From Haliclystus octoradiatus (lineage: Eukaryota; Cnidaria; Staurozoa; Stauromedusae; Haliclystidae), in contig OU744453.1 in NCBI GenBank assembly GCA_916610825.1, forward strand, positions 16,557,807 to 16,621,806: a stretch of 64,000 nucleotides of DNA. The letters run 5' to 3'. Shown in pieces: positions 1 through 64,000 of the stretch. The translations under genes and the position numbers were made by a program. Under the pieces are notes generated by a model. The model ran no database searches, was not told the DNA's origin, and was given only the letters and a program-made list of their open reading frames with translations. Position 1 is the stretch's first letter. Each line of letters begins with the position of its first letter.

Positions 1-396
1 CAAATTAATTCAAATGTCATGATTCGACCATGACAAACTGTAACTGGGGTAACCAAGAACATTGCTTTGAATTATGGCTCGTCAGCTCAAGCTTTTCTAA
101 ATATATTGAACCATACTCAAAATCATACATGGACATGAAGGATTTTTTGAAACTTATAAGATATTTCTACTTTATAAATGAAGTATTAAACACTTACTTG
201 TGCTATATGGGTTATTTAAGCACCCATGCTGCTATAAGGCACTCAAAGTGCTGTGAAGCAGTGGCATTTGATTTTCTTACACCTACCTTGTGCCTCATTA
301 TGCAACGCTTGTGTTTATTCAACCCGTATTGCACACAAAGTGTTTAATATTTGTATATAACAACTTTTAATGTAACACTTTGAGGGAGGACTTGAT
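1..396. other. Non-coding sequence, nothing recognised
   Basis: AT-rich sequence. The open frame at 30-347 shows no family resemblance and no splice context. Confidence 0.4.
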
Positions 397-800
397 ATGT
401 ATACTCCTGCGAAAAACTGTTCAGGAGTTCATGAACAGTTTGTAAATATTAAATAGCCCCTAGTTTCATGAACAGTTCATGAACTCCTGAACTACTTCTT
501 GTAGAGGTATTTTAGGAGCAAGAGGGAAAATAATTACTCATTGGCATCAAAACCCCTATGCGAAATTTTGACTGAATTCATTAACTTCATGAACCTCGTG
601 AACACCTTAGTCCACAAACCTATCATTGATTTTTCACAAGCTGTTTTATGTGAGTTTTGTTCTGTTTATACAGGAGCTGGTAAGAATTTTTTGTTGCATT
701 TATCGTTTAACCACAAACCGGGCGTTTTTGCACCTTGGGCCTTGTCCAATTCCCTAACAACTGCACTTTTTGATGAACAGTTCATGGACACTTTATGCAC
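397..800. repeat. Diffuse copy of the GTTCATGAAC palindrome element
   Basis: It starts with CTCCTGCGAAAAACTG, the terminal motif shared by this family, then has several TTCATGAA palindromes near 425-500, 585 and 775. The right end is not clear. It is an older copy of the family seen more cleanly at 7249-7424 and 59687-59889. Confidence 0.5.
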
Positions 801-1154
801 TAATTATTTTGAGTGGCTTGTTTTTCGTGGACTTTTTTATAAACTCTCTGTGAGCCAGTAGTGTATATGAGACCGGTTGAAATCGTGAAATACACATTTC
901 ACATTATTTACAGAAAATTGAAACATTGTAACAACTACTTAGAGTTTCGTCAATCATCATCATCAATTTATTTCTTTTACCTCAAATTCTACATTCACAA
1001 AAAAAATTGTGAAGTTGCAGAAGGCATGTTTTACAGAATGTCGAGCAATGTATATATGTAAATAATGTAATTTAAGTTTTGTATATATGTATATAATGTA
1101 GTTTAAGCTATGTATATATGTATTTGATATTATGCTATTGTTATTGCTAAAAGT

Positions 1155-1775
1155 TAATTTAAAATGTACTGTACATTTCTACCAAATTCTTAGATGATAG
1201 CCAAGCTGTAAATAAATGTCTGTTGTTAATTTTTAACATGTCAGCATTGGTATACTTTGAAAGTTCATTGTATAATTTGCCACCAACTCTTACAACTGAG
1301 TTTTTTCCCCATGCTAGATTGTATCTTGCAATTTCAAAATCATGACGTTTCCCTGCCCGTGTGTTGCTACTTTTGAATCGGAATGACTCTGATATATATG
1401 CTGGCGCACAGCTGTGTTGCACTTGCCATGCAATTTGTGTAGCAGAGACGAGGCTTTGCTGCCATAGTGATTTTATAGGCATCTTCATTTCTGAAAAGCA
1501 TTCGGATGAGCTGAATGACGGTTTCTTGTGAAGCACTAGCCTGATTTCAAAAGGATTTATCTATGTGATTTTGAAGTTGTTTCGTAAGGGAGCATAGGAA
1601 TGAATTAGCAAAAGTATAATTTGTACGATAAACACTTTTATAAGCGAAAGTTTGCAATTTTCAGGTAAAAATGATTGTAGTCTTGCTATGCAGGATGCTT
1701 TGGCGGACACTTTGTTATATATCGCGTCAACATGTTCTTTGTATGTTAATAAAATGACGTTAATCAATAGAAAAC
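1155..1775 (-). pseudogene. LINE reverse transcriptase C-terminal fragment
   Basis: Two minus-strand frames (1767-1561 and 1536-1159) together look like the region after the catalytic palm of a Jockey/CR1-type reverse transcriptase. The first has EHVDAIYNKVSAK and the segment around SFLPENCKLSLIKVFIV. The second ends with the usual ARYNL..GKNSVVRVGGKLYNEL tail. The frame changes between them and no catalytic motif remains, so this is a 5'-truncated dead copy. Assignment to the LINE class is by family resemblance. The exact clade is not determined. Confidence 0.7.
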
Positions 1776-2090
1776 TGTTTATTCTATCCTGGTACGAAAT
1801 TTCATTTTACTAAACCAACAAACAAATGAGCTACAAGGAAAAGAAAGTTTTTATGAATCATTGAAGACAAAAAGGGTACAAATTTAACTGCTAATTAAAT
1901 CGTTATTTGTCATCATTATTTTTCAAAATCAAAAATACTCCATATACGATATCTCAGTATGCATGTCTATCTCAGTATGCATGTCTACATGTATAAAAAG
2001 TTTAAACAAAATCAATTTTCTTTTGTAACTAACATGTTTGATTTGACCTGAATTGACCCATATAAGACCTTAATTACGAGGCATTCATAG
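1776..2090. other. Non-coding stretch
   Basis: AT-rich sequence with a short direct repeat (ATCTCAGTATGCATGTCTA) near 1950-1987. No coding signal seen. Confidence 0.4.
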
Positions 2091-2946
2091 AACCCCTGCG
2101 AAAAACAATGCTAGAGTTCATAAAAGTAATAGTATAGTAATGTAGACGGTGTCGCCCTACCGAAGGCACCCGTACCACTCCTCTATTTCTAGATGAGTGG
2201 CTTTTTTTGCTGAGAGCAATGATTTTAAACGCTCTTTGTTGATCTCAGCCGCGACATTGCAGATCAGTTACAACAGATTTCATGGCAGATAGGTCTTGAT
2301 TGTCAATGCGCAACGATGCGCCGCAGCTACTGAAAATGCAATTCCCTCTGGACCATTCCATCTGCCATCCTCAGATGGTACTCATTTGATGTTTCAGATA
2401 AAGTCAAGGCTGAGTTGACCTTAGGGGGATTTGAACTACGGTCGATCAGATATGATCTGATCTGAAGTTCGGTTGCTCTGCCATCTGAGCTGATCCTCCT
2501 ATTTCATGAAATCACCTAATCCTGCTAGAGTTCATGAACAATTAATGAACAGCTTATGAATGTTAATTTGGCCCTAAATTGAAACTGTTCATGAACAGTT
2601 CATAAAAGTATATGAACAGTACATGAATTGTTCATGAACAGTTCATGAAATGTTCATGAATTTTTGAGCAATTTCACGTTCATGAACCAGTTCATGAACC
2701 GGTTCATGAAGTGTTCATGGACTGTTCATGAACTGTTCATGAACCAACAAAAAATGTTCATGAAATGTTCATGAACTGTGAATGAAGTGTTAATGAACTC
2801 ATGGATTTTTTTCGCAGTGGTGTTCATGAACTGTCTGTCAAGAACTGTCTGCCTGAACATATCATCAACAGCTTATGAATAGTAAATGAAAATTGGGGCC
2901 ATTTAACATTCATGAACCGTTCATGAACTCTTGAAATGTTTCCACA
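2091..2946. mobile_element. Palindrome-rich TIR element, interrupted by a SINE
   Basis: The left end is CCCCTGCGAAAAACAATG and the right end is CCACAGGGG. Between them are at least a dozen TTCATGAA or GTTCATGAAC palindromes (2525-2930). AA flanks both ends, which suggests a 2-bp target duplication. An internal terminus-like TTTTTTTCGCAGTGG near 2808 may mean two copies are fused. A tRNA-SINE (2122-2522) is inserted near the left end. There is no coding capacity, so it is non-autonomous. Confidence 0.65.
2122..2522 (-). mobile_element. tRNA-derived SINE, copy 1
   Basis: Read on the minus strand, the right end is tRNA-like: GGATCAGCTCAGATGGCAGA resembles box A and GTAGTTCAAATCCCCC resembles box B. 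A body of about 300 bp follows and ends near ACCGTCTACATTAC. The insert is flanked by a 13-bp direct repeat, TGCTAGAGTTCAT (2109-2121 and 2523-2535), as expected for target-primed insertion. It is nearly the same as the copy at 11224-12004 and sits inside a GTTCATGAAC element, so it arrived later. Confidence 0.8.
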
Positions 2947-3020
2947 GGGGAAGTCGCATAAACAGAATTTTGCTTGTCACTGTATATGTATTGCTGATGA
3001 CTTCTATTTAATATTTATAG

Positions 3021-6000
3021 GGCTGATCATTTTGAGTGTGATGTCATAGAATCTATTCTGCAATTTAAACCATTTTGGGTATTTGCATACGAGACATATC
3101 TTCAAGAATATAAGGTATGCCTATTTTTATAGGAATTTATTTTACGCAGAATCTAAATCTGTAGGCTATTATAATCATGTATAATACAACAACGAAAAAA
3201 GACTTATCTTTTACAAATATTGGTTTGCCTGCAGTTTTTCATTTATTTTATTTTTATTTTTTAATTATACTTGTAGGAGAAGGTACATCCTGAAGTAAGC
3301 AATATTGTTGACATAAGGTAAATGACATTTAACAAGCTTGATGAAAATAAAATATTATACAGTATTGCAGGGAACAATTTCATTTTTCAAACTTGATCTG
3401 ACATTTTTAATTCCAGGACCCAAACGGGTCCCAGGTATCCCGGTATCTAGTCTGGAAACCCGGTTAGTCAATTCCTGCCATTGCGATCCCATATACCAAA
3501 CCAGTCATTCCACTGTTGAAGAGAATTATTATTATTATTGTCAAGAAATATTATCAAGTATATGAATAGAAAAAAAAATAAAAAAATTGTCAATAGAAAT
3601 ACAAAATTGATCGGCCATTTGCTGATGAACGATCGCTATATTGTTTTATTGTTCTCTGCAGTATTAAGTGTTGGTGTTTTCTTATTTCGATTTTATTTCT
3701 ATTGCAGAAAAAGCAAAGGATTTGCTCAATATATACACAAGCAAGGAAAAGAAGGTGGCTTATTATTCATTTGATAAACATTTTCTTTAACCAATTTGTC
3801 TCCATTGTACGAGATAAGTTGAGATCCTAGTTTGACCAAAAATCAGAATTTGTGATCGTTGTAAAACAGATTTAATAGGATTTATATAGACATTCTTCCT
3901 TTGAAATTCCAATGGTTTATTTGTGATGTAAACTGGATTTCATTGTATTTGGTATTCTCAATTTTATGACTTTGGAATTGCAAATAAACCATGCCATGGT
4001 AGTTTCGTAATCTATTTTTTGGATGGTTTATGTATCAAAAGTCAAAGTTTCTGTTCCAATTAGTGGTTCTTTGGCATCACCGAAATTGGATACAAAGTGA
4101 CCAGCTTAAGTGCAAGTCAATTTTGCCAATCATTGCTGTTGCTTTTATCTGAGTTTTCACTTATCCAAAATTGTTTAACAATTATTTGACTAGAAAATAT
4201 TGTATAAAGTCTCAGATTCAGATTGCAGTTAAGCACGAATATCACTTATCCGAATTGTAGTTAAGTGGGTTACATTGTATTGTTTAATTTGTAAATGTCT
4301 ATTGCTTCTTTTGTTATGTTTTGGGCAAAACTTTCCAAGAAAATTTAGGAAAAACTTTAGATTTCGTAAGGTAAAAACTTTTTTCAGTCTCCGGTCTTCA
4401 GAATATGAATGATTGTTTTGAAGCTCATGTATATTGCCCCAATTTTCATTCTACTATCAAGTTTTATGTGATAGACCCTTAAATACAGCCCAAAAAAACA
4501 ATTCAGGAGTTCATGAACATTTCATGAACATTTGTGGCCATTTAACATTCCTAGACTGTTCGTGAACTGTTTGTGGGCTGTTCATGAACTCTTTAACTGT
4601 TTAAAAAAATATGTAAGTACTTCATAAATGTATCAAATTATCATCAAAATGTAAATAATGTCACCCTCGTGAACTTTCAATCAACTTTTTTATGAACTGC
4701 TTAAGCATGCTAAGCTAAATTTTTCGGACTGTGCCCTGTGATTGTGCATAGAAAAAATCCGAACTTGAACAAATAGTTGTTAATTTGCTGTTCATGAACT
4801 TTCAACCTATAATTTCAGGGGAAGGCCATTATAGGGTAGGGGTCTTTGTAGTGCCATATCGCTCGATTGTTAACATTTATGTTACTATTTTCAAGATACT
4901 TAATCGAACAGAAATTCCTCTAGTAAAGTGTTAAATTAGAACAGGAAATGGAAATGTTGTGTTAAATGTTTAATCCGTGTTTGACTTCACTGATACCAAC
5001 ACGCAAGATGTTGGGAGAGACAAGATACCATTGGAAAAATAAAAGTACAGTCAAACCTATTATACCGTAAGTATATAAGTCGACCCGAGTATAAATGCAG
5101 GGAATAAATCAAACCCTGATTTTTAGATGAAATAACTTGGAAAAATGTTAAGTATAATTCACCCCAAAATTTGTATTGTAAACAAAGACACAAGTATACA
5201 AAATTACATTTTTCAGGAGAAAAAGGTGGCCTAATGTCACGCCAATACAGTAACAATCACCTCTGTACAGTGACCACTTGTCCATATGGTCAAAATTGCA
5301 ATGTCTATAATAGTATTTTCTATTGAATTAACCTTGTATATGAAGGTCAATATAATGGGTAATTTGTATCTTCCTCTCATAGCTTGCGGCTATGTACATG
5401 TTTCACTGTATGTAGATTTTAATTATGAATCTAAATGTTACTGTTTGTCTGTTATATTCAAATATTGAAGATATGCATGCTTCCTCTCAATTAAATTTCT
5501 GTTTATAATCTGTGTATACAGTGAAACCTGTATATAACAGCCAGCTACTAGAGGTAGATAAATTGACCACTATATACAGGTGGTCTTTATATATAGGTTT
5601 GATTCAATAGAAAATACTATTTTGGACATTGTAAGAGTGACCACTATAGACAGGTGGTCGCTATATAGAGGTGACCGCTGTAGCAGGTTTGACTTTAATT
5701 GCTATTCTTCTTCATTCAGAACCAATCAAATTTTCCGAAGAAGAAAAAGAACTACTTTTACGTCTCCCTAACAAAGAATATATCCTTTCAGATGTATATG
5801 TATACTTATAATGTATATTAACAATCACTTCAAATACATTTGTAATTGCAAAACTCAAGAGATTTTCGAAAGCTGTTCTAGTAATTTAATTGGCTTACTC
5901 CCGTGTTTGGATCACGCAAGCCAAAACAATTTAGACATCATAAGAGAAAAAACATTCAAAACCCAAACACGGCTGCCGTGCAGTAACCCTTTAATGATTC

Positions 6001-9000
6001 CTAATTGGTTGATTGGTATCACATGATTTCCAGCTATGTCAAAACAATCCACAACATTCCATAGCAACCATTAGAATTATATGGATTTTCATTGCTATGC
6101 CGGGTAATGTTACTGTTTGTCTGCTATATTCAAATATTGAAGATATGCATGCTTCCTCTCAATTAAATTTCTGTTTATAATTTGTGTATATAGTGAAACC
6201 TGTATATAACAGCCAGCTACTAGAGGTAGATAAATTGACCACTATAGAAACCCGCACGGTCTATACCTGACAGTTTTAACCCAATAGATAGAATACATGT
6301 TTTGAAAATAGCGTCTTAAGCTGCGGTAAATTTAATGATCGTTCTGAACAAGAAATTTTTTATGTAATTCAAAGTTCAACTCACAATAATACGATAACAA
6401 GCAGCATCTTGGTAGTTTGGATATTCAAATGTAGATATTTAATATTTAATAATTTAAACATTTCAAACTAATTTAAAATTTAACCAAACCAAAACTGAGA
6501 CTTTACTCTATTATTGCCACTCCAAAACTAAACCGAAATGTTCATTTTGTTGCTTGATTATTATTAAAACTTTTGGAATTGTTTCACTTTTGCAACTTAG
6601 GTTGACGCTAAAGTCAAACTATGTTTGTTTTGAATCTTGAGCGTCAACAACTGATTTAAGCTTTATTAGGCAAATTATCAGACATTGTATAAATACAGTA
6701 GAAACCGTTTATATCGTCACCGGCTATAACAGATTACTATTTATAGCATAATAAATTCAACCGATCTTCCTAGTGAAATATGGTATCTTTCTTCTCATGA
6801 GTAATTGGCTATAACGGCACATTGATCAATAGCGTACTTTTTGAAATTTTCCTAGGGATGTCGTTATAGACGTTTGTTTGAGTATTATTTGCTTACAAGT
6901 TGTGGCTTATTCCTTCCGCATTTCAATTGTGTTATATATACTATTCAAGTCTGTTGTGAAGTACGTACAACCTTAACTGCTACTCACATCTTCTAACTGA
7001 ACGAGAAGAACAATCAGCATTACTCTCATTAGCTGAGATATTATTTGCATATTGTTATGATCATCGAACAACAGAAGGAGATAGTACGGTAGGCTCACTA
7101 TAATATAATTAATATAGATAGCTTGTTACCATAATACGTCATAGAGCTTTTTCGTAAGAGCTCAGTGTGTCCTTTTAGAATTATATAAAGAAAAAATTGA
7201 TAAACCCTGGTGATGTAATCTCAAAAGACGACGGCTCTAGAATATATTCCCCTGCAAAAAACAATTCAGGAGTTCATGAATGTTAAATGGCCTCGAATTT
7301 TCATGAATTGTTCATGAACTGTTTTTGTGAAGGTTCATGAACTGTTCATCAACAGTTCATGAACATTTCATGAAATATGGGGCTATAGAATATTCATGAA
7401 CTCTTGAGTTGTTTTTCGCAGGAGTTTCCAAGAAACATCGGTATGACTTATGCGAAAAAATCCTATCACAGTCAGACATGGCGAAATAAATATATTGTAC
7501 TATAGATAATTGACTAACTGTATATAAAACAATACCGTATGATACTTCCTATCCATGTTGCACAGCGGTAGTAGAGGATACGATTTTATATCTCAGAATG
7601 CTACCCCAATACTAATCTTCATATTTAATAGAAATTGTATGGTGGGAGGTCCGATGTAGGTGCAATAAAGTACCAGGCGGGTGTTGGTTTATATCTGAAG
7701 ACTTTATAGTAACCAAAGTTGAGCGCCAGAGATAAATGTAGAATGTTCAACAGTGGAATTAGTAAGGAAATGCACTTCATAAACCTATCGTATATAGTAA
7801 ATGGGTGCCATGATGCTGAGCAATGTATCCGATGACTACTGTATATATCTTAGCCTACGTCCAGACTAAAACCTTTCTGAAGGAAAGTGTAAAGTCTGTG
7901 TAGCCGACCAAACTAAGCCGTTTTGCTGACACTGCACTAGACTTGCAAATGCAGTGACTCAACCCTATTGGTTAGCTTTGCTCACGTGGTTTTAAGTCGA
8001 TGTCAGCCAATCAGATTGTGGGTATCAGTCGTGTGATAGACGAAAGTGGGGGCACATTTAGGAAGACTTTCGGATTTTGAAGACAATCTCATTTTATGAA
8101 AATGTACAACGTATTTGTGAGTGAGTTAAATTTATTTTAAAATCCAATAACAGTTTTAATTCAGTGAAGCAAAATTCAAAAAAACTATTGACAACTAATG
8201 TTCTATTTTCACATGAATTTGTATCAATCCTATTCGAACGTACGGAGAATTTCGAACGTTTGGTGAACGAGTCTAAAGGAATGTCACTTTATAATGTCAA
8301 CAAAAAATTTACAAATATAGGAATTATAACATTAGGATTTTATAACATTGGGACACAATTGATCAATTCCTCCTTCGGTTAGACAATATACTATACAAAC
8401 AACACAATTTCTACTCAATTTTTGTCTCGAATGAGTTTCATAGACTTTGTCTGTTTTCAACGATTTATTCCCTAGCTCGAGTGTTTTTTAATGTTTAACA
8501 TGTAAACGTGATTTTCACTCACACAACTGAGACTGGAAATTAAGGTTTTTATAAGGTGGCACCAGTCTAGTACAGTGTCAGCAAAACAGCTTTGTTTGGT
8601 CGGCTACGCAGACTTTACACTTTCCTTCCGAAACGTTTTAGTCTTGGACGCAGGCTATATATATATCTTGACTCTAGCAGTTTGACGGCATCTAACATCT
8701 GTTGCCTTATGTTTAGACGGAATCATCCTGGACTATTACCAAATTGAGTGCTACACTTTCTTGGTTAGAGGTATGTCGAATCACACTTGAGTAGGGTACA
8801 AAATCACTTACAAGTACATGAACATGAAATTGACCCGATATTCATGAACTTTGAGCAATTTCAAGTTCATGAACTGATTTGTTTGACACAGTTCATGAAC
8901 CGACAAGCACTGGCGTTTATTATCTAATAAGCAATTGGCACACAGTTTCCTATAAGCTATCGATATTTGGCGCACTAGAAGCACGTAAGATGAAAGCCAA

Positions 9001-12000
9001 GAAGGCATCAGAAAATTATGAGCCACCTGGGCGAGTAATTTTTGCCTTTGAGTTTTCTCCTGAAGTGACTCCAGTGCGCCAAATATCAATAGTTCATAGG
9101 AAACTGTGTGCGCCAATTGCTTTTTATTATAATTAGCACAACTTCTACAAGCACTGACATGACTTTCTTATTCATAAAATGTTTTTGGAAACTCCTGATC
9201 AAATTGGAAATTCTCATTCATGATATCAAATTCCAATTGTGAGATCGATTGTGTTTTCGAACCAAGTTTTGCTATGGTGATTTGGCGTCAAACTATAACC
9301 CGATCAGATTGATCGAATCATTTTTGTTATAATACAATTAACAATTATCTTCTTATAATTATAATTATAATTATAATTCTATAATAAGTATAGGTTTATC
9401 TAATAGCAGACAAAATAGTGCTCAATGTCAACATTTGGCAGAGCGGTAAATAATAATAATAATGGTGATAGATCAAAGAAAACACATTCTTTACTGTAAA
9501 TCCAAGTTTCACGCTACTGCGATCATCAGACAGTTTTTTATTCTATAGAATAGAATAAAATAAAAAACTGTCTGATGATCGCAGTAGCGTGAAACTTGGA
9601 GTTACAGTAAAGAATGTGTTTTCTTTGATCTATCACCATTATCATTATTAATTATAATTCTATATAGGACTTCTGTTATCAAGAAAAATGCTAGATAATA
9701 GATATTATTAATGGCAATATTTTTGACTTTTCAAAATAAAGATTTATTACAATACAGAAGCCAGAATTGTCAAGTGTATTATAAAAAGATGCGAATAATT
9801 AGAAAGAGGACAACGAAATGCAAAGAAGTTTTCATCTAATCAAGTTGATAGCGTTAAAAGTCTCTGAATTATGAAGACATATTTAAACAAACTTGTTGCG
9901 ATGAATTCGTAATATTTCTCAAAACGCAGTTGTTCTTGAATATTTCATGGGATTAATCAAGGTATGGATTAATAATAAAACAATTATCAAACTCGATTTC
10001 GCATGACACTGCGAATTATCAGGCCTAGCGTCTCGGCCTGATAATTCTCAGTGTCGTGCAGCTGTGTCGTGCTCAATCTCGTTAGATTATTGTTAATTAT
10101 CTTGCATTTTTCTTGATAACAGAAGTCCTATATACCAATACTGTCCACATAATACATTAATATGAAATCATGATTTACTAATTACTATATTGGATTATTT
10201 TCTTCCAGGATTTCACATCATTGGAGACAGTTGCTTCTACATGCTATCATCGTTCGTTGTGCTATCCTTTGTACAGGAATTTCGATCTTGCTTCCAAATG
10301 TTGGTTAGACGTTCAAATATTATTTTTACTTGGTAAGTAATACTTTATATTAAAGGGGTTCAATTCACAATTAATTTCCCAACAAACTTACGTTCAAAAT
10401 TGAAACTGGAATTTGAAAACATAGGATGTGTTTTGCCCTTCAGTGCTGAACATAGAACATAAATTCACAGCGTATGAATAATTCATGAAGTTGATGAATA
10501 TTTTTTTAGGGTCCACGAGCAGTTAATGAAGCAGTTCATGAATGACAAACTATCCATATTTTCATGGACAATTTATGAACTGTTTATCAAAACATTGGGC
10601 GGTTTGACGTTCATGAACTGTGAATTAAAAAAGTAATATATGTTAAATCTATCTTAAAGATATCGATAAATGTGTTACAATGTAATATGGGATAATTCAA
10701 ACTGCATGCTAATTAATGTTTCATTAAATCAAACAGGCTGATATGATTAGCTCACATTGAACTTCTATTAATAATATTGTAAATTTTGTAAGCATGCGAA
10801 ACTTTCGACCAATCAGAGGTGGGTATGAAAAGTTTCACGCATTTTTTGCAAACACACTGCAATGCTACAATTTATATGAAAATTTAGTAATTTTTAAAAC
10901 ACGAAAATAATACTTTTTGTTTAACCAAATTGCTTATTTTTGCTGTAGTTGTTTTTATGTCTTGATGGGGGTATTGAATTTCTCGAAAGAAATTTGATGG
11001 GGTATGAAATTTTAAAATGTTTTGATAAACTTAGCCCTCTTTATTAATGCCTCTTACCACCGTTAATGTTATCAGAAGCGTGAAAATAATACATAATGAG
11101 TTCCAGAAAACTTTTTCTTCGAAAGCAGAAATCATGAGTTTCAGTTTTGATTGGTGATTTTCGAGCCCCAAAAGCTGTGTGTCACAATTCCTATACATAG
11201 AAGGTCCTGGTTTCATACATGTAGTAAGTAATGTAGACGGTGTCGCCGCAAATTTTTTTTAACAAACCCATGAAGCGCATCCCTGGCCATCAACGCATGC
11301 GTATAATGAACGAACAGTAACTTGTAAACATTTCGGGAAAAATTAAAACTTCATCTCGACCAGGACTCGAACCAGCATACCCTGGTCTCTACCCATACCC
11401 TGCAACTTCGTCTCGACTAAATCCGAATGAGCTACGCCAACCGACGACAACTCATGAAACAGAAATGAATTTATACTCGACCGAGTAGTTATCACGTGAC
11501 TTGACCCTAACCCTAACCCTAAACGGGTGGATCACGTGATCAGGCCTCATGTTCACCCAAATAGACCAAATGCAAACGAGACAGGGATGCGCTTGATGGC
11601 CAGGGATGCGCTTCATGGGTTTGTTAATAAAAATCTGCGGTGTCGCCCTAACGAAGGCACCCGTACCACTCCTCTATTTCTAGATGAGTGACTTTTTTCG
11701 CTGAGAGCAATGATTTTAAACGCTCTTTGTTGATCTCAGCCGCGACACTGCAGATCAATTTCAACAGATTTCATGGCAGATAGGTCTCGATTGCCAATGC
11801 GCAACGATGCGCCGCAGCTGCTCACAATGCAATTCCCTCTGGACCATTCCCTCCGCCATCCTCAGATGGTACTCGTTTAATGTTTCAGATTAAGTCAAGG
11901 CTGAGTTGACCTTCGGGGGGATTTGAACCACAGTCGATCAGATATGATCTGATCTGAAGTTCGGTTGCTCTGCCATCTGAGCTAATCCTCCTCTGAGCTA

Positions 12001-13359
12001 ATCCTTCATACATGTATCAAATGTTTACTGTATTATCAATCATCCACTGATTAAATAATCACAATCATATGTAATCATAAGCAATAACATCATACGCCAA
12101 GGAGAAGAAATAAATTGCCGTCACATTGTGCATTTTCTACCAACTGCAGTTGCGATGGAAACATAACAAAACTTCATGGATGTTTCATAGAATATTGATA
12201 ATGTTAATAGGCCTTAATAGCTTCGATGATAAACGTAAATTGACTCTGTTTATTTATTTTATAAATTAGTATGATGTCATGTAATGATCATGAACTATTT
12301 AATACTGCGATTTAATATTATTATTTATAAAATCATCGAATGTGATACTAATCACTGATTGGTTGTTATTGATGTTTGTGTCAGGCTGCGTAAAATCGGA
12401 TAATTACGGGTTTCGTTTTGAAGCCCCAACATGAAACAAGTTAGCAACAGAAACAAATGGCGTTCATATGAAGAAAAGCTTTCATAGATAGAGCGCTTGA
12501 AAATACTCTTTAAATCTAACATTAATAACACAAAACACAATAACTTTGAAACAAAATTGTAAATTAAACATCAATCTATAAAATTCCCTAGATCAATGTT
12601 TCTATTCGTAGTTTATACAGCAGTTTTGTTTTGTTGCTAAACGATAAAGCGGCATATTACGATACGATAAATTTCAGCGTTTAACTGCTCTTTTCTATTA
12701 GTTAATTATAAGAGGGTCCCAGGGCAAGTCATACACGACCGTAGCAAAATATATTCTTGACCACGTTTCTGATCTTTTCCAAACATTTCCTTGGTTTGAT
12801 TTCTATGATTTTCAAATGAAATCTACAGTACACAGAGGAGTGGACATAGTGAGGATGACGGAAATTAACTCTCTCACGAATCAAGAGAAATGTGTATCTA
12901 AAATCGTGGATATGGGAGAACGAAACAGGCAAACATCGGGCCGCGGTATATGCGACACTGTATACTAAGATATAAATTATAAATTGTTCATTATATCTTT
13001 TTGAAGGTCGTCGTTATATCCTGAAATGTTTATTATCAATATACAAAACATTTGAACAATCAGAAATGTTTCACATTATGAATGATTTATATATACGCGA
13101 TTATTGTGTTTGGATACAAAGAACAATGAAACATAAACAAATCAAATCCTTATCATCGATTATACAAACAATAACAATTGAGAAGAATCAATTAAGATTT
13201 GGTATTTATGATTTATTGAAAGCTGGACAAATTGTATGTGATAATGAATGTCATAATGACACTTATGGTACTAGTGACACATCGTCATCTTCATCGAGTG
13301 AAAGTATACTTGATTCCGATGATGACGATGATATTGATGATGTTGAAAATATTACTTAA
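3021..13359 (+). CDS. SHQ1: SHQ1, H/ACA ribonucleoprotein assembly factor (exons for the central and C-terminal part)
   Basis: SHQ1 chaperones dyskerin before H/ACA snoRNP assembly. Visible exons: 3021-3114, 3277-3317, probably 3708-3754, 5720-5779, 6988-7088, 8717-8770, 10209-10332 and 13007-13359 (stop). Their peptides follow the SHQ1-specific domain in order: ADHFECDVIESIL, FSEEEKELLLRLPNKEY, AEILFAYCYDHRTTEGD, SWTITKLSATLSWLE, HRSLCYPLYRNFDLASK, then YILKCLLSIYKTFEQSE and MNDLYIRDYCVWIQR. The tail is Ser/Asp-rich, as in the family. Splice phases agree at every junction if 3708-3754 is accepted; without it the 3317/5720 junction is out of phase. The first visible exon begins mid-codon, so upstream exons with the N-terminal CS domain lie outside the window or were missed. 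Introns hold many mobile elements. The family call is from remembered SHQ1 features, not a search. Confidence 0.93.
3708..3754 (+). other. SHQ1: Probable small SHQ1 exon
   Basis: A strong acceptor (TTTCTATTGCAG) precedes 47 bases ending in GAAG before GTGGCT. The length of 3k+2 is exactly what is needed to carry the reading frame from the exon ending at 3317 to the one starting at 5720. It would add about 15 residues, KSKGFAQYIHKQGKE, to a linker that is shorter in the vertebrate protein as I recall it. The donor is weak, so this is a proposal. Confidence 0.45.
4095..4280. mobile_element. Degraded pogo/Tigger-like MITE
   Basis: It shares CTTATCCGAATTG and GTGCAAGTCAATTTTGCCAA blocks with the better copy at 13423-13608. 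The right end reads GGGTTACATTGTA. It lies in an SHQ1 intron. Confidence 0.55.
4490..4600. repeat. Fragment of GTTCATGAAC palindrome element
   Basis: CAATTCAGGAGTTCATGAAC followed by TTCATGAA palindromes matches the subterminal part of the copy at 7249-7424. It is intronic in SHQ1 and its terminal motifs are mostly lost. Confidence 0.5.
5519..5697. mobile_element. Small TIR element, CAGTGAAACCTG family
   Basis: It starts TA-CAGTGAAACCTGTATATAAC and ends GTAGCAGGTTTGACTTTA, with internal copies of GACCACTATAGACAGGTGG. TA-flanked CAGTG ends suggest a Tc1/mariner-pogo MITE. Related fragments occur near 5044-5290, 6190-6246, 6697-6870, 22554-22700, 29235-29365 and 48475-48915. It ends 23 bases before an SHQ1 exon. 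Confidence 0.6.
5780..6987 (+). other. SHQ1: U12-type AT-AC intron of SHQ1
   Basis: The intron starts ATATCCTTT, the classical AT-AC U12 donor. It ends CTACTCAC with a CCTTAAC branch motif at 6971-6977, eleven bases before the end. Only these borders keep the frame: GAA-T joins AT-CTT, giving NKEY then LLTEREEQ, which matches the family at this place. No GT-AG pair nearby gives an open frame. Confidence 0.85.
7249..7424. mobile_element. Clean copy of the GTTCATGAAC palindrome element
   Basis: This 176-bp element has inverted ends: CCCCTGCAAAAAACAATTCA on the left matches the complement of the right end (CTCAAGAG..GTTTTTCGCAGGAG). TT flanks both sides. Its middle is six TTCATGAA-type palindromes. 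It has no coding capacity and lies in an SHQ1 intron. Confidence 0.75.
7852..8655. mobile_element. TIR element in SHQ1 intron
   Basis: Imperfect inverted repeats of about 100 bp begin AGCCTACGTCCAGACTAAAA on the left and end GGACGCAGGCT on the right. TATATATCTT occurs at both flanks (7842-7851 and 8660-8669), consistent with a 9-10 bp target duplication blurred by AT slippage. The internal 72-codon frame at 8164-8382 has no recognisable family and is probably not a gene. Confidence 0.65.
8803..9135. repeat. Palindrome element fragment with internal inverted repeat
   Basis: TTCATGAA motifs at 8840-8905 are followed by an inverted pair of about 40 bp: AATTGGCACACAGTTTCCTA at 8933-8952 and its near complement ending at 9122. 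The element boundaries are not resolved. It is intronic in SHQ1. Confidence 0.4.
9450..9652. mobile_element. Snap-back repeat carrying a hammerhead-like motif
   Basis: Two arms of about 90 bp (9452-9541 and 9562-9651) are almost perfect inverted copies around an AT-rich centre. Each arm carries a hammerhead-like core; the right arm is the better one. It ends in TTATTATT-type sequence. The structure resembles the terminal regions of Penelope-like elements or their non-autonomous derivatives. Confidence 0.65.
9567..9608 (+). ncRNA. Hammerhead-like ribozyme motif 1
   Basis: The order is that of a type I hammerhead: ACTGT (stem I), CTGATGA, TCGC-AGTA-GCGT (stem II; three pairs plus a U-U next to the core), GAAAC, a five-base loop, GTT as the cleavage triplet, then ACAGT closing stem I. 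Stem III is only two pairs, as in minimal hammerheads of Penelope-like elements. No activity is shown. Confidence 0.65.
9661..10134. mobile_element. Small element with 31-bp inverted ends
   Basis: TATATAGGACTTCTGTTATC (9661-9680, extending to 9691) recurs inverted at 10104-10134. A second hairpin inside (about 9985-10075) is centred on GGCCTAGCGTCTCGGCC. No coding frame. It directly abuts the hammerhead hairpin and lies in an SHQ1 intron. Confidence 0.5.
10480..10630. repeat. Degraded GTTCATGAAC element fragment
   Basis: It contains diverged TTCATGAA motifs (10482, 10528, 10611) without clear ends, in the SHQ1 intron between 10333 and 13006. Confidence 0.4.
11224..12004 (-). mobile_element. 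tRNA-derived SINE, copy 2, interrupted by a TIR element
   Basis: It matches the SINE at 2122-2522 almost base for base. On the minus strand it begins with a tRNA-like head (TTAGCTCAGATGGCAGAGC box A, TGGTTCAAATCCCCCC box B). A 12-bp target duplication, TTCATACATGTA, flanks it (11212-11223 and 12005-12016). An element at 11248-11638 splits its 3' end. Confidence 0.82.
11248..11638. mobile_element. 391-bp TIR element inside the SINE, with tRNA-like core
   Basis: The ends GCAAATTTTTTTTAACAAAC and the complement of GTTAATAAAAATCTGC are inverted, and homology continues through CATGAAGCGCATCCCTGGCC. A perfect 9-bp duplication of SINE sequence, GGTGTCGCC, flanks it (11239-11247 and 11639-11647). 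The core holds a minus-strand tRNA-like stretch (11355-11445) with a perfect box B, GGTTCGAGTCC, and a short CCCTAACCCTAACCCTAA run. Confidence 0.8.
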
Positions 13360-13422
13360 TTAACATTTTATATTTGTCTCTAATTTATTTATCACAACGC
13401 GATCAAAACTATTTTATGCATA

Positions 13423-13608
13423 CAGTGTTACCCGCTTATGTGCAAGTCAAAATTGCCAACGGTTTTCATTGCATTTTATCCAAATTTTTAGTTATCCGAA
13501 ATTGTTTACTAAGGACTTGACCAGAAAATTGTTTAACGGGTTTCAAAGCCAGGTTGCAGATAAGCAGGAATTTCACTTATCCGAATTGCACATAAGCGAG
13601 TTACACTG
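13423..13608. mobile_element. pogo/Tigger-like MITE just after SHQ1
   Basis: This 186-bp element has inverted ends CAGTGTTACCCGCTTATGTG and the complement of CACATAAGCGAGTTACACTG. It is flanked by TA (13421-13422 and 13609-13610) and contains TTATCCGAA motifs typical of Tigger-type ends. It starts 64 bases after the SHQ1 stop, so it may lie in the 3' UTR. Confidence 0.75.
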
Positions 13609-13610
13609 TA

Positions 13611-14250
13611 TATATATAAGCAATAGAAATTGAAATTTTCTACATCTCAATTTCTGATAAAATCAGGATACATCTGTTTAAATCTAGGCCGGATATTCTT
13701 ATTCGTTTATCTCATATAAGGTTAATGATTATTAGATTTATTTATACATATTAATTGGAAATGTTTTTATGTTATGTGTGTTTGCGGTGGTTTTTTGCAA
13801 TTTTCTCGACCATTTCAAAACCAAATGAATCAAATAGCATATTATCTGATAGATAATCGCAAATATCTGTACGTAACATATTTTGTTTAGCTCTTTGCTT
13901 TGCGTACCGAAAGAAAATGTCTTTTCACGCACTGATTTTTTTTTGCTTCTCGGAACCTCTATGCTTCGTTGCGTCGTGTTTCTATGTTTTGCGTGTTTTC
14001 CAATTTCATTTAGAGAATATTCCACATTTATTTTTTATCTTGACAATCAGATAACATCGAAGCTAGTTTTAATTCTGCCAAAATTAGCCTAGCAAAGCGG
14101 GTGTGAGGCATATCGCTAGTACTTTATAAATTTGTTGTTAGCCTCGGCATGTTCTTGAATTTGAGACTACATGTAATATTATAATAATGTAATAATATAA
14201 TATGATATTATAAAATTTATGTTTATCTAATAGCAGATAACATAAGGCTA
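13611..14250. other. Non-coding stretch downstream of SHQ1
   Basis: AT-rich sequence with no recognised family. The opposing frames at 13738-14092 are probably shadows without family features. Confidence 0.4.
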
Positions 14251-14259
14251 TATGTCTTC

Positions 14260-14445
14260 ATTTGACATACGGTAAATAATAATAATATATGGTGAAAGAG
14301 TCAAAGAATACATGCACATTCTTTACTGTTACTTAAGTTTCACGCATTTCACAGCGATCTTCAGACAGATTTTTTACTCAATTGACAAGAAGGTGCATGT
14401 ATTCTTTCACTCTTTCACCATATATTATTATTATATTATAATATA
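14260..14445. mobile_element. Snap-back repeat with hammerhead-like motif 2
   Basis: Outer arms GGTGAAAGAGTCAAAGAATACATGC (position 14291 on) and its complement ending near 14423 form a hairpin. The family resembles the one at 9450-9652, including TTATTATT ends. Confidence 0.6.
14326..14368 (-). ncRNA. Hammerhead-like ribozyme motif 2
   Basis: Minus strand order: CTGT, CTGAAGA, TCGC-loop-GCGT, GAAAC, TTAA, GTA, ACAG. Stem I pairs CTGT with ACAG and stem III is AC/GT. It has the same layout as the motif at 9567-9608, with a longer stem II loop. Confidence 0.62.
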
Positions 14446-14472
14446 AATAAAACAAAGATGTGTCAAGTTTTA

Positions 14473-14512
14473 CCGTGACTCCGAGTTTCGCGCTTGTACT
14501 CTCTTCAGACGG
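14473..14512 (-). ncRNA. Hammerhead-like ribozyme motif 3 (stem I covariation)
   Basis: Minus strand order: CCGT, CTGAAGA, a 12-base stem II region with G-C next to the core, GAAAC, TCGGA, GTC, ACGG. Stem I is CCGT/ACGG here against CTGT/ACAG in motifs 2 and 4, a compensatory change. The cleavage triplet is the canonical GTC. It lies 39 bases from the SINE at 14551. Confidence 0.65.
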
Positions 14513-14550
14513 AATCTATTCTAATGAAAATCAAACCAGCAACTCTTGCA

Positions 14551-14765
14551 GCCTTGGTGTAATGGCTAGGGCGTTAGAACACTGCCTGCAGGGTCTCGGG
14601 TTAAATCCCTGGCCGGAGCACTATAGGTTGGCGTCAGGAAGGGCATCCGGCTATTAAACGCACACAAGCTTCAACATTCTGACTAATTAACCAACCACCC
14701 CGGTGAAAAAGCTGCAAGCTTACCCGGTTTGTGGATAAATGATAAATCCAAAAAAAAAAAATAAT
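14551..14765 (+). mobile_element. tRNA-derived SINE, second family
   Basis: The head GCCTTGGTGTAATGGCTAGG (box A) and GGGTTAAATCCC (box B, about 14599-14609) is tRNA-like. The body has GCGTCAGGAAGGGCATCCGG, a block that recurs in several animal tRNA-SINE families (V-type domain, from memory). It ends in an A-rich tail. Confidence 0.75.
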
Positions 14766-14769
14766 AACA

Positions 14770-15840
14770 GCAGCTCTCAGTACTGTACAATATATACACG
14801 TTTGAAAATTGTTAATATGATTGTTTTAGAGAAAATGTCTATTTCTATTTCCCTTATGCAGCAGTGAGAATCATATAATAATGAAATGAAAGAGAAAATA
14901 TATTGATGACGAAATAGATTATTGATGAAATAATATTAACTCCCTAATTAAATCAAAATTCAATGGAATTGATAAAACATACAAACACTAATACAGGGAA
15001 TTAAACTGACGAAGGATATATAGCCCGAGAGGGGAGATAGATACCATATACGGTACTTTTTTACGGGTGTGCCATTTTGAGAATCTTGATGAGCGTTCCA
15101 GAATTGCAGGTTTTGCTGCAAATGATATCCTAAACTTGCCCGCATAAACTGAATCGATGAATAGTTTGTATGCTAATTTGGCACCTAACAGCTGTATTTG
15201 TGCACAAGCAGGATTTGCCGTTGAAAATCGGAATATTTTGCAGCTTTTAGCCATTATTGATAATTTGATACCCCTAAATTATGTTTTATATAATTTGCCA
15301 GTATGATGCCATATTAGACTCATAAAAATGACACAATATCGTATAGCGAGAATATGGAGGTCTCCAAACTTCATGGTGATAGATAGCCCAATAGTCATGG
15401 GGATATTATCGTTTTATCTAGACGATAACTGATAACTGTTGTAGTATAATGGCATGCTCACCATAGTACAACCGAACCCGTCCTTCCGGACACCTTTCTT
15501 AAGCGGACATCTGCCTTAACCGGACACTTCGATACAATATAAATATGTTAGTTTTTAAAACACGTGGAAAAATCAATACAATGAATGAATGACGAGATAT
15601 AGTCACTATAGTGTCAGTCAGCCCGTGTAAAAAAGCAAACCAAGTAATAGACATGAAATGTCGATAAAATTGAAGAACAAATGCATATGTTGGCGTATTT
15701 GAATACTCTGCGTATAAGATTCTAGTCTCTTTTATAATTGAGCCTCTCTTTTATTTATAACAATAAATAGTTATTGAATTAATTTCTAATACAATATTAC
15801 GTAACAGTCATCTGGCTACCATCATTGTAAAACACTGTCT
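14770..15840. other. Non-coding stretch
   Basis: AT-rich sequence. Overlapping minus-strand frames at 14960-15254 have no recognised family. Near 15470-15530 is a degraded inverted-end fragment (ACAACCGAACCCGTCCTTCC). Confidence 0.35.
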
Positions 15841-15879
15841 CGTCTATGTATATTTTCTTTTTTCTTGTTCTATATCTTA

Positions 15880-16729
15880 GGGTTATATGGACGCACCGAA
15901 CTCAATTCGAAGTAGGTGCGACACCGAATAGCATTAAATTCGCATTTGGGTTTATACAGACGAACCGAATGTCGACGATCTTTAAAAACTGGCCAAAATG
16001 TCACGTGATAGGAAGTAGTTTTCTTGGAATTATACCGCATGGTTTGAAACCAGAGTGTTTTGTTTGCATTATTTTTCATTTTCAGCTATTTTCCGTTCTA
16101 TTTTGTTTGAAACTTGTATGAAGTAGTAATCTCAAAGGTTTGGAAGCATTTTTACGGGAAACAGTTTTTGTTCTAACAAGGCATAGTAGTCAGAGCAAAT
16201 TAAATGCGAATTTCCATTAAAATAACATATTATGATAAAAGCGACTCCAATTCTAGTGCTGATGCATTGTGATTGACTAAAATAAAACGTTTTCAAATGT
16301 TTTAAATAATGATTTTGGAAAACATCAGCTTCCCTGTCAACCATCTTTAAATCATATAAACAAGTCACCATAACAACTTCCCAAAGCGATGTTCTTTCTA
16401 TCGCATTGCCATGGAAAAATCCTTTAAAATAATTTATGATTTGCACATCCCCCGGTTTATTGCCATATAAGGTAGATATAGGAGCTCAGTCACGGCACCG
16501 TGAGTCGAATGTATTTAGTTCGTTGCGATGATAGCTCGCTCGTATAACGCGGCGATGAATTTACGGAGATGAGCTTCGCACGTTAAGGCTTGACGTGCGG
16601 AGCTAGCTTGACGCACTTAATGTTTTTTGAGGAATGTTGATGAACCGAATGGTGCTATACGGAGCGCTATCATGAGATTTAATTCGAATGAAATGAATCA
16701 ATTGAGTTCGGTGCGTCCATATGACCCTA
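15880..16729. mobile_element. TIR element, tandem pair copy 1
   Basis: It starts AGGGTTATATGGACGCACCG and ends with the inverted form CGGTGCGTCCATATGACCCT. About 850 bp and non-coding. It shares most of its sequence with the next element, separated by only ten bases (AGCCTTAGGCT). Confidence 0.8.
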
Positions 16730-16739
16730 GCCTTAGGCT

Positions 16740-17609
16740 AGGGTTATATGGACGCACCGAGCTCAATTCGAATTAGGTGCGACACCGAATAGCATTAAAT
16801 TCGCATTTGGGGTTATACAGACGAACCAAATGTCGACGATCTTTAAAAACTGGCCAAAATGTCACGTGATAGGAAGTAGTTTTCTTGGAATTATACCGCA
16901 TGGTTTGAAACCAAAGTGTTTTGTTTGCATTATTTTTCATTTTCAGCGATTTTTCAGTTCTATTTTGCCTATCTATAGTTTGAAACTTGTATGAAGTAGT
17001 AATCTCGAAGGTTTGCAAGCATTTTTAGGGGAGAAAGTTTTTGTTCTAGCAAGGCATATTACTCAGAGCAAATTAAATGCGAATTTCCATTTAGATAACG
17101 TATTATGATAAAAGCGACCCCAATTCTAGTGCTGATGCATTGTGATGGACTAGAAGAAAGCGTTTTTAAATGCTTTGAATCATGATTTTGGAAAACATCA
17201 CCTTCCCTGTCAGCCATCTTTCAATCATATAAACAAGTCACCATAACAACATCCCAAAAGCGATGTTCTTTCCATCGTATTGCCATGGAAACATCCTTTA
17301 TAATAATTTATGATTTGCACATTCCCCGGTTTATTGCCATATAAGGTAGATATAGGAGCTCAGTCACGGCACCGTGAGTGGAATGTATTTAGTTCGGTGC
17401 GATGATAGCTCGCTCGTATAACGCGGCGATGAATTTAATTCATGGAGAAGAGCTCCGCACGTCAAGGCTTGACGTGCGGAGCTAGCTTGACGCACTTAAT
17501 GTTTTTTGAGGAATGTTGATGAACCGAATGATGTTATACGAAGCGCGCTATCATGAGATTTAATTCGAATGAATGAATCAATTGAGTTCGGTGCGTCCAT
17601 ATAACCCTA
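16740..17609. mobile_element. TIR element, tandem pair copy 2
   Basis: It has the same ends and interior as copy 1. It includes a perfect 33-base palindrome at 17451-17483 (16-base arms AGCTCCGCACGTCAAG around one G) that is degenerate in copy 1 near 16570-16605. The open minus-strand frames shared by both copies are probably incidental. Confidence 0.8.
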
Positions 17610-17726
17610 GCCTTAATCCACCATCGTTACAAATCTCGCTTAATTTTTGTTGAATGTGCCAAAGGAACATACTGCAGCGATCAGTTGCAAACGAACATCG
17701 ATTACAAGCAGACATATTAAATAAAT

Positions 17727-20700
17727 ATGGAGAGCGAAAAAGATATTACGACTTCTGGAGACGCATCTACGAGCGATGTTATTATATTGCCTTCAGACAA
17801 TTCGTCTGAGGAAATGTCACAGTGGATGCTAAATGTCAACAGTTCGTTGCAGGCACTCACTGACACCATGTCTCGCATGAGTAAAATCATCCCTGACCTA
17901 ACCGCAGATAATCGTACAGGTACTGCTGGTATGGCAAGATAGCCGAATCAGATCCGGTTATGGTCCAAACAGAGTGTGCAATGATGCTGAAGATAACACA
18001 TTCTCAGTGTCTGGCCTTCTAAGGAGGACAAACAACAGCATATGAACAACACCGATGAGAATCCCTCTTGTTAAACGAGATCGAACAGGACTATGCCCAG
18101 GTGAAGAACTTTGGGCCTGATATTTCAGCCAAATTGGCTGATATCATAAATAAGCGCTGGTCATCACCAATTCAGCAGGAAAAAACTGAAAGACAAATTG
18201 TCTAAGGCTAGTGCACCAAAAAGTTGTGTGGGGACTTATGCAAAATCAGCATCAGCAACGAGACTTTACGATGTCTTCCATCCAGAAGATAATTACAGCA
18301 GTGGGATCAATATTAGCAAGTTCTACGCAAATTCTTATGCAGAATACGGGTGACATAGATGTTAATACATTGATTAAGACTAACGTTGACGCGTTGGCGT
18401 TATTGGTTTATGCCCAGGTAACAATGAGATAGAGGGGAAGCTATTAGACCGATCTTGAAGAGCAAATGCTCTTCTTTATGTAAACCTGGCAATCCTATTA
18501 CTACACACTTGTTTGGAGATGATTTGGTAGCACAGGTTAATAATGTACGATCGTTAAGCCAGCTAAATGACATCGCTGTAACATCTCAAGGAACATCTGG
18601 CGGCCCGCAATCTGGTAGTGAACATTCGTACCCTTCAAATTCATATCACAAGGATCAGTCTTTTTGTGCAAGGGCTATCGAAAACGCAACCACCAGGGCA
18701 GGGCCAGTACAAACAATTCAACAAGAACTCAACACAGAGTCCAAAGAAAGCTCGACCCAACCAGAGGGGAGGACACCGCTAGAAGAATTACAAGTATATA
18801 ATCGTATTCATTCTGAGAAAGATCTCATGCTATACTTTACACTGGAAGCGTTAAACTCTAAAGTTGGTAATCTCCGCGTATTTGCTGAACGCTGGAAAAC
18901 CATAACATCTGATTTGGATGTATTGGAGTCTGTTACAGGCCTGTACAGAAATTTTATAAATACCACAAAAAGTTTGATCCTCTTGAATGCCAAATGATCA
19001 CTACAGAAATCAATTCTCTGTTAGCTAAAGGGGTTATTGTTCCCTCAAGTCATCAGAATGGTGAATTTATCTCGACTTATTTTTATCACGGGCAAAAAGG
19101 ATGGCTCTAGTAGATTGATTATAAACCTGAAAGGTTTAAATAACAATGTAAAATATTGCCACTTTAAGATAGATACTGTTAATACTGCTACTCGTCTAAT
19201 GAATAGTGGTTGCTTTATGGCCTCAATCGATCTGAAAGATGCCTTCTATACAAAGCAATCTATTTACAAGAGTTGGGACACGCTTTCATGTGCCGCTATC
19301 GTCTCCAATTGGACATATGCCAGTCACGTGATTTTTGGATGCCATCTTTGTTCTTTCGTAAACAGGTTCTGAATCATTTCAAGTCAAACGCGCGAAAAAT
19401 TACAATACAATATGGCTGAAAAAACACACAACATTCTCCTGCACATGCGCACTGTTAAAAACGTGCTCGGGTCCAGGCAAAAAGATACAAAAATGGCAGA
19501 AGTGTCCCAACTCTTGTAAATAGATGGCTCTGCTTCTATACAGTACCGATTGCGGATTCACATCAGAAATTTATTAAATTTGAATGGGGGTGAACAACTC
19601 TTTCAGAATACATGTTTACCTTTTGGCCTATCAATATGCCCAAGAAAATTTACAAAACTATTAAAGGCTCCGCTATCATACCTCCGTTTTATGTCTTTGT
19701 GTTTTGAGAATCTCAAGCAATGCAAATTAGATTGACTAGAGAAAAATGCCATGAAAGTGGGTAAACTATGCACTGACATTCTCAAATCTTACATGCCAGT
19801 CATAAGAGACTTGAGCAAGAGTAATTGGTACCATAACATCTAGTTTCCCAGCCGTTAAATATGGCAAACTGTTCTACCGGTCTGTTGGAGCTGACAAAGA
19901 GTGCAGCCGTGAAATTATCTCACAGGAACTATAACGCCCGCATGCCACTTTCTCAGTCTTCGCGGGATGAGCTAGTGTGGTGGGTATAGATAATGTCCAA
20001 ACTTCTTATAATAATCTATCCAATGGAGATCCCGATTTGACCCTTACAACTGATGCGTCTATGACAGGTTGGGGCTGTTGTCTCCATGGAGACTCAACAG
20101 GGGGTCAGTGGTCATATACAGAAGCCACTGCTCATATTAACTTTCTAGAAACTTTAGCCGTCTGGCTTTCACTTAAATCATACGTTCGTATCATATAGCT
20201 GGTAAACATATTCAAGTTATGGTAGACAATACAACTACAGAGTCTATACTTAATATAATGGGCACTAGCCACTCTCCTAAACTAAATACCCTTGTGAAGT
20301 CTATTTGGTTGTGGTGTTTAGATAACAGGGTGTGGAATACTGTTACACGCATTCGTGGGATCGACAAGGTAGATGCTGACACTCAATCTCGCCAGTCATT
20401 CAATAGCATAGAATGGTCACTAAATGATGATATGTTCAATCTCGCTGTCAATAAGCTAAATATTAAACCGTCTATTGACTTATTCGCGACCAGACTAAAC
20501 TGGAAGGTAACTCGTTGTGTCTCATATAGACCAGACCCTGAGGCTATAGCAGTAAATGCGTTTCATTTGTCATGGTCTAATCATTTATTCTATGCATTTC
20601 CACCATTTAGCCTACTATTGAGGGTTATGCAGAAGGTCTTAACAGAGAATGCAACAGGGGTACTGGTGGTACCATATTGGCCCACCCAGCCTTGGTGGCC

Positions 20701-21780
20701 CCTTCTAACAAGACTACTAATTGCCAAGCCAGTAATATTACCATCTCAATTGGACTTACTATATCTCCCTCAACAACCACACAAATCACACCCACTACTA
20801 CCGTCACTAGAACTTCCCTTCTGTCATGTGTCAGGGAACCACTCATTGCAAAGGGACATTCTGAAACGGCAACCGATGTCGTCATGTCCTCTTGGCGAAG
20901 GTCAACGACAGAACAATATAACACGCACATTACTAGATGGCAATTATTCTGTAGTTCAAGATTGATTTATTTAGTTCGACCCTCTATCAGAAACTTCCTA
21001 GCAACATTTTTCAACCGGGGCCTTAGCAGCACCACCCTGAATACTGCTAGAATACTGCTAGCATTATTGGACTTTCTGATGGCTCAACGTTTGGAAGCCA
21101 TACATTAGTTAGCCGTTTTATGAGGGGCGTGTTCCAGTTAAGACCATCCCTCCCAAGATATGTGTCTACCTGGGACGTGAGTCTAGCTCTCAAATATTTA
21201 TCAACATTACAACCGCTTGAGGAACTTACCTTAAAACTATTAACATTTAAAGTAACCATGCTATTGGCACTTCTATCTGGTCAACGCTGCCAAACATTGT
21301 GTGCACTATCTGTACAAGATATGTGCTTGACAGAGGAAATATGTACACTTAGAACTGTTGCTCTTTCGAAGACCTCTCGACCCTCCGAATCACGTCGGGT
21401 CTTTGGAGTTTAACGCTTATAAGAATGGCCGCTCAGTAGACATAGTATCATGCATTAAACATTACTTACTCGTTACAAACCCGTTACGACAAGGTGAACA
21501 TCAATTATTAATAACGTTCAGTAAACGATTTGTGAGAGCTTCTGCAGATACCGTAGGCAGGTGGATTAAGGATGTTCTGAAATTATCAGGAATTGATACT
21601 CAACAGTTCAAAGCACACAGCACACTGGCTGCCTCCACCTCAAAAGCTAACGCTAATGGTCTTCCGATTACTGACCTGAAGAAGGGAGGTTTGAGTAATT
21701 CAGCCACTTTTGCTGGATTTTATAATAAGCCTATAACTACTGACGATAAGTCAACATTCAATGTTACAGATCTATTATAA
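17727..21780 (+). pseudogene. DIRS-type tyrosine-recombinase retrotransposon (decayed)
   Basis: Domains lie in DIRS order on the + strand but in several frames. A gag-like region at 17727-18997 is followed by reverse transcriptase pieces (19090-19250: INLKGLNNNVKYCHFKIDT, GCFMASIDLKDAF; 19543-19680: CLPFGLSICPRKFTKLLKA). RNase H is at 19977-20200 (LTLTTDASMTGWGCCLHGD). The tyrosine recombinase spans about 20840-21780: ALLSGQRCQTL holds the first Arg and FAGFYNKPI holds the Tyr, but the HxxR box reads HSTL, so its Arg is lost. Stops, frameshifts and a MITE inside the polymerase show it is dead. The 3' inverted region is listed separately. Confidence 0.92.
19253..19533. mobile_element. 281-bp MITE inserted in the DIRS polymerase
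   Basis: Inverted ends share ATCTATTTACAAGAGTTGGG (then ACAC). The insertion splits the polymerase frame and duplicates nine bases of it, TTCTATACA (19244-19252 and 19534-19542). The reading on either side continues the same domain. Confidence 0.88.
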
Positions 21781-21965
21781 CCGATTGCATAATAATACTT
21801 AATATTATTTCTTAATCAGGTCAATGTCATATCTTAACTTGAAGCATTGACAGTCTTTCAAGGGAATTGTTTTACTATTTATGACTATTCTCTAGTCGTC
21901 TCTTGACTCGCAATTCCACACTCTTTCAAATCTCGTTTGATGACACCTTTGTGACAATGGTGACA

Positions 21966-22275
21966 TAGAATTTATAAATTAAACGAGACTTACCTGTAAG
22001 TTGAAGTTTGATTGTAATTCTAGGAACCATGGAACTGCAACTAAGGTGTCACCCACCATTTACATGTCTGTAATTCCAATTGGGTGTGACATGCATACGG
22101 TCTCTCAGTGTCGAGAGACCATCCCACCCATTTTGTGATATTCCTCGCTCTTCCAAGTCTGATCACAGTCTGTTCCATTGGCACATCTCGTTTGATGACA
22201 CCTTAGTTGCAGTTCCATGGTTCCTAGAATTACATTCAAACTTCAACTTACAGGTAATTCTCGTTTAATTTATAA
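21966..22275. repeat. Inverted-repeat 3' region of the DIRS element
   Basis: Arms of about 90 bp (21967-22060 and 22190-22275) are inverted copies that include TAGGAACCATGGAACTGCAA. They enclose a smaller hairpin (GGTCTCTCAGTGTCGAGAGACC near 22100). A complex inverted 3' structure is expected in DIRS elements, which transpose without target duplication. Confidence 0.65.
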
Positions 22276-22553
22276 ATTTTATGACTACACGTGAATTTAC
22301 CTGAAATTATGAAATCAACGTATAACAATGCATTGGCTATATTATGTTACATAATGTGTTGACCTTTCACACCTGAACAAACAAAAGATTTCAACGCAAT
22401 TCGATCACGTCGGCTTTGAATTACATAAACTATTCATGCAAACTATTGTTTTGAAATCGCTTGTCTACAAAATAATTTTATACCTTTCAAAGAAACACGG
22501 ACAAAATATACGAAAGTGGCCGTTGTATGAGATGTTTGAATACAAAACAAATG

Positions 22554-22700
22554 ATAAAAAGGGGCCGCTAGCCGCGTTAGAGAGATGACCGCTCTATACG
22601 GACAGAAAACAAAAGAAAATGGCAGGAGAAATACTTAATGTGGCCGTTCTGTATGAGTGGCCGTTCTATCAGAGTGGCCGTTATAGCAGATTTGACTGTA
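22554..22700. repeat. Old TIR-element fragment
   Basis: Repeated GTGGCCGTT motifs ending in TATAGCAGATTTGACTGTA belong to the same loose family as 5519-5697. It ends 43 bases from the end of the DUF229 coding region. Confidence 0.45.
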
Positions 22701-22742
22701 TCTTATGTTAACATTTTTATTTAACATGATTACTTATTACAT

Positions 22743-25700
22743 TTATGAGTTTTTGCAAAAGCAAAATTTTCTTAAAAATGGTTGATCTTTCATTACACAT
22801 AACGATTGATCACCATATTTATTTAATCGACTAATATTCGGATCTACAAAAGCCTTTTTATTAATAACATAAATAGTACCTTCAAATATTCCATTAGATT
22901 CAGTTGTTTGTATAACAACTTCAAATGTTATCATCATTTTATTTGAATTCCATAATGAATTATGGAAAAATTCTTCAGGATGATTCGTTGGAGTTTCTCG
23001 TTCTCGTATATGTAGTAACCTTTTTAATTTTAAAATCGAACACAATTCACTGCTATTTAATAATTCGTTTATATAACGTATCAATTGTTCAGCAATAGCT
23101 ATTGCTTCTTTTGTATATTTTGATATTTCTTTGAATCCGGCACACGGACAAAAATGTCGTGCAACACCAATATCGCGACATGTTCGATTTACTTTCTCGT
23201 TAATTCGAGTTAATAAGCTTTGTCCGTATCTTCCACGTTCAACCTTTGGATAATTTATTAAATGTTTTAATGTTGGATACAAATCAAAATGCGATGTCAA
23301 CACATGGGAATTATGTTGCAAATTTGTTAACATATTATTGTCTTGATTCAAAAACCATTTTGGTAAAGATAATGCAACATAAGGCATACGTTCTTCTAGT
23401 TGACCTTGTAAAGTCTGACGATACGCATCAATTCGATTGCCATGGTCTCCCATAATAAATAAAGCTGTACGATTTAAATATCCACGATCACGAAATGTTT
23501 CTAAAAAATTCGCAATTGAATCATCTCCTAATTGTATATAATGAGCATCGTTATGTGCTAATCTCGATATCAAAGCAAGCCCAAATTTTGGTATGTGTTC
23601 ATCATATGTTTCAAACATACTAGTTATATAATCAAGATTAATTTGATGTGATGCTTGATTACCAATGCATCTTCTACAACCAGTACTGACGTCATCCGCT
23701 GCCAACCAAAAATGACGCGAATAATGATCGGTAGGCGGGTGTTTAAAACCTTGTTGTTCATAATTAAATGTTCCTTCATCTTCGGATAATAAAGTTGTAT
23801 ATCCATGCTGTTTTAAATAATTATATAAAAAAGGCCACTTATCAACTGGTTTTCCGTCATCATCACCTTTATTTGCATTGGGTAATTCATGAATTAAATG
23901 ATCTGTTAAAATGGCGGCAAGCTGTGCAGCGGTACCATCGCCAACAATTGATTGACCATTAAATACAGTTGTCTCTGATATATTCCTTTTTGAAAAACTA
24001 TCAATAACTTTCAGAGTTCGTGGCACGGAACGTTTAAAATTGGCATTTGATTGAGAATCAAATAATAAAATTAGTATATCTAATTTTTTATTCTCAGATT
24101 TGTCCTTGTTACTAAATTTTAGATTTGCGTTTGGCTTTGTATATGCTAGGAATTCAGTGACGTTCTCGTGTTCAAATTCCAGGTTTAATCGATAGAAATC
24201 TTGAGTGATATTCATTGCATAATCGATATCTGAAATGTAGCAAAATCAATCTATCATATCTTGGCTAGTTAATCTCTATTCTCAATATCCTGGTTCAAGC
24301 CAACATGGGGCTAGGAGCTGGCCAGGAGATACTCCAATACTTCTTTACATGGGCGTATCTTTTGAGAGTCTTGCTAACATTATTGCTGGAAATATATACA
24401 CTAGTTTGAGAGGGATAGGAAATTTGCTTTAAGCGGTCTGAAAATGTTGAATTTGGCAGGAACTCGGATCACGTGATCTTAACCTGTCACAGCCTTGTGA
24501 AGGTCGGCTCATCGCCCAAGAGATTTTACTTTACCCTTTTACATGTCGCCATGGCAGAAGATGACGAACTGTGTGTTTTTATTCTTTCGTGTATAGGTGG
24601 TTTTTCGCATTTATATATTATATATTAATATCTTCGTAATTCTTGATTGTTGATCCAATCGCAGTGGTATAGTGCAATGTCAGTAAATGACAGAGCTGTA
24701 GATAAATAAATAGAGTCAGTAAATGACTACACATTTTTTCTGTTACTCAGAGTTTCAAGCTTCATGCGATCTTCAGACAGAGACACTGAACCGTGAAACT
24801 CTGAGTAACAGAAAAAGTGTGTAGACATTGACTCTTTTTATTTATTATATATCTTACACAGCTCGAAGTACACAAGCCACATTTAATATTGTCATTGGTT
24901 TTAATGCAAAGAGATTACAAACTCTATTGAAATTTTAAAACCTATATATATTATGTACAATTTAAAAATTTCATGCTCTTATAATTGGCTAGAGATATTG
25001 AGATTACCAATAATTACAAATAATATTTATCAAAATCTACTTGGTGATAAGTTTGGTACAAAATAACAACACAACTAAGTTTGCACAACGTTTCGACTGA
25101 TTAACTTCAGCCATTCTCAAGTGAATGATTTTTTATTAATAATTAAGATATATATATAGATATACATGAAAATTGTTTGCCCCTTGAGGGTAAAGTACAT
25201 CATGAAGTATATTTACAATATGATATCGATATCAGCGACAATAGTAACTATGGTAACTAGCCTAGATATATTTCTAATCCTTGGAGGAAATGCTGTATCA
25301 TGAAATGCATTCAGTTATTTGAAAACTTTGGCTCGGATGGAATCGCCTTGGACGTTTAATGTTGGTTTCAATTCTTGAATTGCCAGCATTTCATTCACGA
25401 AACAATCGAATTTATTTTTGCATATTTTATGAATTTCAAATGTTTTTCAAATTCATCAGTAGATATGCTGATTTCTTGACGGACGTGTGTACCAAGGTTA
25501 CCTTTGTTGTGTTCATCTATGCGTTCATATAAGTGCCAGCATGTTTAGCCGACATAAATCTGCTTCGCACTGACCACATTTAAAATGAAATATGACGCAT
25601 TGTTGGGTTAACAAATCTGGCTTCTCCTCACGGGTAAGCAAGTCGTCGTTGACCTTCTTACTTTTAAAAATAGTGTTAAAATTTACACTTATTTTACAAT

Positions 25701-28344
25701 TTAAACGGTAAAGTTATTTCCTTGTTTCATCGCATGATTGTTGATCTTTAAACGGTAAAACTATACTAACATATTTTATATTATTGTCTGGTAAAACTGG
25801 AGAATTAAATTATTACTTGGCATTTTATTTAAAGTAGAATTAAAAACACGGGGCGGATACTTGAGTTTACTAAAAATGTTAAAAAGTACTTTACATTCAA
25901 TGTTAAAATCAGCTTCAGAGGAACACAGACGATGTGCCCTGTGAAGCATTGTCTTTAAAATACCAGTTTTATACCTTTGGTCTACATGACTCTGATAATG
26001 TAAAATAAGTCCTTTGTTTGTTGATTTTCGGTGGACACTCATAAAAATATGCAAAAATAAATTCGATTGTCTCGCGAATGAAATGCTGGCAATTCAAGAA
26101 TTGAAACCAACATTAAACGTCCTAATTGAGCCTATTTACCATCTTTGATAAAAATTTGATTAAATCCTTGAAAGCTGAATTGCGTACAAGCGAATTCAAT
26201 ATTTCAATTGTGTTTCAAATTTGATATTTGAAGGCTTTGAAAACATTTCTTGGCTTGGCAGAATCGATTGAGCTGGTATTCCGATTGTTTCATAATTTCA
26301 ATATGTATTATAAGAAAAGCGCGGGGGGTAACTTCATTACTTTTGGTATACGGGGATGTTCAAATATTAAAGGATACCTTTTTCAAAATCCAGAAAAAAT
26401 GTTCAGGGTATGCTTTAGTCATGAATACTTTTTGAGGTATCCTTTTGACGCTTTTGCAATTCTTTCATTTTGCAAAACAATATTTGCCTATGAATTTTAT
26501 TTTAGTTTTGGTTGAATCTGTCATTCATAAAAATATATTTGGGATATCTTCTTCATCATAAGTGGAAAATTTTTATGGTCATTCTCCCGAAGTTCCATGT
26601 GAACGACTCCATCGAAGCGCAATGGAAGTTACCCCCTGGAAGAAAAGCCATTAAAGATCTCGCTCGTTTATCGTGTTTTCATATTAATAGGCTATATTCT
26701 AGTTTGCAAGTGTTCGTATTGAATTTTTATAATCCTGATTTTCAAGTGCTCGTATTATATATTACCTATTCATGCTGTCAGGATTAGAATAAGATGACTT
26801 GTTCCAAGGTTTACAATAGTGATATATAGATAGCGTATATCATTTCAAATTCGTTGCTTCTATTGCAGGACAACAAAGCAATAACAGAACAGTTTTATAA
26901 TCCAATTTTAACGTTCATCATATTAAATAAGTTCAAATAGAATATCATATTACCTCAAGTTAATCCTGAATATTTAAATGAAAAACGGTCTATAGTTTCA
27001 AACAGATATAGTAAAAATTGATCAATGCCACCAGGCAGACCTGTTTTAACACCACCAGGCAGACCTGTTTTAACACCACCAGGCAGTCCTGTTTTAACAG
27101 GTTCATTGTACGGGTATGGGGAATATTCGCTTAAAGCAGAACTTTGAAAGCTCGAGTAAAGAGGCCATGTATAGACAGTTCTTGAAATTTGAAAAATCTT
27201 GATATTTTATCTCGATAATGGCAAATAGTGGCAATAGAAAATTCACCCTGAGTGCTGTCACAAGCTCTGTTAACAATATTATTATAAAAATGCATTTTCC
27301 GACCAAAGATTGTTTACATAATCGAAGAAATAACTACTTTCATGAAATGTTCGATAGCTAGTTAATTTAGGCAGGGTTCGACGAAAGTTGGAATCCTGAA
27401 ATCTTAGATTCCCAAAGGTTAGAGCAAATTCAGTAGAAAATTGATATTTTTATGACTTGTTGGTCAAACATCAACAACAAATTTAGAAAAATATGTTGAA
27501 ATGACTTTAGGAGGTGTACTTTTTGTTGAATCCTGAATGTAGGGCTAGGTTTTACAAAAGCTGATCTATTCCAATACAGATGAAATTAATCGACATTAAC
27601 ATTTGCTAATTGTTAACTTTTCTGGGCATTTTCATTGGCTTAGGAACCGACGTGACGTCAAACGTTAACGCCATTCATATTGGATTCCTCGCAGACTCTC
27701 CGTGAATCGGTACAATCGGTACTCCCTTGAACAATTTCTAAAATGTATCGTGTCAAATTTATTAGAATAAAATCTAATACAAGGTAACCAATGAGTTCCT
27801 AGATGAGTATCATATCCACCCCTGTGATTGAATGCCCCACCCCACAGTTGTGATGAGTAACTCGTATAGAGTAGCGTATACACTCACCGTTAATGTTTTC
27901 CACAAAAGGTAACTGAATTGATTCTTCTGATATGTATTCATCATCATCTTTTCCTCTTGATATGCCATGCAAACTACCTTTGACAACTTTTTCAGCTTTA
28001 ACATATAATGTACCATTAACAATAAAACCATATTTTGATTTTCCACAATCCAATGGTGAAGAAAATCTATGGTATATTTTCATAATGTCTGCATTGAAAG
28101 GATCAAGTATTGGTAATCTACATGTAATTTTTGATGCATTTTCTTCATATTTTCGTAGAAATTTTAAATTTGATACGTCTATTGAGCTGCCTCCGTATTT
28201 TACGTCGACTTTACTTGTAATGAACACGAAACAACCATTGCACAAGGAATTAATATTTTCCCAATAAAGTATAAAAATTGGTATCATCCAAGAACATAGA
28301 AATATAAATAGGAACTTATGAACACGTGGACGACATCTCAGCAT
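22743..28344 (-). CDS. DUF229-family type II membrane protein, two exons
   Basis: Exon 1 is 28344-27888 and exon 2 is 24229-22743. The donor ACG/GTGAGT and acceptor CTACATTTCAG join in phase 1 to give 648 codons including stop, with N-I-N-D-I-D-Y-A across the junction. The protein (647 aa) has a single N-terminal membrane anchor (about residues 10-28) and a Cys-containing lumenal stretch (CRLPILDPFNADIMK). The alkaline-phosphatase/sulfatase-like core of DUF229 (PF02995) follows: DSQS at 210-213, GDGT at 249-252 and MGDHGNR around 412-418. A Golgi or extracellular-facing hydrolase-like role is inferred; the substrate is unknown. Exon 2 was probably the whole visible ORF to simple gene finders, because it has an internal ATG. 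The intron holds a Penelope fragment and a hammerhead-like motif. Confidence 0.9.
24690..24860. mobile_element. Snap-back repeat with hammerhead-like motif 4
   Basis: GAGTCAGTAAATGACTACAC (24713 on) and an inverted copy ending near 24835 form a hairpin around a hammerhead-like core. It lies in the DUF229 intron. Confidence 0.55.
24740..24780 (-). ncRNA. Hammerhead-like ribozyme motif 4
   Basis: Minus strand order: CTGT, CTGAAGA, TCGC-ATGAA-GCTT, GAAAC, TCTGA, GTA, ACAG. Stems I and III match the other copies, while stem II has lost pairs. It is in the sense direction of the DUF229 intron. Confidence 0.55.
25060..26122 (-). mobile_element. Penelope-like element fragment with inverted 3' end
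   Basis: On the minus strand it reads from a truncated reverse transcriptase (26054-25776: SVHRKSTNKGLILHYQSHVD, then KTMLHRAHRL) to a frameshifted GIY-YIG endonuclease (about 25640-25480: FKCGQCEADL and HNKGNLGTHV pieces). A tail follows with CTGAAG..TCGAAACGTTGTGC near 25120-25082. An 80-bp piece of the tail region (25350-25429) recurs inverted at 26042-26122, exactly where the RT is truncated. This is a known Penelope architecture. The copy is dead and sits in the DUF229 intron. Confidence 0.85.
26225..26650 (+). repeat. Dispersed repeat, copy 1
   Basis: It shares a long stretch (TACGGGGATGTTCAAATATT, then AGGTATCCTTTTGACGC) with 61916-62215, where it is in the opposite direction. Class unknown and no convincing protein. 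Confidence 0.6.
27024..27101. repeat. 24-bp minisatellite, three units
   Basis: Three tandem units of CACCACCAGGCAGACCTGTT plus TTAA, in the DUF229 intron. Confidence 0.9.
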
Positions 28345-28452
28345 CTTCCCGTTGAGGTAAAATAAATTCTATAACCAACAAAACAAATATATATACATTC
28401 GAACTTGCTTATATCCCCCCTCTGGTATGGCTGAAAAGCGGAACATTAAGCG

Positions 28453-29224
28453 ACCTGCGTAGTCCTCCCCCCCACACCTCTTCAAATTTTGTCCAACTAA
28501 TATCATAAATACTTTGATCAGTAGTTGATCAGTTGTGATCAGGTGTTTTTAAGACTGATCTAACAAAAGCGTTACAGTTATTAACGATTTTCTTGTGGGG
28601 GGGCAGGACTACGCCAGTCCCCCCCCCCCCACCTCACCAAATTCGAAAATTTACATATCAAAAGTTTGATCACGCTGTCATAAGTACTGATCAGGCATTT
28701 ATATTGCTGATCAAATTACGATCAACGAAATATTTGCGTTTTAGGCTCAATTTATAGCGTAGTCCTGGTCCCCCACCACCCCACTTAACCACGCCCAATT
28801 TCGAAAATTTTGATGTCAAAAGTTTGATCACGATGTGATCAGTCCTGATCAGACTATAGCTAAACTGATCAATTGAAGATCAAAGAGATATTCACGTTCC
28901 ACGTTACAAAATTACCGTAGTCCTGGCCCCCCACCCCCTCCAACCACGCCCAATTTTGAAAATTTTCATATCAAAAGTTTGATCACGATGTGATCAGTAC
29001 TTATGACAGCGTGATAAAACTTTTGATATATAAATTTTCGAATTTGGTGAGGTGGGGGGGCTGGCGTAGTCCTGCCCCCCACAACAAAATCGTCAATAAC
29101 TGTAACGCTTTTGTTTGATCAGTCTTAAAAACACCTGATCACAACTGATCAACTGCTGATCAAAGTATTTATGATATTTTGTACAAAATTTGAAGAGGTG
29201 GGGGAGGGGCAGGACTACGCAGCT
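28453..29224. mobile_element. 772-bp TIR element rich in TGATCA
   Basis: Inverted ends (ACCTGCGTAGTCCTCCCC and the complement of GGGGCAGGACTACGCAGCT) extend about 240 bp inward. A perfect 9-bp duplication, CATTAAGCG, flanks it (28444-28452 and 29225-29233). The interior has some 20 TGATCA or GATCA motifs and several C-runs next to CGTAGTCCTG. No coding frame. It lies 109 bp upstream of the DUF229 start. Confidence 0.85.
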
Positions 29225-29234
29225 CATTAAGCGA

Positions 29235-29600
29235 AGTGGGATATTAAGCGAAGTGGGATTATGAGAGTTTGTATGGAGAATGGAAAATGGAAATCAGTTT
29301 TATGTGGGGATATTAAGCAAATTGGGACATTAAAAGAGGGGATATTAACCGAGTTTGACTGTAATCCTTCCTTGTTGTGTAATGTAATTGGTAATCATAA
29401 AGCTGTTATGTTGATTTGCCCAAGTCTCACTTCTTACTATGACGATTTTGATCTATTTGTAAAGGTGATCGCTTACCACTGGTCAAATAGCGTCGTATCA
29501 AAGTGGGACTTTTAAGTCAGTCAAGCTGTTGACCTCGAGTTAGCAGACTCTACTGTTTACCAAATTCACATTTAGACATTGAGTCTGTGAGCAGGCTAGA
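29235..29600. other. Non-coding stretch with degraded repeat
   Basis: ATATTAAGCGAAGTGGGA repeats and GAGTTTGACTGTAAT resemble the end of the 5519-5697 family. Nothing else recognised. Confidence 0.4.
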
Positions 29601-29601
29601 T

Positions 29602-29962
29602 TATACGCCGATCCAAAAGTGGTGTACCGGTTGATTTTTGTTTGAATTTTACTGCTTCCTGTGAGAAGAGCTGTGACATTCTGTTCTGAAAATCCGTAAT
29701 AGGAAGACTTTTTAATTCGAAATCTGCAAAGTTTTTACTGCAAATTATTATCTGTCGACATACGCGTATTTATAAAGCCACTAAAAATATATTCGGTGTA
29801 CAAACACGATGTTCAAGATTATGTTATCTTCATATTTAATATATTTTTCATATTTAAAGTGCTCAAAAACAATTTGTTTTGGATAAAATCATGATAAAAT
29901 GTAAAAATGGCAAAGAATACTTAAATGTGATCACAACAGTAGTTCATTCATTTATTTAAATC
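29602..29962 (+). repeat. Dispersed repeat shared with 52459-52845
   Basis: It starts TTATACGCCGATCCAAAAGT and matches 52459-52845 almost throughout in the same direction. The second copy lies inside a TIR element with AGGTTATACGCCG ends, which indicates its class. Confidence 0.75.
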
Positions 29963-29965
29963 TAA

Positions 29966-30580
29966 TTAGTCCTTTGAATTTATTTAAATCATTACTTTGA
30001 AAAAAGGTTTGATGTAAACAGCTCTTGTTGTTTTATACCGCTTTGTTATTAAATTAGACACGTCGTAAAATATTAGCAAACATTCAAGTTGATGATACAC
30101 ATTGAAAATATTTATTTCACCTTGAACGAATTGATGACATGTTTGACAATTTATTTTCACTATAAAGTGATTATCCAAGCATTTAAAAACCTAAATCTGT
30201 ACTGATTTCGACTTCGTAATTTCATGACTTTACATTCATGCACACAAACTATCAACACAATTCCCTCTCCCCGAATGCCTATGCAAAGTGTTATTGGCCC
30301 CAAAAACAGGGGCATTAATCTAACCTCCGCTACAATGATCATTAATGAAGAACAGAGGCCATTTGAAAAGACCTCATCGTTCGTAAAATAACATTATATA
30401 CTTTTTATATCCATGTTATTGAACAAGTCATATTTAAAACTCGCAATATGATTTTTTACACAATTTTAACATGAGGAATAAATTCGTTAAATCCTCTATT
30501 AATTACCGGCGAAACTAGAAGTTAGTTATTCTTTTCCTTTTGCAACTGGTGGTTTGATTTGTAACATAAATGATCATATG
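29966..30580. other. Non-coding stretch
   Basis: AT-rich sequence. The minus-strand frames at 29984-30342 have no recognised family. Confidence 0.35.
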
Positions 30581-30581
30581 T

Positions 30582-30965
30582 ACAGAAAGAAAAAATAGCT
30601 CCGCTATGCTCGGACTCATGGTGAATAATATAATAATCAAAATAAACCAATTGAAATCAAATTCAATAGAATATCAAATCAATCAAATCATCATGCAAAG
30701 AAAAATCAAATCAAATCAAATTCAAAAAAGTAAATCAATCCAATCGAATGATATAAAAATCAACTTCAATCAAATAAAATGAAATAAATTATAACAATAT
30801 CCAAATAATATAATAATATAAAGAAAAATATATCCAAATAATAAACCAAATAAAAGAGAAAAATAGCTCCGCTACGCTCGGACTCATGGTGAATAATATA
30901 ATAATCAAAATAAACCAATTGAAATCACATTCAATAGAATACCAAATCAATCAAATCATCATGTT
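30582..30965. repeat. 275-bp tandem repeat, left part
   Basis: The unit starts AAAAAATAGCTCCGCTATGC and continues with AATCAAATC-rich sequence. One full unit and the start of a second are seen before the LINE insertion; the array resumes at 35150. Confidence 0.85.
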
Positions 30966-31112
30966 GTTGTGGTTGTTTATTTGTCAAAAATACTGACCGG
31001 ATTATATAGGAAAGTAAAACTTCCACTTACATATATCCTTTAAATACATAAAGAAAGGATAAAATTAAAATGTGTTAATTGTGTTAACTATACTAGTAGT
31101 TCATATAGATTG

Positions 31113-34100
31113 TTAATTAACTTTGCATAAGGCATTTAGATCAACAGTGTTCAATTTTGATTTGAAGGAAATTAATGATTTGGAGGTTACCACGCTCTCT
31201 GGTAAACTGTTCCACCATGGAATTACTCGATTGATAAATTGGTATTTGCTGATATTTAGCCTACCGGATACATTTGTCAGTTGTAACTTTAAGGAGTTAC
31301 CTCGCATTGAATATTTAGTTTTATTGAATTTACAAAATTCTTCTAAATGTAAATCTACTAGATTATTAATAATTTTAAACATCATTATCAGATCGCTTTT
31401 GATTCTCCTTAATTCCAAAGAATCAATATTAAGATACTTCAAACGAGTTTGATATGTTTGACCGTAAATGTGTTTGATGTGGCATACATGCCTGATAAAT
31501 GTTCTTTGAACCTTTTCAATGCTAATAATATCTTTAATTAAATATGGTGACCATACAGGAGACACTGATTCTAAAAGCGGTCTCACGTACACACTGTATG
31601 CTTTCATTAAAACATCAGCATCTCTACTGGAGAAACATTTTCTTATTAGGAATGACCTAGACTTGGCCTTTGCAGTAATCATAGCGCAATGAGCTGAAGG
31701 CTTGAGGTCGGTAGTGAATACAACTCCCAGGTCTTTTATTCTATTTACTGTTCTCAGTTCTTTTTCTTCCAAGTTGTAAATCTGTTGCTGAACGTTGACA
31801 TTTCCAAAGGAAAATACGCAACATTTGTGAAAAGCTAGACGTAACTGCCATGTTTGCGCCCATGTAACAACTTTATCTAATGATCTCTGTAGATTTAGAT
31901 TTGACTCTGATCTTGTAGAAAAGATTTTTGCGTCGTCTGCGAACAATTTGATATGACATTCGTCCTCAAGGCAACTTACAATGTCATTAATAAATATAAT
32001 AAACAATAGAGGGCCAAGTACGGAGCCCTGAGGTACACCACTGTCAACATTTAAAGAATTAGAATAGACATTTTCAATACAAACGGATTGTGTGCGACCA
32101 GATAAAAATGATGATATCCATTTGATGAGCTCGAATTGTATACCATATGCGTTGAGCTTGATAACTAGCTTATTGTGCGACACGGTATCAAAAGCTTTAT
32201 TAAAGTCCAGATAGATTGTATCAGTTAATAATTTATTGTTTATTGCTTTAGACCAAATGTTAAGAGTAGATAACAGTTGTGTGCATGTCGAGCGTCGTTC
32301 TAAAAATCCGTGCTGCTCTCTGGTGAGAAGGCCATGTTTCAAAAAATACTGTTTCATTTGTTTTGAGATAATCGATTCCATCACCTTGCATGTTACACAA
32401 GTCAACGAAACCGGGCGATAGTTTTGACATAATGAGGATTTTCCTGTTTTAAAGATTGGAATTACAAATGCTGTTTTCCATATAGATGGCAGTTTACCAG
32501 ACTGCATAGACGATTCAAATAATATGGATAAAGGTAAAGTAATATCGTTAGCAATAGACTTGAGAAAGATAGCTGGATATCCATCAGGAGATGCAGACGC
32601 TTTATTTGGTAAGGCAAGTAACTCCTTAAGAATATCCTTTTGAGAGAAATTGATATATGACAAAGATGTAGTACTAATATTGACCTGTTGCAAAAATTCA
32701 GGATTGTTCCCATCATCCTGGGTAAAGACAGTAGCAAAATAATTATTAAAAAGTTCAACTTTATCACTGATATCAGTTACCTTTTCTCCTATTTCATTTT
32801 GTACAGCAGGTATCGAAGGATGAGATTGTAGTTTACTATTTACAAATGAATAAAATCGGGAAAGAGAAACTTCCTCCAGAAGACTTTTTTCACGTTGAAT
32901 ATTGAATTCTTTTACTGCTTTCTCATACTCTTTCGATGCATTTTTAAAATCGGTATTTGATACGACAGAATTCCTGTAAGCCAGGCGTTTCCTTAGAGCA
33001 AGAGAGCGAATTGTCTTTGGATACTTAAATTTTCTATTCTTAGTCAAAGGAACAAAGTTATGAATACAGTAATCAAATATTTCAGAAATGATACTCCAAA
33101 AAGATTGAACATCACCATGGCAACTTTTCGATAAATGTATCCAGTTTATATCTTTCAAAATCATTGAAATATTATAATAGTCTGCTTTCCTGAAATTTCG
33201 CTTAGCATGATTAACTTTAGAATATGATGATGTAGGGATTTGAACGGAAAATTCTACAGATTTGTGATCACATGTGTCTGTAAAAGGTTCAACAATTTCA
33301 TGCTCGGTAATTAAAGCTGGCTCAGACGTTAAAAGAAGGTCCAAAATGTTATTCAATCGTGTAGGACTTGTTATTATTTGTTTTAGGTTATTTCTTGTGA
33401 CAGCGTCAACAAAGACATCATGACAGTTGCCCCCGTAACTAAGAGGAATGCCCCATTCAATAGATGGGTAATTAAAATCTCCAATGTAAAAACAAGGGAA
33501 AACACACTGTGAACAAAAATCAAAAAAGGAACCGATGATCTCTGTATCAATAATAGAAATAGCTTTTGAAGGTGGGTTGTAAGAACATGCCATTCGATAT
33601 TTTTGATGAGCTGACAATCTTATGTCAATAACCAAACTCTCAAGATTGTCAAACTTCGACGGTAATTCTAACATCGCATAACGAATGTTCTCCTTAATAA
33701 AAATAATAACACCTCCACCAATTGCATTTACTCTATCTCTTCGGACAACAGAATATCCGGAATTTGAGACTAGTAAGGAATCAGGGACTGTCAATGATAG
33801 CCATGTTTCTGTTATGAATATTATATCGTATGTGTTAGAGGTTAGGATTACCTCAAGCTGATTTAGTTTATTTAATAGTGATCTTGCATTAAAATAAAGA
33901 CATTTTAATTGTTCCGTTGAGTCTGTGTTGGCAATCTGTTGGAGAGGAGCATCATCAAGTGTTGTAGCTGAGCCTCCATTCGGGCCAGGCGTTCTTCGTG
34001 GGGGAGCGGGGGAGGTCTCTGGATGTATAAAAAATGCTGTTGTGGTTGTTGACTTAGTTGTTGAGGTAACCTGTGCTGAGCATTGATGACGTTTGTAATA

Positions 34101-34241
34101 GGCACCGGAGCGATCGGATTTACAGGTAGTTGTTGTTGAGGGTTCAGATTTGACTGATAATTGCCGGGATAATGGTCTTGTTTGCGTGCAACTCTTGATG
34201 TATGTTTTAAATGCATGTGAACGCATGTACTGTCGTAGCAC
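31113..34241 (-). CDS. LINE ORF2: endonuclease and reverse transcriptase
   Basis: Translated from the first in-frame ATG the frame has 1042 codons, but recognisable protein starts near residue 112 (LKCLYFNARSL, 33908). The APE-type endonuclease has FITETWL, GDFNYPSIEW and DTCDHKSVEF. The reverse transcriptase has NYRPVSLTCVTCKVME, QHGFLERRST, DFNKAFDTVSH, GVPQGSVLGPLLF and the catalytic FADDAKIF. All key residues are present and there is no internal stop, so it may be functional. It nicks target DNA and copies the element RNA at the nick. The upstream 111 residues overlap ORF1 and look like a shadow frame. How ORF2 is started is unclear (see findings). Confidence 0.96.
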   Translation of the reverse strand: MLRQYMRSHAFKTYIKSCTQTRPLSRQLSVKSEPSTTTTCKSDRSGAYYKRHQCSAQVTSTTKSTTTTAFFIHPETSPAPPRRTPGPNGGSATTLDDAPLQQIANTDSTEQLKCLYFNARSLLNKLNQLEVILTSNTYDIIFITETWLSLTVPDSLLVSNSGYSVVRRDRVNAIGGGVIIFIKENIRYAMLELPSKFDNLESLVIDIRLSAHQKYRMACSYNPPSKAISIIDTEIIGSFFDFCSQCVFPCFYIGDFNYPSIEWGIPLSYGGNCHDVFVDAVTRNNLKQIITSPTRLNNILDLLLTSEPALITEHEIVEPFTDTCDHKSVEFSVQIPTSSYSKVNHAKRNFRKADYYNISMILKDINWIHLSKSCHGDVQSFWSIISEIFDYCIHNFVPLTKNRKFKYPKTIRSLALRKRLAYRNSVVSNTDFKNASKEYEKAVKEFNIQREKSLLEEVSLSRFYSFVNSKLQSHPSIPAVQNEIGEKVTDISDKVELFNNYFATVFTQDDGNNPEFLQQVNISTTSLSYINFSQKDILKELLALPNKASASPDGYPAIFLKSIANDITLPLSILFESSMQSGKLPSIWKTAFVIPIFKTGKSSLCQNYRPVSLTCVTCKVMESIISKQMKQYFLKHGLLTREQHGFLERRSTCTQLLSTLNIWSKAINNKLLTDTIYLDFNKAFDTVSHNKLVIKLNAYGIQFELIKWISSFLSGRTQSVCIENVYSNSLNVDSGVPQGSVLGPLLFIIFINDIVSCLEDECHIKLFADDAKIFSTRSESNLNLQRSLDKVVTWAQTWQLRLAFHKCCVFSFGNVNVQQQIYNLEEKELRTVNRIKDLGVVFTTDLKPSAHCAMITAKAKSRSFLIRKCFSSRDADVLMKAYSVYVRPLLESVSPVWSPYLIKDIISIEKVQRTFIRHVCHIKHIYGQTYQTRLKYLNIDSLELRRIKSDLIMMFKIINNLVDLHLEEFCKFNKTKYSMRGNSLKLQLTNVSGRLNISKYQFINRVIPWWNSLPESVVTSKSLISFKSKLNTVDLNALCKVN

Positions 34242-34993
34242 ACTCTAGAATTGTACGAGGAAGGACAGATAAACATGTGAAAACGAGGGCAATCATTTTG
34301 GTTAAGTACACAACCACCATGGAATCTACCGTTTTTCAAATGACGAGAACATACTTTTGGATGATGCCACTTACAACCCCCATTTTTCTTCCCAGTAAGA
34401 CCATATTTACATATACCTTTTACCAGGTCTTGACATAATATCGTTGAGGAAGTAGTTCTTTCCTCAAGCTCGTTAGGTATTGAAGACATTGAATGGCTGG
34501 AATGATTAGGATCTGTGAATGTTAAATCATCATTGTTATCATTTTGATTGTTATCCGATTCAACCGCATTTTGATTGACTGATGGCGACATGTCTGGCGA
34601 TACATTGCAATATCCAGTTGATGTTGGTTCCGGTATATTGTTTCTGAGGTTTGAATGGCCGGCGGGAAAAACCGCATGCTCATCAGAAGGAACAGTAAAA
34701 TTATTTTCGAAATTTTCTCCTACTAAATAATATTTTTCATATAAATGCATACATAAGCCAACTAATTCAATTTTCTTTGCCTTCATCAATTTCACTTTAG
34801 CATTCACGACATTTTCTGATTTTAAGACATTAATAAATTTCAGATTTAAATCCATAATTTGATTTGATGTCATGTCCTCAATGACTTCTACATTTGGATT
34901 AATTGTCTCTTCAGGATCTTTTAAAGTTGATAAACCACCAATAGATAAATGTCCCATACTGTTTTGTTGATGAGAACTATCATCCAGTGACAT
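33905..34993 (-). CDS. LINE ORF1: Cys/His zinc-finger RNA-binding protein
   Basis: A 362-residue protein starting at an ATG. The middle has clustered Cys/His fingers (residues about 187-265: CQDLVKGICKYGLTGKKNG, CKWHHPKVCSRH, CVLNQNDCPRFH, CYDSTCVHMH). The C-terminus is Gln/Pro-rich with a short amphipathic helix (ERLARMEAQLQHLMMLL) that may form a coiled coil. This is the usual makeup of ORF1 in invertebrate CR1-like LINEs, where it binds the element RNA. The stop (33905) meets the first residues of the ORF2 endonuclease. Confidence 0.88.
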   Translation of the reverse strand: MSLDDSSHQQNSMGHLSIGGLSTLKDPEETINPNVEVIEDMTSNQIMDLNLKFINVLKSENVVNAKVKLMKAKKIELVGLCMHLYEKYYLVGENFENNFTVPSDEHAVFPAGHSNLRNNIPEPTSTGYCNVSPDMSPSVNQNAVESDNNQNDNNDDLTFTDPNHSSHSMSSIPNELEERTTSSTILCQDLVKGICKYGLTGKKNGGCKWHHPKVCSRHLKNGRFHGGCVLNQNDCPRFHMFICPSSYNSRVCYDSTCVHMHLKHTSRVARKQDHYPGNYQSNLNPQQQLPVNPIAPVPITNVINAQHRLPQQLSQQPQQHFLYIQRPPPLPHEERLARMEAQLQHLMMLLSNRLPTQTQRNN

Positions 34994-35149
34994 TTTATAG
35001 TTTTGAGAAGGTTAGAATTTAAACACTACCAATAATAAGCAATAAAAAAATAAAATAAAAATAATACAAACCCAGGACGAATTAAAAACACGTCATCTCC
35101 CGTCAAACACATACAAACAAAAAAAAAAAAAATGAAAAGAAAAGAAAGC

Positions 35150-35640
35150 ATGCAAAGAAAAATCATGCAAAGAAAAATCAAATCAAATCAAATCAAATTC
35201 AAAAAAGTAAATCAATCCAATCGAATTATATAAAAATCAGATCAAATAAAATAATCAACTTCAATCAAATAAAATAAAATAAATTAAAACAATATCCAAA
35301 TAATATAATATTATAAAGAAAAATATATCCAAATAATAAATCAATGAAAAAAAAGAAAAAATAGCTCCGCTACGCTCGGACTCATGGTAAATAATATAAT
35401 AATCAAAATAAACCAATTGAAATCACATTCAATAGAATACCAAATCAATCAAATCATCATGCAAAGAAAAATCAAATCAAATCAAATCAAATTCAAAAAA
35501 GTAAATCAATCCAATCGAATTATATAAAAATCAGATCAAATAAAAAAATCAACTTCAATCAAATAAAATAAATTATAACAATATCCAAATAATATAATAA
35601 TATAAAGAAATATATATCCAAATAATTAATCAAAGAAAAA
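35150..35640. repeat. 275-290-bp tandem repeat, right part
   Basis: Continuation of the array at 30582-30965: the rest of unit 2 and a full unit 3 starting AAAAAATAGCTCCGCTACGC (35358). Confidence 0.85.
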
Positions 35641-35654
35641 AGAAAAAATGTTAA

Positions 35655-37018
35655 TGAAGACCGATGGAATTGAACCCCAAACCCCGCGCGCCTTATGCAT
35701 GGTAGAGACGAATGGTCACCCTATACAGTCTCTGACGTCACATCTCCAAAACGAGGTCACTATTAAGATTGAAGTTTTTCTATCTGGAGTTAAATCCGAA
35801 ATAATATTTGAAATATGTTGTCGAACTGTCATGGCGATAAAACAGTTTTTCTAACAACTGTCACCAACTTTGAATTTATTTACAATCAAATTTTTATTAT
35901 ATATTTTGCAATTTTTTGATGTGCTACTTTATTGAACCTTGCATCAATATTGTGGATATTAAGTTTTATATGATGAACAAGTAATTCGTCAGTTATTTAT
36001 TTGCAACAATTTTTCACGTACTCATACTGGACTGGAAGCCAAACTTCATCCTTCTTCCTGTCAAGGCCGTTTTCATACCAGCTCAAACATCAACGCTATG
36101 CATTATATATGGTATTATACGTTTGATAAGTATTCAAGCAATTGTAACAAAATGATACAGTGTTTACATTTCACTTTAGTTTTTGTTTTGAAATAAATTG
36201 ATTCGTGAATCGTGATCCCCACAAAAAATATGGCGTGTTTAAGTTTTGACATAAATCAAACAAGTATCAAATTATGAATCAGATATTTTGGAGTAAATAC
36301 GTTAGTTTAATTTTTCTCACTATCGATTGTTATTGGAGAGAAGTAACACTGTGTTGTCATAGGCATTGCCTGTTATTTGGTCACCTATGACATCCACATT
36401 AAATTTCTTCCGCTTTCTTTTCAAAAAGTTATGGTAAAATAATGGCGCCAAAAGGCGCGCTTTCTCGAACTGAATGGTCACTCATTATAGTTCCTTGCAA
36501 TCATGGATATGATCCTATAAATTACCTGAGTAGTATAGTTAAATAAAGCCGAAAACATTATTTGTAGAAATTAGAGATAATATCTTGCTATAATAGACTT
36601 GAAAATAGTCCAATCTGTAGGCATTAATTGTTACGTCGCTTTCTAAATTATGTCTTCATAATCAGCCTTACAAATAAATTAAATAATAAATACGTAGCAT
36701 CAGTACAGCAATATATCCCATTCTACAAAACTTAAATCCATTGACAACAAAAACAAGTAATCTTTTTAATAATAATTCCAAATCAATTGGCGGTATGGTG
36801 ACACAATAAAATGAACGACATTTGTTAGACTTATGAACCGCCATGTCAGTCAAATAGTTTGATTGAGTTGTGAGTGAATTCGGATTTGACGAGATTCAAG
36901 GGAAATACTACAATCCTAAGGGTAGTCTCGTTTAGGAGAGGTGACGTCAGAGACTGTATGGGGTGACCATTCGTCTCTACCCTTATGCATACGCTCCACC
37001 ACTAGACCTAGCCTCATT
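35655..37018 (-). pseudogene. tRNA-like sequence split by a TIR element
   Basis: With the 35701-36981 insertion set aside, the minus strand gives a tRNA-like stretch. The 5' part (37018-36982) has a box A-like TAGGTCTAGTGGTGGAGCG and the 3' part (35700-35655) has GGGGTTCAATTCC as box B. It is probably the head of a tRNA-SINE or a tRNA pseudogene. Confidence 0.6.
35701..36981. mobile_element. 1281-bp TIR element in the tRNA-like sequence
   Basis: The inverted ends GGTAGAGACGAATGGTCACC continue through CAGTCTCTGACGTCAC, over 40 bp in total. A perfect 9-bp duplication, CTTATGCAT, flanks it (35692-35700 and 36982-36990). No coding frame is recognised inside. Confidence 0.88.
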
Positions 37019-37504
37019 CCATCACGGCCCTCATTTCCGTGCGGCGCTCCAGTAAGGGCCTAATAAAATTAAGGTTAAAAAGTGTGCCAGAAACCAAACG
37101 TTTGGTGTGCCCAATCACAGCACACCTTTGTATCACGTGAAGTTTTATCGAGCTGGTTGGTGAATAAAACACTAAAAATGTAAACAAACTTGCTTGAATC
37201 ATTTCCAAAGTATATATTTCGATCGTTTATTCTGTCATATTGTCAATTTTCAATTATATATTTACGGAGAAATGAAATTTTGAATCAGAGTAATGCTGTA
37301 TGCGGCAATCCTGACTTCTACGGTATCAAAATCGTGTTTACGTTTTAGGAATTTTAATTGGTGTGAACAACCCACCTTTCCGAAAACATTGACGCGCTTG
37401 TAGACATCACATGTCTGTCAGCTACAACCCATTTGCTGCTGAAAAGTACCTCGTTTTCAAGCTTTGTATGTTATTAATTATCCGTCCTCCGGTTATAGCT
37501 TGGA

Positions 37505-40195
37505 AAAAGCCGGCTTTTATGTTTTTCAACTTTAAATGTCTCTCATACAAAAACGGGCGATACAATTCATTTCATTTCTTAGTATGTCATAGTCAAACGT
37601 GTATCGAAGTGATTTAAAAAAACTAGATGAAAAATATCAAGTCTATATTAAGAAACAGCCATTTAAGTTGACCTAAGTGTGATTTCACGTCTTTTCAGAT
37701 TTTGAAAAAGGCCGGTTTTCTACTTTCTCAAGTTTAAATATTTCTCATACTAAAACGGGCGATACAATTCACTTCATTTCTTAGTATGTCATAGTCAAAC
37801 GTGTATCGAAGTGATTTAAAAAAACTAGATGGAAAAATATCAAGTCTATATTTAGAAACAGCCATTTAAGTTGACCTCGGTGTGATTTCACCTCTTTTCA
37901 GATTTTGAAAAAAGCCGGTTTTCTACTTTTTTTCACTTTAAATGTCTCTCATACTAAAACGGGCAATACAATTCATTTCATTTCTTAGTATGTTATAGTC
38001 AAACGTGTATCGAAGTGATTTTAAAAAACTAGATGGAAAAATATCAATTCTTTATTTAGAAACAGCCATTTAAGTTGACCTAGGTGTGATTTCACGTCTT
38101 CTTTTCAGATTTTGAAAAAAGCCGGTTTTTATGTTTTTCAACTTTAAATGTCTCTCATACTAAAACGGGAGATACAATTCACTTCATTTCTTAGTATGTC
38201 ATAGTCAAACGTGTATCGAAGTGGTTTAAAAAAGCTAGATAAAAAAATATCAAGTCTATATTTAGAAACAGCCATTTAAGTTGACCTCGGTGTGATTTCA
38301 CCTCTTTTCAGATTTTGAAAAAAGCCGGTTTTCTACTTTTTTTCACTTTAAATGTCTCTCATACTAAAACGGGCAATACAATTCATTTCATTTCTTAGTA
38401 TGTCATAGTCAAACGTGTATCGAAGTGATTTAAAAAAACTAGATGGAAAAATATCAAGTCTATATTTAGAAACAGCCATTTAAGTTGACCTAAGTGTGAT
38501 TTCACGTCTTTTCAGATTTTGAAAAAAGCCGGTTTTTATGTTTTTCAACTTTAAATGTCTCTCATACTAAAACGGGAGATACAATTCACTTCATTTCTTA
38601 GTATGTCATAGTCAAACGTGTATCGAAGTGATTTAAAAAAACTAGATAAAAAAATATCAAGTCTATATTTAGAAACAGCCATTTAAGTTGACCTCGGTGT
38701 GATTTCACCTCTTTTCAGATTTTGATAAAAGCCGGTTTTCTACTTTTTTTCACTTTAAATGTCTCTCATACTAAAACGGGCAATACAATTCATTTCATTT
38801 CTTAGTATGTCATAGTTAAACGTGTATCGAAGTGATTTAAAAAAACTAGATGGAAAAATATCAAGTCTATATTTAGAAACAGCCATTTAAGTTGACCTCG
38901 GTGTGATTTCACCTCTTTTCAGATTTTGAAAAAAGCCGGTTTTCTACTTTTTTTCACTTTAAATGTCTCTCATACTAAAACGGGCAATATAATTCATTTC
39001 ATTTCTTAGTATGTCATAGTCAAACGTGTATCGAAGTGATTTAACAAAACTAGATAAAAAAATATCAAGTCTATATTTAGAAACAGCCATTTAAGTTGAC
39101 CTAAGTGTGATTTCACGTCTTTTCAGATTTTGAAAAAAGCCGGTTTTTATGTTTTTCAACTTTAAATGTCTCTCATACTAAAACGAGAGATACAATTCAC
39201 TTCATTTCTTAGTATGTCATAGTCAAACGTGTATCGAAGTGATTTAAAAAGACTAGATAAAAAAATATCAAGTCTATATTTAGAAACAGCCATTTAAGTT
39301 GACCTCGGTGTGATTTCACCTCTTTTCAGATTTTGATAAAAGCCGGTTTTCTACTTTTTTTCACTTTAAATGTCTCTCATACTAAAACGGGCAATACAAT
39401 TCATTTCATTTCTTAGTATGTCATAGTTAAACGTGTATCGAAGTGATTTAAAAAAACTAGATGGAAAAATATCAAGTCTATATTTAGAAACAGCCATTTA
39501 AGTTGACCTCGGTGTGATTTCACCTCTTTTCAGATTTTGAAAAAAGCCGGTTTTCTACTTCCTCAAGTTTAAATATTTCTCATACAAAAACGGGCGATAC
39601 AATTCATTTCATTTCTTAGTATGTCATAGTCAAACGTGTATCGAAGTGATTTAAAAAAACTAGATGGAAAAATATCAAGTCTATATTTAAAAACAGCCAT
39701 TTAAGTTGACCTAAGTGGGATTTCACCTCTTTTCAGATTTTGAAAAAAGCCGGTTTTCTACTTTCTCAAGTTCAAATATTTCTCATACTAAAACGGGCGA
39801 TACAATTCACTTCATTTCTTAGTATCTCATAGTCAAACGTGTATCGAAGTGATTTAAAAAAACTAGATGAAAAAATATCAAGTCTATATTTAGAAACAGC
39901 CATTTAAGTTGACCTAGGTGTGATTTCACCTCTTTTCAGATTTTGAAAAAAGCCGGTTTTCTACTTTTTTTCACTTTAAATGTCTCTCATACTAAAACGG
40001 GCAATACAATTCATTTCATTTCTTAGTATGTCATAGTCAAACGTGTATCGAAGTGATTTAAAAAACCTAGACGAAAAATATCAAGTCTATATTTAGAAAC
40101 AGCCATTTAAGTTGACCTAAGTGTGATTTCACGTCTTTTCAGATTTTGAAAAAAGCCGGTTTTTATGTTTTTCCACTTTAAATGTCTCTCAAATT
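37505..40195 (+). repeat. 203-bp satellite array, left arm
   Basis: About 13 tandem units, marked by AAAAGCCGGTTTTCTAC every 202-207 bases (37711, 37914, 38121, 38323 and on to 40155). Two or three unit subtypes alternate: TTTTATGTTTTTCAACTTT against TTCTACTTTTTTTCACTTT. Confidence 0.95.
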
Positions 40196-40741
40196 AGGAC
40201 GATGTGTGCCGATGAACTGATACCACTCTGCATGGCTCTTACATGTGTATCGGATACAATTAGAAAGATTTTATGAGAACATATCTTGCATTTATTCAGA
40301 TACAGCCAGTTAACCGGATATTGGTGGTATGTTTGGGTTCTCAAAATGCCCATTTTTCAATTTCTTCAATTTCTAGTTCTTTCAAATGAGAACGAGGCTG
40401 GCAAATCATTAGATATCAGTAGATATAGTTCTTAGATGTATATCAAATTTAAATAAAAAGGTTCATGGTAGTACGCACGAAATGTTATCACACATACTTA
40501 GTGCCACTTACCATATCTTGCTTACTTCATTAAACTGTAGGTGTTGTTGATGTTTATTGTGCAATTTTGTGGGTGTCAGTACTGTGATAGATATATTGAT
40601 GGATATATTGCATGAAGTTGTGTAACATTCTTGGCACGTTTGATGAAATCTGATCTCTACGTGGTGGATGTTGCTTAACAATCCTAGCTTTAAGACCACT
40701 CACTCATTTATTTCTATCTGTCTGTCGGTGAAGACGTCAAA

Positions 40742-41647
40742 ATGAATATTTATGAGATACTCGTGATTATCTCGACCATTGAAAATACTTTGGCCTTTTT
40801 AAGGTCGAAAAAATTAATCAGAAGACAGCCACCGGACTGCCCTGATTGTGCCCTACCAATGAAGGAGTATAAAAGAGCAGATATTTCAGATGGATATACG
40901 TGGAGGTGCAGAACCCATAGAAACAGGAAGATTTCAATTCGTGATGGATCGTACTTCGCAAAGTCAAGATTAAAACTTGGGGAGCTCATTCATCTTATGC
41001 ATTTATGGTCAATGAACACACCTATACATACGCAAGTGGGGTATTCAACTACAAGTGAACGTTCAGTGATACAATGGAACTCTTACATGCGGGACATTTG
41101 TTCCCATGAGCTTCTGACGAATCCTATCATTTTGGGGGGGCCTGACAGAACCGTGGAAATTGACGAGTCCCTCATGTCTAAACGGAAATACCATAGAGGA
41201 CGATTAAGACGACAGGAATGGGTATTTGGTATGTATGAACGTGAACGAAAGATCGGTTTCTTTGAATATGTAACAGATCGTTCTGCACCGAGTCTGCTCC
41301 CAATAATTGCTCCAGGTACAAACATTGCTCCAGGTACCAAAATACATTCGGACGAATGGCAAGCTTACAACCAAATTAGCAATTTAAATGTATTACAACC
41401 TTTCACTCACGACACTGTAAACCACAGCGTCAATTTCGTAGATCCGATCACAGGATGTCATACAAATAATGTGGAGTGCTTTTGGAAAAATGCTAAGCGC
41501 AAAAAAGCATACATGTCAGGTACAACTAGAGCTATGTTACCAGGTCATTTAGATGAGTTCATGTGGCGAGGGATCTATGGCAGAACGCATGCACTTGCAT
41601 TCGAAAATGTCATAGATCAACTTGCTGCATGGTACCCAACTCCCTAA
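40742..41647 (+). CDS. Merlin transposase (IS1016/IS1595-like DDE)
   Basis: 301 residues, full length for Merlin. An N-terminal zinc-binding motif (Cys33, Cys36, Cys56, His59) is followed by a DDE core: Asp141 in VEIDESLMSKRK, Asp204 in IHSDEWQAY and Glu245 in HTNNVECFWKNAKRK. The enzyme would cut and join the element ends. One oddity is a six-residue tandem duplication just before the second Asp (IAPGTNIAPGTK) caused by an 18-bp repeat, which may affect activity. The ATG at 40742 follows the end of the inverted inner block. The stop sits at the palindrome centre, tail to tail with a decayed second copy. Confidence 0.95.
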   Translation: MNIYEILVIISTIENTLAFLRSKKLIRRQPPDCPDCALPMKEYKRADISDGYTWRCRTHRNRKISIRDGSYFAKSRLKLGELIHLMHLWSMNTPIHTQVGYSTTSERSVIQWNSYMRDICSHELLTNPIILGGPDRTVEIDESLMSKRKYHRGRLRRQEWVFGMYERERKIGFFEYVTDRSAPSLLPIIAPGTNIAPGTKIHSDEWQAYNQISNLNVLQPFTHDTVNHSVNFVDPITGCHTNNVECFWKNAKRKKAYMSGTTRAMLPGHLDEFMWRGIYGRTHALAFENVIDQLAAWYPTP

Positions 41648-42370
41648 AATGAACTGGTAATATAGCCCTATCGCCGGGCCTGGCTGGCATGTATCCTTTT
41701 TTGATCTCCATGCTATTTGTAGACAAATTTCTGTGGTTCGTGACATTTTTGTAATTCTGACCCATTATCCGAATGTATTTTTGGGGTTTGCCATTGGGAG
41801 TAGGCTCCGAAACCGATCTTTCGTTTGTTCATCCATTTCTGGCATTTTGATTATTTAATGATTATTGTATTTCCAATTAGACTGAATGGCATACTCTTTT
41901 TCCATGATTCTGTGTGACCTTTTCAAAATTATAAGATATTCAGGAGTTCATGGGTACCAAATCGTTGCTCTTATCAATCAATCAACATTATATACATAGA
42001 ATACATCCTTTTTCTATATTTTAGAGCTCCATATACATGTATTGATAAAACATTGTATTACTGAACGTTCTTGTATTAATTCACCATCAATTTCCACTTA
42101 CGTATGTATAAACCCAGTAACCCATATTTGTATAAGTATTGATGACTCGTCCCCATCAATAATTTTAACTTGACTTTGTGACGTATTGAACTATCGTGAA
42201 TTGAAATCTTCTTGTATATTAACCATTATGCACCTTCATGTATATCCGGAAGAAATATATGCAATTTTATACTCCTTCATTGGTAGGGCACAATCAGTGC
42301 AGTCCGGTGTCTTCTAATTAAATTTTTTGTCCTTAAAAAGGCCAAACTGTACGCATGTATATCAATGATT
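41648..42370 (-). pseudogene. Decayed inverted second Merlin transposase
   Basis: Read on the minus strand, blocks match the open gene in order: GGCCTTTTTAAGG and CCGGACTGC (42350-42310), CCTACCAATGAAGGAGTATA (42296-42277), GAAGATTTCAATTC (near 42210), GAACGTTCAGT (near 42065), CGAAAGATCGGTTTC (near 41820), AAAATACATTCGGA (near 41775) and TATATTACCAG (near 41660). Large gaps and frameshifts make it non-coding. Confidence 0.85.
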
Positions 42371-42764
42371 CAACAATTATATATATAAAGAAATAATATT
42401 GAATGATTTTTTTATCTCTTAACATCTATGCATGATAACCCATCTCTTGAATCTCAATACAACTGCATATTTGATCAAAAATGATACTCCATCTACTTTC
42501 ACAAACTTTTTTGAACTAAATCTAGCGATATCTGATAATTTCCCAGCCTCGTTCTCATTTGAAAGACGTACATGTCAGACAAAGTGAAGATTGGCATTTT
42601 GAAAACCCTGAAATACCCCCAATATCAACTTAAATGGCTGTATCTAAATAAATGCAAGATATGTTCTCATCAAATCTTTTTAATTGTATCCGATATCATG
42701 TAAGAGCCATGTAGAGTGGTATCAGGTCATCGGCACACATCGTCCTAATTTGAGAGACATTTAA

Positions 42765-43810
42765 AGTTGAAAAACATAAAATCCGGCTTTTTTCAAAATC
42801 TGAAAAGACGTGAAATCACACCTAGGTCAACTTAAATGGCTGTTTCTAAATATAGACTTGATATTTTTCCATCTAGTTTTTTTAAATCACTTCGATACAC
42901 GTTTGACTATGACATACTAAGAAATGAAATGAATTGTATTGCCCGTTTTAGTATGAGAGACATTTAAAGTGAAAAAAAGTAGAAAACCGGCTTTTTTCAA
43001 AATCTGAAAAGAGGTGAAATCACACCGAGGTCAACTTAAATGGCTGTTTCTAAATATAGACTTGATATTTTTCCATCTAGTTTTTTGAAATCACTTCGAT
43101 ACACGTTTGACTATGACATACTAAGAAATGAAATGAATTGTATCTCCCGTTTTAGTATGAGAGACATTTAAAGTGAAAAAAAGTAGAAAACCGGCTTTTT
43201 TCAAAATCTGAAAAGACGTGAAATCACACTTAGGTCAACTTAAATGGCTGTTTCTAAATATAGACTTGATATTTTTTCATCTAGTTTTTTTAAATCACTT
43301 CGATACACGTTTGACCATGACATACTAAGAAATGAAATGAATTGTATTGCCCGTTTTAGTATGAGAGACATTTAAAGTGAAAAAAAGTAGAAAACCGGCT
43401 TTTTTCAAAATCTGAAAAGAGGTGAAATCACACCGAGGTCAACTTAAATGGCTGTTTCTAAATATAGACTTGATATTTTTTTATCTAGTTTTTTTAAATC
43501 ACTTCGATACACGTTTGACTATGACATACTAAGAAATGAAATGAATTGTATTGCCCGTTTTAGTATGAAAGACATTTCAAGTGAAAAAAGTAGAAAACCG
43601 GCTTTTTTCAAAATCTGAAAAGAGGTGAAATCACACCGAGGTCAACTTAAATGGCTGTTTCTAAATATAGACTTGATATTTTTTCATCTAGTTTTTTTAA
43701 ATCACTTCGATACACGTTTGACTATGACATACTAAGAAATGAAATGAATTGTATCGCCCGTTTTTGTATGAGAGACATTTAAAGTTGAAAAACATAAAAA
43801 CCGGCTTTTT
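42765..43810 (-). repeat. 203-bp satellite array, right arm
   Basis: About five units of the same satellite as the left arm, in opposite orientation (CCGGCTTTTTTC at about 42782, 42987, 43190, 43395, 43597 and 43800). Confidence 0.95.
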
Positions 43811-44026
43811 TCAAGCTATAACCGGAGGACGGATAATTAATAACATACAAAGCTTGAAAACGAGTTACTTTTCAGCAGCAAATGGGTTGTAGCTGACAGA
43901 CATGTGATGTCTACAAGCGCGTCAATGTTTTCGGAAAGGTGGGTTGTTAACACCAATTAAAATTCCTAAAACGTAAACACGATTTTGATACCGTAGAAGT
44001 CAGGATTGCCAACGGACACGGAAGTG

Positions 44027-45739
44027 TATGGTGGCCCATCGTTGCCATAGCGTTTTTTTTTGAAAAACTTTTTACGCCATGGCCCATTGTTGCCATAGTA
44101 AAAAAAAATTTTACCACGTGGCCCATCGTTGCCATAGTCTAATATTTTTAAATGATGGCCCATCGTTGCCATAGTAAATTGTTTTACTTTTTCATAAACT
44201 AAATGTTTATTATTAAGTTATTTTTGTATTTAAAACGCTGTTCCATGTTGTGCATGTTTTGTCTTTGATTCCTTCTGTTGTATTTAGCTCTGTCAAATGC
44301 TGACATTGAGATTGAGCACTATTTCATATCTTTAATGTAATGTAATATGGTTACAATATAACTAAAATACATGGGAATGTGTAGTACAAGTTAAACAGAA
44401 GTATAGTAATTACATTTGACTACGGCTATGATATGGTTTATTTGGCTATACAATGTAAATGATGTATACACTTACGATCACTAATTATCGGGAGTCAAAG
44501 AATAATATGTAATTATAATTCTCGGGAGAGTTCTGAAATCATCGTCATCAATCATCATTATCTTACATTCGCAAATTCACGTTTGGATTTGGATATGTCC
44601 AACCTAAATATTTCAATAGTCTAGTTACAATTAATCAATTATATTGTTTCACAGGAAATAATAGTTCACATATACTTATGTCTTTTCAACAGGTCTAGGT
44701 CTAGCTATGACAGACTGTTAAAACAGTAGGGTGGAACTCCAGGCTCGAAAGGTTGTCAATATATCAATTTAAGATAATAAATCGAGTTGTTAAAGAAAAA
44801 TTGTTGTAGCTAGCTACGTTGAGCGCTGGCATAGCAAAAACTTTCCATTCATTTATTTGATTCATTTATTTGTTCAAAAGCACGCTGACTGAGAACCGCC
44901 ATATACCAGCATGCATTGTGGCATTGCCTTAACAACTATAGCATAACTAGAAAATAGAACCAATATTCTGAGCAACAATGTGGATTCTAGCCTATACAAT
45001 ATTGAGAGCTTAGCGGGTTAACAGCCATTAACTGTATGGCCTCTACACCCACAGCTAGTTTGCCCTAAAGTATAGACGCGCAACTAAAAATGTAACATGG
45101 TCGACATAAATATCAATTTCAAAGATGTGTGTTTTCCGCTTGGCCTACCTCTTGGGCTATCGGTTTCAATTTTATTAATAATATTGTTGATAATTTTAAT
45201 ATCCCACCTGTTGAAATAGTTGCAAGTATTTAAATAGGTATGGATATCTGCAGATTCTATCAAAAATTTATAGACGCTAATTGACTATTTGATGCTAATC
45301 TAACAAAAAATGTTGACTGTCTATTAGCTATTCTCCCAACTTTCAATGGAATTCTGGGCCTTTATGCTGTTTCTGTCTCAATTTTCGAGTTGTTTGCAAC
45401 ATTGTAGAATATATTATTATTGGCTATATTGTAATATATATATAAATATTGCTATATCCAATGGCTATAAAATAAGTTTCGGAAAATAAAACTTTATGAA
45501 AAAGTAAAACAATTTACTATGGCAACGATGGGCCATCATTTAAAAATATTATACTATGGCAACAATGGGCCACGTGGTAAATTTTTTTTTGCTATGGCAA
45601 CGATGGGCCATCATTTAAAAATATTAGACTATGGCAACGATGGGACACGTGGTAAAATTTTTTTTTACTATGGCAACAATGGGCCATGGCATAAAAATTT
45701 TTTCAAAAAAACACGCTATGGCAACGATGGGCCACCATA
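44027..45739. mobile_element. 1.7-kb TIR element with ATGGCAACGATGGGCC repeats
   Basis: Inverted ends TATGGTGGCCCATCGTTGCC match the complement of the right end GGCAACGATGGGCCACCATA. Each end region holds short tandem repeats of CTATGGCAACGATGGGCCA with AT-rich spacers (four on the left, six on the right). GAAGTG is duplicated at both flanks (44021-44026 and 45740-45745). The middle is non-coding. It begins 17 bases after the Merlin right end. Confidence 0.82.
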
Positions 45740-45959
45740 GAAGTGCTTACAATTTTCCAACGATGGCAATCGCTCCGTCAAAACATGAAGTTTTCTCCTT
45801 TTATTTTGTTTTCTACGCCCACAAAAGGCCTTCATAATGTTCATACAGTCCTTCGAGATAATGTACTATATTATTTATAATTCTGTTGCTCCAATTTGAT
45901 CCAAAATAATACCGTAAACTTGATGTTTTTAGTTTTCTTCGACAGTTTGTTTACAAAAT

Positions 45960-46200
45960 GTTGAAATTCAAAATAGCTGAATTGAGCAAATTTCAATTTC
46001 TGTTCACACCTCGTTGTATTGTTCTGCGATGGGCCGACCAACCAACACCTGGCTGTAACTCACATGACACCAAGGTGCGCTGTGATTGGAAACACCATAT
46101 TTTTGGTTTCTGGTACACCTTAAGGACCGTTTTGGTTTGCGTGATCCAAACACGGAAGTAAGCCGATCAAATTACTAGAACAGCATTCGAAAATCTTTCG
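45960..46200. repeat. Dispersed repeat related to 37065-37140 and 5850-5960
   Basis: CAATCACAGC and GTACCAGAAACCAAA blocks (46045-46125, complement) match 37080-37125. GTGTTTGGATCACGCAA also matches 5896-5912. Inverted homology thus continues beyond both Merlin borders. Confidence 0.55.
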
Positions 46201-48529
46201 AGTTTTACAATATGCTTTCCTTCAACAAAGTGCCTTATTCCATATTACATCTTTTGTAAACGTTCTTAGCAAATCACAAAACATTTCTTTGTAGTTTTTC
46301 TGCCATCGAAACACTCCTCGTGATATATTCGAATTACCAGATTTCATCGATATGAAAATTGAAAATCGATTTGATGATATCACAACGGGTGTTTAAAAAT
46401 GAGGTTTTGAAAAAAATGTATTTTTTCAAAACAATTATCGCCGGTCAATAATGCCCCTTTAATCCAACCTTCGTATTTTTTTTGTGTTTGGTCGAATTGG
46501 TACGGCGTAGCGTGAGCATCGCACCAAATGGCGTTTGAGCCACAAATTTGTCACCTGCTTTGAGTAAATTTATGCCAATTTTGAGATAAAATATTGATAT
46601 AATTTCATGTCTGCTATAGCTATTGATCCCGTGACTTTTGATATGAAATATTAACATGAAAATACAGCTAGAAGTCGATGTCTTACCTTCTGATTAAATA
46701 AGTTGACCATTGCACAGCGAATGTAAACATTTGCAATTCAACTTCTTCAATGGCTTTTTAGTACGGGGTCATAAAAACACTGTAGGATTTAGGACAATTT
46801 CTGGAACAGTTAATTTCTTAGACTAGCTATGAAACGCGTTGTGAAACGCGTGACTATAGGTAAACAGAAAATTCAACAGGCTGCATGGAGTCATGCGCAG
46901 TAGCACCCTGTCCCGTCTGATATTTTGGTCACATCTGAATTAAATCTGAATCTCGCACGATTGACTGTATTTCGGTTTGATTTGTATTTCAAACTCAACT
47001 TGACTTTGAGATTTCTGATGGCGGCCAGAAAAATGGCGGTCTTGTCCGAAAGTAACGAGATTAAAGTTTCAAAATAACAGCTATCGACAATAGTCATCGT
47101 CATATAATATAATTCGTGTGAATACGAAGTTATCATCCTAGTCACCTTAGAATTCCAGTACAGTTGATGTAATATTTATCTAGAGTAGCCCACGATACAT
47201 TTTTAAATATCTATGATTGAAAATTGGACAGGGTAGGGGAAGATAATTGAAAAATTAACATGAAGTATGGTGTAATCCAACTCAGCTTTGAATAGTAAGA
47301 TATGATAATATAAATATAAATATCAAAACATGAATAAACTATATGAGATAGGCTTGCTATTCTTTGTCTATAGACTACAGTCATAGCTCATAACCTTCCT
47401 TATGCTATAAGTCTTAGTCTTTAACATTAATTTGGAAAGTAAAGAAAGGAGCTCACTCAATCAAGTAAGGACTAAGGTAGTAACTGATGATACATATGCT
47501 TAGTGATCCACTGTCTATGATCTGATATAGTATTTATTAAATTGCAAAAAAGCTAACATTATTAATGAGCGACTATTATAAGGAAGAGCTTAAAGCTTTT
47601 AGGCTGCACTACACACAAGCACACACCACAGCCTTGTATACAGTATCTCAATTCAGTTGAAAACTAAAAATTATTGTTTTTAAAAAGAACTTATCTGAAA
47701 TAGTAAACAAACTGATCTATTTGTATTGTAGACTTTGCAACACTGAGCCAGAGTAAATATTTGTAATTTTTGTTTATAATCATAGAAATGTAGGCTACTT
47801 GCAGAACAAAATCCTCTGATAAAGTGTTCCACCGTGGATATAGCACAGTTAATAAATGGATGCTTAACAACTTGCAGAAACAGGATAATTGTGGCATTTG
47901 GGATGATTACTTTGTCATAATGCTTTACACCTTTACATGCTTACATATAATAATTATTAATTGATATGTATCAACATGTGTGTGTATGCATCAACATGAG
48001 ATACTTACACAACAAATAACTAATGGACAATCTACAAGATTATATGCTAAGCTAATTTTTGATTTATAAAGAGTAGGCCCCTACAAAGTTGAAAGAGACG
48101 GCATTCTGAGGTGATCAGTCAAGATAATTAAAATAAGCAACATCGGTAATCTTCATCAGGATGTCTCGTGATATTAAGCTACCTCCTAGAAAGTTATGTT
48201 AGACATACGGGAGGCTGAGAGCTCGACTGTACGCGGACATATGTTTTGTAGATTAAGCCTGGTAATCGGCAAAGAGAAATTTTAACATTTTAATATCAAA
48301 TATGCCCCTAACATGCTTTGGCAGAAATCATGAAACAATAGAGGGATTGTTTATATTTCGTGCAGGGCCTACTTCTGTGTGAGTACTCTTTACTAAAAAT
48401 ATCATACATTTATGAAAATTGATGTTCTTCAAGCAAATATCAAAATAATGAGTTGAAGTTTAGAAATTGATACAGTTGAAATATGTGTATAGCAGCCAGC
48501 TATGAGAGGAAGATAAACTGATCAATGTA

Positions 48530-48615
48530 GACGGGTAGCTCAATAGTAGAGTGCATGATAGTCCCTGTGGGAGACCGGGGCTTGATTCCTCATCGCCTAA
48601 CAAAATGTATTTTAT
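48530..48615 (+). pseudogene. tRNA-like (SINE head) sequence
   Basis: GGGTAGCTCAATAGTAGAGTG is a good box A, and CGGGGCTTGATTCC is a box B variant 40 bases later. It interrupts a CAGTTGAAA-type TIR element (48475-48915) of the 5519-5697 family. Confidence 0.55.
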
Positions 48616-49326
48616 CTATATGTAGCCTACCAGTAACTTTCATGTAATAGAGCTCATTAGCTCATTGTAATTTCAATTAGTTGATTATAAATTTGACTGC
48701 TGTTCACACATTCATTCCCATGCAAACGAGCTTAAAGCTTATGTGGTTAAATTTAAATTGTACACTGCGAAGTGAAACAAAATTATCCCATCACACAATT
48801 ATATGCAGGTGGCCTTTATATACAGGGTTGATTAGATAGAAAATACTATTTCAGGCATACCAAGAGTGACCACTGTAGACGGGTGGCTGCTGTATAGAGG
48901 TGACCACTATGAATTCTGGCAAAGGAGCATGTGGCCATTTTTTTCAAATTAATTTTAATAAGACTAGGCGTTGGCGTGGTCATGGAATACTGTAGCAGAA
49001 AAAGCTACATGGGTGCAACCCTGGGCAGCACAATGCTGTACTAAAACCTTTGAAGCCATTGTTACTCGAGTCTTGTAGCTAATCTGTCTCCCCTACTACC
49101 TTCTTTAAAGTCACTTCAGAATCAATCAAATGCATTTCTAACTTTGTACCGATTTTGTTGGAAACTCTCCTCTTACACCCCCTCTGAGTTTTGAATCTCT
49201 TTCTTGTCACGTGGGTATTTCAGTGTGAACAGGATAACAATAATTGTGGAGCAATTTCTCTTTGCTTGTATTGTCGAAAATTAATTGAAATCATTTAACA
49301 ACTATCAATTTACCAATCATGAATTA

Positions 49327-49500
49327 GAAAATTGTTTTCCATCATTTCGAATACTGTGCTGGTGTCTGGGAGAACCAACAATATGCAAAAACACCTAGTG
49401 ATTGCCTCCATAATCTACTGAACAAGGATACATGGCATTGGTGTTATATATATTATCGATGATTAGAAATAAAGTATACGCTAAATACAGCTCGTGTTCA
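49327..49500 (+). pseudogene. LINE reverse transcriptase scrap
   Basis: The frame FEYCAGVWENQQYAKT resembles the FDYC..VW motif seen downstream of LINE catalytic domains, also present at 60390. Too short to place in a clade. Confidence 0.4.
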
Positions 49501-49734
49501 AGAATGTTTCAACCGTTCAAACTTCAAAAACATTCTACGACAAACACATTCTAAGCAAGGCAAAGCCATGTTTGAATGAAACGTGCACTATTTAACTTGC
49601 GCTAGTGCAAGTTTTCCCGTCTGTTTTGACCTCTCACAAAGCCCATGGCTGCCACCTAGTCTACTGCTCTTTGGTTAATCCGTAAAAGTATACGCAAAAT
49701 GCAGGCTGTGATAACAGTTCTAGAACTTTAAATG

Positions 49735-50092
49735 GACCAACAAATATTCATGAATTGTTCATGAAAAACAGGTCATTTAACCAGCTATAGCTACGTTCAG
49801 CCCAAACTATCAAGGCGGTAAAACTTGTCAGTAAGAAGAATTGAAAGCAGCACAAAAATAAGTGTTCAGTATGAAGATCAGTATGTGTAGTACTGCACTT
49901 TGAAAAGTTAAAACGGCTCAACATAACAGTTATTCTATTGTTTCTTAAAAGGCCTATTGAAATTGAAAAACTACAATTAAAATAACTTCTGAGAAAAGTG
50001 AATACTGCCCAGAATGTGTAAAAACAGCCTTGTATTTAAGATTCTTGAATAGTTCATGAACTCAACAAATTTTTCGCAGGAGAATAGGGCTA
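49735..50092. repeat. GTTCATGAAC element, degraded
   Basis: Diverged TTCATGAA motifs near 49747-49763 and 50052, and the right-terminal ATTTTTCGCAGGAG at 50069-50082. It lies inside the 46861-52205 element. Confidence 0.5.
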
Positions 50093-50094
50093 CT

Positions 50095-51480
50095 TATTTG
50101 CGTAGCACCAACCAAAGATAAATCTATGTGAAAATCATATGATAATAATTTATGAAATATTTTGTAATAATAAAATGAAATAAACTTTAAAAAGAAACTT
50201 TCTTAAAAGCATCAGGAGCAAATTTCTGCTTAATGAAGAAATCATACCCTCTATAATATAAACTTGGTAATAGAACCCACATTAATTTTACTATCACAGA
50301 GTCATATCTGACAGGTATAATTAAAGTGAACAACCTTCAACCTTTTTGGCCGTGTTCTAAATCAAACCCACAATGAAAGTAAATCTAAAGTGACAATATT
50401 GTCAAATTACGAATAAGAAAATATAATAATTAAAGAATTTGACCATTCCAAAAGTACTTATATATGTTAGTTGTGAATAACAAATTTAACCTCTGAAAGG
50501 TTTGAGCCTCATTTATTTTGCACCTGCGTATTAAAGATGTGCGAATCCAATCAGATTGGATCGCATCCAGGTAATGATATTTTAGGTCTTTGGATTGGGA
50601 CGAATTTGTAATGGTATTTATTGATTCCAGATTATTTTGGATTTTGAAACTTGGATGAGTATTTGTACTTTGTAGCGATTAATCAATGTGTTATAGTTTC
50701 CTCTCAACTGCTGATTCTTGTACATATAGCCACATTCATGTTCCACTCTCTAGTACATCAATTACACATTTGATGTGAAATGAATTATACAATTTCTTCA
50801 AGGAAATGATCAAGATTATTGATTCACTGTACGTATTGTATTATCATTTGGATGTGCTGTATGTGACTGTCTCTTGTCAATACCCTATATAATTCATGTA
50901 ATCTATCTATGTTGTCTATTCGGATTATATTTATAATTGGCATATTGATTCAAATCGGATTGGAATCAGATCATAACAACATTCATACCCGTAATCAATT
51001 TTGCGTAAATCCGAGCTGATGCACACTGCAATGCTTATGGTCTCGCTTTAAGATGGCATGAACATATATACTGGCTCTTGCTATCACTGAACTATACTGC
51101 AGTTAGGCCTACTTATAGTTTTTAATTTTGAAATAAATTGATTAAAAGCCTGTCGTTCATTCAGGCATTGTTAAATATTTACATTGTTTTATGGAATTCA
51201 GTTAATTGATATTTTCTGAATTGATTAATATTGCACGTTGTTAGTTTTGAAGCTTCAATATAATTGTTTATGGTATGACGACTTTCAGCGCAATACACTG
51301 CAACTGACTTGTTTCAGTCAAAACTCTGTGGCTTGGTAGAGATTTTATCGATAAGAAGAACTATATTAACATATCATATCATAACTCACATTTTGAGATA
51401 TATTGAATGTTTGAGAATTACTAAGATTTAAAAAATCATTTTCTTATTCAATGAATTGATTCAAATAAAAGCTGATACAT
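50095..51480. other. Interior of the long-TIR element, nothing recognised
   Basis: AT-rich with no coding frame longer than chance. A short palindromic stretch (CAATCAGATTGGATCG) lies near 50548. Confidence 0.4.
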
Positions 51481-52291
51481 ACATGTATATATGATAACCA
51501 TATAGACAGTGGTTCACTAAGTCTCACTATCATCAATTATTACCGCAGTCGATTGAGTGAGCTCCTTTCCTTACTTTCTTGATTAATGTAGGTTATAGAC
51601 TATGATTTAAAGGTAGGCTACTGCTAGCCTATGAGCAATGACTTTAGAAAATATAGGCTAGCCTATTAATTCTATATCTCCAATCTATTCATGTTTTGAT
51701 ATTATATTGATATTATCATATCTTACTATTCAAAGCTGAGTTAGATTACACCATATTTCATGTTAATTTTTCAAAGACCTTCCCTTACCCTGTCCAATAT
51801 TAGCTATTTAAAAATGCACCGTGTTCTGTCTCTGTTGGTTAAATCGTTGATAAGTAACAACGTAGACGAGCAAATGGTTGATAAATATTACATCAACTGT
51901 ACTGGAATTCTACGATGACTAGGATGATAACTTCGTATTCACACGAATTATATTATATAACGATGACTATTGTCGAAAGCTGTTATTTTGAAACTTTAAT
52001 CTCGTTACTTTCGGACAACACCGCCATTTTTCTGGCCGCCATCAGAAATCTCAAAGTCAAGTTGAGTTTGAAATACAAATCAAACCGAAGTACAGTCAAT
52101 CGTGCGAGATTCAGATTTAATTCAGATGTGGCCAAAATATCAGACGGGACAGGGTGCTACTGCGCATGACTCCATGCAGCCTGTTGAATTTTCTGTTTAC
52201 CGTGACGTGACTATAGGATTCGAATGCCCATGTTTTTTGACTCATGGTTACGTAAGTGACCTTGAGTCTATCCTGTCATGGAGGAAACGTT

Positions 52292-52404
52292 GGTACGGCT
52301 CTCGAAAGTACGGCGTATAACCTAGGGCTTAAAAAGCATATAAATCGGAGAAGAATATAATTTACCCCTAGGTTATACGCCGTACTTTCGAGAGCCGTAC
52401 CAAC
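52292..52404. repeat. Hairpin of two TIR ends
   Basis: GGTACGGCTCTCGAAAGTAC (52295-52314) and its complement (52381-52400) face each other around a 45-base spacer. The left half is a solo end of the next element's family. Confidence 0.75.
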
Positions 52405-53284
52405 TTTTTTTGGTATGCCGTATCAAGTCGACCAAACACAAAAAATCATAAAAGTGGGATTATACGCCGATCCAAAACTGGTGTACCAGTTGATTTTTGT
52501 TTGAATTTTACCGCTTCCTGTGAGAAGAGCTGTGACATTCTGTTCTGAGAATCCGTAAAAGGAAGACTTTTTAATTCGAAATCTGCAAAGTTTTTACTGC
52601 AAATTATTATTTGTCGACATACTCGTATTTATAAAACCACTAAAATGTATTTGGTTTACAAACACGATGTTCAAGATTATGTTATCTTCATATTTAATAT
52701 ATTTTTCATATTTAAAGTGCTCAAAAACAATATATCATTGATAAATAGATTATTTGCTTTCGATAAAATCATGATAAAATATAAAAATGGCAAGGAATAC
52801 TCAAATGTGATCACAACAGTAGTTTATTCATTTATTTGAATTTAAAACGTAATACTACACCACCGCTATTGTTGTGTTACGATAACTAACCACGGTTACT
52901 TAGCAACAGGCAGGAAACAATAAGAAATTAATACAGAAACCCCCTGGAAATGACGAAAACTTTCCAAATTCAAAATGGTACGCCTCACGAAAGTATGGCG
53001 TATATTCCAACTGCTTTATCAGGCGTACCGGTACGGCTGTTTTCAGTTTGGTACGCCTGGATCAGTCGTACTTTCGATTTTGGGTCGACCCAAAATTTAA
53101 TGGCCGTACTTTGCCAGATTATACGCCGTACTTTCAGGCGTGCCGATCCATTTTTGATGGATCGCCTCTCGAACGTACGGCGTATAACCTAGGGGTTACG
53201 CTATCAAAATTATGTGATGCTATGGTAAAAAGATTAGGAATCTAAAAAAAGTTGGTACGGCTCTCGAAAGTACGGCGTATAACC
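52371..53284. mobile_element. 914-bp TIR element with GGTTATACGCCG ends
   Basis: About 40 bp of perfect inverted ends (GGTTATACGCCGTACTTTCG, continuing to CTTTTTTT), flanked by TA on both sides, so a Tc1/mariner-type MITE is likely. It contains the repeat shared with 29602-29962 and further partial end copies at 53025-53190. Confidence 0.8.
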
Positions 53285-54515
53285 TAAATTTAATACAATC
53301 TTTCAAGAATCAACTGAGATGAGGACTTGAACGTCATAACAGTATATCTGAAATAGCAAGTGTTTCTATGGAACGGATTGAGAGCTTGCCGCTTGCGCCA
53401 AGCTGTGCTTGACATTTGGATCGCGTGACCGCGGTTAGTGAATAGATCAATAAACCAGACATAATTTTATCCTTTTGTGTTTTGTCGTATATCAAACTTT
53501 GATGATGTGTATATACCAATGAAGGAAGAATACCTCCTTGGAACCGTCCCTCATTACAGTCACGGCCAACCGCAGAAATTTTGGATAAATCTCTGAATTT
53601 CTTTTCGTCCCTGCTCGTATCATGTTTTATGTAAGATATACAGATAATTTTTTTGTGTTGCGGACTTTGACATCGGATTTACACAAAATTGATTACTGGC
53701 ACAAACGCTGTTGAGATCCTAATCCGATTGGACCGAAAAAAATAATTTCGAAACCAATCCGAACTAATTTTCACGAAATCCGAAAAAAAATCTGAGTTTT
53801 GCATGGTATAAGAGGCATAAAATTGACCCGGCGGTCTATGCGCTCGGTCTTCAAAATATGCACTGGTCGATTCACTACACTACTAGTTTCTTGAAATATA
53901 GCATACACTTTTTAACATTGATCCCGCAAGGCTCGACGGTTATTTATGCATTTAAAGAGATGTAAACATCAAATCTACAACCTCTGAAATATAGACTATA
54001 GTCTCATAGATAAAATCAACCAGTCAAATATGGATACTTTGAATATCCTGAGATAGTTAGTGGAAATGGTGTAGAATTATTCAAAGTTATAATATGAACC
54101 ACTTAGGGACCGCTCATTATTTATGACCGGGGTTGGGGCCGAAGAGATTGGGGTTGGGTAAATAATAAATTATTGTCAAAAAAGGTTGGGTAAACAAAAA
54201 AATGATGCAATGATAGGCCCCTTCGATAGGCCTATCACCAATTCCATTTTCAATACAAAGAGGAAGGAAAAGATGGATTTTTTGCTCTCATTTCATCTAA
54301 ACCAGCAATTTGTTTTGGCTGTTAGCTTGAAACAAGAACTTCCATATTCTTGTACAAGGAGTATTAAAAACAAAGCACCTCGATATTTTACTTACGGTTG
54401 GGTATAAATTGTTTTGACGTCCCTTATGGTTGGGTAAAAGGAAATGCATAATGGAAAAGCATTGTTTAGAGCACACTTGGAAATCCTATACCAGCAGCCA
54501 GTTCGAACCTGAAGG
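53285..54515. other. Non-coding stretch with GGTTGGGTAAA motifs
   Basis: GGTTGGGTAAA or a one-base variant occurs at about 54152, 54184, 54398 and 54429 around a 73-codon frame (54186-54407). Probably an unclassified repeat. No family recognised. Confidence 0.4.
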
Positions 54516-55076
54516 GTTTATTATTTTAACCACCCTAATGAGCCGTTCATAAATAGTTCGTAAACACATTATAAGAAGTCTACGAGCCATTAATGAATGG
54601 TTCATGAATAGTTCATGAACACACTGTAATCATTCATAAGCCATTAATGAACAGTTCATAAATAGTTCATAAACACATTATAAGAGGTTTACGAGCCATT
54701 AATGAACACCTTTCCTTGTAAGAAGTTCATGAGTCATTGATGAACATTTGATGAATAGGTTATGAACACATTTTAAGACGTTTATATGCCATTAATGAAC
54801 AGTTTATGAATTCATCTGAAAAAACATTGTTGACTAATCAAATTGCTAGGAGTCCTCGCATGATTTTGGAACAGTAGTTCATAAAGTGTTAATCCAAAGT
54901 TATGAAAAATGTGCCATTTCACGCTTATGATTTTCAATGAATCGATGATGAAATTCTGTGTACTGTGTATGAGCCTTTCATAATTAGTTTTTAAGTTCAT
55001 GAATTGCACATGGGTTGTTTTTGAGCTCTTGAACTATAAAAAAATTCAAAAACTTTGATGAGGTTTTGCAGGAGTT
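54515..55076. repeat. GTTCATGAAC element with tandem interior
   Basis: Starting near 54537, units of about 66 bp (GAGCCATTAATGAACAGTTC type) repeat four or five times, then the element ends with GGTTTTGCAGGAG at 55063-55075. Confidence 0.65.
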
Positions 55077-55603
55077 GTATCATTCCGGAATGAAGTTTGC
55101 CTTTATCAGAAGGAGTTATAGCACTTATACCACATTGAATGGCTTCTGTGGGTGGAACAAAGCAATTAATCTCACCTGAGAACTATGTTGAGCCCTCAAA
55201 TTAGACTAGGGACTGAGCCTTGAAGATGAGCTGTATTGAAATCGTATACATCAATCTTTTCTTCAACATTTCCACAGCGCAATGCCAAGTTACGTTCCCC
55301 TATAAACATAATGAGGAAACACGTACTATTTAGAAGAGAGACATTCCTTAGGTACTTATAAGCCTGAGTCGTCAAACCAATAATACAAAACAAATTATAT
55401 GTGACTCACATAATTTCTTGTGGATAGACCTGAAAATTAACAGAAATAGTTTATATGAATCTCATAAAATGATGTTATACAGCAGCATAGCTTCTAAGGT
55501 ATTTACCAGCAATTTCAAGTGAGCTTAAAATTCAAATGCTCACAAGTGAAATGATCTTCTGCCTGTAAGGAAGGAAGCACAAAGAGTACCATTCTATCAA
55601 ATA

Positions 55604-56540
55604 TCTCCTTGAAAAAGTATTTACATTCCTAAGACACCAACTTCTTCTCATATTCTTGTGCGAAAAGATTTACTTAATTCATAAACAGTTCATGAAAAGC
55701 TCTTTATTTTTACGGATGTTCATAAACTGTTTGAGGAACATCTAAACAGCTCCAAATCATGAATAGTTCATAAATGTTAAATAGTCTGTTTTTCATGAAC
55801 TGACTGTAAGGTATTTTTACAAGGGAATTAATATCTCCTTCAAGAAGTATTTACATTCCTAAGACGCCAACATCATCTGATATTTCCCTTCCCCTGCGAA
55901 AATATGTACTTAAATCATGAACAGTTCATTAAAAGTTATTCATTTTTACGAATGTTGATAAGCTGTTTCGGGAGCACCTTATTCATAATAAGTTTCAGTT
56001 CATGAATAGTTCATGAATGTTAAATAGCATATTTTTCATGAACTGATTGAAAGATATTTTCACGGAAAAACTAATATCTCATTGAAGAAGTATTTACATT
56101 CCTAAGACCCCAACATCTTCTCATATTCCCCTTCCCCTGCAAAAAGATTTACTGAAATCATGGACAGCTCATGAAAAGTTCTTTACTTTTACGAATGTTG
56201 ATGAACTGTCTCAGAAATACCTTATTCATAAAAAGTCCCAGTTCATGAAGAGTTCATGAATGTTAAGTAGCATGTTTTTCATGAACTGATTGTAAGATAT
56301 TTTCATAGGGAACTAATATCTCCTTGAAGAAGCATTTACATTCCTAAGTTACCAACATCTTCTCATATTCTCCTGCGAAAGGGATTTACATAGATCATGA
56401 ACAGTTAATGAAAATTTTTTCGTTTTACGAATTATGACGATCTGTGTCAGGAACACCTTATTCATAAAAAGTTCCAGTTATTTAATGTAAAATAGCATGT
56501 TTGCAATGAACTCATTGTCAGGTATTTTTACAATGGGTTG
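55604..56540. repeat. Four tandem units of about 235 bp built on TTCATGAA
   Basis: Each unit starts near TATCTCCTTGAAGAAGTATT (about 55604, 55831, 56070 and 56313) and contains an inner CCCCTGCGAAAA-like motif plus TTCATGAA palindromes. It looks like a palindrome element amplified as a satellite. Confidence 0.8.
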
Positions 56541-57920
56541 TGTCACACCAACACCAAAATCAAGAAAATGCCATGAAAGTGTCATCAATACACTATGAAA
56601 ATGTACAAAAATGAAGCGCACACATTTTTCAAGCCATGGAAAAGTTTGAACACGATAAAAACTTCAATATTCACATTATTACAATGTGAAAATGCCACGA
56701 AAAAGCCATGACATTTAGACAAATGAAGACATCTATAAATTAAATTTGGAAAGCTATAGATTAAACGATGTGGCTAAAGCCACGGTGGCCATAACTTTAG
56801 CGCGCAGGAGCAAGTTATCAATCTCTTTGTTATTGACTTCCGTGTTCTGTTTGATTGATTTTCCAAAATGGCGTAATCAAAAATCAAAAAAGGTAAGGGG
56901 TGACCAATCTCTTATAAATCTAAAATATCAATGTCGGAAGAAAGTATCAACAAAAAAATGATGATGATGATGATGATAATGATGATGATGAATACATCAA
57001 GTAACAGACAATTGTCTCAACATCACATCAAAATTGAACTGTTGTATGCTTCAGTAGTATTTTATAACTAGTATGCAGTTACTATGATGATGGTTAAACA
57101 TGCTCTTGCTTAGACATATATACATATCTACTTATGCTAATAATACTGCCTGTTTATATATCACTATATTTCGATATTTCGATATTTCTATATTTCTGTG
57201 TCTGTCCGCGACTTATGTACGTCTTACTGGCGATATAATACAGATAATCTGTTGTCTGGAAATTTTGAAAACATTTGTGTCGAGATAACCATGTACAGTA
57301 ACAAATTTGTTTTATGAATATTATGATATTCTGGCGTTGTTTTGAAATAATAAACTTCTCTTGATACTTTATTTGATATCATTGTATCAACCAATTTAGA
57401 GATTTGAAAGATTTCATAGGTTGATAATCTAGCGGGCAGCCAAATCGAATTCAAATTGAAATCTCCAGACCAAAAGTATTTCGCTTTGAAATTAAAAGCT
57501 GCGTGTAAATGGTTTTAAAAAGTAAACCAAAAACTGAATCAGTTTTACGTTTATTACTTTTTTTAAATTCAAAATAAAAATATTTCACTTTTAAAAAGGC
57601 TATAATAATATATAATTTGTGAGAACACAAATAATAATAAGAAGAAAGCGAAGATACACATATATATATATATACAATTGATTTTTCATTTTAATTTTTC
57701 AAATCATTTCATATTTTACAAAAAAAATTAAAATCTACTTACATTTGCAAAACTAAGAAGATTAAGCAGATTTAGTTTCGGTATCATTATTATTAATCAT
57801 GTTATTGTGAGTGTCTGGGTCACCTTCCTTCATGAGATGATTTTGCCTTTTCATAAATAGGGACAAGCCAATAATAGCCTTCTAAAATATCTGTTACAGT
57901 GTAATACAAGTCTTAACAGT
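56541..57920. other. Non-coding stretch with microsatellites
   Basis: Contains (ATG)n at 56957-56992 and (AT)n at 57658-57674. CCATGAAAGTG-type motifs lie at 56570-56720. No gene seen. Confidence 0.4.
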
Positions 57921-57921
57921 A

Positions 57922-58580
57922 TTATAATACATCAAAAATGATGTCTTTCATCCTGTTTCGCCTTTCAAAATTGACCAAACGAAAGTTGACTTTGACTTTG
58001 GCCATATCTCGATCAAACGCAATTCGCAACTGTCCCTCCTCTAAACTCATACACCGCACATCATGATCAAGCTGGCTGACTATTTGCTTGAGGCTCGAGC
58101 TGACAACCAAAACACAAGTCTCCTATAATTTCATGGACATGTGCTACTACTTCTTTGGCAATTATTTCAATCGTAACAAGGCGATTTTTCATTTGCCAAT
58201 CGCTTTCGGGCACGCTCCCAAGATTTGCAACCACATGGTCAAAACGTTGTATGTCACTTCGTCATCTTGCTTCACCTTGTACATTATCGTTGGAGGTTCC
58301 TTCTCTAGAATGGGAAATTGACACATCTCCCTCTGGTGAATCTCCATTGAGCGTCGCATACCAGGTCGCATAAAAACCAATGTTCGAATCATTTCGATGA
58401 TCTCACTTGAGTGTAACATATATGACGTCCGGTTTACTTTCATCCTCTTTTCCTGCCACCGTCTGCTGACACATGATATAATAACCATCCAAGGCTTGAC
58501 AATCGATGTGTGCTGTTGCCGTCAAGGTGGCCTGGTCTGCATTTTTCCATTGTTTGCATCTTTTTGTAAACATCCATAGA
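57922..58580 (-). pseudogene. Broken coding region, family unknown
   Basis: One minus-strand frame reads protein-like from about 58570 to 58090 (LDGYYIMCQQTVAGKEDES, IGFYATWYATLNGDSPEGD, FDHVVANLGSVPESDW, IEIIAKEVVAHVHEIIGDL). It is broken by TGA twice (near 58410 and 58205), both in contexts that fit decay of CGA. It then shifts frame to a 62-codon stretch ending at 57922 (SLKQIVSQLDHDVRC, then FERRNRMKDIIFDVL). The lack of introns and the lesions suggest a processed pseudogene or a dead mobile-element gene. I do not recognise the family. Confidence 0.55.
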
Positions 58581-58859
58581 GCTCAAATTTGCTTTAACGC
58601 TTTCCAACTCATTATAGGGTTTTCAATCATAGGCTTTACACCGAGCCATACTATTTATATGGATTCTTCGTTCTACTGATACTTTTCAATTACCTCATTA
58701 AAATTTGTAGCTTCATTTTATCTTATTTCAATAATATAGAAGATGCATATAATGCGTGGCTGACTGTTTTTACAACCATCGTTAACTAGTTTGCGCCCTT
58801 GAAACAAAATAAGGATAAAATATAAAAACACAATATTTATTTAGATGACCATGCTATGA

Positions 58860-60810
58860 TGCTGAAAAATAAACGACATAACTATCACAAAGTATTTGTT
58901 AGAACCAATGATGCTAATTATTTTGAATTGCATAAACAAGCAAGAAATTAATTCATTAAATATTTTAAATTATGTAAAAATAACTACTACTGTAAAAAGA
59001 TTGTAAATAATTTAAATAAATCTAACCCTGTAGAAATAACTAAACTGAACATAGATGATCAATTAGTTACTGATAAATCAATAATCGACTTTAAATTCAA
59101 TTCTTATTTTCTAGATATAGCTAAAGATTTAGCAGACGCCATTGTAGGTAAAAATCCAATCCCTTTTGCCAATAATTATATCAATTCAATTTCAAATTCT
59201 AATCTTCTTTCAAATCAATTTAAATTTCAACCAATAAGTACTGCTGATACAAAAGCTCTCATTTATAAATTACGAAACAAACGCTCCATAGGTGTTGACA
59301 AAATTGAAACCAGGCTCCTAAAACTCACTGCGCATAGTATATCTCCAAGCCTTACAAAAATAATTACTTAATCTTTGAAAAATGAAAGTTCAGAAGAACA
59401 AATTATTATTAACCTATATCGATTCTTCCTATAATCTCTGAGATCTTTGATAGTATCCTAAATCGCAAACTTGTAGGTATAGCCAGCATAGACTTTGAAA
59501 AAAAAAATAATTTGATATTGTAGATATTTATATACTCCTAGATAAACTTATACTACATGGAAGCGATGTAAAGAGTATAAACTTCTTTAAATCTTATTTG
59601 ATAGGTAGAGCGCAAATGGTTACTGTAAGTAATAAAAATTCAGATATAGGTGTAATAAAACATGCTGTTCCCAAGTGTCAATCCTTCCCCTGCGGAAAAA
59701 TCCATGAGTTCATCAACCGTTCATGAACTTCATGAACAGTTCATGAACAGTCACAAAGAGTTCATGAACACTTCATGGACCGGTTCATGAAATGGTTCAT
59801 GAACCTGAAATTGACCAAAAGTTCATGAACAGTTCATGAACTTTTGGGCAATTTCATGTTCATGAACTCATGAACTTTTTTCACAGGGGTTGGGCCGCTT
59901 CTCTTTTTAATTTATACAAACGACGTTTGGGAAACTGTAAATAACTGCAAATTAAATCCTTATGCTGATAACACTTTTCTATACGTTGCCAATAAAGGTA
60001 TAACAGAACTGAAAACTACTAACACAGGATTTAAATAACATATGTATTTGGCTGTGTTCAAATAAATTGAGTTTGGATGTATATAAAACAAACCGTCTGT
60101 ATGGTCACAGGTACTAAACTAAATCTAAAAAATCAAAGCTCCGACGCAAATCTTTAATGTAACTGTGAATAATGACTATAATAATAATGTAACCCTTTTA
60201 AAATATCTAGGCGTTAATATTGATCAGTGCCTATCATTCGATGACCCAATCAATGCTATGACTAGCAAGATAAATACTGATCAGTGTATCAGTGATCAAT
60301 AGGCATCAGTGTATTGAAATACATTCGACGTTATATACCCCCAACACACAGCCTCCTTAGTTTGCAATTCATTTATTTTGCATCATTTTGATTACTGTGT
60401 TGTTGTATGAGGGAACAGCAAACAGCAACATCTTGATCGCATCCAGAGATTACAAAACAGAGGGATGAGAGCAGTTCTTCGTTGTAACTATCGCAATCCT
60501 GTCTCTGAGATGAGTAGTTGACTTGGTTGGCTTTCAATCAGAGGCAGAATAACATCGCACCAATTTATGATCACCCATAAAATTAAATTTAATCTTGCTC
60601 CTCCTCTGTTCTCCATTTTTTTTCAAACATCCAAATACCACCAGCACTCGATCCCATTCCCACGATGACATCTACATCCAGTCAAACCATCACTATGTAT
60701 TTCAATACGCTGGTGCTCACAAATGGAATGATCTAACGTCTGCTATAACGGGAGTCTCAAAAAGGATGGGTTTTAAATGTCTCTTCAAGAACCATATGAT
60801 GGAATGATAA
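58860..60810 (+). pseudogene. Decayed LINE reverse transcriptase
   Basis: Pieces of one reverse transcriptase run in order on the + strand with many stops. They are an N-terminal part (59070-59360: FNSYFLDIAKDLADAI, IYKLRNKRSIGVDKI), GPLLFLIYTNDV then NPYADNTFLYVANKG (59893-60000), a thumb (60380-60590: FDYCVVV, LDRIQRLQNRGMRAVLRC), and a C-terminal tail (60640-60800: HSHDDIYI, YAGAHKWNDLTSAITG). The Asp-Asp catalytic pair reads Ala-Asp-Asn, so it is inactive. A palindrome element interrupts it at 59687, and a (GAT)n tract follows its end. Confidence 0.85.
59687..59889. mobile_element. GTTCATGAAC element inserted in a LINE
   Basis: A 203-bp insertion with ends CCCCTGCGGAAAAA and TTTTTTCACAGGGG, flanked by TT on both sides. 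It falls between the VP..S and GPLLF parts of the reverse transcriptase, so the borders are fixed by the host sequence. The interior is a run of TTCATGAA palindromes. Confidence 0.85.
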
Positions 60811-60938
60811 AACTTTATTTAGCTCTCTATTTTTTATTTTGTAAATACTAAATACTTCTTATCTTTTGTTAATGTTTTATTTCCTACTTATATATATGTA
60901 TGTTGTAATGTATAGCCTAATCAATCCTTGAAAACAAG

Positions 60939-60942
<4 letters not shown>

Positions 60943-61014
<72 letters not shown>
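60943..61014. repeat. (GAT)n microsatellite at the LINE 3' end
   Basis: About 24 GAT units directly after the LINE 3' region, likely grown from its simple-repeat tail. Confidence 0.9.
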
Positions 61015-61017
61015 CTT

Positions 61018-61530
61018 GTTCGAATGTTAGCTTTAATGAACTCATTTAAAATGATAGCTTCATTGTAATCTTCATTGTTTGAATGTTAGCTTTAATGACC
61101 TCATTAAAGTTAGCTTCATTGTTAGCTTCATTGTTTGAATGTTAGCTTTAACGAGGTGATTAAAGTTAGCTTCATTGTTAGCTTCATTGTTTGAAAGTTA
61201 TCTGTAACGAGGTCATTAAAGTTAGCTTCATTGTTAGCTTCATTGTTTAAACGTTAGCTTTAATGAGGTCATTAAAGCTAGCTTCATTGTTAGCTTGATT
61301 GTTCGAGTTTGTAAAATGCCCATTGTCACAGAAATCTCATTAAAGTTAGCTTCATTGTTAGCTTTAACGAGGTCATTAAAATTAGCTTCATTGTTAGCTT
61401 CATTGTTCGAATTTGTAAAGAGCGCATTGTCCCAGAACTCTCATTAAAGTTAGCTTCATTGTTAGTTTTAACGAGGTCATTAAAGTTAGCTTCATTGCTA
61501 GCGTCATTGTTCTAATTTGTAAGGAGCCCA
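61018..61530. repeat. GTTAGCTTCATT minisatellite
   Basis: Tandem, partly higher-order repeats of GTTAGCTTCATTGTTAGC, GTTAGCTTTAA and GAGGTCATTAAA. Confidence 0.9.
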
Positions 61531-61915
61531 TTGTCCCAGAACTCTCCTTTTCCTACTACTGTCAGAAACATTCCCATTTGCATCTTCGTCATGAGAATAA
61601 TGCATTTAATTTTCCTAATGGACTGTGGTTTCAGGTAGACTAAATTGCTTGCTTGCTTTGGAAAATACTCGGCCCATATGGAATTTTACGACATGTTTGT
61701 AATATGAATTTGCCTTCTGAGATATTGATGGACAGTCACGAATACCACTTGTTACGATGAAGTCAGATTCATTTCCATGCATAACGCTATAGTGACTGCA
61801 TTATTCTTTCAAAGAACGGGTTACAAAATAAATACAGCGCTTACATTTCCACCATAAAGTACTATAGAAGGACATTAGTCTGATATTTCATATAATAAAC
61901 AATCAAATTCATACT

Positions 61916-62215
61916 TTAGAAATCATCAACTTTGGCAGAATGACCATAAAAAATTTTCATATGATGAAAAAGATACAGAAAATTTATTTTTATTAATGCC
62001 AAATGCAACCAAAAAAGATTATCGAAAATAATTTCATATGCTAAATTTCTTTCGCACCATGAAAAACTTGCAGAGGCGTCAAAAGGATACCTGGAAAAAA
62101 AATTCTGACTAAGCATACCCCAAAAAATATTTTATGGATATTGAAAAAGGTACCCTTTAATATTTGAACGTCCCCGTATAACCAAAGTATGGAAGTTACC
62201 CTTTAAATAAAATTA
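61916..62215 (-). repeat. Dispersed repeat, copy 2
   Basis: The reverse complement of this stretch matches 26225-26650 (ATACGGGGACGTTCAAATAT, TCCTTTTGACGC). Class unknown. Confidence 0.6.
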
Positions 62216-63330
62216 TTAATAAAATAACCCATGAAATTCATACTTTAGAAATCAAAAACCATAATGCGTGACTGACAAAGTGATGTCGATAATCATGCTA
62301 GCTAAATACGTTTCACCTTTATTTTATTTTAAACGTCCAATTACGTGCCAAATAATGTCATTTCGTTGCCAGAGTTCAAGGGGACGAACATGGAAGTTAG
62401 ATTTTGATCCTGTATCAAGGTCTGCGCGCAGCCTACTCTCCTACATCGATTCAGGAATACACATCATCGCCATGTCAAAACACATCATCGCCATGTCAAA
62501 CTATACCTTGTAGACTAGTCATCTCTTGTGTTGTGCGATAAACAAGGAAAGAATATATTAGCAATGTTTTGGTAATATTATTTGAAGGTAAAAAATCTCA
62601 TTAGTAAAGGTAGGATATTATGATTCGCATGACGATGAATTGCTACTATCATGAAATCTTATATTTTTCTTCGATTGCCTTCTATCTGTCTAATTGATTC
62701 TCGAATTGTATAACATTCATGTTTAAAATATCTGACAATAGCAGTGCATCTTTTAAGACAATTACCTTTCTATAATTCGTTCGTTTTTCAACATTCTCCT
62801 TGCATCTTTTCGTTCCAGAAATTATCTCAAATAGCTTCGAATCATATATATGCTCTTTACGCATCAGTTGTGTTGCATTAATTGGAATTAAAAAAATCAC
62901 ATTATACAGTATACACGCTTCGATGCTCTATTAAATGTTACACTGCTTTAATAGTAGACATCATATAAGAATTGTCCTATTGTAAACGCATCGTAATCTG
63001 AGAATACTGTTTTGTACGAAATATTTTCCGTTTGTTCTATATCAGTGGTGTATGTCGGCCCATTGTAGTTATTCGCACATTTTTTATTTAAAATATTCTG
63101 AAGAATACACTGACACAAATCTTCATCTCTTCCAAAAAGTAGAATTTTCTTTCAATAACGCTTGCAATAATTATTTGATTATTTTTTATTCTCGAAGAAT
63201 TATAAGAAGATGAAACATTTCCAACCATAATAATTAAATCAATTTTCTAGGAATCTCCGATTTAAAAATATGCTTAAAATTCCTACTTCTCAAATGATAT
63301 CCTAAAAGCATTCAAAATACCTTTATGTTC
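62216..63330. other. Non-coding stretch
   Basis: AT-rich with a short direct repeat (ACATCATCGCCATGTCAAA) at 62462-62499. No gene recognised. Confidence 0.4.
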
Positions 63331-63334
63331 CAAG

Positions 63335-63427
63335 GGTTCCGTACTTGGACCCGTATTATTTTTAATCTACATAAATGATATTGTTGACTGCATTGAAGGA
63401 ATCACTGGCATCAAATTTATTTTATAA
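63335..63427 (+). pseudogene. LINE reverse transcriptase fragment
   Basis: A 30-codon frame reads KGSVLGPVLFLIYINDIVD, then CIEGITGIKFIL before a stop, the conserved motif just before the catalytic Asp pair in Jockey/CR1-type enzymes. No flanking domain is seen. Confidence 0.75.
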
Positions 63428-64000
63428 CACTTGTGCATGGAGTCAAATTTTCAAGGTCTGAATCCAAATACGTTCTTAAACCCTGTTTGAATTGCACAAA
63501 ATTTTCCTTGCAGCAAATTTTTCACCGGTAAAAGTTGACACATATACGTATGACCTAAGAATTACGCATGATCTGCCATGACAATTCAGTTTAAGTACTC
63601 ATTAAAATGATTCATCTTTATTGCCAATCAATGGAGTCACTTTTTCATTTTCCATTTCAAAATTAGTGCTTATCACAAACCTTTGCAACATGAAAGTAAC
63701 ATCGATTTCCCAGCGATTTCAAGTATCTAAAGATTCTCAGAAAAGCCCATATTTGCAGAAAGATATTTCACTATTAGAACATGTCCCGCCTTTGTTCACA
63801 AAATAAATTTGAATTCAGAATTTTGCCTCTAAAATTTTGTTTTTCCAAAATTGATGCCTCAAATATTTTATTCAGGCAATGTATACCCCAATTATATAGT
63901 TTAGCGAAATATATTTGAAAATTGATTACAATTTCGTGAGTTTACATCGATATCCTTATTTTTTGCATATTAAAAAACAATACCCCAAATATTTCGAAAA
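63428..64000. other. Non-coding window end
   Basis: AT-rich sequence. The frame at 63621-63806 has no recognised family. Confidence 0.35.

What the first reader, a model, noticed from the sequence alone, without database searches (positions are those of the whole stretch)
37304..44010. Merlin transposon that is one giant imperfect palindrome with two transposase copies
Not just the ends but the whole element is an inverted repeat, down to the transposase gene. An open 301-codon gene in the left arm meets a decayed inverted copy tail to tail near 41647. Typical Merlin elements, as I know them, have short TIRs and one gene. This one may have formed by inverted duplication, and the open arm may still drive movement of single-arm derivatives.
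Basis: partly seen in the sequence, partly recalled or inferred. Interest (0 to 1): 0.85.

Follow-up and report, generated by a model that had tools for sequence, protein, structure and literature searches.

The report
Foldback-type Merlin-like transposon with inverted transposase copy
This is a jumping gene whose two halves mirror each other, including one intact-looking and one ruined copy of the gene that moves it; similar mirror-image elements are known in fruit flies and maize, so it is an unusual variant and not a new kind of thing.

Summary
At 37304-44010 lies an imperfect giant inverted repeat. Each arm has a 196-bp terminal domain, an array of 204-bp tandem units (13.2 left, 5.2 right), an edge segment and a transposase copy. 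The left transposase is open (301 codons, DDE_Tnp_IS1595, DDE residues shared with five plasmid relatives). The right copy is a broken remnant ending within a few bp of the left stop codon. The diagonal is not unbroken: 40446-40741 versus 42366-42506 does not exceed chance. So the gene copies separated long ago while the outer arms were kept alike, probably by conversion or recombination. Most likely the 5' half of a Merlin-like element was duplicated in inverted orientation, giving two 5'-type ends. Galileo and the maize Mu killer locus are close published parallels. Single-arm derivatives were not seen in the window and could not be sought elsewhere; no host genome was held. New variant of a known kind.

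The parts
37304..37499 (+). Left terminal domain, begins 5'-GGCAATCC; 196 bp
   Evidence: 204/207 identical to the reverse complement of the right end; 2 differences in 196
37500..40191 (+). Left array of 204-bp tandem units (13.2 copies; three unit types read by eye)
40192..40447 (+). Left edge segment, shared with the right arm, in part a diverged array unit
   Evidence: 84.3% over 254 aligned sites, 2 gap events; (D5): 94 nt of the right-arm counterpart is 70-72% like the units
40448..40741 (.). Left spacer upstream of the gene with no detectable partner in the right arm
   Evidence: 75 of 300 shuffles score as well (tested 40446-40741)
40742..41647 (+). Open transposase gene, 301 codons; DDE residues read as D141, D204, E245; zinc-ribbon-like CxxC...CxxH near the N terminus (my reading)
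41558..41647 (.). Unpaired core of the palindrome: last 29 codons plus stop of the left gene
41648..42346 (-). Decayed inverted transposase copy (stops in all three frames, many gaps, AT-shifted), covering about codons 17-272
42366..42496 (.). Right spacer, no detectable homology to the left spacer
   Evidence: tested 42366-42506
42497..42750 (-). Right edge segment
42751..43814 (-). Right array of 204-bp tandem units (5.2 copies)
43815..44010 (-). Right terminal domain, ends GGATTGCC-3'
37295..37303 (.). Left flank GCTGTATGC, not matching the right flank (no target-site duplication)
44011..44019 (.). Right flank AACGGACAC, not matching the left flank

Best explanation
It is a foldback-type, Merlin-like DNA transposon. 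In an ancestor with the order 5' end, 204-bp array, transposase, the 5' half was duplicated in inverted orientation with the breakpoint at the end of the gene, so the original 3' end was lost and both ends are now 5'-type ends. The left transposase stayed open and the right one decayed. The terminal domains and arrays of the two arms were kept alike by conversion or recombination, between arms or with other copies, for instance during repair after excision. In principle the left-encoded DDE transposase cuts at the matching GG...CC ends and moves the whole palindrome by cut-and-paste. Shown: the anatomy, the intact DDE residues, and the contrast in divergence between outer and inner arms. Inferred: the single duplication, the homogenisation, any mobility, and any binding role for the arrays.
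For: Both arms share the terminal domain, the outermost half-unit (Lout/Rout 98.1%, while Lout is 86-92% like the 16 full units) and the array/edge junction at 40190 / 42752, so the right arm is a copy of the same 5' end. The gene copies lie tail to tail with the breakpoint within a few bp of the left stop codon. Differences: 4/331 at the ends, 40/254 in the edge segment, 93/443 in the strictly aligned gene part (Fisher p=7e-20 ends versus gene, 1e-11 ends versus edge). Between-arm unit identity reaches 99.0%; within the left arm it ranges from 91.6 to 99.5%. Directional decay: 55 sites left GC/right AT versus 13 the other way. The DDE residues are identical in the window protein and all 5 IS1595 relatives that I aligned, and the C terminus ends about where L001 and L005 end (which residues form the triad is my reading of the family motif, not a call's answer). 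Parallels: Galileo shows ~210-bp tandem repeats in TIRs, inverted recruitment of internal sequence, and chimeric copies with unlike flanks (PMC3573991 passages); in Mu killer both TIRs derive from the transposase-side end, with two partial gene copies in inverted duplication (PMC3440606 abstract and passages).
Against: No target-site duplication, so this locus was not made by one clean insertion, or it was rearranged later. 40446-40741 has no partner. The divergence does not rise evenly inward: with loose gaps, codons 1-57 match better (88.1%) than the adjoining edge stretch 40331-40445 (77.0%). Only one copy could be examined, so homogenisation, ancestral form and founding event are inferred. 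The terminal domain (37304-37480 tested) and one 204-bp unit share no motif above chance (233 and 285 of 300 mononucleotide shuffles score as well), so a transposase-binding role for the array has no sequence support here. The AT shift may partly reflect the coding gene's higher GC (0.41 against 0.34); the test did not correct for that.
Confidence: 0.55

Rival explanations
1. Two separate copies of one Merlin-like family, lying in opposite orientation, were fused at this locus by a deletion or ectopic recombination that removed both 3' ends; the left half comes from a younger intact copy and the right half from an older decayed one.
For: Explains the lack of a target-site duplication directly; Galileo has twelve chimeric copies bounded by different 7-bp sequences (PMC3573991 passage); the left flank 37162-37303 shows no inverted homology to 45740-46040 above chance (225 of 500 strict and 51 of 500 loose shuffles score as well).
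Against: An older decayed right half should also have decayed ends, but they differ from the left at only 4 of 331 sites, so conversion is still needed; a breakpoint within a few bp of the stop codon would be coincidence.
Confidence: 0.3
2. Assembly artefact: the right arm, or the join between two loci, is a misassembly across highly similar repeats.
For: Units up to 99.5% alike are hard to assemble; missing target-site duplication; no reads available.
Against: A mirror artefact would give near-identical arms; here the arms differ in unit number and unit make-up, and the right one holds a decayed gene copy with 21 gap events over 443 aligned sites. A mis-join of two real loci is not excluded.
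Confidence: 0.08
3. Stepwise TIR growth as in Galileo: the inverted repeat crept inward over several rounds of array expansion and recruitment of internal sequence, with no single inverted duplication.
For: The outer arms, edge segment and gene differ to different degrees; Galileo TIRs grow by tandem repeats and by recruiting neighbouring internal sequence (PMC3573991 passages).
Against: Recruitment inward should make the gene part the youngest and most alike; here it is more diverged than the ends and the edge segment by the strict alignment (93/443 against 4/331 and 40/254).
Confidence: 0.07

Closest known systems
Merlin superfamily DNA transposons / IS1595 family (PMC8101967: abstract, outline, passages and part 1 of 2 of section 10)
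   Same: DDE_Tnp_IS1595 transposase with DDE triad; ends begin 5'-GG; internal tandem repeats have been reported in some Merlins.
   Different: TIRs given there as 24-462 bp; here arms of 4.3 and 2.4 kb that include the gene; no 8-9 bp target-site duplication at this copy.
Galileo (P superfamily) and Foldback-like elements (PMC3573991 and PMC3688188, abstracts and passages)
   Same: Long internally repetitive TIRs (~210-bp units in one subfamily), inverted recruitment of internal sequence, chimeric copies with unlike flanks.
   Different: Different transposase superfamily; recruited sequence comes from the F1/F2 spacers, and the Galileo copies with the longest TIRs lacked the transposase ORF, whereas here the gene itself is within the inverted repeat and one copy is open.
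Mu killer, maize MuDR derivative (PMC3440606, abstract and passages)
   Same: Both ends derive from the transposase-side end; two transposase copies meet in an inverted duplication.
   Different: Mutator superfamily, both mudrA copies partial; here one copy is full length and the two are well diverged. Silencing untested here.
KolobokP composite-like transposons (PMC9587614, abstract and passages)
   Same: Animal DNA transposon with unusually long, duplicated terminal parts.
   Different: Its long terminal repeats are direct, not inverted.

Membership tests
Merlin superfamily | DDE_Tnp_IS1595 domain | tested here: met
   Pfam PF12762 3e-15, 57 bits, cutoff 27; NCBIfam IS1595 73 bits, just under its cutoff of 75
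Merlin superfamily | DDE catalytic triad | tested here: met
   D141, D204, E245 invariant in the window protein and 5 of 5 plasmid relatives aligned; assignment of the triad to these residues is my reading
Merlin superfamily | TIRs beginning 5'-GG | tested here: met
   GGCAATCC...GGATTGCC; criterion from PMC8101967
Merlin superfamily | 8- or 9-bp target-site duplication | tested here: not met
   GCTGTATGC versus AACGGACAC. I therefore call this copy Merlin-like and do not file it as a canonical Merlin insertion
Merlin superfamily | TIR length 24-462 bp (described range) | tested here: not met
   The inverted repeat continues through the arrays and edge segments; the terminal domain before the array is 196 bp and alone lies within the range
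Foldback-like elements | Long, internally repetitive inverted terminal repeats | tested here: met
Foldback-like elements | Long-TIR form present as a repeated family in the genome | not testable with these tools
   No host genome held; no second copy in the window
Mu killer-type silencing locus | Both ends from the transposase-side end, inverted transposase duplication | tested here: met
Mu killer-type silencing locus | Silences active family members through RNA from the inverted duplication | not testable with these tools
   No RNA data; 33 of 906 ORF bases but 2485 of 2692 left-array bases lie in exact matches of 21 nt or more to the other arm, so a hairpin would be good in the arrays and poor in the gene

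The most novel reading that the evidence does not exclude
The palindrome is itself the propagating form of a Merlin-like family: a transposon with two 5' ends and one maintained gene, whose ends are kept matched by arm-to-arm conversion, and whose read-through transcripts fold into long hairpins from the arrays that feed host small-RNA silencing, so it carries both its own mover and its own brake.
Probability: 0.12. Interest if true: 0.7.

Novelty: new variant of a known kind. Interest (0 to 1): 0.42.

Why it matters
If the arrangement recurs in its host, it shows foldback architecture in a Merlin/IS1595-type transposon too, with the transposase gene inside the inverted repeat while one copy stays open. 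It would give a natural case for testing how transposons keep two ends matched, how satellite-like arrays grow inside transposons, and whether inverted transposase copies silence their own family in animals, as proposed for Mu killer in maize.

Tried and rejected
Host genome search for other copies and single-arm forms: no genome held. Protein relatives by exact peptide patterns (reaches close relatives only): viral contigs none; genome contigs 3 pattern matches, none confirmed. PDB by sequence: none at E<=1. Phages by tblastn: none at E<=1e-5. Plasmids: 62 records at E<=1, 15 listed.

The TIR 20-mer has one exact match in IMG/VR (L006); apart from it, the best blastn match of the element to that contig is 15 bp at E 7.3 and the best transposase tblastn match is E 0.42, and its ORFs look to me like a phage's; judged chance. 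A 21-mer of the 204-bp unit: no match.

Shared motif between terminal domain and 204-bp unit, as expected if the units were extra transposase sites: none above chance; three shared 8-mers on one strand, no 9-mer.

Larger inverted duplication including the flanks: an 83-bp, 78% inverted pair lies outside (37079-37161 / 46041-46121; score 43 against a maximum of 17.5 in 300 mononucleotide shuffles), but the tested stretches between it and the element (51 and 225 of 500 shuffles as good) and outside it (134 of 200) do not exceed chance; not counted as part of the element. The 16 bp 44011-44026 were in the blastn but not in the alignments.

The left stop codon may derive from the antisense copy (by eye in the printout, about 13 of 18 bases ungapped); too weak to claim. 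Codon-position differences 36/23/39 at positions 1/2/3 (loose alignment): too weak to show selection.

Literature: searches. No title or abstract start in their listings describes a palindromic Merlin. The listings show 20 of 269 and 20 of 44 papers, one search shows 8 of 9; one search needed five of six terms and found nothing. Only open-licence PMC text is covered; Repbase entries and paper supplements were not seen.

Full report
What is there. The element runs from 37304 to 44010 (6,707 bp). Its ends are identical inverted repeats for the first 61 bp, with 204 of the first 207 positions identical; the repeat finder gives 331 nt at 99%. Inside the 196-bp terminal domain each arm carries a tandem array of a 204-bp unit: 13.2 copies on the left (37500-40191) and 5.2 on the right (42751-43814). 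Units fall by eye into three types, and both arms begin and end with the same type. Units of opposite arms are up to 99.0% identical; within the left arm the range is 91.6 to 99.5%.

Inner arms. Beyond the array both arms share an edge segment (84.3% over 254 aligned sites), then run into spacers (tested as 296 and 141 bp) with no homology above chance (75 of 300 shuffles as good), then share transposase sequence again. The left gene is open for 301 codons. The right remnant aligns at 79.0% over 443 aligned sites with 21 gap events (40789-41260 / 41809-42346), and in fragments down to 41557 / about 41647 (0 of 1000 shuffles for the block; one sub-block is reached by 2 of 1000 with strict gaps). 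The stretch holding the right copy has 12, 16 and 11 stops in its three frames. The last 29 codons plus stop of the left gene form an unpaired core of 90 bp. So 'tail to tail near 41647' is correct to within a few bases, but the mirror image has a hole of 296 against 141 bases, unequal arrays and a one-sided core.

The protein. Pfam DDE_Tnp_IS1595 (3e-15, above its cutoff); NCBIfam IS1595 at 73 bits, just below its cutoff of 75. I aligned it with five IS1595 transposases from plasmids (25-28% identity; three of the five annotated ORFs lack the N-terminal part). D141, D204 and E245 are among 13 invariant positions, and the C terminus ends about where L001 and L005 end. That these three are the catalytic triad is my reading of the family motif. 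The window protein has CxxC and CxxH near its N terminus, which I read as zinc-ribbon-like. [quoted passage not shown]

Timing. Differences between the arms by strict alignment: 4 of 331 at the ends, 40 of 254 in the edge segment, 93 of 443 in the gene (Fisher p=7e-20 ends versus gene). The rise is not even: by loose alignment, codons 1-57 match better than the adjoining edge stretch (88.1 against 77.0%), and loose figures are inflated. Substitutions in the gene are lopsided: 55 sites where the left has G/C and the right A/T, 13 the other way, consistent with decay of the right copy, though the gene's higher GC contributes and was not corrected for. If all parts had separated at one time under no constraint they should differ alike. 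Hence the outer arms have probably been homogenised or replaced since. This applies to every origin considered.

Insertion site. The flanking 9-mers GCTGTATGC and AACGGACAC do not match, and near matches to each elsewhere in the window are at chance level. The locus is therefore not a simple insertion preserved intact. In Galileo, twelve copies with unlike flanks and unlike TIRs were judged chimeric (PMC3573991, passages). Unlike flanks fit a chimera here, but the nearly identical ends do not show one; so the fusion rival keeps 0.3. The tested flank stretches are not inverted copies of each other.

Comparison. Merlins are described with TIRs of 24-462 bp, terminal GG and 8-9 bp target-site duplications, and with internal tandem repeats in some families (PMC8101967, passages). 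Galileo shows foldback architecture with ~210-bp units and inverted recruitment of internal sequence, but its longest-TIR copies lacked the transposase ORF. Mu killer has both ends from the transposase-side end and an inverted duplication of the transposase gene; it is the closest anatomical match I found. In Galileo, footprinting located one binding site near the end and its sequence led to further sites in the tandem repeats (PMC3688188, abstract and passages); I looked for a shared motif here and found none above chance.

Verdict. Origin by inverted duplication is likely but not shown; mobility of the palindrome or of single arms is untested. Because the target-site duplication was tested and not met, I describe this copy as Merlin-like and do not file it as a canonical Merlin insertion. 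The host is not identified; a eukaryote is my inference from the non-LTR retrotransposon ORF in the window and from the transposon type; that no genome is held proves nothing alone.

Noticed in passing
44027-45739: A second foldback-like element directly beside the first: 152-nt ends at 97% made of 37-38 bp repeats around GGCCCATCGTTGCCATAG, no ORF of 150 aa or more, and a possible imperfect duplication GGAAGTGT / AGAAGTGC at its borders read by eye.
   Followed up: partly
37079-37161 and 46041-46121: 83-bp inverted pair at 78% enclosing both elements; may be ends of an older element or dispersed repeats.
   Followed up: partly
31113-34993 (-): Non-LTR retrotransposon: endonuclease and reverse transcriptase ORF (RVT_1 1.1e-33) with an overlapping upstream ORF at 33905-34993.
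   Followed up: partly
22743-24215 (-): 490-aa ORF matching DUF229 (7e-86) and Sulfatase in Pfam.
   Followed up: no
28452-29225: Self-complementary stretch (76%) holding 158-bp tandem repeats.
   Followed up: no
46859-47518 and 51502-52201: Long inverted pair, 81% over 711 columns, possibly another inverted-repeat element.
   Followed up: no
2583-2799, 7300-7374, 54536-54801, 55600-56479, 59708-59805: Scattered tandem arrays built on related words such as GTTCATGAAC, several similar to one another.
   Followed up: no
15878-16735 and 16739-17615: Adjacent direct duplication, 92%.
   Followed up: no
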